Below the pieces are notes generated by a model that had not been told where the DNA came from, did no database searches, and saw nothing but the letters and a program-made list of their open reading frames with translations. A DNA stretch of 40,830 nucleotides from Planctomycetia bacterium (lineage in GTDB: Bacteria > Planctomycetota > Phycisphaerae > Phycisphaerales > SM1A02). The stretch is taken from assembly GCA_005790565.1 (NCBI GenBank), contig SXUJ01000039.1, positions 1 to 40,830 of the forward strand. The letters are read 5' to 3'. The first letter of the stretch is position 1. Each line of letters starts with the position of its first letter. This document shows positions 1 through 40,830 of the stretch, piece after piece. Position numbers and translations under genes: made by a program.

Positions 1-338
1 AGGGGTTGCGTGCGTGGAGGTCTCTCGGGGTGGGCCAGCGGAGTGGCGCGGCCGAGTGCCTGGCCGACCCCCGCCGAGGTCTCGCCGGATTGTCTCTCCG
101 CGCATCGAGAGACGTCGCGCCCCGAAAGGTCTCTGGTTCACGATTCCCGAGGCCGAAATGCACGAACTCATAAGCAACTGAGGCGCTCCGGGCAAAATCC
201 GGACGGCGCGGAGGGCGCGGAACACGGAAGTCTCGGGTGAAGAGTCGGGAAGCCTGTGAGTGCTCAACGCCCCCGTCGGTCGAAACTCGGGCTGAAAGGC
301 AGATTGGACCCGCTGATCAAGTCTTCACGCCCAAGACT
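1..338. other. Window edge, no confident gene
   Basis: The only coding hint is a plus-strand frame open from base 2 to a TGA at 179-181. Its last residues (PKGLWFTIPEAEMHELISN) look more protein-like than the rest and could be the 3' end of a gene entering from the left. I do not recognise a family. The remaining bases up to the convergent zinc-ribbon gene show only a short GC-rich imperfect inverted repeat around 187-205. Confidence 0.25.
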
Positions 339-944
339 TCAGGCCCGTGGCCGCGCCGGACGCAGCATCACCCGGAGCAGTCCTCCGATACCGAGACCGA
401 TGGCAATGACCAACGCAACCACTGGCGCTCCCACGAGCAGCGTGCCTCGAATGTCGATCTCCAGGCCACTGATCGGAACCCCTTGCCACAATTGATCGAT
501 GGCGATCGCGAGCAACGACCAGCCCACGAAACTCCAGCTGCCGATCGCGTAGGCGATCGCCGATCGGACACGCGCAAACCGAGCGCACAACACTGCGGGC
601 ACAACGGCTAGTCCGACGACCGGAGCGATGAGGTTGAGCATCGGCATCCACTGGTTGAACTTCATCAAGCCAAACCACCATCCGAACGCAAGCAGCCCTG
701 CAACCGCGACCCCGGCGGTGAATGCCACCATGTGTTCGACTCGATGCCGTCGGCCGCGGAGGTCGCACACGCTCCGCGGGTTGGCCGGGTCGAGCGCGAG
801 CCCGCATTCCGGACATCGGCTCGGCATCACATTGCCCAAGGGCTGCAGGCACCGACGGCAGCCGAGACGCAAGGCGTGCACATCACCCGCGCTAATCGGA
901 TCGGCGAAAGCGGACTGGGCTGGCGCGGCTTCTTTGCCTTCCAC
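339..944 (-). CDS. Zinc-ribbon, multi-pass membrane protein of unknown function
   Basis: A 201-residue protein. Residues 29-47 form a CxxC...CxxC zinc ribbon (Cys29, Cys32, Cys44, Cys47; the second pair sits in RCPECG). It is followed by about four hydrophobic segments near residues 71-90, 98-120, 127-150 and 172-192, and a short Arg/Pro tail. Such N-terminal ribbons on small membrane proteins are common in planctomycetes and usually have no known role. The start is GTG, chosen because AGGAGA lies about 10 bases upstream and no in-frame ATG precedes the ribbon. The gene stands alone, divergent from the recombinase cassette to its right. The membrane and ribbon calls are secure; the function is unknown. 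Confidence 0.8.
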   Translation of the reverse strand: MEGKEAAPAQSAFADPISAGDVHALRLGCRRCLQPLGNVMPSRCPECGLALDPANPRSVCDLRGRRHRVEHMVAFTAGVAVAGLLAFGWWFGLMKFNQWMPMLNLIAPVVGLAVVPAVLCARFARVRSAIAYAIGSWSFVGWSLLAIAIDQLWQGVPISGLEIDIRGTLLVGAPVVALVIAIGLGIGGLLRVMLRPARPRA

Positions 945-1106
945 GGCTGCGCATTCTCCTCAAGGTTCGGCGACTGGGAGTTGTATCCGTGGGCGACGAT
1001 TTTGTTCAGCGATTTCAGGACACTTTCGTCAACGCCCCATCAGGCGCGCGAACTACGCGAGCCCCGCGGACGGACAAACCGCCTGATCCACGCAGAACTC
1101 TGACGC

Positions 1107-1127
1107 CCTCCGCCAAGAAAGCGGAGG
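1107..1127. other. Stem-loop with 7-bp arms
   Basis: CCTCCGC and GCGGAGG pair around a seven-base A-rich loop, followed on the plus strand by ACTTTCGTTTC. It looks like a weak intrinsic terminator but no plausible plus-strand gene precedes it. It may be a leftover of the mobile cassette to the right. Confidence 0.35.
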
Positions 1128-1158
1128 ACTTTCGTTTCGGCTGCGGAGATAGAGGGAT

Positions 1159-1174
1159 GGAGGCGTGCGCCTCC
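1159..1174. promoter_or_regulatory. Short inverted repeat before the recombinase cassette
   Basis: GGAGGCG and CGCCTCC are perfect complements around two bases. The repeat ends 10 bases before the ATG at 1185, and the GGAGG could only act as a ribosome site if the hairpin opens. Regulatory meaning is inferred. Confidence 0.3.
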
Positions 1175-1184
1175 GACCCTCGAC

Positions 1185-1415
1185 ATGTCCCACCCAGACG
1201 AAGACCCCATCCCCCACGCCGCCCGCATGCGAGCGATCGGCGATCTCCTTGCCCGCGGCGTCCGCAGGCTCGACGACATCCGGCGGCGCAGCGACGATGA
1301 GGAAATCCTCGCCGTTGACCCCGCTACATGCCTTGATCTTGAGGCCGAGTTGAGCGTCACTGTGGGCCACGCGGCGATGCCGCGGATGCCATCCCGAAGC
1401 AAGGAGACCGGATGA
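1185..1415 (+). CDS. Small hypothetical protein of DUF2924/recombinase cassette
   Basis: A 76-residue charged protein, rich in Arg, Asp and Glu in its first 45 residues, with no recognisable domain, signal peptide or membrane segment. Its stop codon overlaps the ATG of the next gene as ATGA, so the two are probably translated together. The neighbours suggest it is the first member of an integrative recombinase cassette. ATG at 1185 is the first good start. No function can be assigned from the sequence. Confidence 0.5.
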   Translation: MSHPDEDPIPHAARMRAIGDLLARGVRRLDDIRRRSDDEEILAVDPATCLDLEAELSVTVGHAAMPRMPSRSKETG

Positions 1416-1911
1416 CCGCGACTGAACAGGCCTTCGACCTCGCGAGCGAGCGCGGGGAGCTCGAGGCGATGACGATGAACGCGCTCAAGCGCCGCTACCG
1501 ACAGGTCAGCGGACACGACTCGCGCACCCGCAACCGCCAGTACCTGGTCCGGCGCATCCTCTGGCTGCTGCAGGCCGCAGCCCACGGCGGGCTGAGCCAG
1601 GAGGCGCTCGCACGCGCCGCGGAGCTGGCCAACGGCGAGCCCGAAGGGGCCGCCGTCCGCGCCACGCCGCCCCGGGCGCGCGTGCTCGGGGTCGTGGCCC
1701 CCAACGCCGACGGGACCCGCGACGAGCGGCTCCCCCGCCCGGGCCACGCGATCGTGCGCCGGTACAAGGGCGAAACGCTGCGGGTCACGGTGCTCTCGAC
1801 GGGCTTCGAGTTCAAGGGCGAGCGGTACGACTCGCTGTCCGCCATCGCGAAGGCGGTAACCGGCTCGCACATCAACGGCTTCCGGTTCTTCAGGCTGGTG
1901 AAGGTGGCCGC

Positions 1912-1915
<4 letters not shown>
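1412..1915 (+). CDS. DUF2924 domain protein
   Basis: A 167-residue protein that I recognise as DUF2924. An N-terminal helical part contains [15 protein letters not shown] and R[13 protein letters not shown]. A C-terminal part contains [12 protein letters not shown], then [21 protein letters not shown] and NGFRFFRL. The C-terminal half resembles a small DNA-modification-like fold that in many genomes sits directly upstream of a large serine recombinase, as here. Its role is unknown, presumably accessory to recombination. It overlaps both the gene before it (ATGA at 1412) and the recombinase after it (ATGA at 1912). Base composition is higher in GC than the genes to the right, consistent with transfer. 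Family call is firm; function is not. Confidence 0.85.
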
Positions 1916-2202
<287 letters not shown>

Positions 2203-2213
2203 AATCCTTGCAG

Positions 2214-2516
2214 ATGTCTGCCTTTCCCATCCAGCCTCCCATCACCGAGATCGCCGACTTCTGCCGGCGGCACCAGATCGCGCGGCTCAGCCTGTTCGGC
2301 AGCGTGCTGCGCGAGGATTTCTCGCCGAGCAGCGACATCGACGTGCTGGTCGAGTTCCTGCCGGGCAAGGCGCCGGGATTCATCGCGTTCGCAGGCATGC
2401 AGATGGAGCTTTCGAAGATCCTCGGCCGCACTGTCGATTTGCGCACGCCCGCCGATCTGTCCGGCTACTTCCGCGACGAGGTGCTTCGAGAGGCACGACT
2501 GCTGCATGCCGCGTAA
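2214..2516 (+). CDS. mntA: MNT-domain nucleotidyltransferase, HepT-partner antitoxin
   Basis: A 100-residue minimal nucleotidyltransferase. The motif GSVLREDFSPSSDIDVLVEF (GSxxR...SDIDVLV) supplies the catalytic serine and the two metal-binding aspartates. In MntA/HepT pairs, MntA neutralises the HepT toxin by adding AMP residues to a tyrosine near the HepT active site. The start at 2214 (ATGTCTGCC) is preferred to the in-frame ATG at 2181, because homologous sequence begins after it. The gene overlaps hepT by 11 bases. All visible catalytic residues are present, so this half of the pair looks functional although its partner is interrupted. Confidence 0.85.
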   Translation: MSAFPIQPPITEIADFCRRHQIARLSLFGSVLREDFSPSSDIDVLVEFLPGKAPGFIAFAGMQMELSKILGRTVDLRTPADLSGYFRDEVLREARLLHAA

Positions 2517-2880
2517 CCGCCCCGGCGCTCCGGAGGACCGGATCCGCATCCAGCACATGATGGATGCGGCGCGGCAGGCCATCGGCTTCGCGCAGGGCAA
2601 GTCTCGCAAGAGCCTCGACACGGACCCCATGCTTGCGCGAGCATTGATGCACGCGATCCTCGAGATCGGCGAGGCGGCGTCGCGCACTTCGTAAGCTGGC
2701 CGGGGCCGTGCGCCCGAGGTTCCTTGGGCGCAGATCGTCGGCATGCGGAACGTGCTCATCCATGTCTACTGGGGCGTCGACTTCGACCGGCTCTGGAAGA
2801 CCGTGACCGACGAGCTGCCCGTGCTGCTGGCGATGCTCGAGGCCGCGACGAAAGACTGGCCTGCAGATACTGGTTTGTGA
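2506..2880 (+). pseudogene. hepT: HepT-like toxin gene interrupted by an in-frame TAA
   Basis: From ATG 2506 the frame encodes an N-terminal HepT (formerly DUF86) helix bundle with MPRNRPGAPEDRIRIQHMMD and ALMHAILEIGEAASR. A TAA at 2692-2694 then cuts it after 62 residues. The same frame continues without other stops to 2878-2880 and encodes the conserved second half, including RAPEVPWAQIVGMRN and VLIHVYWGVDF. That segment holds the RN-x4-HxY active-site motif of the toxin, with the AMP-accepting tyrosine. So the gene is intact in frame apart from one nonsense codon, placed before the active site. Either the toxin is dead or a 62-residue fragment is made. A sequencing error is possible but would need to create TAA from a sense codon. 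Confidence 0.8.
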
Positions 2881-3287
2881 CCGAGCGGGTGCTTCTGGGG
2901 GAATCCTGTTCTCTCCAAGCGAACGAGAACCCCGTTTCCAACGCGCCGAAGGGTTATCTCGCTCTCTCGGGGAATCGGAAGCCAACTCGCCTGTTCGAAA
3001 CCTGTTTCGCTCGCCCTACTTCAAGAGTGGTTGCGAACAGCAGCCCTCGCCGAAAGCAAGAGAGACGCGTCCTCCACGAGGGCGCGTCTTTCGCTTTTGC
3101 TTGGGATTTCTGGGTTTGCATGCTTCGACCGAGTTCGCCTCTCGAGGGAGGGACATGACCGGCAGCTCACCTAACGAGCGGTCTCGGCGGTGTGCGGACC
3201 AAGCATCTCTCCCTCCTCGGCCGGCGATTAACCCCGCACTTATAGCGATCTCGGTCCTAATGGAGCGCTCGCGAAGGGGACCGCCCT
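2881..3287. other. Intergenic region between hepT and the metalloregulator
   Basis: About 400 bases with no supported gene. It holds the stem-loop at 3061-3091, which could end transcription from either side. Short open frames on both strands have no protein-like features. Confidence 0.6.
3061..3091. terminator. Intrinsic terminator, possibly bidirectional
   Basis: AGACGCGTCCTC at 3063-3074 pairs with GAGGGCGCGTCT at 3078-3089 around the loop CAC, with one G-T wobble. On the plus strand TTCGCTTTTGCTT follows. On the minus strand the tail is TCTCTTGCTTTC. It could end hepT transcripts (plus) or the regulator gene (minus, about 200 bases after its stop). Confidence 0.6.
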
Positions 3288-3950
3288 TCACGCAGACTCA
3301 CAAATGATGCTCTCCGCCGCCGCAACCGCCATGGTGACGGCGGCATATCCACTCGCATGCACCGTGATCGACTGCGCCGCGGATTCCGTCGCCGCGACGA
3401 TCGCTTTCGTCCCTGGCCGCAGCCCGTGCTCGGCGATGAAGGACAGAAACGCTGGCCCTTGGTCAGTGATACGCGCCACGCGAATCTTTGAGCCCGGCGC
3501 GAAGGTAGAGAGCGCCGCGCCGCGCTCAGTACGGATTTTCCCATCGGGTCCGGGGATTGGGTCACCATGCGGATCAACGCTCGGATGATGGAGATGAATG
3601 TCGAGGGCCTCGAGCACAACACTCGAAATGGCGTGCTCCAATCGCTCGGCTTCCGCATGCACGATCGACCAATCGAGTTTCAGAGTCTCGACGAGAAATG
3701 TCTCGATCAACCGATGACGGCGCTGCACATCGATCGCCGCGCGCTCGCCTCTCGCGGTCAGTCGCACGCCTCCAAACCGTTCATACTTGGCCAGTTTCGC
3801 ACCGGCCATCCGCTTCACCATCGTCGAGGCCGTCCCGACGGTGACGCCCGTCAGGGTGGCGATGGCTTTCATGCCGGCTTCGCCGGTGGGGGACTCACGC
3901 GAAAGCGAGTAGATCGCCTTCAGATAGTTCTCGATCGCTTCGCTCGCCAC
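3288..3950 (-). CDS. DtxR/MntR-family metal-dependent transcriptional repressor
   Basis: A 220-residue regulator: winged helix (SEAIENYLKAIYSLS, then TGVTVGTASTMVKRM as recognition region), dimerisation/metal-binding domain (HRLIETFLVETLKLDW, AERLEHAIS, HPSVDPHGDPIP), and a C-terminal FeoA/SH3-like domain from about residue 140. DtxR-family proteins bind Mn2+ or Fe2+ and then repress uptake genes; which metal applies here cannot be read. Longer TTG and GTG starts exist upstream (to 4028). GTG at 3950 is chosen because AGGAG lies 7 bases before it and the family usually begins just before ENYLKAIY. It is divergent from the outer-membrane protein gene, with a perfect inverted repeat between them that is a likely operator. 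Confidence 0.9.
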   Translation of the reverse strand: MASEAIENYLKAIYSLSRESPTGEAGMKAIATLTGVTVGTASTMVKRMAGAKLAKYERFGGVRLTARGERAAIDVQRRHRLIETFLVETLKLDWSIVHAEAERLEHAISSVVLEALDIHLHHPSVDPHGDPIPGPDGKIRTERGAALSTFAPGSKIRVARITDQGPAFLSFIAEHGLRPGTKAIVAATESAAQSITVHASGYAAVTMAVAAAESIICESA

Positions 3951-4012
3951 TTCACTACTCCTCACGGCTAGGGGTGCGCACAAGGCATTTGACTCCGGCG
4001 CTCGTCGCAGGT

Positions 4013-4032
4013 AAGTTTGAATCGTCAAACTT
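4013..4032. promoter_or_regulatory. Candidate operator of the DtxR-type repressor
   Basis: AAGTTTGA, four bases ATCG, then TCAAACTT: a perfect 8+8 inverted repeat. It lies in the 99-bp gap between the divergent regulator (start 3950) and the transporter-like gene (start 4050), only 18 bases from the latter's ATG and just before its GGAG ribosome site. Size and symmetry fit a DtxR/MntR dimer site. Binding by this regulator is inferred from position. Confidence 0.65.
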
Positions 4033-4049
4033 TTTGGAGCAAACTAGTC

Positions 4050-4955
4050 ATGTCACAGTTTTCAGGTCGTTCGAACTCATCGTATCGCATTCGCATGAGT
4101 GTATTCGTCCAACTCCTTCTACTCGCGTCCACCGGCGGCGGATGGGCTTATGCACAAAGCGAGACGAGCGTCGACAAATCGCAGTACACGCTGTTCAACC
4201 CAACTCCCGCTGAGTTGATGCGCCCGATGAGCACGGACCGACCAGACACGACTGAGAGCCCCTACACAGTCGACGCAGGCCACATTCAACTCGAATTGTC
4301 CTTCGCGGACTACTGGTCCGACAATGGCAGCGGCGACTCGCCATCCTCGCACGGATTTGCAGCCGCACCGATGTTGATCAAGGTTGGCCTGTTCAACGAT
4401 GTGGATCTCCAACTCGGCTTCGATCCGTACACGCGCGAGACCACAGACGATGCACTCGGCCAGGGTTCCAATACGATCGACGGGTTTGGGGACATCGTCG
4501 CCCGCCTCAAGGTGAACCTCTGGGGAAACGATGGCGGCACCACAGCCTTCGCCATCATGCCATTCATCGAGTTCCCAACCGCGAGCGGCGACGCCGGAAC
4601 GGGCAGCGTCGCGGGCGGCCTCATCGCCGTCCTCGGCGTTGAGTTACCGTACGAGTTCAGTTCGGCGTTCATGGTGGAGTTCGACTTCAATACCAACGAA
4701 ATCGATCGCCCCTACTTCGACGACCTTGTGCTCACCGCGACGGTGGGCCGAACGATCGTCGGTGACCTCGATGGCTACCTCGAGTACGCCGGCTTCATTG
4801 ATCTCGACGGAGATGGCGGTTACGAGGACTGTTTCGACGCTGGCTTGACATACGGACTTTCACCCGACATCCAACTCGACTGGGGTGTACGGATTGGACT
4901 CGCAGAAGCCGCCGTTGATCTTGGCATCTTCGCAGGGATCTCCGTGCGATTCTGA
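4050..4955 (+). CDS. Outer-membrane beta-barrel, MetA-pathway 'transporter' family
   Basis: A 301-residue exported protein. The signal peptide contains VFVQLLLLASTGGGWAYA and is probably cut before QSE. The mature part opens with MSTDRPDTTESPYTVDAGHIQLE, the hallmark of the 'phenol MetA deg' transporter-like outer-membrane family. Alternating amphipathic strands follow, ending in an aromatic C-terminus (GISVRF) as in many barrel proteins. Substrate is unknown; proteins of this family are only loosely annotated as transporters. Start ATG 4050 has GGAG at 4036-4039; an internal ATG at 4095 is less well placed. Its leader carries the candidate metalloregulator operator, so it may serve metal or metal-chelate passage. 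That role is inference. Confidence 0.8.
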   Translation: MSQFSGRSNSSYRIRMSVFVQLLLLASTGGGWAYAQSETSVDKSQYTLFNPTPAELMRPMSTDRPDTTESPYTVDAGHIQLELSFADYWSDNGSGDSPSSHGFAAAPMLIKVGLFNDVDLQLGFDPYTRETTDDALGQGSNTIDGFGDIVARLKVNLWGNDGGTTAFAIMPFIEFPTASGDAGTGSVAGGLIAVLGVELPYEFSSAFMVEFDFNTNEIDRPYFDDLVLTATVGRTIVGDLDGYLEYAGFIDLDGDGGYEDCFDAGLTYGLSPDIQLDWGVRIGLAEAAVDLGIFAGISVRF

Positions 4956-5071
4956 CTCTTGGTGCCCACGCCAACCCAACCGCATGCTCCCCGGCACCGC
5001 CTGCGAGTCCAACTTCGAATACTCACTGCGCGGAGAGCCTTGATTGAGTTCACGCAGGCCGCCCGATCTCG

Positions 5072-6910
5072 TCACGCTGGCACCTGTGCGATGCGACGCA
5101 GCGTGACCGACCTTACATTTGCAACCGCCTCGCCGGGCTTGGTCAGAGCACGCAGCACCAATGCATGCGCACCGGCGTCAAGCGTGATTTTCCCGAGAGA
5201 GACGGTTTCGTATTGCTGCCACCCGCCGGTCGCAGGCACGATGAACTCAAGATCACCCGACGGCGCCTGCAGTTTCATCTTGGCCCCCGCAGAAGCATCA
5301 GCGCAGGCGATCTCCATTTCAACCGCGTATTGCCCCTGCTGATCGCCATCAATCCCGATGGGGAAACTCACCGTACTGCTCTGGTCGAGCCAGTAACCGA
5401 GGTTGTACTTCACATTCTCAACCGCTCCGACTTGTTCAACGCGCAACGCTGTTCCGGTGAAACTTGCATCGTGGGGCCCGAATGTAGCCACGCCATTGCG
5501 CGCAGGAAACACGAGCAACGGAAGCGGCGACACATCGCTCGCGAGTTCGAGCTTCACCACAGAGCAACCAGAGCCGACCGCGTGATCGGGCAGTTGCACT
5601 TCGAGTCGCTCACGATCCTTCGCCGCACAGTGGAACGAGAGTTCGCCGTCGCGACCGAGCAGTCGAGCCGACTTCACCGCGCCGCGCATCGGAACGATGA
5701 GTCGTCCATCGCTTGGCCAGTCGAACACCATGAGATAGAGCGCGCCGGACTTCTGCGTCGCTCGGCCCCAGGGCAATCGCGCGAATGGACTCGCGGTGGT
5801 GCCGTAGATCGCTTCGGAATTCACGCGCATCCAGTCGCCCACAGCGTGGAGTGTTGCCTGCGCCTCTAGCGGAACAACTCCATGCGCGTCAGGTCCAACG
5901 TTGAGCAGTAGATTGCCGCCCTTCGACACGACATCGCACAGCAGTTGCACAACCACCGCTGGGTCTTTCCATCCCTTGTCATGCGCGCTAAAACCGTACG
6001 ACTCATTCAGCGTGTGATTGACCTCCCAGTCCATGCCGGGCAATCCCGTTGGCGGAACATACTTCTCCGGCGTTCCGTAGTCACCGTTCTTGTTTTCGAG
6101 TCCTTGGAAGAGTCGATTGTTGATGACGATGCCGCTCTGCTTCGTGCGCAAGTCGGACATCAGCTGCGCCGCGCCCCACGCGGCGCCTTGGTGTGCATGA
6201 TCGGAGTAGTCAAACCAGATCGTGCAAAGCGGCCCGTAGTTGGAGAGCAACTCATTCACATGACCGCGCACATACTCGATGTAGTTTGCGTGATCGCGTG
6301 TCCGCGCCGACTTGGCGTATGCAGGGAGCGCCATTTCGTAGGCGTCGGGATGTTGCCAGTCGAGAAGCGAGTAGTAGAAGCCAGGCCGCACACCACGCGA
6401 TCGCATCGACTCTGCAAACTCGCGTGCGAGGTCTCGATCAATCGGCGAAATGTTCGTGCTCTGCGTGACCGTGTTTGCCAGCGAATACGCCTGGTCGGAG
6501 TTGAAGAGCGTGAAGCCATCATGGTGCTTCGAGGTCAGGATCGCGTAACGCATGCCCGTGGACTTCGCGAGATCGGCCCACGCATCCGTGACAGCGACAT
6601 CAGGCACGAAGAGTGGCTTCATGGTGCGCGCGTACTCCTGGCACGGCACCGCCGCCCAATGCTGAATCCACTCGGCGTAGTGTTGCGGATAGATCTTTCC
6701 GTTCCAACTTCCACCTGCGCCAGAGTAGAGACCCCAATGAATGAACATCCCAAAGCGCGCGTCTCTCCACCACGCCATGCGATGCTCGCGGCTTGACGAC
6801 CAATGCGCCAACTCCTGCCGTTCATCGCTCGACTGCGATGCCAACCCCTTCTCGGCGGACACGCAGAACGCAAGGAGAGCACCACACACGCACGCGAGAA
6901 CTCGATTCAT
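5072..6910 (-). CDS. Secreted alpha-L-fucosidase, glycoside hydrolase family 29
   Basis: A 612-residue protein with a signal peptide (MNRVLACVCGALLAFCVSA). The GH29 barrel begins at about residue 45 with WWRDARFGMFIHWGLYS. KHHDGFTLF at 128-136 holds the conserved His pair of the sugar-binding site, and the nucleophile is Asp234 in CTIWFDYSD. After the barrel (to about residue 380) a beta-sandwich is followed by a C-terminal module that resembles carbohydrate-binding domains. The enzyme removes terminal alpha-L-fucose from glycans outside the cytoplasm, as expected for a degrader of algal or mucin polysaccharides. The start at 6910 is used because the upstream frame is low in protein character and this Met begins a clear signal peptide. 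The gene stands alone and faces the outer-membrane gene. Confidence 0.95.
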   Translation of the reverse strand: MNRVLACVCGALLAFCVSAEKGLASQSSDERQELAHWSSSREHRMAWWRDARFGMFIHWGLYSGAGGSWNGKIYPQHYAEWIQHWAAVPCQEYARTMKPLFVPDVAVTDAWADLAKSTGMRYAILTSKHHDGFTLFNSDQAYSLANTVTQSTNISPIDRDLAREFAESMRSRGVRPGFYYSLLDWQHPDAYEMALPAYAKSARTRDHANYIEYVRGHVNELLSNYGPLCTIWFDYSDHAHQGAAWGAAQLMSDLRTKQSGIVINNRLFQGLENKNGDYGTPEKYVPPTGLPGMDWEVNHTLNESYGFSAHDKGWKDPAVVVQLLCDVVSKGGNLLLNVGPDAHGVVPLEAQATLHAVGDWMRVNSEAIYGTTASPFARLPWGRATQKSGALYLMVFDWPSDGRLIVPMRGAVKSARLLGRDGELSFHCAAKDRERLEVQLPDHAVGSGCSVVKLELASDVSPLPLLVFPARNGVATFGPHDASFTGTALRVEQVGAVENVKYNLGYWLDQSSTVSFPIGIDGDQQGQYAVEMEIACADASAGAKMKLQAPSGDLEFIVPATGGWQQYETVSLGKITLDAGAHALVLRALTKPGEAVANVRSVTLRRIAQVPA

Positions 6911-7503
6911 GCAGGCAACATATCGGCTTGAGCAGCGAGCGCGGCGCTGCGCAGCGCAAAGAGGGTGGCGCACTGTGGCCTAGCCGGCACTTCCCGGCTT
7001 ACCCAGAGATTCCCAATCCCTTGACGAGCAACCCCCGCGAGAACTCATCGATCCCGCGCCCAAGATCGCCGCACTGCCGTGCGCACTTCGCGGGATTCTC
7101 GCCTCGCTCGGTCTCGAAGCCGCCACCGCCACGCAACTCGGACGCAGACTCGAAGCTCACGAAGCCCTCCTTTGGAGATCCATCGATTCGAGCTCGCCGA
7201 GAAGCATGATCGCGCGGGATTGCATTCCGCGATGCTGGAATCGCGCGGGTGGGATGCGCGGTGTACCACACACGGACGCCAGCCCGAGAACCGGGATTCG
7301 ATCAATCGGCCAATCGCGCCTTCCCACGCCTGCAACCAGCAACCCACGATGGCTGGCGTCACGCGCGGGACTCCGTTTGGCACCGCACTCGACGACGACA
7401 GCCGCTCGCGGGTCATGGCCGGACAGACGCCACTTCTTCAACGCTTCTCGTCTCATAGAGACGACCTCCGGGACGTACCGCTACGGATCGGTGCAAGCGC
7501 GAG
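6911..7503. other. 593-base gap with no confident gene
   Basis: Lies between the fucosidase start and the end of the MetK-like gene. Two stretches look weakly protein-like: a minus-strand frame 7157-7456 (99 residues, with HDPRAAVVVECGAKRSP and VLGLASVCGTP) and a plus-strand frame at about 7020-7210 with no start codon (DPAPKIAALPCALRGILASL). They overlap, so at most one can be real, and neither has a recognised family. The first could be a fifth, poorly conserved gene of the minus-strand operon; the second a decayed gene. Confidence 0.3.
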
Positions 7504-8661
7504 TCAACCAGTTGGCGATCGCATCGGCGCTAGGTCCGCGCACTCGCCTTCGACTGGCATCCCCGCCTCACACCAGTGCCCCCAGCGTGCGACTTCGACC
7601 AGGTCGCGACCCTCAAGCCATCGCGCACGACTTGCGAGGCGCAGATCGACACCTTGCGCAATCTGCTCTGCGTCCATCGGAATGCGATTCTCGGCTTCGA
7701 TTCGCACCACACGAAACGCACTTTCGCCGGGACAGATACCGAGCGTGACGAATGCCTCTCGGCATCCATGTCGCTGCACTGCCTTCACCGCGAGTTCGCG
7801 CGCGATCAGTGGACCTGCGCGATCAACTCTCCAAAAGTCCTTCCCACTCATTGCGCCTCCGCCGATGGGAATACGAGGGCCATAGAAGTCGACGACGAGT
7901 TTTTTGCCGGACAACCCGTTGTCGCTCATCGGCCCGCCAACGCCGGCCCATCCGTTGCCATTGAGTTGCGCGCACACATCCTTGGCGCATCCAAATCCTG
8001 GCACGATGCGGGAGAAGCGCTCGAGCGCGTGATGCAACGCGACTTGCAGGCGATGCACATCTTCCGTCGACGTGCTCGCCGCCCAATGTTCGATTGAAAC
8101 GCTCAGCGCGTCGAGTTCCCAGCGCTTCCCGTCCGGCGACTCCTTCACGAAGACGATCACCTTCCCATCCTGGCCATAGTTGATCGGATTACCGCGCACG
8201 AATCCGTGAAGGGCTTTCGCGAGGTGGCGTGCGAGTGCGTGCTCGACAGGAAGGTAGCCAGTTCCCGGCGTGCTACACGCGTACCCGGTCACGATCGATT
8301 GATCGTCGGAGACGACCCTGAGCTCGGATTCATCTCCTTCGAGCGGACCTCGACAGAGATCCGTGACGACATTGAGTTCGCTCAACTTCGGTTGCGACGA
8401 CTCGCTGTACCCCGCACTTCGAAAGACCCGTTGAACGAGCGAACGCACGCGAATGCGCTCCGTGTTGTGACCCGCAATGCGCCCCGTGAGGAAGACGCTC
8501 TTGCGAACGAGCGCGACTTCGATTCCCACAAGCGCGCGGGGGTCCTTCTCCCACGCGGCCTGCACGATTGCATCCGCGATGGCATCGCTGAGCTTGTCAG
8601 GATGACCAGGCAGGACCCACTCCGCTGCGCGCAGTGTCCAAGCCGATGAGCGGAGATTCAT
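7504..8661 (-). CDS. Divergent S-adenosylmethionine synthetase (MetK) homologue
   Basis: A 385-residue protein, about the normal MetK length. Recognisable blocks in order: GHPDKLSDAIADA (residues 19-31, active-site His20), GIEVALVRK, DDQSIVTGYA (119-128), GQDGKVIVF, VGGPMSDNGLSGKKLVVDFYG (241-261) and GGGAMSGKDFWRVDR (267-281). Against E. coli MetK the ATP-binding histidine, metal aspartates and the Lys of SGKD are kept; the Arg of GLTGRK is Lys and the second Lys of the GGGAFSGKD-PSK block is Arg278. MetK makes S-adenosylmethionine from methionine and ATP. Its place as last gene of a MoxR/vWA operon is unusual and suggests a specialised rather than housekeeping role. ATG 8661 overlaps the vWA stop as ATGA. 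Confidence 0.88.
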   Translation of the reverse strand: MNLRSSAWTLRAAEWVLPGHPDKLSDAIADAIVQAAWEKDPRALVGIEVALVRKSVFLTGRIAGHNTERIRVRSLVQRVFRSAGYSESSQPKLSELNVVTDLCRGPLEGDESELRVVSDDQSIVTGYACSTPGTGYLPVEHALARHLAKALHGFVRGNPINYGQDGKVIVFVKESPDGKRWELDALSVSIEHWAASTSTEDVHRLQVALHHALERFSRIVPGFGCAKDVCAQLNGNGWAGVGGPMSDNGLSGKKLVVDFYGPRIPIGGGAMSGKDFWRVDRAGPLIARELAVKAVQRHGCREAFVTLGICPGESAFRVVRIEAENRIPMDAEQIAQGVDLRLASRARWLEGRDLVEVARWGHWCEAGMPVEGECADLAPMRSPTG

Positions 8662-10031
8662 AGTGCGCCCTCCGGAATCACCATCCACTCGTTGACGTAC
8701 GGCGCAAGGTCTGCGCGCGACGAATGATGTGCCGGTAGCGCCACTCCAATCGTGGCTTCTTGCATGGCCTGCGCGAGTTCTCCTTGAATTCGTCCGACGA
8801 AACCGTCGGTCACAATCACGGCGCGCTTGATTCTGTTCTTCTTGATGTGCTTGGCAACACAACTCAGGGCTGTTCCGCCCGTCGTCTGTATTGCGCCCGC
8901 GCGCAGCTCTCGCATCGAAACATCACAAATCTCGGTCGAGAAGAGGTGAATCTTAGGATGCACCGACTCCGCGCAATCACAGATGGCAGCGCAGAGGGGC
9001 GCAATGACGAAATCCATACTGCCCGAAACATCCATGTAGACATGCACTAGGCCACCATCCGATTGCATCTTTCGCTGCGCTCGCTGATGCGTGAAGAGCA
9101 GCGGCGTACCGCCGAGTGCGCGAAGCACGATCTCGCGGCGAGCGGCTGCTCCACACGGCGACCGCGCTTTGCAATGCACGATCGAGCGACGCCGAACGCT
9201 CCCGCCACACTCCGCCTGGCCAATCTTCTTCAGTATCCCGCGCAGCACTGCTCGCTTGGTTGGTTTGATGAGAAGGCGCATGGACCTCAAGGATTCGCCG
9301 ATCGACTTCCCTGGCAGAAAGTCGTCCGCAGGCCATTGATCAACGATCGATTCCACGAGTGATTGCAACGCTGGCGCGTCGTTGAGGCAAGAGTCCAACG
9401 CCTCCTCGTGATTTCCCAGCAGCATGCTGACAGTCAAGCCGTTGGGTCTTGCATCTTCCTGCAGCACCTGTCGCAATTCACTGTAGGTGCTACCCACGGT
9501 GTACAACTTTCGATGCATGGCGGCGAGTTCGGGAAGGCGCAGCAACGCCAACGGCGTCACGGCTTGCGCGCCGGGCGCCCAGCCTGCCGCCGGACGGAGG
9601 AAGCACTGCAGCGGATCGCGTTCGTCGTACATGTCGCGAAACAGTGCGGTGTACGCGGGGCCAGGATGCGCATGACACAGCATCGCGTTGATGATCGCAT
9701 CGAAAACAAAGTTGTCGAGGAGGTTCGCCCTCGGGAAGAGACGCGTGTGACCAAGCACGATGTGGTGCAACTCATGGAGGATGAGCATCATCAGCTTCTC
9801 CCTCGTGTTCGCATGTTTCGCACAGAACTCAGGATTGACACGGAGCGTGGAGTACTCGCCGCATGTCACACACGCGGTGGGAACACTCGTCGACTCTTCA
9901 ATTGCGATGAGTCGGAGCATCGCCGCAACGCCATAGTGCCCAAGCGGAACGGACTCCAAGATCGATTGCAGGAGCATGCCACTCGAAGCGGCGGGAAAGG
10001 ACGGGACAGCGATCGTGGAAGCGGCGTGCAT
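8658..10031 (-). CDS. Metallopeptidase-like/von Willebrand A fusion protein
   Basis: A 457-residue protein. The N-terminal part (about 20-140) holds MLILHELHHIVLGH, an HExxH zinc motif with a further His at +9, like the putative metallopeptidase part of DUF2201-type proteins. The C-terminal part (about 325-457) is a vWA domain with a complete MIDAS: DVSGSM (334-339), GGT (385-387) and TDG (408-410). Proteins of this design usually partner a MoxR AAA+ ATPase, encoded two genes upstream here. No signal peptide, so cytoplasmic. ATG 10031 has GGGAG 8 bases before it; ATG 10037 (forming ATGA with the previous stop) or ATG 10055 are alternatives. It overlaps its neighbours on both sides. Confidence 0.85.
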   Translation of the reverse strand: MHAASTIAVPSFPAASSGMLLQSILESVPLGHYGVAAMLRLIAIEESTSVPTACVTCGEYSTLRVNPEFCAKHANTREKLMMLILHELHHIVLGHTRLFPRANLLDNFVFDAIINAMLCHAHPGPAYTALFRDMYDERDPLQCFLRPAAGWAPGAQAVTPLALLRLPELAAMHRKLYTVGSTYSELRQVLQEDARPNGLTVSMLLGNHEEALDSCLNDAPALQSLVESIVDQWPADDFLPGKSIGESLRSMRLLIKPTKRAVLRGILKKIGQAECGGSVRRRSIVHCKARSPCGAAARREIVLRALGGTPLLFTHQRAQRKMQSDGGLVHVYMDVSGSMDFVIAPLCAAICDCAESVHPKIHLFSTEICDVSMRELRAGAIQTTGGTALSCVAKHIKKNRIKRAVIVTDGFVGRIQGELAQAMQEATIGVALPAHHSSRADLAPYVNEWMVIPEGAL

Positions 10032-10033
10032 GT

Positions 10034-10576
10034 TCATTTCTCCCTTGGTTTCCAATCATTTGGGACGGCGAGGGTCAACTCGCGTGCGAGTCGAGTCGGT
10101 GTGTAGATCGGCGGCTGAGAACGGATGAAGACTTTGTCGGTGCAGCGAGCCAGCACGGGAAAGGTGCGACGAAGATCCGGCCACGCGTCACTGGTCACCG
10201 CGGGCGCACCGACAACGAGGCACACTGGAACAATCAAGGGCAACGCATTGACAAGCGACAGATCCTCGGCGCTCGTTTGCAGGACCTCGCACAATGCCCC
10301 CGCAGTCGCGACCATTGGAATGTTCCAGAGGCGGCAGAATCTCGCAATCGCCGCCGTGCCTTCCACGCGCGTCGCCGCGTAAGTGCGCTGCCGATGCATA
10401 CCCAAGGCATCGATCAGTTGATCGTGGTCGGTCGGTGTGCCCTCCACCTCGATGAACGCCGTTCCACGAATGACGAATCCCGTACGGACGCCGGCCCCTC
10501 TCGCATTGAGCGGAACCCTCACGGGACCCATATTGCGCAGCGCTGACGCGCCCCTCCACTCGGGAAGTTCACGCAT
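10034..10576 (-). CDS. Unrecognised 180-residue protein in MoxR/vWA operon
   Basis: I do not recognise a family. The protein is soluble, with no signal peptide or membrane helix. Visible blocks are GVRTGFVIRGTAFIEVEGTP, DHDQLIDALGMHRQRTYAA, and a hydrophobic strand-like stretch LPLIVPVCLVVGAP. A C-terminal IYTPTRLARELTLAVPNDW follows. ATG 10576 overlaps the end of the MoxR gene by 8 bases and its stop overlaps the vWA gene, so it is translated within the same coupled set and is likely part of the same complex or pathway. It could be the component that recognises the substrate of the ATPase, but nothing in the sequence shows this. Confidence 0.75.
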   Translation of the reverse strand: MRELPEWRGASALRNMGPVRVPLNARGAGVRTGFVIRGTAFIEVEGTPTDHDQLIDALGMHRQRTYAATRVEGTAAIARFCRLWNIPMVATAGALCEVLQTSAEDLSLVNALPLIVPVCLVVGAPAVTSDAWPDLRRTFPVLARCTDKVFIRSQPPIYTPTRLARELTLAVPNDWKPREK

Positions 10577-12056
10577 GCGATGCCCTCGCTTGAAGGCGCG
10601 CGAACATCGATTTGTAGTCCGCGACGATCTGACCAAGTGCTTGCATGGAAGAACATTTGCCCTCGCTCCACAGCCTGAGCAGCAGGTTTTGGAGCGGAAC
10701 CATGACCTCCCTCGGTTCGCTTGCGCCACTCGTCGCCTTCAGGATCTCCGCGAACGCCAACTCTTGACTCGAGCCCTTCTGCGATTGCACGCTCACCGAA
10801 CAGCTCATCTCGGCTTCCCCAACGAGCACGCCAACCTGCTCGGCGATCGCGGGGTGGAAGTGCGCGACCGACGGGTGGTGTGAGATGGCGATTGCAACGA
10901 GGTGCCGCGCGCCGAGTCCGCACGAAGCCAAGGCATCGGCGACATACGCAGATCGTTCGTGCGCCGCGAGTGACTCGACTTCAAGCGCGAGGAAGGCGCG
11001 ACTCACCGGATCCGCCGCTTGAGCGAGCAACCGACGCGGATCAGCGCGGTCCATCGCGACCAGACCACAAACTCGGCGGTGCGCAAGTTGCATCCTCCCC
11101 TCATCCACGACCGCGCCCCATGCTCGATCGGGAATGGTGTGTTTGAGCGCGATCCATGCGCTCTCGTCCATCTTGAACTGCGCGCTCAAGGTCCAACGAG
11201 CCGCGTGCATGCTCAGCACGGCGTCACGCAGCATTACCGCACGGCGCGCGGACAAATGCAATCCCATCGCGACGAGTTCGAGGGCGATGAGTTGCACATA
11301 CTCGCAGACCCATGCCTTGAAGGCGCCCTCGACAAAGAGAAGGCGCTCTCGCACGAGTTTCACCATGGCGGCGATCGCGAGCTTTGCCTCTGGCGAAATC
11401 TCAGTGATGTTCAAGCCGACGAGCGCGAGGCGATCCGCTTCGCTGAAGTCCCGCCAATGCGGCATTTCGACAACGAAGGGGAAGCGATCCGCAAGCGCGA
11501 TATCGAGCGATTCACTCCCGAGATACTCCGATGCGTCGCTCCCCGCGCTCGAGTCAGTCGGCGGCGGATTCATCGCAGCCCACCGATACTCCAAGCCCGC
11601 GAGCGGAATGCCTTGGATGCACTTCTCATGGATGATCGGGAAGCACTTGTTCTGCATTTCCGGTCGGCATCGCGAGATTTCATCAAGAAACACAGCCTGC
11701 GCGCCCCACACGCTTGCGGGCGTCTGCACGAATCTCAGCGAACCCGAGGCATCGGGCAGCGGATATCCCACGAGGTCGTCGTAGTTGAGCAGGCTCGCGT
11801 TGTAGTGTCGAAACGAAAGGCCAAGCGCCTCGGCAAGCCGGGCGAGGAGGAGGCTCTTCGCGGTCCCATGCGCGCCGATGAGGAGAATCGGCGCCTTCGT
11901 CGCGAGCGCGGCGAGGATGACTGCATCGAGTCGATCCACGCCAATGATGCCGAGTTCCCGAAGGAAGCGAGTGGGCACGGTCGGCGGGGAGTCGTGTGTT
12001 GGCGCGATCTGCTCTCTCGTTGCGGTGCTTACGGTCGTGGCCACGGGGACTCCCAT
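10569..12056 (-). CDS. MoxR-family AAA+ ATPase
   Basis: A 495-residue ATPase. Walker A is GAHGTAKS (61-68), Walker B AVFLDEISR (121-129), sensor 1 is the Asn in WAAMNPPP (159-166), and LADRFPFVVEMP follows where the arginine finger region lies. NYDDLVGYPLPD is the MoxR-typical segment after Walker A. The C-terminal 200 residues are mostly helical and probably form the lid and a partner-binding region. MoxR ATPases remodel or activate target proteins together with vWA proteins. This is the first gene of the operon. ATG 12056 is used; a longer GTG start at 12164 exists with no better ribosome site. The three iterons at 12205-12247 lie upstream. Confidence 0.88.
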   Translation of the reverse strand: MGVPVATTVSTATREQIAPTHDSPPTVPTRFLRELGIIGVDRLDAVILAALATKAPILLIGAHGTAKSLLLARLAEALGLSFRHYNASLLNYDDLVGYPLPDASGSLRFVQTPASVWGAQAVFLDEISRCRPEMQNKCFPIIHEKCIQGIPLAGLEYRWAAMNPPPTDSSAGSDASEYLGSESLDIALADRFPFVVEMPHWRDFSEADRLALVGLNITEISPEAKLAIAAMVKLVRERLLFVEGAFKAWVCEYVQLIALELVAMGLHLSARRAVMLRDAVLSMHAARWTLSAQFKMDESAWIALKHTIPDRAWGAVVDEGRMQLAHRRVCGLVAMDRADPRRLLAQAADPVSRAFLALEVESLAAHERSAYVADALASCGLGARHLVAIAISHHPSVAHFHPAIAEQVGVLVGEAEMSCSVSVQSQKGSSQELAFAEILKATSGASEPREVMVPLQNLLLRLWSEGKCSSMQALGQIVADYKSMFARLQARASHA

Positions 12057-13079
12057 GGCATCAAGCTGGTGGTCAGCTCCGAACGCACGCGTCCAAGAAT
12101 GCACGGTCGTTTCTGCTTGAGCGGCAGCCTTTGAAGGCCACCCTAGGCAGACCCAACCAGACACTCATCCACGCGTGCAGTTCGAAAAGGGTTCGTCCGA
12201 GCAGGATGCTCGAGCGCCACGATGCTTGAGCAAGACGATGCTCAAGCAATTTGCGTCAACACGATTCGACCGAAAAAGTCGGAAAAATCAGGCCGCCGCA
12301 TCGTTCCCCCTTCGGGGCTGCCTCGGCACCGTGCGCACTGCGATTGAGCAGATGGGTCGGTTGCCGTTCAGACAAGAGGCTGTCTGAAACTCTTGATGCC
12401 GCGAGGACTGTAGCACCGTGATCGCAGCTCGGCAATGAAATTCTTTGGGGTTCGTACCTCCACATTCATCGCCTCGGTCGAAGGCAATCACCCTGACGCA
12501 AACAACCACGAACCGCGAGGGCCGGCCTCAGCGCAAGCAACCTCCACGCGCTGAGAGTCAAGTCCGTCTACTTCGACGACGCAGGATCAGTCTCGGCGGC
12601 AGTTCGAGCTCCAGAGCCAGACGCCCGTGGCAATACGCTCCATTGAACGCGCCCCCCGCCGGCGAGTTCAATAAGATTGTGTGGTTCGATGCATGCCCAG
12701 CGTAGGTCGTTGCGCTCGCAAACGCGTTGCGCCTCGAGCTGCTCGTCGGAACCGATCGTCGCGACTTGCTCCGGCAAGGGAAGAGCACCGTTCCCTCGAT
12801 GCGTGCGCGATGCGGCTTCCCGCGAGCGCGGGAGCAACGGCGAGTTTCAAACTCTTCGCTCGAATCCGACCGATCGCTTCTGACGATTCGTCAATGAGCC
12901 GGAACCCATCCCGTCCCGACGAACTGTCCGGACAGAAAACGCCCTCGCAACAACCGTTTCTTTCGGGTTTTCCTTCGCTCCATGTCCCCTCGCGCTCGCG
13001 CCTTGCCAAGCAGATCGCACGCGCGGACCGTTCCGCCGCGAGTGTTCTATTTGTTGTCCGTTGTTGAAAGGTGCGATTG
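12057..13079. other. About 1 kb between operon start and RCC1 gene
   Basis: No confident gene. The left part is the probable control region of the minus-strand MoxR operon, with the iterons at 12205-12247. A minus-strand frame 12568-12837 (89 residues, containing EQVATIGSDEQLEAQRV and RWACIEPHNLIELAGG) reads like protein but has no recognised family and a poor N-terminus. It may be a small hypothetical gene or a remnant. Confidence 0.4.
12205..12247. promoter_or_regulatory. Three 11-bp iterons at 16-bp spacing upstream of MoxR operon
   Basis: GATGCTCGAGC (12205), GATGCTTGAGC (12221) and GATGCTCAAGC (12237) share the consensus GATGCT-Y-R-AGC and recur at exactly 16 bases. Copies two and three also form a perfect 10+10 inverted repeat (TGCTTGAGCA / TGCTCAAGCA, six bases between). 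The array lies 149 bp upstream of the MoxR start used here. An operator for a repeat-binding regulator is the simplest reading. Confidence 0.6.
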
Positions 13080-14708
13080 ATGTTCACGCTGCACGCATCG
13101 AAAGTGTCAACTCTCCCGTCCCCCTCACTCCGCGCCACTGGCACCGGCACATGGTTCGTGCTTCGCTCACCCCCTACCCTCGTTGCTCTGGGTGTCGCGC
13201 TGGGCTTATCGTTTACGAGTCTCGCGCTCGGCGATGCGACCGTGAACTGTTGGGGTCTCGGCGCTGGAGGAAACCTGTGCGTACCGGTAGGTACGGGAAG
13301 CGTGTGCGGCATCGCCGCCGGTTCAGATCATGTCATTGCGATAAAGAGTGACGCGAGCGTGGTGTGTTGGGGACGAAACTACGAAAACCAATGCACCGTT
13401 CCATCTGGGCTTGCGAGTGTCGTCAGCGTTGCCGGTGGCGGATATCACTCCGTCGCACTCAAGAGTGATGGGACGCTAGCGTGTTGGGGCAGCAATTCGA
13501 ATGGGCAATGCAACACGCCAAATGGAATTGGAACAGTCGCGACCATCGCGGCGGGCGGCTACCACACCGTCGCACTCAAGAGCGACTCGACGGTCGCGTG
13601 CTGGGGACTCAACTCTTCCGGTCAGTGCACCGTCCCCTCCGCACTCGGAAGCGCCAGCGGCATTGCCGCAGGCTTCAGCCACACCGCCGCAGTCAAAGTC
13701 GACGGAACCGTGGCATGTTGGGGAAGCAATTACTACGGCGAGATTCGTGTTCCATCCGCGCTCTACTATGTCGTGAGCGTTGCCGCGGGAAGTTTTCACA
13801 CCGTCGCACTCAGGAGCGACGGCACCGTGACATGTTGGGGTCGCAACTTTGAAGGCCAGTGCACGGCGCCCTCCACGCTGACCGGCGTCAAGCGCGTCGC
13901 CGCGGGCGGCAACCACTCGGTCGCGCTCCGAGACGACACGACGGTTGTGTGTTGGGGAGACAATGCCTACGGTGAATCGAGCGTTCCCGCGGATCTCGCG
14001 CTTGGTATCGGCATCACCGCCGGAGACACATTCACGATCGCGATTGCCTGCGGCGAACCTGTGGCAAGCGGAAGTTCAGGAGACCTTGGCGCGATCGGCT
14101 ACGGCGTGCCACGGCAGTTTTCGTTTCAGGGGCTTCCGGACGCCGCGTCGAGCGTGCGACTGGGCATTTCCATCCGCGCCGACCTCGACCTTGCGAGCGA
14201 ATCGATCGCGGTGCTTCTCAACGGCGGCGCGTTCGCCACCATTGACGGAAATCCGCGCGAAGACTGCCCCGCCGCCGCCGACACGGTGGTGCTCACTCTC
14301 ACCGCGAAGCAATTCAATGCCTTGATCGCATCCACCGGAACGCTCACGGTGCGACTCGAAGCCTCGAGTGATGTGAGCGCAACGCAGTGTTCGAGTGGAT
14401 CAACGGAAATCGCGTTCGACTACGCATACTCGTCGAGCACTCTCGATTGCAACAACGACGGCGTTGTCGACTCGTGTGAGATCCTCATCCTCCCCCAACT
14501 CGACGCCAACGGCGACGGCCATCTCGATGACTGCGATCTGCTTGTGGGCGATCTCAACCTCGACGGCGTCGTCAACGCACTCGATGTCGCGGAGCTCATC
14601 TCCTTGTGGGGGAGCAACGATCACCCGCGCGGCGACCTCAACCTCGACGGCGTCGTGTCTGGCCCCGACCTCGCAATTCTCCTCAACCACTGGGGCAACC
14701 TGCACTGA
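13080..14708 (+). CDS. Secreted RCC1-repeat protein with dockerin-like C-terminus
   Basis: A 542-residue exported protein. After a long N-terminal segment with a hydrophobic core (VALGVALGLSFTSLALG) come about seven 40-residue RCC1-like repeats, each with a CWG-x-N...GQC-x-VP core and an AAG-x-x-HTVAL core. These would form a beta-propeller. A beta-sandwich-like stretch follows, and the C-terminus has a CNNDGVVDSCE loop and two dockerin-type calcium loops (DLNLDGVVNALDVAELISLW, DLNLDGVVSGPDLAILLNHW). Such tails are typical of Phycisphaerae surface proteins. ATG 13080 has AAAGG 8 bases before it; GTG 13071 is an alternative. Function of the propeller is unknown. Confidence 0.85.
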   Translation: MFTLHASKVSTLPSPSLRATGTGTWFVLRSPPTLVALGVALGLSFTSLALGDATVNCWGLGAGGNLCVPVGTGSVCGIAAGSDHVIAIKSDASVVCWGRNYENQCTVPSGLASVVSVAGGGYHSVALKSDGTLACWGSNSNGQCNTPNGIGTVATIAAGGYHTVALKSDSTVACWGLNSSGQCTVPSALGSASGIAAGFSHTAAVKVDGTVACWGSNYYGEIRVPSALYYVVSVAAGSFHTVALRSDGTVTCWGRNFEGQCTAPSTLTGVKRVAAGGNHSVALRDDTTVVCWGDNAYGESSVPADLALGIGITAGDTFTIAIACGEPVASGSSGDLGAIGYGVPRQFSFQGLPDAASSVRLGISIRADLDLASESIAVLLNGGAFATIDGNPREDCPAAADTVVLTLTAKQFNALIASTGTLTVRLEASSDVSATQCSSGSTEIAFDYAYSSSTLDCNNDGVVDSCEILILPQLDANGDGHLDDCDLLVGDLNLDGVVNALDVAELISLWGSNDHPRGDLNLDGVVSGPDLAILLNHWGNLH

Positions 14709-14894
14709 GGTCGGGGTGGACTGTCGACGATGCGCCTCCTCGGAAGAATGGAGAGTCCGATTGGTTCGAACTCTCTCGATTCGGAGCAGCGCAACAAGCG
14801 CCGCGGCATGCGTCGAGCGGGCAGAATCGAGTGGCTCTTCGAACTGCGGATTCCCAGCACGCATCCAAAGGAAACTGCGTCGCCTCGAAGCGAT

Positions 14895-15600
14895 GTCGAC
14901 CTTGTTCGCCACGCAGTCGTTCGGAAGGAATGAATCATCCACGACGATGCTTGCGCCACCCAGGAGCGTCCGGGGGTTCAAACCGGTGGAATCGGCCCCG
15001 CCGTTTTCAAAGGTCCACGAGGCAACCAGGCCAGCGAAGCCCTCCGTTTGCCCTGCAGGGATCTCAGTGAAGCGCAGTCCGGCGATCTCCGATTGCGCGC
15101 GTTCAACAGTGCATACCCTGAAGTAGTCGATCAACCCGAAGAGTGGCGTGTTCGCATAGCCGGCTTCAAAGCCGATGAGGACTGAGTCGTTGGTGCTCCG
15201 CATCGGACTCGTCGAACCGGTCGCCTCGGCGAGCATTTCCCCGTTCAGGAAGACTTTCGTCCTGCCGGCCGCGCGGTTGAAGGCGCCCGCGTCATGAACC
15301 CATTCGTGCCGAGGTCACATCCATCCCTTTGGTTGAGGTACATCCATCGTGGGGCCAGCAAATGCGAGAACATTGTCGTGCTGATGAAGGCGCGGACCAC
15401 AGCTCCATTGAAAGTCGCGTGGAGCGTTTTCCCGATGCGACCGCCACCCGTCCCGGCGACTCCCACAGCCATCACTCAATACTCAACCGTGAACATCTCA
15501 CTGGCCGCGAGCGACTGGGTGTGCGGTGCGATCATGGAGTCACCCATAGCCGAGAGTCTCATGTCAGAGTTCTCCGCCATCGCTGTCGATGGAAGGAGCG
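14895..15600 (-). pseudogene. Broken LamG/concanavalin-like domain protein
   Basis: Read on the minus strand, frame A gives MGDSMIAPHTQSLAASEMF then TVEY and a TGA at 15476-15478, where LamG domains have FTVEYWV; a TGG to TGA change fits. The frame continues to CDLGTN at about 15310. From about 15305 the homology continues in another frame: HEWVHDAGAFNRAAG, RTKVFLNGEMLAE, GLIDYFRVC, and GLVASWTFENG. Together these trace most of one LamG sandwich domain with a nonsense codon and a frameshift. The C-terminal end and N-terminal signal peptide are not clear; coordinates are approximate. It lies antisense-free between two plus-strand genes. Confidence 0.7.
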
Positions 15601-15634
15601 ACGGAACCGCGATCGCCGCGGTTACAGTTCCGGC

Positions 15635-16933
15635 GTGCACCTTGCGTTCAAACTCCTTGCCTCACTCGCCCCCTGCTTCGTAGGGATTGCGCTTGCGCAG
15701 TCCGCACCTCATTTTTCCCAAGAGGCGTCTCGCGACCCAGAGTCCATCGCCGTGGAGCTCCCCTGCCCCGCGCGTGGCGATTCGTTTGCGCCGCGATTGC
15801 TCGTCGATGGCGATGTACTGGTCCTTTCGTGGATTGAGGCAGAAGGCCCACGCTCGCCGTCTATGCCACCGTTGCATCGAGTGTGCATGTCGCGATACGC
15901 CGACAATGCATGGAGCGAAGTCTCGACCATCGCGTCGGGAGAAAATCTCTTCGCAAACTGGGCGGACACGCCGACGATCGTGCGAGCAACCGACGGCCGT
16001 CTGCTCGCGACTTGGCTTCGCAAGAGCGCCGCGAGTACCTATGCCTACGACATTGTGACTTCACAATCGAAGGATGATGGACAGACTTGGGAAACACTCG
16101 GGCCACTGCATGACGATGCGAAGTTCGCCGAGCACGGCTTCGTTAGCGCGCAATCGACCAAGGAACTCAGCGCATTCTGCTGGCTCGATGGTCGCGCGAT
16201 GGAACTGCCGGATGAGAGTGCGGGCGGTCACGGACACGGCGGCGGCGACATGACACTACGCGCCGCGCGGACGACGCCGACAAACGACCGTGCGGCGCCG
16301 CCGTCGGAGATTCTGGATGAACGCGTGTGCGAGTGCTGCCCAACGGATCTCGCGATCGGCGCGCGCGGGCCAATCATCGTCTACCGCGATCGCGGTGAAG
16401 ACGGCACGCGCGACATTGCCATCGTGCGTTGGCTCGGTGAGGGTTGGTCGCTTCCCCAACCGGTCGCTCGCGATGGTTGGATGCTCGAAGGTTGCCCTGT
16501 GAATGGCCCAAGCATCTCGGCGAATGGCGATGATCTTGTGGTTGCGTGGTGGACAGGTGAGCCAACAAATGGCGCAGTGCGTGCCGCGCGGTCGAACGAT
16601 CACGGTGCATCGTTCGGCAAGCCAATCGACCTCGACACGAATGGCTCGCTCGGACGCGTTGAAACGCTGCTCCTTCCAACTGGCGACGCGCTGATCTTCT
16701 GGTACGACCGCGATGCAGGCGCGGGTGCTAGCCTCGTCTGCAAGCGACTCACACTCGCGGGCACCCTTGGCGCGCTGCAGAAAGTCACGAGTGTCGCGGC
16801 CGATCGATCGAGTGGATTTCCGCGGGCCGTGGTGCGAGGCACCGACGCCTACCTAGCGACAACCGAAGTCGGCGCGGACAAATCACGGCGTGTGAGGTTG
16901 CATCGCGTGTCGCTTGCCGCGCTCGCGAAGTGA
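15635..16933 (+). CDS. Secreted sialidase-like (BNR/Asp-box) protein
   Basis: A 432-residue exported protein. The signal peptide is HLAFKLLASLAPCFVGIALA, ending before QSAP. The body has propeller-like repeats with Asp-box motifs SKDDGQTW and SNDHGASF, as in sialidase-superfamily proteins, plus a CECCPTDLAI segment seen in planctomycete members. A His/Gly stretch (GGHGHGGGD) sits in the middle. The full set of sialidase catalytic residues is not obvious, so 'exo-alpha-sialidase' should be taken as fold, not activity. GTG 15635 is chosen because it begins the signal peptide; no clear ribosome site is visible. It lies just right of the broken LamG gene. Confidence 0.75.
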   Translation: MHLAFKLLASLAPCFVGIALAQSAPHFSQEASRDPESIAVELPCPARGDSFAPRLLVDGDVLVLSWIEAEGPRSPSMPPLHRVCMSRYADNAWSEVSTIASGENLFANWADTPTIVRATDGRLLATWLRKSAASTYAYDIVTSQSKDDGQTWETLGPLHDDAKFAEHGFVSAQSTKELSAFCWLDGRAMELPDESAGGHGHGGGDMTLRAARTTPTNDRAAPPSEILDERVCECCPTDLAIGARGPIIVYRDRGEDGTRDIAIVRWLGEGWSLPQPVARDGWMLEGCPVNGPSISANGDDLVVAWWTGEPTNGAVRAARSNDHGASFGKPIDLDTNGSLGRVETLLLPTGDALIFWYDRDAGAGASLVCKRLTLAGTLGALQKVTSVAADRSSGFPRAVVRGTDAYLATTEVGADKSRRVRLHRVSLAALAK

Positions 16934-17021
16934 GCTTTGCGCACGACGCCGACGGCGCGCGTGATGTGAATCGTCGACTGCACCTCCGCTGGGCCGCACG
17001 AGTCTTCTGCGCGCCGAAGCG

Positions 17022-18059
17022 TTGCGTCGATGGCGTTGCGAGTCGATCGATGCGAATACACCCAACTGGCGATACGCTCGGCGCATCGCTTCTTCCGCAC
17101 CATCATCAGACTCGCCGAGCCCGACAACTACCGCACTTTGGATTCGAGTCTTGTTCGTGCTCGTCCTCCTCGGTGCAGTCGGGCCATGGTCGCGCGCGGA
17201 GTTCGCACTCATCGGAGGTATCACGATCGCGCTTCTTGGTCTTTCGGTTTGGCCGAAGGAATCCAAGTTCGCTTCGAAATGGCTCATCCAAGCGTGCGTC
17301 GTGCTCTTGGGGTTTCGACTTGACCTCGCCAAACTCGCGGAGTCCGCGCAGGACGGTTTCTTTCTCGCCGTCGGCACCATCGTGGGCGCGATCCTGATTG
17401 GACTCCTCCTGGGAAAGCTGCTTCGAACGAGTCGCGAAGTTTCCGTGCTCGTCACCGCAGGGACGGCGATTTGCGGCGGATCCGCCATCGTGGCGATAGG
17501 AACCGCTCTGGGCGCAACGACCTCCAACATGGCGGTCGCCACCGGCGCGATCTTCCTTTTGAACGCGATCGGCCTGTGGACCCTGCCCGCCATTGGCCAC
17601 AGCCTCGGGCTCTCGGAGATTGAGTTTGGCCAATGGGCTGGCATTGCGCTGCACGACATCGCGTCGGTCGGTGGCGCGTCGAAAGAGTACGGATCGGTCG
17701 CGTTTGAAACGGCGACGATCGTGAAACTCACGCGCGTGATCTGGATCACGCCCCTCGCCATTCTCGCTGGCCGATACGGCGCATCGCGCGCGTCGTCAGG
17801 CAAGAGCGCGCCGTTCCCGTGGTTCATCCTCGGCTTCCTTGCGGCAAGTTGTGTTCGATCCCTCTTCCCAGAAATCGCATCGCTCGACGAAGCGTTCACG
17901 CAAACTGCTGGCGTCGGATTTCGCGCGGCGCTCTTTCTCATCGGAAGCGGTCTCACTTTCGCGGCCCTCCGAGAGGTCGGATTCCGCGCAATCGCGCAGG
18001 CGGCGATTCTCTGGATTCTGGTCGCGAGTGGCTCGCTCGTCGTCATCAAGATGCTCTGA
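17022..18059 (+). CDS. yeiH: YeiH-family (UPF0324) membrane transporter
   Basis: A 345-residue inner-membrane protein with roughly nine to ten transmembrane segments. The conserved family blocks are present: LIQACVVLLGFRLDL, VTAGTAICGGSAIVAIG (the family signature), and GIALHDIASVGGAS. Members are annotated as putative sulfate exporters; substrates are poorly tested, so only 'transporter' is safe. The N-terminal 40 residues before ALWIRVLFVLVLL are polar and may not be translated. TTG 17022 is the only upstream start, without a good ribosome site, so the real start is uncertain. It follows the sialidase-like gene by 88 bases in the same direction, but no functional link is visible. Confidence 0.88.
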   Translation: MRRWRCESIDANTPNWRYARRIASSAPSSDSPSPTTTALWIRVLFVLVLLGAVGPWSRAEFALIGGITIALLGLSVWPKESKFASKWLIQACVVLLGFRLDLAKLAESAQDGFFLAVGTIVGAILIGLLLGKLLRTSREVSVLVTAGTAICGGSAIVAIGTALGATTSNMAVATGAIFLLNAIGLWTLPAIGHSLGLSEIEFGQWAGIALHDIASVGGASKEYGSVAFETATIVKLTRVIWITPLAILAGRYGASRASSGKSAPFPWFILGFLAASCVRSLFPEIASLDEAFTQTAGVGFRAALFLIGSGLTFAALREVGFRAIAQAAILWILVASGSLVVIKML

Positions 18060-18073
18060 GTCGCGTTGGAGCC

Positions 18074-18535
18074 TCACCGCAAGAGCAGTACGAGCATCGC
18101 AGCGAACGCAAGTCCATTGCTCGCGCCATTCGCCAGGAACCACCAACGGAACGGATGCATCGAAGGGGACACCTTCCAATAGTGAATGAGTAATGCGGTT
18201 TCGACACCCGTGTTGATGACCGTTGCCATGATGTACGCAGCGGCCCAACTGAGTAAACCCGTGAGGTCATTCGTCCCATGCGTGAGATGCAAGTCGAGCG
18301 AGTCCGCAATTCGTCCGAGCGTTTCGGTTCCCACGAAGAGAAGCGGAAGGGCGAGCATTGCCGAGAAGACATTGACCACAAACACCGCAAAGAAGACGCT
18401 GCGCCAACGCAACTCGAACCTCCGCCGCGCAATCCAGCACTCCATCAACAGTCCACCGCAAATGATGGGAGCGGCCCACATTGGAAGCACAAACACGAAA
18501 ATCGGATGTGTGACATTTGCGAGATGCACCGACAT
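18074..18535 (-). CDS. Four-helix integral membrane protein, hypothetical
   Basis: A 153-residue protein with about four hydrophobic segments (HPIFVFVLPMWAAPIICGGL, FFAVFVVNVFSAMLALPLLF, LLSWAAAYIMATVINTGVE, GLAFAAMLVLLL) and short charged loops. No conserved catalytic motif or known family is recognised. ATG 18535 (MSVHLANVTH) is preferred to longer starts because the upstream part runs into the tandem repeat at 18551-18607. It converges on the transporter gene with only 14 bases between, and lies downstream of an RCC1 gene on the same strand. Confidence 0.7.
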   Translation of the reverse strand: MSVHLANVTHPIFVFVLPMWAAPIICGGLLMECWIARRRFELRWRSVFFAVFVVNVFSAMLALPLLFVGTETLGRIADSLDLHLTHGTNDLTGLLSWAAAYIMATVINTGVETALLIHYWKVSPSMHPFRWWFLANGASNGLAFAAMLVLLLR

Positions 18536-18550
18536 GCAAGCATACTCATG

Positions 18551-18607
18551 CGCCTGCTCCGGCAGCTCACCCCTGCTCCGGCATCTCACCCCTGCTCCGG
18601 CATCTCA
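18551..18607. repeat. Three tandem copies of a 19-bp repeat
   Basis: Units at 18551, 18570 and 18589. Copies two and three are identical (CCCCTGCTCCGGCATCTCA) and the first differs at two positions. Read on the minus strand each unit begins with TGA, and the first TGA is the stop codon of the RCC1/dockerin gene. There are no spacers, so this is a simple tandem duplication. Confidence 0.9.
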
Positions 18608-19669
18608 CCATTGTGAGAGGAGGATCGCGAGGTCCTCGCCGCCGACTGCACCATTGCCACTCAGATCGACGCACCCGACGCCGCTGCTTCCCCATTGTGA
18701 AAGAAGCACCGCGAGATCCGCAGCATTCACCGCGCCGTCATGGTCAAAGTCAGCGACGCATGGCGGGGCCTGTGCCATCACGAGGGTGTGCTTGTTTCCT
18801 GCTGAAACTGCGGTGACCGCGCCAAGTGAGGCCGGTGGGTAGCACTGACCATCGACATTCGAGCCCCAGCAGCGAACGCTCCCGTCAAAGCGCAACGCAA
18901 CTGTGTGATACGCGCCCGCCGCGACGGCCACGATGCCGAGCAGATTCGGCGGAACATTACATTGACCGTCGTCATTCAGACCCCAACACTCGACGGTGGC
19001 GCTCGACCTAACCGCCGCTCCGTGCCAACTCCCACTCGCCACCGCCACAACACCACTGAGGTTCACTGGCACGCTGCATTGACCGTAGGTGTTCGATCCC
19101 CACGCCTTCACGGCGCCGAGCGCGTTCAGTGAAACCGAGTGATGCCATCCTGCCGCGATCGCTGTGACTTGCCCGATGTTGCTCGGCACGGTGCATTGAC
19201 CGAATGCGTTGTGACCGAAACACGCGACGACTGCGCCGCTCTTGATCACCATCGTGTGGTATCCACCTGTCGCAATCGCGCTCACGACGCCAACATTCTT
19301 CGGTGGAGCACATTGCCCCTGCGCATTGCTGCCCCAGCATGCGAGCGTGCCTCCGACTCGCAACGCGACGGTATGGAACCCACCCGCTGCAACACTCTCG
19401 ACATCAGCGAGACCTGCGGGAACCATCGATTGGCCGCCGCCGTTGTAACCCCAACACACGACCGTGCCATTGAGCTCTACCGCGGCCGAGTGCGCGTAGC
19501 CCGCGGAAACCGAACGCACCGCGCCGAGGTTGGTTGGGACATCAACCTGCCCGAAACTATTCCATCCAAACGCGACCGCTTCGACGCTCTGAGCCGTCGC
19601 GAAGGGCGTGGCTGCGATGGCGCTCACAAAGCCGGCGAGTCTGAAGAGAGAACGGAAGGCTTGCTCCAC
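18605..19669 (-). CDS. Secreted RCC1-repeat protein with dockerin-like C-terminus (second copy)
   Basis: A 354-residue exported protein related in design to the one at 13080. The signal peptide (LAGFVSAIAATPFATA) is followed by about seven RCC1-like repeats with CWG-x-N...GQC-x-VP cores. Two calcium-loop segments close it: DFDHDGAVNAADLAVLLSQW and DLSGNGAVGGEDLAILLSQW. The protein stops right after that last Trp, where relatives usually have Gly and more, and the stop codon begins the 19-bp tandem repeats; a slightly shortened tail is likely. GTG 19669 is chosen because it starts the signal peptide region; TTG 19702 is the alternative. It is divergent from the secreted protein at 19811. Confidence 0.82.
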   Translation of the reverse strand: MEQAFRSLFRLAGFVSAIAATPFATAQSVEAVAFGWNSFGQVDVPTNLGAVRSVSAGYAHSAAVELNGTVVCWGYNGGGQSMVPAGLADVESVAAGGFHTVALRVGGTLACWGSNAQGQCAPPKNVGVVSAIATGGYHTMVIKSGAVVACFGHNAFGQCTVPSNIGQVTAIAAGWHHSVSLNALGAVKAWGSNTYGQCSVPVNLSGVVAVASGSWHGAAVRSSATVECWGLNDDGQCNVPPNLLGIVAVAAGAYHTVALRFDGSVRCWGSNVDGQCYPPASLGAVTAVSAGNKHTLVMAQAPPCVADFDHDGAVNAADLAVLLSQWGSSGVGCVDLSGNGAVGGEDLAILLSQW

Positions 19670-19810
19670 TCCTCTATTATGCGTGCAACTGCGAGAGATC
19701 AAGGTTCTTCTTGCACAAAATGCTCGTCACGACAGCGCGCATTTTTCACAATCAGCGCCTCTCCCCATGTCCTGGTTTGCGGCAGCCGAGTTCGACGGCA
19801 TACTGGGTGC

Positions 19811-21358
19811 ATGAATCGCTTTTCGCCTTTCACGGTCCTCGCCTTGGCAACGGCGTTTTCCGGTGTCCCTTTCGCAAATGCACAGTACGCATCGGACCCT
19901 GCGGGTCCGCTGGTTGTTCGTGCGACAACCTCCGATGATGTGCAACCGAAGTTTGCCTCCGCACCGGATGGCGGCAAGTACATCAGCTTCTTTAGCGGAA
20001 GCGGATACGACGTCATGCTTGCGCGCCTTGATGCCGACGGCAACTTTGTGTGGACGGCGCAGTCGATCATGGTTGCTGATCGCTCCGTTTCATCCACCAC
20101 CGACTACGGACTCGCAAGCGACAGCGCAGGCAACGCGTACCTCGCGTTTGATGGTGTGAATGGCACCACGCCTGCGATCATTGTGCAAAAGGTCATGCCG
20201 TCGGGTGTGATGGGTTGGAAGAGCGTCGTGAGTGAGAGTGCGACCGCCTATCTCGCGGTGGGTCGTGTGACGGTCGCGAGCGATGGCGGCGTGTGGGCGG
20301 CGCACATTCAAGACACCACCACGCGTGTGCAGCGCTTTGATGCCGTCACCGGCGGCAAGACATTTGGGTCGCCCATCACGATTTCTGAAACCGGTGCAAA
20401 CCAGCTCAGCGCGGATATTCAACCGTCCGTCGACGGCGCCGTCATTGTGTCGTGCGTTCGGTACACGACTTTCACGGCTGCGAAAGTGCTTCGCGCTCAT
20501 CGCGTGAATCTTGACGGAACAAAGCCTTGGGCCGCCAATGGCACCGCGGTGTTCACCACCGGATCGCTGCAGTTTGGCGCATACCCCCCCTTCGTCAGCG
20601 ATGGCGCGGGAGGCGCGTACTTCACCTGGTACACCTCAAGCCCACTGCAATCGTTCGTGCAGCGCGTAAGCGCCGCCGGTGCGATCCTGTATGGAACAAA
20701 CGGTATCCCCGTGACCTCCACGACAACCGGATACGAACGCGTCAGCCCTTCGAGCGTGCTCGGATCGGACGGTCGTCTGTACACCTTCTGGTCGCAGCAT
20801 GTTCCGACGAGTTCGAACTACGGCATCTTCGGGCAGTGCTTCGCGAAGGGTGCGCGCGTGTGGGGAGACAGCGGTGTCGCCGTGCAAGCGATGAACACCA
20901 GTTCTTACTCCCGCGACTTCGCCACGGCTTCCCGCGCGGGAAGTGGCATCAATTGCTTCTGGGTTGACAGCGCGAGCGCAGTGCAAGGATCACTTCGATG
21001 CGCTGGCCTCGGAAGCACCGGGAGCGTTCTCTGGACAAGCGATGTGGCAACGAGCTCCGGCGTCAAGTATCGACTCTCTGCGACCAACACCGACGATGAC
21101 GCATCGGTGGTGTGTTGGCAAGGCGGCGCGAGTGCGGGCGCGAGTGATGTCTACGCAGGTCGCATTGGCGCGGACGGTGCGCTCGGGCAGCCATCGGGTT
21201 TACTCGGCGATCTCAACGGAGATGGAATCGTTGATGCCGCAGACCTTGCGGTGCTCCTCGATCAATGGGGCGGTTCCGGCTCCGCAGATTTCGACGGCAC
21301 TGGAACTGTCGACGCCGCCGATTTGGCGATCCTCTTGAGCGCGTGGAGCTCCATCTAA
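19811..21358 (+). CDS. Secreted dockerin-type protein with propeller-like body
   Basis: A 515-residue exported protein. The signal peptide MNRFSPFTVLALATAFSGVP...ANA ends before QYASDP. The body is built of strand-rich repeats with segments such as LARLDADGNFVWTAQ, GLASDSAGNAYLAFDG and FVSDGAGGAYFTWY, which suggest a beta-propeller. No catalytic motif is seen. The tail has two dockerin loops, DLNGDGIVDAADLAVLLDQW and DFDGTGTVDAADLAILLSAW. In Phycisphaerae such tails mark exported or surface-attached proteins; a cohesin partner is not seen in this window. ATG 19811 begins the signal peptide. The substrate or role is unknown. Confidence 0.82.
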   Translation: MNRFSPFTVLALATAFSGVPFANAQYASDPAGPLVVRATTSDDVQPKFASAPDGGKYISFFSGSGYDVMLARLDADGNFVWTAQSIMVADRSVSSTTDYGLASDSAGNAYLAFDGVNGTTPAIIVQKVMPSGVMGWKSVVSESATAYLAVGRVTVASDGGVWAAHIQDTTTRVQRFDAVTGGKTFGSPITISETGANQLSADIQPSVDGAVIVSCVRYTTFTAAKVLRAHRVNLDGTKPWAANGTAVFTTGSLQFGAYPPFVSDGAGGAYFTWYTSSPLQSFVQRVSAAGAILYGTNGIPVTSTTTGYERVSPSSVLGSDGRLYTFWSQHVPTSSNYGIFGQCFAKGARVWGDSGVAVQAMNTSSYSRDFATASRAGSGINCFWVDSASAVQGSLRCAGLGSTGSVLWTSDVATSSGVKYRLSATNTDDDASVVCWQGGASAGASDVYAGRIGADGALGQPSGLLGDLNGDGIVDAADLAVLLDQWGGSGSADFDGTGTVDAADLAILLSAWSSI

Positions 21359-21407
21359 GACGCCCCTGCGCACGAAGCACGCATTCGACACTCGCGTGAC
21401 GCGACCC

Positions 21408-22679
21408 TCACGCGGGCGTGTGCTTTGAGCACCGTCGTGGAAACACCACGCGTAATCCGAGTTGTGCAGCAAGCCGATCGCATGCTTCCTTCGTCGCCGT
21501 GAGCGTGCTACGCACCGCACATCCCTTCTCAAGAAAGACTCGCGCGACGCGCAGGACCCCCGCTTCACGATCACTCGCGAGATCCGTCCGCGCGATCAGT
21601 CGATCTCCGAGAAGCACCGGCATCGTGTAGTAGCCGTAACGGCGCTTCGCCGCAGGAACGAAAGCTTCGAATCGATAATCGAAATCGAAGAGGTCGAGCA
21701 GACGCGCGCGATCACGAATCAACGGATCGAATGGCGCGAGAAGTCGCGCGCCACTCGTCTGCATTGGCTGTGCTGCACGACTCTTCCAGTCGAGTACTGC
21801 GACGCCGTCCACGCATTTCGACGCGCCGCGAGCCAGTCCCACGCTCAGCACGCGCCCTTCCTGCACTGCGTGCAGGCACCACTGCTTCGCCTCTTGCATC
21901 GAAACAGCGTTCATGAATTGCGCGATCTCGCGAGCCGTTGCGCAACCGAGGCGATGGAGCGCGGCGTCGCACGCCCAATCCACGACGGCTTCGCGAGGTG
22001 GGTGCGCGGCGGGCTCTGGATACACGCGCTCCGAGAGGTCGTAGACCTTGTCGAAGTTGCATCGCGAGTGGATGGCCACTTCGCCGGTCCGCCAGAGATA
22101 CTCAAGTGCGGCCTTCTGCGGCGACCAGTCCCACCATCCCGCTCCGGCTCGTTTGGGACGCGGGAAGTCACGCGCCATGAGCGGTCCTCGATCGCGAATC
22201 GCCTCTCGCACCTTCACAATGTGGCGCATGCCATGCTTTCCGAGCTGTCCCTGAAACCAAGCGCTCTTGTGCATCCTTTCGCGCGCCGAAACAAATCGGT
22301 GCGACCACCACAACCGCCAGTCGGCGCGGATCATGCTCGCATCGTGCGTCCAATGCTCAAAGAGTGAGCGCTTCTTCTCGGCAAGGTGCGCCAGCATCGA
22401 TGGTGCGTAGCCATCAAGCCTCGTGTGAAGAATCAGGTGGTGCGCGCGTTCGACGCTGTTGATACTGTCGAGTTGCAGAAATCCAAGTTGCTTGAGTAGC
22501 GCCTCGACTCCTTTCGAAGAGGCCTTCGATGGCGGCGCTCCAAGCGCGCAGCCCTGCAGCAGGAGTCGCCGCCCATCGGCGGTGGAAAGGACGACTTTTT
22601 CGGTCGCTTGACCGCAGGAAACCGAGGAGCGAGGAGCACGACGAGGCACGCACAAGAGGCTATCCGCGCACGCAACCAC
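21408..22679 (-). CDS. ycaQ: AlkX/YcaQ-type winged-helix DNA glycosylase
   Basis: A protein of about 400 residues of the HTH_42 (AlkZ/AlkX) family. The catalytic region reads LGFLQLDSINSVERAHHLIL: the Q-x-D form (Gln69, Asp71 in the longest frame) is that of the E. coli YcaQ/AlkX branch, versus Q-x-Q in AlkZ. Further marks are LFEHWTHDASMI, WDWSPQKAALEYLWRTGE, LLAPFDPLIRDR and RRYGYYTMPVLLGDRLIAR. These enzymes excise alkylated purines and unhook interstrand crosslinks. The start is uncertain: GTG 22679 is the longest, GTG 22649 also fits, and homology begins near VVLSTADGRRLL; no ribosome site decides it. It converges on the dockerin protein gene. Confidence 0.88.
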   Translation of the reverse strand: MVACADSLLCVPRRAPRSSVSCGQATEKVVLSTADGRRLLLQGCALGAPPSKASSKGVEALLKQLGFLQLDSINSVERAHHLILHTRLDGYAPSMLAHLAEKKRSLFEHWTHDASMIRADWRLWWSHRFVSARERMHKSAWFQGQLGKHGMRHIVKVREAIRDRGPLMARDFPRPKRAGAGWWDWSPQKAALEYLWRTGEVAIHSRCNFDKVYDLSERVYPEPAAHPPREAVVDWACDAALHRLGCATAREIAQFMNAVSMQEAKQWCLHAVQEGRVLSVGLARGASKCVDGVAVLDWKSRAAQPMQTSGARLLAPFDPLIRDRARLLDLFDFDYRFEAFVPAAKRRYGYYTMPVLLGDRLIARTDLASDREAGVLRVARVFLEKGCAVRSTLTATKEACDRLAAQLGLRVVFPRRCSKHTPA

Positions 22680-22770
22680 GATGTTTGACGACTACGCCGG
22701 ATTCTGTGAGCCACCACCCTCAACCCGCGCGCAAGAAAACTGCCTCACATTCTTCGACTTGGCCCGATCT

Positions 22771-22798
22771 GAGAGTACTCTCGAGCGGTGTCGCTCGA
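22771..22798. promoter_or_regulatory. Two adjoining short inverted repeats upstream of a dockerin gene
   Basis: GAGAGTACTCTC (22771-22782) is a perfect 12-bp palindrome. It partly overlaps TCGAGCG / CGCTCGA (22781-22798), a 7-bp stem with a four-base loop. They lie 27-54 bp before the ATG at 22825 and could be an operator or leader structure. Confidence 0.3.
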
Positions 22799-22824
22799 CA
22801 CAAAGCCCCCCTCGATCAATCCCT

Positions 22825-24228
22825 ATGAAAACCTCACACATTCTCTCGGCACTCGCCCTCGGCACCTCCGCGATCTTCATCGGTCAACTCTCGGCAACCG
22901 CAAGCGGGACTCGCGGCGGCGATGGCGGCACCGCGAGTGTTGGCGCAGATGTCATCGTCGGCGCCATCCCGAATGTCTCGAAGTACGGCTCGGTCGTGGT
23001 CAGCGGCCAGACGATCATGTCCTACTCCATCGGTACGACCAGTTGCAACATTGGCACCGCACCACTTGAGTGGTTTGCATCACCGGACAATCGGCATCCC
23101 TTCATCCCGATGAATGCGTTTCGACTGAAGAACGGCCGCTTCGAACAGATCGGCATGAGCTGGGGCAAGCATGGATTCACCGCACTCCAGCAGACGCTTT
23201 GCGGCGCGTGTACGGCACACCCGAATGGAACCTACCTCGGCGTTGGATGCTCCGATCCATACAGCTCGGGTTTGAATGGAAGCCAAGGCGGACTCGGCAC
23301 ACGCAGCGAGGTGAACGCCGCGACCGGAACTTTCCCCGGCAGCATCAACGCAGGAATGCCCTCTGCAGCGGCGACGATTGGTCGTCGATTGCAAGTCAAC
23401 GGCAGTGACTTGGATCCGGCACTCAACGCAGGAGCCCAGTATTTCTTTGAGGCACAGTATGTGCATCAACAGGATGCCACCGTCGGCAACAAAAACAACA
23501 ACGCCTCCTACCGCTCCTTTACGGTCGGCACACTCACGAGCGGCGCATACACGCTGGCGCTTACGGGTGGAACGATTCAACAAAAGGCTGCAATTCAAGC
23601 GTGGCCAGGCCTCGATCCAACCGCAACCGTCGCGACGGTCGACATCGCCAACGATGGACGGTTTTTCGTCGGCTGCACCGCCAAGGACAATGGCAATGGT
23701 ACTTGGCGCTACGAGTATGCCATCCACAATCTCAACTCCGATCGATCCGCGCGCGGATTTTCCGTTCCGATTCCCGCCGGCGTGGTTGTCACGAACGTTG
23801 GCTTTCACGATGTGAACTATCACTCGGGTGATCCATCACTCCCAACCGACTGGACCAACAGCCTCGCGAATGGCGCGCTCACATGGAACTGCGGAACCTA
23901 CGCCGCAAGTCCGAACAGCAATGCGATTCGATTCGCGACGATGTACAACTTCTGGTTCGATGCGAACCAAGCACCCACGCCGGTGAACGGTTCGATTGAG
24001 TTGTTCAAACCAGGTGGCGCCGGCGCGCCAACTTCGGCGCCCGCTGCAGTGCGAGGCCCGAGTGCGCCCGCATCGGACCCCGCAGACTTGAACGGCGATG
24101 GTGCCGTGGGTGGCGCTGATCTTTCGATCCTGCTGAACAACTGGGGGACCTCAGGCGCAGGCGACATCGACGCAAACGGAGTCGTGGATGGCGCTGACCT
24201 CACCGCTCTCCTGAACGCATGGGGCTGA
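22825..24228 (+). CDS. Secreted dockerin-type protein of unknown function
   Basis: A 467-residue exported protein. The signal peptide SHILSALALGTSAIFIGQLSA is followed by a long strand-rich body, with blocks such as ADVIVGAIPNVSKYGSVV, SCNIGTAPLEWFASPDNRHP, LYGVGC-like cysteine segments, and WRYEYAIHNLNSDRSARGFSVP. The last segment resembles fibronectin-like or lectin-like domains of planctomycete exoproteins, without a certain family. The tail carries DLNGDGAVGGADLSILLNNW and DIDANGVVDGADLTALLNAW, two dockerin-type calcium loops. A strong terminator follows at 24264. Start ATG 22825 begins the signal peptide. Confidence 0.8.
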   Translation: MKTSHILSALALGTSAIFIGQLSATASGTRGGDGGTASVGADVIVGAIPNVSKYGSVVVSGQTIMSYSIGTTSCNIGTAPLEWFASPDNRHPFIPMNAFRLKNGRFEQIGMSWGKHGFTALQQTLCGACTAHPNGTYLGVGCSDPYSSGLNGSQGGLGTRSEVNAATGTFPGSINAGMPSAAATIGRRLQVNGSDLDPALNAGAQYFFEAQYVHQQDATVGNKNNNASYRSFTVGTLTSGAYTLALTGGTIQQKAAIQAWPGLDPTATVATVDIANDGRFFVGCTAKDNGNGTWRYEYAIHNLNSDRSARGFSVPIPAGVVVTNVGFHDVNYHSGDPSLPTDWTNSLANGALTWNCGTYAASPNSNAIRFATMYNFWFDANQAPTPVNGSIELFKPGGAGAPTSAPAAVRGPSAPASDPADLNGDGAVGGADLSILLNNWGTSGAGDIDANGVVDGADLTALLNAWG

Positions 24229-24263
24229 CGGGTCCCGCGGCTTTTCTGGTTTACATGCACCCG

Positions 24264-24299
24264 CCACGCACCGATTTCGATCGGTGCGTGGTGCTTTTT
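24264..24299 (+). terminator. Strong intrinsic terminator with TTCG loop
   Basis: CCACGCACCGAT and ATCGGTGCGTGG form a perfect 12-bp stem closed by TTCG, followed by TGC and five T. It ends the dockerin-protein gene 36 bases after its stop codon. Confidence 0.92.
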
Positions 24300-24474
24300 G
24301 AACACTGCGGCAGCGCCTCTCGCACCGAAGACCGCGCGTGCATCCGGCGTTCGAGTGGGAATCCCCCTCGGGAAGGCAATGTTTGTGAATCATGGCACGA
24401 TCCTTGCATTCTCCCAGAAAAAGCGTGAGATACAGAGGTCACTCGCCTACAACCAATCACGGAGGCATTGCTTC

Positions 24475-26532
24475 ATGACGAACAACACAAAGACGGTGGG
24501 GATCCGGAACATTGCGCTTGTCGGTCCGGCTGGTGTTGGGAAGACATCACTGCTCGAAGCGTTGCTCTTCGAGGCAGGCGTCACAAAAAAACTCGGGACT
24601 GTCGAGAACGGGGACACGGTCGGTGATCACGATCCGATCTCGCGCGACCTGGGACATTCCATCGAAACATCCTTAGCACATCTTGAGGCGCACGGCGTGC
24701 ACCTCAACATCATCGACACCCCGGGCTCGATGGACTTCTTCGGGAAAACAACGAACGCGCTGCAAGCTGCTGACCTGGTGGTGCTCGTGACGGATGCGCG
24801 GTCGATGCATGATCCAGTCCTTCGTCGCGTTGCGAGGCTCGCCGAAGAGCGGAGCTTCCCGCACATGATCGTGGTGAACAAGATTGATCGCGAGGAAGAC
24901 ATGCGCCCCGTGGTCTCGGCGCTCCAGGATCTCTTTGGAGCCGCACTACGCCCGATTGATCTTCCACAGGATCACGGTCATGCCGTGGTTGACTGCTTTG
25001 AAGCAGATTCTGGCACCAGCGACCTAGGCCCGGTCGCTGGTTTTCACTCGGGCGTGATTGACCAAATCGTGGAGGTCGACGAAGCGCTCATGGAGCGCTA
25101 CCTCAATGACGGGGCACTCCCCCCGCTCCCACTTCACGACGCATTTGAGAAGGCGCTGCGAGAGTCGCACCTTGTTCCCCTCGCGTTCTGCTCGGCTCGT
25201 GACCGAACTGGAGTGCGGCAATTGCTCGCGGATTTCATCGCGCTCGCGCCCTGCCCCACCGAAGGAAATCCTCGGCCGTTTACGCATGATGCCGACCGTG
25301 GGGAGAACTGGAAACCAGAATCAAATCCCGCACTCCCACTCGTCGCGCATGTGTGGAAGATCGCGGCCGATCCGTATGTTGGGCGACTCGCGAGCATTCG
25401 TGTGCATCAAGGCACGATCGCCAAAGATATGGCCGTGCACATCGACGGGCAGAAGAAACTGATTCACATCAAGCACCTCTACCGTGCGCAGGGCAAGAAA
25501 CTGATTGAAGTGGACCGGCTTGGCGCGGGCGACATTGGTGTTGTGTCAAAGCTCGAAGAACTGCGCACCGGCAACATCCTGCACGATGGCCGCGTCCCAA
25601 TCGGGCTCCACCTCAAGGGCATTGATGTTCCGACTCCAATGCAAGGCCTCGCGATCGAACCGACCATCAAGGGCGCGGAAGCCAAGCTGAGCGATGCGCT
25701 GCACAAACTTATCTTGGAGGATCCTGCGTTCGAGGTTGCGCATGTCGCATCGACCGGCGAAACCGTCATCCGCGGCATGGGCGAGTTGCATCTTCGAGTG
25801 ATCGTGCGAATGCTCGCCGAGAGATTTGGCGTCACGATCGAATCGCGCCCGCCTCGCATCCCTTATCGAGAGACCATCACTGCGAAAGCAGATGGACATT
25901 GTCGACACAAGAAACAAACCGGCGGCGCTGGGCAATTCGCGGAGGTGTTTCTGCGGATCGAACCGATCGCGGATTCGGAGGCGGATCCGCAAGGGCTCGA
26001 GATGGCGGACGAGACATTCGGCGGAAGCGTTCCGCGCCAGTTCTTCCCTGCCATCGAAAAGGGTGTTCGTCAGGCGATGAGTTCTGGAGTGATCGCTGGC
26101 TACCCCGTTCGAGGGATCAAGGTGAGCATCTACGACGGCAAGACGCATGCCGTGGATAGCAAAGAGATCGCGTTCGTTGCGGCTGGTCGAAAGGCATTCC
26201 TCGATGCGTTCAAGAAAGCAAGCCCTGTGCTGATGGAACCATTCGTCGAATTGGAAATCACCGCGCCGACCGATTCGCTCGGTTCAGTCGCGGCTGACCT
26301 CTCCGGGCGACGCGGGAGGATTCTCGACACGCAGTCGCTCGCGGGAGATACCTCCGTCGTCAAGGCGCAAGCTCCACTTGCCGAGGTCGCCACCTACGCC
26401 AACACGCTGAAGTCCATGACGCGAGGCACGGGGTCCTTCATCATGGAGTACAGCCACGATGACTTCGCGCCCGCAATCGTGCAGCAGCAGCTCATCTCCG
26501 CTTGGAAGCCGCACCACGATCAGGATGACTAG
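24475..26532 (+). CDS. Elongation factor G-like GTPase
   Basis: A 685-residue translational GTPase of the EF-G-like (EF-G2-type) branch. G1 is GPAGVGKT (17-24), G3 DTPG (81-84), G4 NKID (135-138), and the G5 region has FCSARD. The G2 stretch reads SRDLGHSIETSLAH rather than the RGITI of canonical EF-G, as in the EF-G-like subfamily. Domains II to V follow, including GMGELHLRVIVRML, QTGGAGQFAEVFLRIEP and GRRGRI. It may act in translocation or ribosome rescue, or be a slow paralogue; a canonical fusA is expected elsewhere. ATG 24475 has GGAGG at 24461-24465. Strong start and length evidence. Confidence 0.92.
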   Translation: MTNNTKTVGIRNIALVGPAGVGKTSLLEALLFEAGVTKKLGTVENGDTVGDHDPISRDLGHSIETSLAHLEAHGVHLNIIDTPGSMDFFGKTTNALQAADLVVLVTDARSMHDPVLRRVARLAEERSFPHMIVVNKIDREEDMRPVVSALQDLFGAALRPIDLPQDHGHAVVDCFEADSGTSDLGPVAGFHSGVIDQIVEVDEALMERYLNDGALPPLPLHDAFEKALRESHLVPLAFCSARDRTGVRQLLADFIALAPCPTEGNPRPFTHDADRGENWKPESNPALPLVAHVWKIAADPYVGRLASIRVHQGTIAKDMAVHIDGQKKLIHIKHLYRAQGKKLIEVDRLGAGDIGVVSKLEELRTGNILHDGRVPIGLHLKGIDVPTPMQGLAIEPTIKGAEAKLSDALHKLILEDPAFEVAHVASTGETVIRGMGELHLRVIVRMLAERFGVTIESRPPRIPYRETITAKADGHCRHKKQTGGAGQFAEVFLRIEPIADSEADPQGLEMADETFGGSVPRQFFPAIEKGVRQAMSSGVIAGYPVRGIKVSIYDGKTHAVDSKEIAFVAAGRKAFLDAFKKASPVLMEPFVELEITAPTDSLGSVAADLSGRRGRILDTQSLAGDTSVVKAQAPLAEVATYANTLKSMTRGTGSFIMEYSHDDFAPAIVQQQLISAWKPHHDQDD

Positions 26533-26740
26533 CTCGCGTGTCGATCGATTCGAGGCGTGCAGGGCAGCTCGGGAAGCCGCACCGCGCCGGTTGGAGACAC
26601 CCTTCAGGAATCCACTTCATCCACCCGTGAGTCCCATTGACGAGGGTGCGCTCATCGGACCAATCCGATGCGCGTTGATGCGTCGTCGCCGCCCCCTCCA
26701 TACCTCGCGGTGCCGAAGTGCGACGCGCGATGCATACGAG

Positions 26741-27151
26741 TCAACTCGTGTACTGGAACTCGATGGGTGCGTGAATGTCAGGATGCAGACTTGCATGAAC
26801 CGGACAGGTGTGCGCTGCCTGCTCCAACGCTTCCCGCTGTGGATGGCTTGATGCAATCGGCACGCGAATGACTGTCGTCAAGCTCGCGATGCGGCGTGGA
26901 AGATCTTTCGACATCTCTTTGATCGTGCGCGCTTGCATTCCCGTGAGTTCGATGTTGTGGCGAGCCGCGACAATACCCATGATCGTCATCATGCAAGTGG
27001 GCAGCGCCGCCGCGACGAGGTCGGTCGGTGAAAACGCCTCGCCCTTCCCATGATTGTCCTTGGGCGCGTCGGTACGAATCGAGGACTGCGAAGGTGCATG
27101 CGCAGCAGAGCATCGCAGAGAACCTTCGTACACAGCGTTCACTTCAACCAT
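26741..27151 (-). CDS. OsmC/Ohr-family protein
   Basis: A 136-residue protein. SPTDLVAAALPTCMMTIMGIV carries the first conserved Cys and HTCPVHASL the second; these form the redox pair of OsmC/Ohr thiol peroxidases, which reduce organic hydroperoxides. The helix and strand order around TRAIKEM-like and RIASLTTVIRVP fits the family. ATG 27151 (MVEVNAVYEGSL) is used because GGAGG lies 5 bases before it; upstream residues of the longer frame are not conserved-like. It is divergent from the methyltransferase with only 40 bases between starts, so the two share a promoter region. Confidence 0.9.
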   Translation of the reverse strand: MVEVNAVYEGSLRCSAAHAPSQSSIRTDAPKDNHGKGEAFSPTDLVAAALPTCMMTIMGIVAARHNIELTGMQARTIKEMSKDLPRRIASLTTVIRVPIASSHPQREALEQAAHTCPVHASLHPDIHAPIEFQYTS

Positions 27152-27191
27152 GGGAACCTCCAACGAAATCATACGCGCGTACAGTGTGTTC

Positions 27192-28022
27192 ATGTCCGCT
27201 TCTGCGAATCAAGACTATGTCCTCGGAACACATGCGGCCGAGCGCGATCGGCTCACCTTTCAGCACTCACTCTGGATTGACGAAGCACGGTCCGCGTGGC
27301 AGCGTTGCGGTTTGCGAATGGGTGGTCGCGTGGCCGATGTCGGTTGCGGCCCTGGACTCGCGACCGCCGCGCTGCTGGAAGAGGTCGGTCCCACAGGCAC
27401 CGTTGCGGGCATCGAACTTTCCGAGAGGTTTGTGGAGCAAGCGCGCGAACGATGCGCCGAGGGTGGTCGAAGCAACTTCGAGATTCTGCAGTGCGACTTG
27501 ATGACAGAGGCGCTCCCCGCTCGATTCCAACATGCGTTCGATGTCGCGTGGGTTCGGTGGCTCGCGATGTTCGTGCGAGATCCCAACAAACTGATCGCGC
27601 AGGTGAGCGAACTCCTCGCGCCGCAAGGAACACTTGCGATGCATGAGTACTACGCCTACGAGACCTACTCGATCCTCGGCGGGTCAGTGCGTGTCCGAGA
27701 GTTTGTGCAATTCGCGATGCAGAGCTTCGCACAGGGAGGCGGTGATGCAAACATCGCCCGCCGACTTCCTCAGATACTGTGCGATCAGGGGTTTGAGATC
27801 CTGTCCACGCGCCCCATCGCCCGAGCGGCACGCCCGAGCGAACGACTCTGGCACTGGCCCGCGGGTTTCATCCGCACCTACACGCCCACGCTCGTGAACC
27901 TCGGCCTCGTCTCAACCGAATGGCAGCACGAAATCGAGGAGGAACTTGCGAGTGCCGAGGCGAATCCAGCCTCAGTATTCATCGCACCAAGCGTTCTTGA
28001 GATCGTCGCTCGAAAGCGATAG
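27192..28022 (+). CDS. Class I SAM-dependent methyltransferase
   Basis: A 276-residue protein. Motif I is VADVGCGPGLATAALL, motif II-like GTVAGIELSERFVEQAR, and post-motif blocks are FEILQCDLM and LLAPQGTLAMHEYYAY. The N-terminus DYVLGTHAAERDRLTFQHSLW resembles UbiE-like small-molecule methyltransferases. The substrate cannot be read. ATG 27192 is used because the upstream part of the longer frame runs antisense through the OsmC start. It is followed 30 bases later by the HutD-family gene in the same direction, possibly one transcript. Confidence 0.85.
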   Translation: MSASANQDYVLGTHAAERDRLTFQHSLWIDEARSAWQRCGLRMGGRVADVGCGPGLATAALLEEVGPTGTVAGIELSERFVEQARERCAEGGRSNFEILQCDLMTEALPARFQHAFDVAWVRWLAMFVRDPNKLIAQVSELLAPQGTLAMHEYYAYETYSILGGSVRVREFVQFAMQSFAQGGGDANIARRLPQILCDQGFEILSTRPIARAARPSERLWHWPAGFIRTYTPTLVNLGLVSTEWQHEIEEELASAEANPASVFIAPSVLEIVARKR

Positions 28023-28052
28023 TGGCGCGACCGCGTTTGCTACGATCGCGCG

Positions 28053-28742
28053 ATGCAGATCCTCGCCGCAACCGCCGCCAAACGCATGCCGTGGAAGAAC
28101 GGTCTCGGCACGACCCTCGAACTTGCGACCGACGCCTCCACGGACCAACCCGCGTGGAGTTGGAGACTGTCGATCGCGGATGTGCCCGCCCGTGCGGTGT
28201 GCAGCACTTGGAATGGCATGCGCCGCGCGATCCTTTGCCTCGAGGGTGAGGGCCTTCTCCTTGAACGCGCGCATGGGACTGACGCGGTCCCGTTGATTGG
28301 ATCGGGGCTTGAGTTTGAAGGCGAAGATGAAGTCGTCTGTGTCCCGCTCGGATCAAGTGTTCGAGATGTGAATCTCATCTTTGACCGGAGTCGATGGGAG
28401 GGTACGCTTCGGCTTGTCCGCGCAACGGCCGGCGCGATTGCAGGAGAAATGATCCTCGTACATGTTCCGCGCGACAGTCCTTGCGACATCGCTGTTGACG
28501 GAGGCGACGCCTGCGTCCTCGTTCGACGAGGCGAGACGCTACTCACAAGCGGCATCGCTGTCGTTCCGAATCTTGATGGAGGAACCTGCATCCTCGCCGC
28601 CCTGTCGAAACCTTCAATCTCTCGTAGCGCAGGAGCAGATGCATGTTGTGGAGGGGAGGCACCTGGCGGATGCGGCTGTTGTGATGCAGGCAGCATGAAC
28701 GAAAGCAAGGGGAAGTGTTGCGGTTCACCGACGGCGATTTGA
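28053..28742 (+). CDS. HutD/Ves-family protein with Cys-rich C-terminal tail
   Basis: A 229-residue protein. Residues 1-185 are a HutD-family double cupin: the hallmark RMPWKNGLGTT at 11-21, WSWRLSIADV at 35-44, and a second half with LRLVRATAGAIAGEMILVHV. HutD is linked to histidine utilisation in some bacteria, but no hut genes are seen here and the biochemical role is unknown. The odd part is the tail: Cys198, 199, 207, 209, 210, 222 and 223 (ACCGGEAPGGCGCCDAG and KCCGS), seven cysteines in 26 residues, which suggests metal binding or a redox cluster. Such a tail is not part of the usual family. Confidence 0.85.
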   Translation: MQILAATAAKRMPWKNGLGTTLELATDASTDQPAWSWRLSIADVPARAVCSTWNGMRRAILCLEGEGLLLERAHGTDAVPLIGSGLEFEGEDEVVCVPLGSSVRDVNLIFDRSRWEGTLRLVRATAGAIAGEMILVHVPRDSPCDIAVDGGDACVLVRRGETLLTSGIAVVPNLDGGTCILAALSKPSISRSAGADACCGGEAPGGCGCCDAGSMNESKGKCCGSPTAI

Positions 28743-28845
28743 AAATGTTTTGCGAAGGCGGGAATGCATCGACCGGATGGCGCGTCTGAGCGCATCAAGA
28801 CCCTTGCACCGGGTCATTTCTCATTCCAAGAACACTGAACCCACC

Positions 28846-29211
28846 ATGCAAATCAAGAACACTCTCCTCGCAGTCACAACCGTTACATCACTGAGCCTCG
28901 CAGCGTTCTCCATCGCTGAACCACCGGTGACTCCTCCGGCTCCATGCCCAGGTCAACCGCAACCGCAGCCTGAACCAAAGCCAGAGCCAAAGCCAACCGA
29001 TCCAAAGCTCGCGCAAGACGCGCCAAAGCCAACCGAGCCTGCTCCCGCACCGGCTCCAGCGCCTGGCACTGAACCAAAGCCAGAGCCAAAGCCAACCGAT
29101 CCAAAGCTCGCGCAAGACGCGCCAAAGCCAACCGAGCCTGCTCCCGCACCGGCTCCAGCGCCTGGCACTGAACCGAAGCCAGAGCCAAAGCCAGAACCCA
29201 AGTCCGTCTAA
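28846..29211 (+). CDS. Secreted Pro/Glu/Lys-rich repeat protein
   Basis: A 121-residue protein with a signal peptide (LLAVTTVTSLSLAAFSIA, ending before EPPV). The rest is low-complexity: two 33-residue copies of EPKPEPKPTDPKLAQDAPKP / TEPAPAPAPAPGT followed by a third partial copy. It will be unfolded and is likely periplasmic, a linker or wall-spacer-type protein; no function is recognised. ATG 28846 begins the signal peptide. A terminator follows at 29243. The repeat array is the only reason it looks unusual in composition. Confidence 0.7.
   Translation: MQIKNTLLAVTTVTSLSLAAFSIAEPPVTPPAPCPGQPQPQPEPKPEPKPTDPKLAQDAPKPTEPAPAPAPAPGTEPKPEPKPTDPKLAQDAPKPTEPAPAPAPAPGTEPKPEPKPEPKSV
28972..29202. 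repeat. 99-bp tandem repeats inside the Pro-rich gene
   Basis: Unit starts at 28972 and 29071, exactly 99 bases apart and nearly identical, with a third partial unit from 29170. Being a multiple of three, gain or loss of a unit keeps the reading frame. Confidence 0.9.
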
Positions 29212-29242
29212 GTCGACACCACTCTTCTGATCCGGTGCCGAA

Positions 29243-29278
29243 CGCGGCGCTTCGTGAGTTCGCTCATGGAGCGCCGCG
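29243..29278 (+). terminator. Intrinsic terminator with TTCG loop
   Basis: GCGGCGCTTCGTGAG at 29244-29258 pairs with CTCATGGAGCGCCGC at 29263-29277 through a TTCG loop with two or three G-T wobbles. The tail is GCTTCGTTTCG, without a long T run, so strength is uncertain. It ends the Pro-rich gene. Confidence 0.65.
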
Positions 29279-29368
29279 CTTCGTTTCGTGCGGTTGTCCA
29301 CCATGACGCCCGAATTCTGTCCCCGAAACATTCCCTCGGCGCAATGAGAGACGAGCAAGCGCGTTCGC

Positions 29369-29407
29369 TATGACCAAGCATTCCGCTTGGTCATAAGGAA
29401 ACCAAGC
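29369..29407 (+). promoter_or_regulatory. Leader with mutually exclusive hairpins at the ribosome site of the EF-hand gene
   Basis: TATGACCAAGC (29369-29379) pairs perfectly with GCTTGGTCATA (29385-29395) around five bases. The GCTTGGT part can instead pair with ACCAAGC (29401-29407), directly before the ATG at 29408, enclosing the AAGGAA ribosome site in the loop. One fold exposes the site and the other hides it. This could be a translational switch or an operator; nothing shows the trigger. Confidence 0.5.
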
Positions 29408-29803
29408 ATGCAAGTGTCTTCACAATCGCCATTCAAGTGTGCTGCCATTGCAGCTCTGTTCGCCGCCTCGCTGACCTTGTCGGCAGGCGCGAGCAACTTC
29501 GCGCCCCCAACTCCAGGTGGCGATCCGCCAGCGCCGCAAGGACCAGGCGGCGGTCGCCCCCGATCCTTCGACGACCTCTTGAAAGAGTTCGACAAGAACG
29601 GCGACGGCGTCTTGACCGCCGATGAATGCGGCGATCGTTGGGAGCGTTTGAAGCGACTCGACAAGAATGGTGACGGGACGGTCACGCGCGAGGAATTCGA
29701 TTCCCGTACGCCCCGCGCCCCGCGCACTCCACGCGGACCAGGCGCCCCTCCCGCGCCAACCCCGGGCACGCCGCCAGCGCCACCTCCGCCGCCGGCTGCG
29801 TAA
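29408..29803 (+). CDS. Secreted EF-hand protein
   Basis: A 131-residue exported protein. The signal peptide is CAAIAALFAASLTLSAGA. After a Pro/Gly linker come two EF-hand calcium loops: EFDKNGDGVLTADECG and LDKNGDGTVTREEFDS, each with Asp/Asn at 1, 3 and 5 and Glu at 12. A C-terminal Pro/Ala-rich tail (TPGTPPAPPPPPAA) follows. It probably binds calcium outside the cytoplasm, as a buffer or sensor; a partner is unknown. ATG 29408 has AAGGAA 29395-29400 upstream, within the switch-like leader. A strong terminator follows. Confidence 0.85.
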   Translation: MQVSSQSPFKCAAIAALFAASLTLSAGASNFAPPTPGGDPPAPQGPGGGRPRSFDDLLKEFDKNGDGVLTADECGDRWERLKRLDKNGDGTVTREEFDSRTPRAPRTPRGPGAPPAPTPGTPPAPPPPPAA

Positions 29804-29846
29804 CAAACGAATCGGATTCGATGAACCATCGACTCCGATGAGGCAG

Positions 29847-29879
29847 CAACACCGTGACCCTGTCACGGTGTTGTTTTTT
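29847..29879 (+). terminator. Strong intrinsic terminator
   Basis: CAACACCGTGAC and GTCACGGTGTTG form a perfect 12-bp stem with loop CCT, followed by six T. It ends the EF-hand gene 43 bases after its stop. Confidence 0.95.
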
Positions 29880-29949
29880 CCCACCGACGAATCGTAATCG
29901 CTCCGAAGTGCTGCGTCCTTGTTCGCACCTGCTGCTTCGCAGGAAAGCA

Positions 29950-29983
29950 GCGCAGGCGCGTCGGTTGCCCAACGCGCCTGTCG
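29950..29983 (-). terminator. Candidate terminator of the secreted hypothetical gene
   Basis: The arms contain CAGGCGCGT (29953-29961) and ACGCGCCTG (29972-29980), extended by GCG/CGC with one mismatch. Read on the minus strand it lies 26 bases after the stop at 30009; the tail GCTGCTTTCC is weak. Confidence 0.4.
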
Positions 29984-30008
29984 CAGTCCCTTCAGTTCTT
30001 TGAGCGAT

Positions 30009-30605
30009 TCAGTTGCCTGCCGCCAAGCGCATCCCGAAACCAGTGTTGAACTGGAAGCCGCCCGCGCCGACGGTGCTTGTGTCGACTGTGTACTCCACCG
30101 CGTAGGTGCCCGCATCAAGGCGAATGTCGTAGCGACGGACGCTAAGCGTGTTGAAGATGTCATCGACGAGGACTTCGCCGGTTGCGACATTCACAAGGCG
30201 CATGCTCGAGACGGCCTCGGGAGCATTGCCCCAGTAGAGGCGAAGCGTGTGCTTGCTCGAGAGCGTTGCGATTTGGTCCGAGTCAATCGTGAATTCGTAG
30301 TTCAGAGCCTCGGTCGCGGTCGCGTCATCGCCCGATGCCGAAGTGACGACATTCTGTTGATCGAACTGCACGCGAGTGGGAAGCATCCAAAGTGCACCGT
30401 TGGCTGCCGCGCTCGTGCCGGGCGAAGCCTGCACATACGAAGAGACTGTGCCGGGCGCGCTGATGAAGTCACTGTCGTTCATCCATGCTGTGCCGGCGGC
30501 CGCCGTTGTGATCGCGCTGACATTCGAGTAGGTCGCGGCGGAAGCGATTGGTGAGAGCGCGGACAGGGAGAGCGCGAGAGCTGCGATTGGGAGCTTGGTG
30601 GTCAT
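30009..30605 (-). CDS. Secreted hypothetical protein
   Basis: A 198-residue protein with a signal peptide (KLPIAALALSLSALSPIASA, cut before ATYS). The rest is strand-rich: VSAITTAAAGTAWMNDSDFI, YEFTIDSDQIATLSSKHTLRLYWG, AGTYAVEYTVDTSTVGAGGF. This suggests a single beta-sandwich domain of extracellular type. I do not recognise the family, and no membrane anchor or sorting motif is visible. GAGG about 5-8 bases before ATG 30605 supports the start. It is a single gene between the EF-hand gene and the CutC operon. Confidence 0.75.
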   Translation of the reverse strand: MTTKLPIAALALSLSALSPIASAATYSNVSAITTAAAGTAWMNDSDFISAPGTVSSYVQASPGTSAAANGALWMLPTRVQFDQQNVVTSASGDDATATEALNYEFTIDSDQIATLSSKHTLRLYWGNAPEAVSSMRLVNVATGEVLVDDIFNTLSVRRYDIRLDAGTYAVEYTVDTSTVGAGGFQFNTGFGMRLAAGN

Positions 30606-30829
30606 TGGGGGCCTCTGTTTCTTTGGATGGGAGCAGTGCTGTTTCGTCCGCGTGCCGCTCGCTGTGCGAGCTCCTCAACATGCGGACAACCACTTCCGCA
30701 CGACCACTCCCCATCTCTCAATCCCGCTCAGGAAAACTGACGATCCGGCAAAGGAGTGGGTATTCGCCCCTCTCCCAACGGCACACCGAGGGGGTCGGCG
30801 AGCACAATTCACGACAGAACAAGCATCCG

Positions 30830-31594
30830 TTACGCATTCAGCGCGAGGCGAAGTGCGACCAACTCGTCAAGGCAGAACGACCCGCTCCGGCGGCATGATG
30901 CGTGCAAATGCGGGGAAACCGCGCGCCAGTCCTGTGCGTTCGCAGCACGAACTCCGCCCCCAGGCACAATCGCCACCATCGCTTCGCCTCGACGCGAAGC
31001 TTCATGCGAGAGAACTTCAGCATCAGCGCGAAGCACCCCAATTCGCTCTTGCAAGGACAAACGACCCGCATCCCATCCCAACACCCCTGCCGTCACGACG
31101 CGAACGACGCGGAGTTGCGCGAGGTCTCGCATCGCCTGCGCACGATCTCGCACAAGGTCCACCGTCCGCAAGAACGCGACGAGGAGCCCGAGGCCCTGCG
31201 CGTGATCCCGTAAGCGCGAACACGCTGGGATGTCGATTCCGCCTTGCGAAGAGAGGAATCCGATGGCGACTGCATGGGCCCCCGCTCGTGCGCTCATTTC
31301 AATCTCGCGCATCGCGCAGTCGATCGCGCGCGGTGTCGCCTCAAATCCAGCCGCCGTCAGCGTCGTCGGCAGCCCATTGTTTCGAGATCGAATCATGGAG
31401 ACGACCGTGCAATCGGTGCCCGCCACGACATCGACGCAACCGCGGAGCACTTCTTCGCGCGGAGTCCATCCTTCGCTGGCAAGGTCATCGCACACCTCAA
31501 GGCGCGTCGCGATAGAGGCGCAGAGCCGAGCGGTCTCGACGCTGTCGATCGGCACTTCGATCGTGCCTCGCGCGGGGCGGAGCACTTCACTCAT
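30830..31594 (-). CDS. cutC: CutC-family protein
   Basis: A 254-residue TIM-barrel protein. Characteristic segments are IEVPIDSVETARLCASIATRLEVCDDLASEGWTP (split here as two blocks around RLEVCDDL), VVSMIRSR, GAHAVAIGFLSSQGGIDIP and the end segment PGGGVRAANA. CutC is named for copper homeostasis in E. coli, although a direct copper role is disputed. ATG 31594 overlaps the stop of the preceding DUF1801 gene as ATGA, so it is the last gene of a coupled three-gene operon (VOC, DUF1801, CutC). Several cysteines are present in the barrel (Cys25, Cys35, Cys53, Cys62). Confidence 0.85.
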   Translation of the reverse strand: MSEVLRPARGTIEVPIDSVETARLCASIATRLEVCDDLASEGWTPREEVLRGCVDVVAGTDCTVVSMIRSRNNGLPTTLTAAGFEATPRAIDCAMREIEMSARAGAHAVAIGFLSSQGGIDIPACSRLRDHAQGLGLLVAFLRTVDLVRDRAQAMRDLAQLRVVRVVTAGVLGWDAGRLSLQERIGVLRADAEVLSHEASRRGEAMVAIVPGGGVRAANAQDWRAVSPHLHASCRRSGSFCLDELVALRLALNA

Positions 31595-32112
31595 CGGGCG
31601 GTCTTCTTGACGGTCTTCTTGACGGTCTTCGTGATGGGCTTCCTGCCGAGCATCTTCGCGGTCTTACTGCTTGATGACTCGGCGACTGCCGCTGCCCGCA
31701 GTTTCTCGCGCGTCTTCAGGTCTGCCTTGCAGATCATTCCCCCGTGTTGCGATGCAATCTTGTAAGCGCGTTCCACGAGGGCGAAGATGTCTTCGAGCGT
31801 GACCCCTCCACGGGGTCGAAGTTCAAGACAAGATTTGCCAGACATCAACGGCTGCATCTCCCTGCCTAACGCCTTGAGGACTTCCGGCGAGCAGCAGTAC
31901 ACGATCGGAGCCTTGACACGCATCGCGAATCCGGCAATCCACTCCATGTCTCGAACGACGACTGGAAAGTTGCGATAGACCTGAATGTCCTTCACGCCGA
32001 ACGCCCCCTCGAGCAGGACGCAGAGGCGTTGCGCGATAGCGCGATCCTTGACGGCAACCGTCGAGAGATACTGCTTGCGTTGGTAGGGCGAGAAGTGCGC
32101 TTGGAGCTTCAT
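31591..32112 (-). CDS. DUF1801-family protein with Lys-rich tail
   Basis: A 173-residue protein. Residues 1-120 fit DUF1801 (YdhG-like): MEWIAGFAMRVKAPIVYC, LMSGKSCLELRP and VTLEDIFALVERAY. Relatives are small iron-chaperone-like or unknown-function domains. The C-terminal 50 residues are basic with TKTVKKTVKKTAR, encoded by near-identical 12-base units, so this tail may bind nucleic acid or be prone to length change. ATG 32112 forms ATGA with the VOC gene stop, and its own stop overlaps CutC. The middle gene of a coupled operon. Confidence 0.8.
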   Translation of the reverse strand: MKLQAHFSPYQRKQYLSTVAVKDRAIAQRLCVLLEGAFGVKDIQVYRNFPVVVRDMEWIAGFAMRVKAPIVYCCSPEVLKALGREMQPLMSGKSCLELRPRGGVTLEDIFALVERAYKIASQHGGMICKADLKTREKLRAAAVAESSSSKTAKMLGRKPITKTVKKTVKKTAR

Positions 32113-32567
32113 GTGGATTCTTTCGGCGCGAGTCCCGCGGAAATGCGGAACATATGCCCATCAGGATGTCTGAGGTGAAACTCTCGCACACCCCACGGTT
32201 CGTCGGTTGGCGGCATCGTCACGAGGTAACCGAGCGCGAGTGCATTCTGATGGAGCGACTCAAGGGACTCGACGGAGTCCACCCACCAACTCATCCACAC
32301 GCCGTCGGTTTCGTCATCCCCCGGGAACTTCGGCATGATGGTGCCGCGAGAGCCTTGACCGCCTCGACATAGAAAAATCTGCGTATCCCCAGCCGCGCAC
32401 ACCGCCCCAAAGGTCGCGTCCCCATGCTCATTCGCGAGCGACCCCTCCTGCAGCAAACCGCCTGCATTCCATGCAAACCCGCGCTTCCATCCAAGCGATT
32501 CAAACCACCTGATGCTCCGTGGAACATCGGAAACAGTGAGGAGTGGGGTGATTCCGCGGACCCGCAT
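32109..32567 (-). CDS. VOC-family (glyoxalase/bleomycin-resistance fold) protein
   Basis: A 152-residue single-domain protein. The start RGITPLLTVSDVPRSIRWFE and the final EPWGVREFHLRHPDGHMFRIS are the usual VOC landmarks, with the metal-type His and Glu of the second half (EFHLRHPDGH). Activity could be glyoxalase-like, dioxygenase-like or drug-binding; the sequence does not decide. It is the first gene of the minus-strand operon with DUF1801 and CutC. ATG 32567 is the first start after a short GC-rich gap. Confidence 0.85.
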   Translation of the reverse strand: MRVRGITPLLTVSDVPRSIRWFESLGWKRGFAWNAGGLLQEGSLANEHGDATFGAVCAAGDTQIFLCRGGQGSRGTIMPKFPGDDETDGVWMSWWVDSVESLESLHQNALALGYLVTMPPTDEPWGVREFHLRHPDGHMFRISAGLAPKEST

Positions 32568-32700
32568 CGGACGAAATCGTACCGAGCGGCTATAGTGGTC
32601 GCTCCTCGCCGGTGAACTCAGCGCGGCGCTTCGCTTTCATGCGACGCACCACGCAACACTTCAGATGGGCATGCCCCTCCGAAGAGTTTGGGACCTTGCC

Positions 32701-32740
32701 GGCCGCGTAGACATTCGCAACGGAAGCGAATCTACGCGCC
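32701..32740 (+). promoter_or_regulatory. Extended hairpin in helicase leader
   Basis: CGCGTAGA (32704-32711) pairs with TCTACGCG (32731-32738), and inside them TTCGC pairs with GCGAA around seven bases. If transcribed with the helicase it is a stable leader structure. Confidence 0.4.
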
Positions 32741-32770
32741 AACTGGCTCTCCCCAGTCCACTCGGTGTCC

Positions 32771-32792
32771 GCCCTCGATTGCAATCGAGGGC
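32771..32792. promoter_or_regulatory. Perfect 22-bp palindrome upstream of helicase
   Basis: GCCCTCGATTG is followed at once by its reverse complement CAATCGAGGGC. No T run follows on either strand, so it is more likely an operator or RNA structure than a terminator. Confidence 0.45.
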
Positions 32793-32905
32793 GCGTCCCC
32801 GGTCCATCGCTGATCGCTCGTTGATCACTCGATCGTCATCGGACTTTGGCTTGCCTCAACGCCCCGCGGCATCCGTTCTTGCCGCAGCAGAAGGCCTGTT
32901 TTTGT

Positions 32906-34432
32906 TTGAAGCATCACGCAACCCCGTCTCCTGAACTTCTCGCCCCTCCGTCCGTTGCGCCAAGCGCCTTCGCTGCGCTCGGTCTTCATCCCGCGCTGCT
33001 CGCCGCACTCATCGAAGATGAGTACGAGACGCCCACACCTATTCAAGTGCAAGCGATCCCGCCAGCGGTGGCCGGGCGAGATCTTCTGGGCATTGCGCAA
33101 ACCGGAACCGGGAAGACCGCCGCTTTCGCGCTACCGATTCTGCATCAACTGCTCAACGATCCACGGGGTGCCACCAAGCTCCCCACGGGCCGGCGACCCC
33201 GCGTGCTCGTCCTGACGCCCACACGCGAACTCGCCGCACAAATCGGCGAGAGTTTCGCTCGTTACGGACGAAACTCCGCGCTCAAGCACACCGTCATCTT
33301 TGGTGGCGTCGGGCAAGGGCCGCAAGTGCGCGCCATCGCCAGCGGCATCGACGTACTCGTCGCCACACCTGGTCGACTGCTTGACCTCATGGGTCAGGGA
33401 CTTGTGAACCTTGGCGCGGTGACCTTCTTTGTCCTTGATGAAGCAGACCGGATGCTCGACATGGGATTCATCCAACCGATTCGTCAGGTTGCGCAAACGC
33501 TGCCCACGAAGCGGCAGACGATGCTTTTCTCCGCAACGATGCCCAAGGAGATTCAAGGCCTCGCCGAGCAACTTCTCACCAAGCCAACGAAGGTCGCCGT
33601 CACTCCCGCTGCCACGACCGTCGAGAAGATTGCCCAGACGATTTACGGCGTTCCCAAGGCACTCAAGGTGCCGCTGCTTGTCCACCTCTTGCAGCGCGAC
33701 AGCATCGAGTGCGCCCTCGTGTTCACGAAGACGAAGCACGGTGCGGATCGCGTCGTCAAGAAACTTCGAGGCGCGTCGATTGAATGCGATGCGATCCACG
33801 GCAACAAGGCGCAGAATCAACGAACTCGAGCCCTTGACGCGTTCCGCGAAGGCAAGACCCGAGTCCTTGTCGCGACCGACATCGCTGCGCGCGGCCTTGA
33901 CATCGATGGCATCACGCATGTGTTCAACTTCGACCTCCCTATGGAGCCCGAGGCGTATGTCCATCGCATCGGACGCACGGCGCGCGCGGGCGCGTCTGGC
34001 GTCGCTATCGCGTTCTGTGACCAAGACGAACGCGGCCTGCTCCGTGAGATTGAAAAGATCACCCGACAGGTGATTGCTCGCGTCGAATTGCCCACGCATC
34101 TTCCACAGCTTGAGACGACCCATGATGACTCGCGCGAGCCGCGCGAACGACAAGGGCGCGGCGGCGGCGGAAGAAGTGGCGCACCGCGCGTGCGACGAGG
34201 ACAGGGCGCTGCGCAAGGGCGATCCTCTTCCAATCGCGGCTCGTCCGAGCACCCAGTGCCAGCGGCGAAATCGCATGCGCGAGGACGCGAGGATCGCGGG
34301 CATAGCGCACCGCCGCGACCGCACGCCCGTTCAGGCGCGCCACACGCGAGTTCCTCGGGGAGTGGTCATCGCAAGGGCGCTGGCGGCAATCACGCAGGCC
34401 CCGCGCGCGGTGGTTCTCGCGGCGGCTGGTGA
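32906..34432 (+). CDS. rhlE: DEAD-box ATP-dependent RNA helicase, RhlE type
   Basis: A protein of about 508 residues. All core motifs are present: Q motif (ETPTPIQVQAIPPA), motif I AQTGTGKT (64-71), Ia PTRELA (105-110), Ib TPGR (154-157), II DEAD (178-181), III SAT, and VI HRIGRTARAG. The last 100 residues are Arg/Gly/Ser-rich and unstructured (RERQGRGGGGRSGA, SRGGW end), as in RhlE proteins that bind rRNA or cold-damaged RNA. No ATG precedes the core; TTG 32906 has AGAAGG about 11 bases upstream, TTG 32846 is longer. The leader contains two strong inverted repeats. It faces gap, with a shared terminator between. Confidence 0.93.
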   Translation: MKHHATPSPELLAPPSVAPSAFAALGLHPALLAALIEDEYETPTPIQVQAIPPAVAGRDLLGIAQTGTGKTAAFALPILHQLLNDPRGATKLPTGRRPRVLVLTPTRELAAQIGESFARYGRNSALKHTVIFGGVGQGPQVRAIASGIDVLVATPGRLLDLMGQGLVNLGAVTFFVLDEADRMLDMGFIQPIRQVAQTLPTKRQTMLFSATMPKEIQGLAEQLLTKPTKVAVTPAATTVEKIAQTIYGVPKALKVPLLVHLLQRDSIECALVFTKTKHGADRVVKKLRGASIECDAIHGNKAQNQRTRALDAFREGKTRVLVATDIAARGLDIDGITHVFNFDLPMEPEAYVHRIGRTARAGASGVAIAFCDQDERGLLREIEKITRQVIARVELPTHLPQLETTHDDSREPRERQGRGGGGRSGAPRVRRGQGAAQGRSSSNRGSSEHPVPAAKSHARGREDRGHSAPPRPHARSGAPHASSSGSGHRKGAGGNHAGPARGGSRGGW

Positions 34433-34460
34433 GTTTGATTCGACCGCCGAAAGATAGAAC

Positions 34461-34491
34461 GGCGGCTGGCCCAATGGGTCAGCCGCCTTTT
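34461..34491 (+). terminator. Intrinsic terminator between helicase and gap
   Basis: GGCGGCTG-G-CCC and GGG-T-CAGCCGCC form a long stem around AAT, followed by four T. It ends the helicase transcript and may partly serve gap from the other side. Confidence 0.85.
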
Positions 34492-34522
34492 CATGCACCG
34501 CACGGCGCGCACGCGTCGACGG

Positions 34523-35536
34523 TCACTCTCGCGAGGCCATCATCGCGAGCATATCGACGCAGCGGCTGGCGTAACCAAACTCGTTGTCGTACCAACTGAC
34601 CAACTTGAAGAACCGATCCGAGAGTTGGATCGATGCCTTCGCGTCAAAAATCGAGCTTCGAGGATCACTAAGGAAATCACTCGAGACGACCTCTTCATCG
34701 GTGTACCCAAGGACCCCGCGCATCGCGCCATCACTCGACGCCTTCAACGCCGCGCAGATCGCCTCGAGGCTCGTCGCGCGCGTCGAACGGAAGGTAAGGT
34801 CGACACAACTGACATTCGCCGTCGGCACGCGGAAGCTCATGCCTGTCAGCTTTCCCTTCGTTTCCGGTAAGACCAGCGCACACGCCTTCGCGGCTCCGGT
34901 CGAACTCGGGATGATGTTCATGTACGCGTTGCGCCCGCCGCGCCAATCCTTCTTCGACGGACCGTCCTGCGTGGGCTGCGTGGCTGTCACCGCGTGTACG
35001 GTCGTCATGAGGCCTTCATCAATGCCGCAGTGATCGAGCAAGACCTTCACGACTGGCGCGAGGCAGTTCGTGGTGCAGCTCGCATTGCTGAGAATCTTGT
35101 GTGCGCTCGGGTCGTATTGCTTGCAATTCACCCCGTAGACAAAGGTCGGAACTTCTTTCTCGCTCTTTGTCGGCGCGGAAATCAGCACACGGCGCGCGCC
35201 GGCCGTGAGGTGCTTCCCCGCGTCCTCCGCGGTGGTGAACAGACCGGTCGATTCGAGCACATACTCCACGCCCATTGCTTTCCACGGCAACTGCGTGGGG
35301 TCCTTCACCGCAGTGCACTGCGTGGCGCGACCGTTGATGACGATCGACTCCCCTTCGGCGCGCACATCCGCAGCGAAACGACCGTGCGTCGTGTCGTACT
35401 TGAGGAGATACGCGAGGTTGTCCGCGGGCACGAGATCGTTGATCCCGACGATCTCGATACCTCCGCGCTGCGTCGCGATCCGGCACACGAGTCGTCCAAT
35501 GCGCCCGAAGCCGTTGATTGCAATCTTGAGAGCCAT
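34523..35536 (-). CDS. gap: Glyceraldehyde-3-phosphate dehydrogenase
   Basis: A 337-residue glycolytic enzyme that converts glyceraldehyde-3-phosphate, phosphate and NAD+ to 1,3-bisphosphoglycerate. The Rossmann motif [13 protein letters not shown] is followed by Asp34 (GINDL), which favours NAD. The catalytic Cys154 sits in [12 protein letters not shown] and His181 in [10 protein letters not shown]; the C-terminal block is [15 protein letters not shown] 35536 is chosen because AGGA lies 8 bases before it and family members begin with this Met; the longer frame adds five residues. It is transcribed alone, divergent from the channel operon with a 127-bp gap. Confidence 0.97.
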
Positions 35537-35663
35537 CTCGGTGTCCTGCATTCCTATCTAGAGGCGTTCCCGCGACATCCAAGACGCGAGGGGTCGAAAG
35601 GATAGCCGTTCACATCGGGCGTCGGCGCCAATTCGTCGCCATAGGCACTGCTAGACTGTGCGA

Positions 35664-36818
35664 ATGTCCGTCGCTCACGCGATCACCGCACTTTTTGCAT
35701 CTTTCTTCTGTGGGATATCCGCCCTCGAAGCGCAGTCCACAACCTCGGGAGGTTCCTCAACCGAAACGATGGTTGTGGGGCTGTTTGACGCACCGCCTTT
35801 CGCGGAAGCCTTCACGAAGCCCGATGGGAAGGTCATATGGGAAGGCAGTTCCATTCGCCTGCTTGAATCGATCGCGGATGAGTTACAGATGCAGGTCGCG
35901 TATCGCTCCGGAACGGAAGCAGAGATACTCGACGCGCTCGCAGCGGGCGAGATTGACTTCTGCGCGTCGCCGATCGCTCCCACGACCGTAAACATGCGAA
36001 GATTTCAATTCTCGCATGCCTATGCGGCCGTTGGCATCGCAGCGGCGACTCGGGTGAATTCAAGTGTGGAGTCAGACTTCCAACTTGTTCTGGCGGCACT
36101 CGCCGCACCATCGCGCTCGCACCTCTATGGAATCTCGCTCGTCGCGCTCTGCATCTTCGCAATTCTCGTCTGGCTCGTGGAACGGCGCAAAGGCGGCCAC
36201 TTTGAACCGCACCCTTGGCGCGGGATAGGCGCATCGCTTTGGTGGTCCATTGTCACGCTCGCGACGGTTGGGTACGGTGACAAGGTCCCAGTCTCGTTCG
36301 CGGGGCGATTCATCGCGTGCGCGTGGATGCTTGCATCACTCATTCTCACCTCACTCATCACCGCGACCATCGTCGGCGCACTCACGATGCGAACTCAGGG
36401 TAACGGCACCGTGCACAGCGCCGCGGATCTCCTCCATGTCCGGGTCGCCGCGGTCCGATCGAGCATCGCGGCGGATTGGCTCAGCACGCTCAATGCGCGG
36501 TTTCTGCAGACCAAGACTCTCGAAGATGCACTGCAACTGCTCGAACGGGAACGCGTCGATGCGGTTGTCGCGCCTGAGTTACCGCTTGCGCAAGAGATTC
36601 GAGGGCATGCAGAGTTGCAGATGGTCCCGACACGATTCGCCGAGGAATACTTGTGTTTCGGAATCGCTCCCAAGTTTGACACCGCGTTCGTGCATCGATT
36701 CAATGTCGCACTTGTCGATGCGATTCCTCGGCTCGCGCGAAGCGAATTCCCGCGCTCCGCGCCGGCGTTGGTGGAGCCGCCTTCTCAACTGCCCCCACCC
36801 ACGGAACCGACTCCATGA
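35664..36818 (+). CDS. Prokaryotic glutamate-receptor-like K+ channel (GluR0 type)
   Basis: A 384-residue membrane protein. Signal peptide (ITALFASFFCGISALEA), then the first lobe of an amino-acid-binding-protein fold (about 36-150: VVGLFDAPPFAEAF, ALAAGEIDFCASPI). The fold is interrupted by a channel insert: M1 about 156-172, P-loop with the K+ selectivity filter TVGYGD (201-206), M2 about 215-240. It then resumes with the second lobe to about residue 365. A Pro-rich end follows. This is the layout of the ligand-gated potassium channel GluR0; ligand not readable, probably an amino acid. ATG 35664 is used; GTG 35658 is possible. Its stop overlaps the next gene as ATGA. Confidence 0.92.
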   Translation: MSVAHAITALFASFFCGISALEAQSTTSGGSSTETMVVGLFDAPPFAEAFTKPDGKVIWEGSSIRLLESIADELQMQVAYRSGTEAEILDALAAGEIDFCASPIAPTTVNMRRFQFSHAYAAVGIAAATRVNSSVESDFQLVLAALAAPSRSHLYGISLVALCIFAILVWLVERRKGGHFEPHPWRGIGASLWWSIVTLATVGYGDKVPVSFAGRFIACAWMLASLILTSLITATIVGALTMRTQGNGTVHSAADLLHVRVAAVRSSIAADWLSTLNARFLQTKTLEDALQLLERERVDAVVAPELPLAQEIRGHAELQMVPTRFAEEYLCFGIAPKFDTAFVHRFNVALVDAIPRLARSEFPRSAPALVEPPSQLPPPTEPTP

Positions 36819-37648
36819 GTCCCAACAGCAAGCGACCATTTCCGCTTCGCGCTCCTGCATCGATCCTTGGATGCGATCGCGCCCTGATCGGCATGGTGCA
36901 TCTCTTGCCGCTCCCCTCCTCCCCTCGCTCGCAACGACCTCTGCGCGAGATTGCGCAGCACGCGGTGGAGGAGGCACGACTCCTTGCACGATGTGGATTT
37001 GACGCGATCCTTCTCGAGAACATGCACGACGCGCCGTACGGTCTGCGAGGCGTCGACCCAGAGACCGTCGCTGCGTTCACGCGAGCGGCGTGCGAAGTGC
37101 GGCAATCGATCAGTCTTCCACTCGGTGTGCAGGTGCTCTCGCATGCGTCTCGCGCTGCGCTTGGCATCGCGCTTGCGGCTGACGCCGCGTTCATTCGGAC
37201 GGAGGGCTTTGTGTTCGCGTCCGTCGCCGATGAGGGCATTCGCGCCGAAGCGGACGCGCGTCCACTTCTCAGCGCTCGCCGCATGATGGGCGCAGAGTGC
37301 ATCGCGATTTTCGCCGACATCAAGAAGAAACACTCTTCGCATGCGATCACCGCCGACACTTCACTCGACGAGCACGCGCAGGCTGCGGAATTCTTCGGCG
37401 CTGACGGAGTCATCGTCACCGGAAGCGCCACTGGCATTGCCACGCCAATCGAAGACCTTGCCCTCGCCAAGGCCGCGACCCCGCTCATCGTTCTCGCGGG
37501 GAGCGGTGTGACAAACGCGACGGTTCGACAAACACTCGCGACCTGTGATGGCGCGATCGTTGGGAGCGATCTCAAGGTCGATGGTCGATGGTACAACCCC
37601 ATAGATGCCGCGCGCGCGGAACGACTCGTCAGCGCTGCGCGTTCCTAG
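36815..37648 (+). CDS. BtpA-family protein
   Basis: A 277-residue TIM-barrel protein of the BtpA/SgcQ family. Landmarks are LIGMVHLLPLPSSPRS, ILLENMHDAPYG, LPLGVQVLSHASRAALGIAL, FIRTEGFVF, IFADIKKKHSSHAI and GVIVTGSATG. BtpA was linked to photosystem I in cyanobacteria; the biochemical activity in most bacteria is unknown. ATG 36815 overlaps the stop of the channel gene (ATGA), so the two are coupled, and the aminotransferase follows 28 bases later. Confidence 0.9.
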   Translation: MSPNSKRPFPLRAPASILGCDRALIGMVHLLPLPSSPRSQRPLREIAQHAVEEARLLARCGFDAILLENMHDAPYGLRGVDPETVAAFTRAACEVRQSISLPLGVQVLSHASRAALGIALAADAAFIRTEGFVFASVADEGIRAEADARPLLSARRMMGAECIAIFADIKKKHSSHAITADTSLDEHAQAAEFFGADGVIVTGSATGIATPIEDLALAKAATPLIVLAGSGVTNATVRQTLATCDGAIVGSDLKVDGRWYNPIDAARAERLVSAARS

Positions 37649-37676
37649 TTTCCCCGGACAACTCTCTCCAGCATTC

Positions 37677-38564
37677 ATGGACATCTACCTCAACGGTTCG
37701 ATCCTCGATCCATCGCAAGCACACATCAGCGTGCTTGATCGCGGGTTCTTGTTTGGAGATGGGGTCTATGAGGTCGTGCGGTTCTTTGACCGTCTCGGCG
37801 TCGCCCTTGAACTGCACACGCGCAGGCTTGAGCGCAGCCTTGCACTCGCGGGCATTCGAGGCTTTGATGCGGATTCGTTTCCGCGCATCTGCGAAGCACT
37901 TCTCTCGCACAATGGATTGCAAAATGCGACGATTTATCTTCAGGTCACTCGGGGCGTGGCAACCGCCCGGAGTCACATTCCTTCGGCGGAGATGATCCCG
38001 ACCGTCGTTGCCATCGCGACTGCCGCCGAACCACTCTCCGATCTCCGCGAGGTCCAAGAAGTCGCCGCAATCACCGCCGAAGACCTTCGATGGAGATTGT
38101 GTGAAATCAAGACAATCTCGCTCATGGGCAATGTGTTACACCTGATCGAAGCGGACGCGAAGGGTGCAAGCGAAGCGATTTTGCACCGCGCGGGATTCGT
38201 CGGGGAAGGCGCATATTCGAATGTTGCAATCTCACTCGATGGCGTGTTCATCACGCCGCCCGTGGCAGACGAGCCTCCCATCCTGCACGGCACCGCGCGC
38301 GCAGATCTGCTCAGTGCAGCGCAACGCATCAGAGTGCCATCGATGAGTCGCCGGGTGACACTTGACGAACTCCGCAGAGCGGACGAAATCATGATTTCGT
38401 CGAGTCGGCGACTCGTTTCGAGCGTTGTCAACCTCGATGGAGTTCGGGTCGGGACAGGCCACGCCGGTCCCATCAGTAAGGCGCTTTTCCAGGAGTGCTG
38501 CCGATCCATTCAATCTGCACTGCACGCTCGCCCTTCCCCACTCCCCTCGCCCGCCTCTGTCTGA
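37677..38564 (+). CDS. PLP-dependent class IV aminotransferase, D-amino-acid aminotransferase-like
   Basis: A 295-residue class IV aminotransferase. It starts as D-alanine aminotransferases do: MDIYLNGSIL and LDRGFLFGDGVYEVVRF. The PLP lysine is Lys145 in CEIKTISLMGNVL, with Glu177 in VGEGAYSNVAI and the EIMISSSRRLV block near the end. Members make D-amino acids, branched-chain amino acids or 4-amino-4-deoxychorismate products; the DAAT-like pattern is the best fit. It sits between BtpA and CoaX in a co-directional run, 22 bases before coaX. ATG 37677 begins the conserved N-terminus. Confidence 0.9.
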   Translation: MDIYLNGSILDPSQAHISVLDRGFLFGDGVYEVVRFFDRLGVALELHTRRLERSLALAGIRGFDADSFPRICEALLSHNGLQNATIYLQVTRGVATARSHIPSAEMIPTVVAIATAAEPLSDLREVQEVAAITAEDLRWRLCEIKTISLMGNVLHLIEADAKGASEAILHRAGFVGEGAYSNVAISLDGVFITPPVADEPPILHGTARADLLSAAQRIRVPSMSRRVTLDELRRADEIMISSSRRLVSSVVNLDGVRVGTGHAGPISKALFQECCRSIQSALHARPSPLPSPASV

Positions 38565-38586
38565 ACAATCGAATCTGAGTTGGCCC

Positions 38587-39504
38587 ATGTCACACGCGCT
38601 TCCAAACACGGCAATTTCTCTCGTCGCGATTCAAGTCGGGAATACGCGCACCAAGATCGGACTCTTCAAGGATGGAGCGCTCGAAAGGTCTGTGCGATTT
38701 GAGAACGAAGGGTTCGCGCAGATCGTCGAGGAGGCGACGCGCATGTGGGCGGAACTTGACAGCTGCGAACTCACCGCCATCGTCGTCGCGAGCGTCAACG
38801 AGACCACCGCCGCCCCACTTCGAGAAATGCTCGCGGATCAACTCGGTGAAGAAATCTACCGAATCGGAGAGTCGATGCCAGTCCCCATCGGCACCTGCCT
38901 TGATCCCGCCGCGACACCGGGTACCGATCGCCTGCTCAATGCCGCCGCCGCGTTCGATTTACTGCAGAGCGCATGCATCCTCGTCGATTGCGGCACCTGC
39001 GTCACTGTCGATTTCGTCGATGGCGAAGGCGTGTTTCATGGCGGCGCGATCGCGCCGGGAGCACGCATGCAACTCGACGCAATGCATCATGGAACCGCGC
39101 AACTTCCTGCCGTGGCGCTCGCCCGGCCAGTCGGCGACCCGTGGGGCGCAAACACGCAAGAGGCGATGATCCGAGGCGTCTACCACGGCATCCGCGGACT
39201 CGTCTGGCGGCTCGTGGAGCAGTATGCGGAGCGGTTCGGCGGATTTCCACCCGTCATCGCGACCGGCGGTGATACGGACTTGATTTTCGGTGACGATGAA
39301 CTCATCGATCGCATCGTTCCCGATCTCACTCTGCTCGGAGTTTTCGCGGCGGCGCGCGCGGCGCTGCTTCCGGATGAAAGTGCATCCACTCCTACGAAGC
39401 AACGCGCGGAGCTGGGCGCGCTCGGCACGGACTGGGCGAATTTCGAAGACACCGATAAGCCTAGTGACGACTGCGGAGACAGCGGTTGTAGTCACAAGCA
39501 CTAG
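38587..39504 (+). CDS. coaX: Type III pantothenate kinase
   Basis: A 305-residue ASKHA-fold kinase, first step of coenzyme A synthesis (pantothenate + ATP to 4'-phosphopantothenate). Present are the catalytic Asp114 in PGTDRLLNAAAAF, VDCGTCVTVDFV at 132-143, and GGAIAPGARMQLDAMHHGTAQLP. The phosphate-1 motif reads VAIQVGNTRTKIGLF: position 16 is Gln where most CoaX have Asp (D-x-GNT). The C-terminal tail adds DDCGDSGCSHKH, a possible metal site not in the usual family. ATG 38587 is used. It is followed 10 bases later by the MnmE-like gene. Confidence 0.9.
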   Translation: MSHALPNTAISLVAIQVGNTRTKIGLFKDGALERSVRFENEGFAQIVEEATRMWAELDSCELTAIVVASVNETTAAPLREMLADQLGEEIYRIGESMPVPIGTCLDPAATPGTDRLLNAAAAFDLLQSACILVDCGTCVTVDFVDGEGVFHGGAIAPGARMQLDAMHHGTAQLPAVALARPVGDPWGANTQEAMIRGVYHGIRGLVWRLVEQYAERFGGFPPVIATGGDTDLIFGDDELIDRIVPDLTLLGVFAAARAALLPDESASTPTKQRAELGALGTDWANFEDTDKPSDDCGDSGCSHKH

Positions 39505-39514
39505 CCACCGAACG

Positions 39515-40534
39515 ATGATCGATGCACCCACCTTCGAAGTGAGCGCCTTTCGCTCCACGCCGCACGGCGCCGGTGCCGTCGCAACAGTGGAGTTACTCGG
39601 GGAAGTCTCGCCGGTCTTGCAGGCGCTGTGCGGAAGTGACATCGAAGTCGGGGCACTCTCGCTGCGGCGGTTCGGCAGCATCGATGAGGGCCTCGTTGCG
39701 CGTCTCGCGCCTGAACGCGCGATGCTCTTTCCACACGGCGGCACGCGAATCGTCGCGCTGCTCGCCGAGTGGTTGATCGCCCGAGGTGCGCATTGGATCG
39801 AAGATCCGCTCTGCATTCGCGACGGTGTTGATCCTATGGAACTTTTTCCCGAGGCGGAAAGCAGAGTTGAAGCGTTCGCGATGACGACGCTCGCGCGCGC
39901 GCAGAGCCGCCTCGCCGTGAAACTCCTCTTGGCACAGGGGGCGCGTTGGAGCGCACAACCGCCCACCGCTCTCGATCTTCCGCGCTCTCGTCGATTGAAT
40001 CGACTCATCGACCCGCCGCGCGTTGTGCTCGCTGGCTTGCCCAACGCCGGCAAGAGTTCCCTGTCGAATCGTCTCCTCGGCAAAGAGGCTTCCATCGTCA
40101 GTCCGGAGGCAGGAACCACTCGCGATGCCGTTGCGAGCCGACTCGACCTCCAAGGGCTCAGCGTCGATTGGCTCGACCTCCCTGGGTTTCGAAGTGATGC
40201 GGATACGCCTATCCCCGCAAGTGAGGTCCGCGCGATCGAACTCGCGACTCGCATGCTCGAAGACGCGGACTATCTCGTCGCACTCGCTGCTCCGGACTCG
40301 CCCTTTCCCACGCTGTCGCGGCCTGCCGACCTCAAGGTCTTCACCAAGTGCGATCTGCCACGCGCCCGCGAGCATCCGCTTGCTCGCGAAGCGGATCACT
40401 GCGTCTCTGCGCACACCGGCGAAGGTGTCGCGCCGCTTGCTACGCACATTCGCGACGCGCTCGTCCCGCCTGAAGATCGCGCGAGCACGGCGCCTTGGAT
40501 TTTCGATGTTCGACTGACACCCGACCTTGCGTGA
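39515..40534 (+). CDS. TrmE/MnmE-like GTPase, short form
   Basis: A 339-residue protein. The N-terminal part (about 10-95: FRSTPHGAGAVATVELLGE, MLFPHGGTRIVALLAEWLIA) resembles the MnmE folate-binding domain, then a helical linker, then a G domain from about 168: G1 GLPNAGKS (174-181), G2/switch PEAGTTRDAV, G3 DLPG (221-224), G4 TKCD (277-280), G5 SAH. MnmE (about 450 residues) ends in a Cys-containing CxGK motif that is missing here, and the helical domain is short. So it is either a degenerate MnmE or a paralogue with another job, not a standard tRNA-modifying enzyme. ATG 39515 begins it. Confidence 0.82.
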   Translation: MIDAPTFEVSAFRSTPHGAGAVATVELLGEVSPVLQALCGSDIEVGALSLRRFGSIDEGLVARLAPERAMLFPHGGTRIVALLAEWLIARGAHWIEDPLCIRDGVDPMELFPEAESRVEAFAMTTLARAQSRLAVKLLLAQGARWSAQPPTALDLPRSRRLNRLIDPPRVVLAGLPNAGKSSLSNRLLGKEASIVSPEAGTTRDAVASRLDLQGLSVDWLDLPGFRSDADTPIPASEVRAIELATRMLEDADYLVALAAPDSPFPTLSRPADLKVFTKCDLPRAREHPLAREADHCVSAHTGEGVAPLATHIRDALVPPEDRASTAPWIFDVRLTPDLA

Positions 40535-40830
40535 TCACAGTCCCATGATCGAGTACCCGCTGTCGACATAGAGGACCTGCCCCGTGGTTCCACGCGAAAG
40601 ATCGCTCAAGAGAAATGCTGCCGCGTCGCCCACCTCATCGGAGACAATGTTCCGTGGCAGTGGCGCCGTCTGCGGAATGCGATTGAGTATCTCGTCAAAT
40701 CCGCCGACCGCACCGGCAGAGAGCGTCTTGATTGGACCCGCAGAGATCAAGTTACATCGAGCGTTCTTTCCGCGACCAAGTTCGACTGCGAGATAACGAT
40801 TGGCAGCCTCCAGCGCTGCCTTGGCCACAC
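40535..40830 (-). CDS. fabI: Enoyl-[acyl-carrier-protein] reductase FabI, 3' part
   Basis: The last 98 or so residues of FabI; the 5' part lies outside the window. The segment KAALEAANRYLAVELGRG contains the helix with the conserved Lys, CNLISAGPIKTLSAGAV the loop after it, and SDLSRGTTGQVLYVDSGYSIMG the C-terminus. FabI is the NAD(P)H-dependent last step of each elongation round in bacterial fatty acid synthesis. It faces the MnmE-like gene end to end with no gap: its stop codon directly follows the other gene's end. Confidence 0.95.
   Translation of the reverse strand, partial: VAKAALEAANRYLAVELGRGKNARCNLISAGPIKTLSAGAVGGFDEILNRIPQTAPLPRNIVSDEVGDAAAFLLSDLSRGTTGQVLYVDSGYSIMGL

Follow-up and report, generated by a model that had tools for sequence, protein, structure and literature searches.

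Operon organization

Why should a MoxR-type ATPase, a VWA protein and a homologue of S-adenosylmethionine (SAM) synthetase be encoded in one tightly overlapping operon, and what might such an operon do? The window, that is, the whole 40,830-nucleotide stretch of planctomycete DNA analysed here, contains four minus-strand genes that overlap stop-to-start by 8, 4 (ATGA) and 4 (ATGA) bases; this layout, described in an earlier note, was reproduced from the ORF coordinates. The following features were annotated, including, immediately 5' of moxR, a leader RNA that the earlier note had overlooked.

12295..12402, minus strand: predicted SAM-I/IV-type riboswitch aptamer in the operon 5' leader (RF00162 match below gathering score, covariation, pseudoknot)
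12205..12294, minus strand: putative expression platform, in the leader downstream of the aptamer (hairpin and 16-bp tandem repeat)
10569..12056, minus strand: MoxR-type AAA+ ATPase, 495 aa (AAA_5, RavA-like profile, motifs invariant in 11 relatives)
10034..10576, minus strand: protein X, 180 aa (fold unassigned, conserved C-terminal motif)
8658..10037, minus strand: fused zincin-like and VWA protein, 459 aa (invariant motifs, NorD-like VWA model)
7504..8661, minus strand: MetK-like protein, 385 aa (S-AdoMet_synt_N/C above cut-off, site-by-site comparison)

A GTG at 12164 is likewise open as an alternative start of moxR. A sigma-70 promoter scan gave no match above chance. The cassette is a compact four-gene unit of freshwater planctomycetes, in which a putative ATP-driven MoxR/VWA remodelling machine is coupled to an altered MetK copy.

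The leader RNA

The RNA upstream of moxR (12402..12295) is a predicted, divergent riboswitch of the SAM-I/IV type. In the window, RF00162 matched at E 0.0013 and 27 bits, which falls short of its gathering score, and the SAM-clan matches in the leaders of relatives (22.6-39.7 bits) each fell short of the score of their family as well. Rfam-matched RNA occurred at the same place and on the same strand in 14 of 19 other leaders, and riboswitch-type RNA was found at the equivalent site in 19 of the 20 leaders examined. The aptamer plan comprises P1, P2 with a loop pseudoknot, P3, and P4, and the core segments GCAUC.AGA, GGCAACCGA or AGCAACCGA, ACGGUGC, and GAUG were invariant or nearly so among 14 leaders. 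When the structure was tested, 96.8% of the cells were paired, as compared with at most 39% in the slid controls, and 12 pairs showed compensatory change, with 44 compensatory cells where shuffling gave a mean of 15.8 (0/500). Since P1 and the core hardly vary, it is P2, P3, and the pseudoknot that supply this covariation. The score of 100.5 bits that model R1 gave to the window RNA follows by construction, because this RNA is in the model. Downstream, the putative expression platform contains the hairpin TGCTTGAGCA-TCGTCT-TGCTCAAGCA, with a 16-bp tandem repeat in the same stretch of the leader; in the relative L145, both hairpin arms have changed in concert (TGTTTGAGCA / TGCTCAAACA).

Genomic context bears on the ligand. 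R1 leaders precede methionine-biosynthesis genes in seven genomes of the same family and order (G037, G003, G033, G017, G456, G028, and G490), the genes that follow including those for Cys_Met_Meta_PP and aspartate kinase-homoserine dehydrogenase, and an RF01725 match lies ~600 bp upstream of the canonical metK in G059. Leaders before methionine genes are context evidence for SAM, which we infer to be the ligand from these sequences. On the regulatory evidence, SAM shortage is the first candidate for the trigger, and the link between the operon and AdoMet that the earlier note had proposed is strengthened. The RNA was present in 23 of 25 module genomes and in 18 of the remaining 156 (Fisher p 6e-16). 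The same type is also found ahead of SNF2-helicase operons (G431, G024) and, in at least one genome (G562), ahead of a different MoxR-DUF2201 operon in which MetK is absent; equally strong leader matches were detected in G554 and G563.

Recurrence and co-inheritance

The same four-gene order was sought in other genomes, as the earlier note had suggested, and was found repeatedly. All four genes occur together in 20 distinct loci, and in five further loci MoxR, VWA, and MetK-like were detected, with X too divergent for detection. The source genome itself carries a second copy. The order MoxR-X-VWA-MetK is invariant across loci, the overlaps are seen again in independent loci, and protein distances correlate between the module genes (r 0.89-0.93; 0/2000 permutations). 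These observations establish a co-inherited unit, and recurrence in independent loci rules out a cluster that is unique to this genome or due to chance. Against the notion that unrelated genes became adjacent by chance stand the invariant order, the overlapping stops and starts, and the correlated divergence; no point in its support was found, and we regard it as extremely improbable. The flanking genes of distant loci had none in common beyond the four module genes. In G003, a fucosidase 77% identical adjoins the module, the sole result kept from a tblastx synteny comparison that was otherwise too noisy.

The module is patchy (25 of 181 genomes of the family), with extra copies in places and stop codons in some copies. 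Some loci sit on records titled Chloroflexi. No taxonomy was read from record titles, Singulisphaera or Thermoflexus for example; when the phylum of the Chloroflexi-titled contig was sampled, the module occurred in one of 201 genomes, namely the query's own, and a second contig (L051, G572) counts as Chloroflexi by the title of its record. Transfer of the module between phyla is likely, dependent on these MAG titles. No copies of the VWA protein were found in viral contigs, phages, or plasmids. Plasmid matches to MetK were 29–31% identical and, among the matches listed, mostly annotated as ordinary metK.

The MoxR and zincin–VWA proteins and protein X

The MoxR protein matched AAA_5 (E 1.7e-9, Pfam) and carries Walker A (GAHGTAKS), Walker B (LDE), a sensor N, and the arginine finger LADRF, all invariant in 11 relatives; the bpMoxR Pfam model gave 19.2 bits and did not reach its cut-off of 27. 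The best PDB match of the family profile was RavA (E 0.0014). The VWA protein matched DUF2201_N (E 0.002) and VWA_CoxE (E 1e-4), both below the Pfam cut-off. In its zincin part, HE[LM]HH..LGHTR, the HExxH is invariant across relatives, as is the MIDAS (DxSGS...T...TDG) of the VWA part. Structure search with its AF2 model retrieved VWA folds, and the best Foldseek match was NorD of NorQD (E 5e-4), covering the VWA part only. With RavA and NorD as the nearest solved relatives, the proposal that MoxR and vWA belong to the chaperone-like pairs is supported by homology, and the best reading, by analogy, is that MoxR and the zincin–VWA protein would form a remodelling machine like NorQD or RavA.

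Protein X has a conserved C-terminal motif, RC..xF(I/L)R...P. Sequence searches assigned it to no family (DUF6410, at E 0.009, was below threshold), and its AF2 model (pLDDT 68) had no PDB match.

The MetK-like protein

The MetK-like protein is a three-domain homologue whose S-AdoMet_synt N and C domains score above cut-off and whose central domain falls just below. It is ~30% identical to canonical MetK, and its 133.6 bits against the TIGR01034 equivalog do not reach the cut-off of 309.4. We set 32 MetK-like rows, some of them near-identical, against the MetK of E. coli and 25 canonical MetKs, site by site. The catalytic and ATP/triphosphate residues are retained: catalytic His14, Asp16, Asp118, Asp163, Lys165, Asp238, Lys245, Lys265, and Asp271 are kept in 32/32 rows. 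In contrast, the methionine-binding Glu55 is replaced by Arg (31/32) or Leu (1/32) and Gln98 is absent in 32/32 rows, whereas both are conserved in 25/25 canonical relatives. Further changes are Arg244 to Lys, Ile302 to Pro, and a family-specific E...R...DDQ loop. The earlier description of a catalytically plausible AdoMet synthetase therefore holds for the ATP/PPPi half and fails for the methionine site; with Glu55 and Gln98 gone, AdoMet production is not assured. Archaeal MATs, however, lack equivalents of Glu55 and Gln98 and are active, so that other residues can hold methionine (PMC3853416). The comparison suggests a MetK branch with a putatively redesigned methionine pocket.

The genome encodes a separate canonical housekeeping metK, split exactly across the contig ends C54/C124, which rules out the MetK-like gene as the only metK; the earlier concern that it might be just that, and adjacent by chance, can be set aside. 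A canonical metK was also present in the module genomes checked. This coexistence would suit a regulatory or decoy subunit, forming mixed oligomers with housekeeping MetK that MoxR/VWA assembles or dismantles according to SAM supply. In MATs, the lost Glu55 and Gln98 are supplied in trans by the partner subunit of the dimer; a mixed dimer would thus combine a complete site with an impaired one. Strict conservation of the ATP/triphosphate residues would, however, be needless in a mere decoy, and the low identity to canonical MetK leaves mixed dimers uncertain; we consider this role improbable.

The substitutions at positions 55, 98, and 302 and the new loop, next to an intact ATP site, are also compatible with a new substrate: the protein might make a non-SAM adenosyl compound or adenosylate a protein, for example X, while the machine, with its invariant HExxH and MIDAS, inserts metal or processes the target. 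The SAM-type riboswitch, which ties the operon to SAM itself, and the archaeal precedent for other methionine-holding residues (PMC3853416) argue against this, and its probability appears similarly low.

Relation to known systems

The module resembles the NorQ-NorD, RavA-ViaA, and CbbQ-CbbO pairs in having a MoxR AAA+ protein and a VWA partner in one operon. It differs from the NorQ-NorD kind in the fusion of VWA to a zincin-like domain, the extra gene X, the co-encoded MetK homologue, and the SAM-type riboswitch; nothing near the module was recognised as a respiratory or Rubisco client. Like the MoxR-vWA ternary conflict systems (PMC7159879), it combines MoxR and vWA with further parts and is patchy, planctomycetes and chloroflexi included. 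Pfam and NCBIfam scans of the four proteins found no VMAP, inactive STAND, FtsH, or beta-propeller, and membership in the four ternary types was rejected, their third components being absent; PMC7159879 names neither MetK nor DUF2201. The DUF2201 (zincin-VWA)–MoxR pairs show the same two domains: the G562 operon shares the leader RNA type, and encodes an FGase-like protein (PF05013) together with an unassigned protein where the module has X and MetK-like. Compared with SAM-I and SAM-I/IV riboswitches (RF00162, RF01725), the module RNA has the core motifs, P1-P4, the pseudoknot, and methionine genes downstream in relatives, but scores below gathering and precedes a MoxR-VWA operon.

PADLOC gave no match for any of the four proteins, and membership in an anti-phage defence system modelled there was rejected. 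In the literature searched, we found no description of the MoxR/X/zincin-VWA/MetK-like combination or of SAM-riboswitch control of a MoxR-VWA operon. The earlier view that this is not a named system thus stands, and the module is a new variant among MoxR–VWA systems.

A possible conflict role

The SAMase of bacteriophage T3 breaks down SAM and sequesters host MetK in filaments (PMC8406200). Phages such as T3, by destroying SAM and inactivating MetK, escape restriction. The module could accordingly be read as a phage-defence cassette, in which SAM destruction by a phage opens the riboswitch and the machine, with the MetK-like protein, either replenishes SAM or damages the infected cell. Its patchy spread, extra and interrupted copies, and Chloroflexi-titled loci fit this reading, as does the same RNA before SNF2-helicase operons, although that RNA type is also a metabolic regulator. 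DISARM DrmABC adjoins the module in G059, HEC-01A immediately follows MetK-like in G130, and PDC-S41 is found close to the module in G448. Defence models near the module numbered 124, many of them from the one DISARM locus, versus 11 weak families in a control of 106 proteins elsewhere, largely in the same genomes. Clear defence genes were seen in only 3 of 18 module neighbourhoods examined, which is at most suggestive of a conflict role; the lack of a PADLOC match and of phage or plasmid VWA copies weighs against it. We judge the defence cassette unlikely. A broader version, a mobile conflict system whose riboswitch senses SAM-destroying phage or SAM collapse and whose repurposed MetK restores or replaces the methyl donor or makes a new adenosyl signal, is also doubtful; if true, an RNA metabolite sensor would guard against viral anti-restriction.

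Proposed mechanism and implications

The reading that we favour, tentatively and at somewhat less than an even chance, is a SAM-responsive accessory operon, in which a fall in SAM induces a MoxR/VWA machine that acts on the MetK-like protein while X serves as the adaptor. The leader riboswitch would sense SAM, and the block on expression would be lifted as SAM falls. The four translationally coupled proteins would then be made together, and MoxR and zincin-VWA may assemble into a machine of the NorQ-NorD, RavA-ViaA, and CbbQ-CbbO kind. In families related to NorD and RavA, the enzyme encoded alongside is remodelled or supplied with metal (PMC13036017, PMC9976466, PMC4660213), and by this analogy the MetK-like protein is probably matured or controlled by the co-encoded machine. 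As its most likely client, with X as putative adaptor, the MetK-like protein would be matured, loaded, or reactivated, and might then transfer adenosyl from ATP, the product being SAM, formed in the altered methionine pocket, or else a compound closely analogous to it. The machine need not serve MetK alone, since the G562 leader precedes a MoxR-DUF2201 operon that has none.

Several observations run against the SAM-responsive operon. The Rfam scores are sub-gathering throughout; the loss of Glu55 and Gln98 disfavours ordinary SAM synthesis, archaeal MATs notwithstanding; and the patchiness, degenerate copies, and defence neighbours are easier to square with a conflict role than with plain metabolism.

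MoxR–VWA machines occur widely, mostly without a known client or trigger. This operon offers a candidate for each, the SAM level, acting via the leader RNA, as trigger and an altered AdoMet synthetase as client, and, with both in one operon, MoxR–VWA function becomes testable in a four-protein system. The riboswitch may possibly serve as an alarm for SAM-depleting phages.

Organization and conservation of the module

The open reading frames gave four minus-strand genes overlapping stop to start, as an earlier note had described:
window 12056..7504, minus strand: four-gene module, overlaps of 8, 4, and 4 bases

In order, the genes encode a MoxR-type AAA+ ATPase, a protein of 180 residues (X), a protein in which a VWA domain follows an HExxH zincin motif, and an S-adenosylmethionine (SAM) synthetase homologue (MetK-like). 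RavA was the best PDB match for the MoxR profile. The zincin-VWA protein scored under the cut-offs in a Pfam scan, and its HE(L/M)HH, DxSGS, and TDG motifs were invariant among 11 relatives. Its AlphaFold model, in the VWA part only, had NorD chains of the NorQD complex as its best Foldseek matches. In one locus (L044, 3232-4803), the VWA gene contains an internal tandem duplication of ~63 residues across the MIDAS segment, either real or an assembly artefact.

The module would work like the MoxR–VWA pairs, but adds a fused zincin, X, MetK-like, and a leader RNA. Membership in the four MoxR–vWA ternary types (PMC7159879) was considered and rejected. The earlier note knew of no named system with this combination, and we found no description of it in the literature searched, mostly without subscription papers.

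Scanning the MetK-like protein against genome contigs yielded 16 loci, and with whole-genome searches all four genes were found together at 20 distinct loci, including a second full copy in the window's genome (contig C161). The gene order was unbroken in every complete locus and, contrary to a possibility raised in the earlier note, is not unique to this genome. In five further loci (G059, G096, G198, G276, and G130), a gap of 0.5–0.9 kb separates MoxR from VWA and MetK-like. No additional gene was common to the neighbourhoods of distant loci. The pairwise distances of MoxR, VWA, and MetK-like correlate (r 0.89–0.93, 0/2000 permutations, 17 loci), partly through shared host ancestry. Among the genomes compared, mostly MAGs, the VWA protein was present in 25 of 181 genomes of the same family, representing 7 of 45 genera; one congener (G001) gave no module match, and some module copies contain internal stops. 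Two loci came from contigs titled Chloroflexi and Thermoflexus; in 201 genomes sampled from the phylum of the former, the sole match was the query's own genome.

One contig (G445:C7) carries two diverged modules (6349-10852 and 23146-27704) that lie in opposite orientations with ~12 kb between them. Each has a riboswitch of its own, and the second is followed by UvrD- and RecD-like helicase genes. In the window, an alpha-L-fucosidase with a CBM (5072-6973) adjoins the module. G003 has a 77% identical counterpart ~6 kb from its module, while G001, also without the module, showed no close match. A DUF2924 protein (PF11149, E 5e-37) is encoded at 1412-1915. This family often lies beside site-specific recombinases, and mobile DNA may make up the low-coordinate end of the window.

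The leader RNA

A structured RNA upstream of moxR is common to the module loci:
window 12402..12295, upstream of moxR: SAM riboswitch match (RF00162), E 0.0013, 27 bits versus a gathering score of 44.4

RF01725 or RF00162 matched at the corresponding position in 14 of the 19 other leaders, each score at module leaders being under the Rfam threshold. A model (R1) built from 14 leaders, G008 and G448 among them, also recovered the RNA in G438 and G570, both outside the model. The RNA was thereby detected in 19 of 20 leaders (the window and 18 of 19 others, counting G008 and G448); only G096 lacked a SAM-I/IV RNA. In the leader alignment, 96.8% of cells were paired, compared with 30–39% in slid controls, with compensatory changes at 12 pairs and 44 compensatory cells versus a mean of 15.8 after shuffling. 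Two pairs of the P2-loop pseudoknot covary; P1 and the core are near-constant and thus lend no covariation support.

A 16-bp tandem repeat of 2.8 copies in the leader (window 12205-12249) can fold into a 10-bp hairpin that may be the expression platform. Upstream of moxR in G096 (L156, ~640-700) and G059 (L162, ~565-640) lies a second conserved, SAM-II-like element (P1 GUCGCC/GGCGAC versus AUCGCCC/GGGCGAU, then ...GCUAAAG), which had no Rfam match and in G096 occupies the place of the missing RNA.

Within the window's genome, R1 matches were confined to the two module copies. Elsewhere in the family and order, they precede Cys/Met PLP enzymes and aspartate kinase–homoserine dehydrogenase genes, and in G059 an above-threshold RF01725 match lies ~600 bp upstream of canonical metK. 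Because of this genomic context, SAM is the likely ligand.

A leader-type RNA (57.8 bits) lacking the usual AUC.AGAG segment also precedes another operon by ~375 bp (L214, G562:C4:13000-21500; 2961-8459, minus strand), encoding an AAA+ protein, a DUF2201 zincin-VWA protein (PF13203, E 7e-30), an FGase-like protein (PF05013), and a 484-aa unknown; G554 and G563 have equally strong matches. On the minus strand of L205 (G431:C175, 7849-10615) and L206 (G024:C1, 11507-13546), R1 matches directly precede an SNF2/SWIM helicase gene, followed in G431 by a 239-aa unknown.

The MetK-like protein

MetK-like scored under the canonical MetK equivalog cut-off. We aligned 32 MetK-like rows, some near-identical, with E. 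coli MetK and 25 canonical MetKs of relatives. The earlier note's view of a catalytically plausible enzyme held for the ATP/triphosphate half of the active site, where His14, Asp16, Asp118, Asp163, Lys165, Asp238, Lys245, Lys265, and Asp271 are kept in all 32 rows, but not for Glu55 (Arg in 31, Leu in one) or Gln98, missing in all 32; gap placement there is uncertain, yet the loop has no Gln. Ile302 is replaced by Pro and Arg244 by Lys throughout. In the E. coli enzyme, methionine is contacted at its amino group by Glu55 and at its carboxyl by Gln98 and Lys269 (PMC3853416, PMC1282579). Since archaeal MATs are active without these methionine-binding residues (PMC3853416), MetK-like may still synthesize SAM. 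Contrary to another possibility raised in the earlier note, it is not the only metK: this genome has a separate housekeeping gene, split at contig ends, which joins at GLTGR|KIIVD.

Possible functions

Phage T3 degrades SAM and locks MetK into filaments (PMC8406200); SAM loss could therefore signal infection, and the evidence for the module as a defence system is suggestive only. Clear defence genes occur in 3 of 18 module neighbourhoods: DISARM DrmABC 2.4 kb away (G059), HEC-01A directly 3' of MetK-like (G130), and PDC-S41 (G448). The presence of the leader RNA upstream of SNF2-helicase operons in G431 and G024 also fits. Module neighbours, predicted by a simple ORF caller, matched 124 PADLOC families versus 11, weakly, in 106 control proteins from elsewhere in mostly the same genomes, although many of the 124 are due to one DISARM locus.

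We favour a role in SAM shortage. SAM riboswitches normally turn genes off at high SAM, so the four proteins would be made when SAM is low. MoxR–VWA pairs act on a partner enzyme, remodelling or metallating it, as in NorQD (PMC13036017) and CbbQ/CbbO (PMC4660213), and the co-encoded MetK-like would be the obvious partner. From this riboswitch logic and partner precedent, it is quite possible, if somewhat short of probable, that the module is a SAM-shortage system, with the client and product that we infer here: a MoxR–VWA machine that would mature or reactivate a special AdoMet-synthetase homologue.
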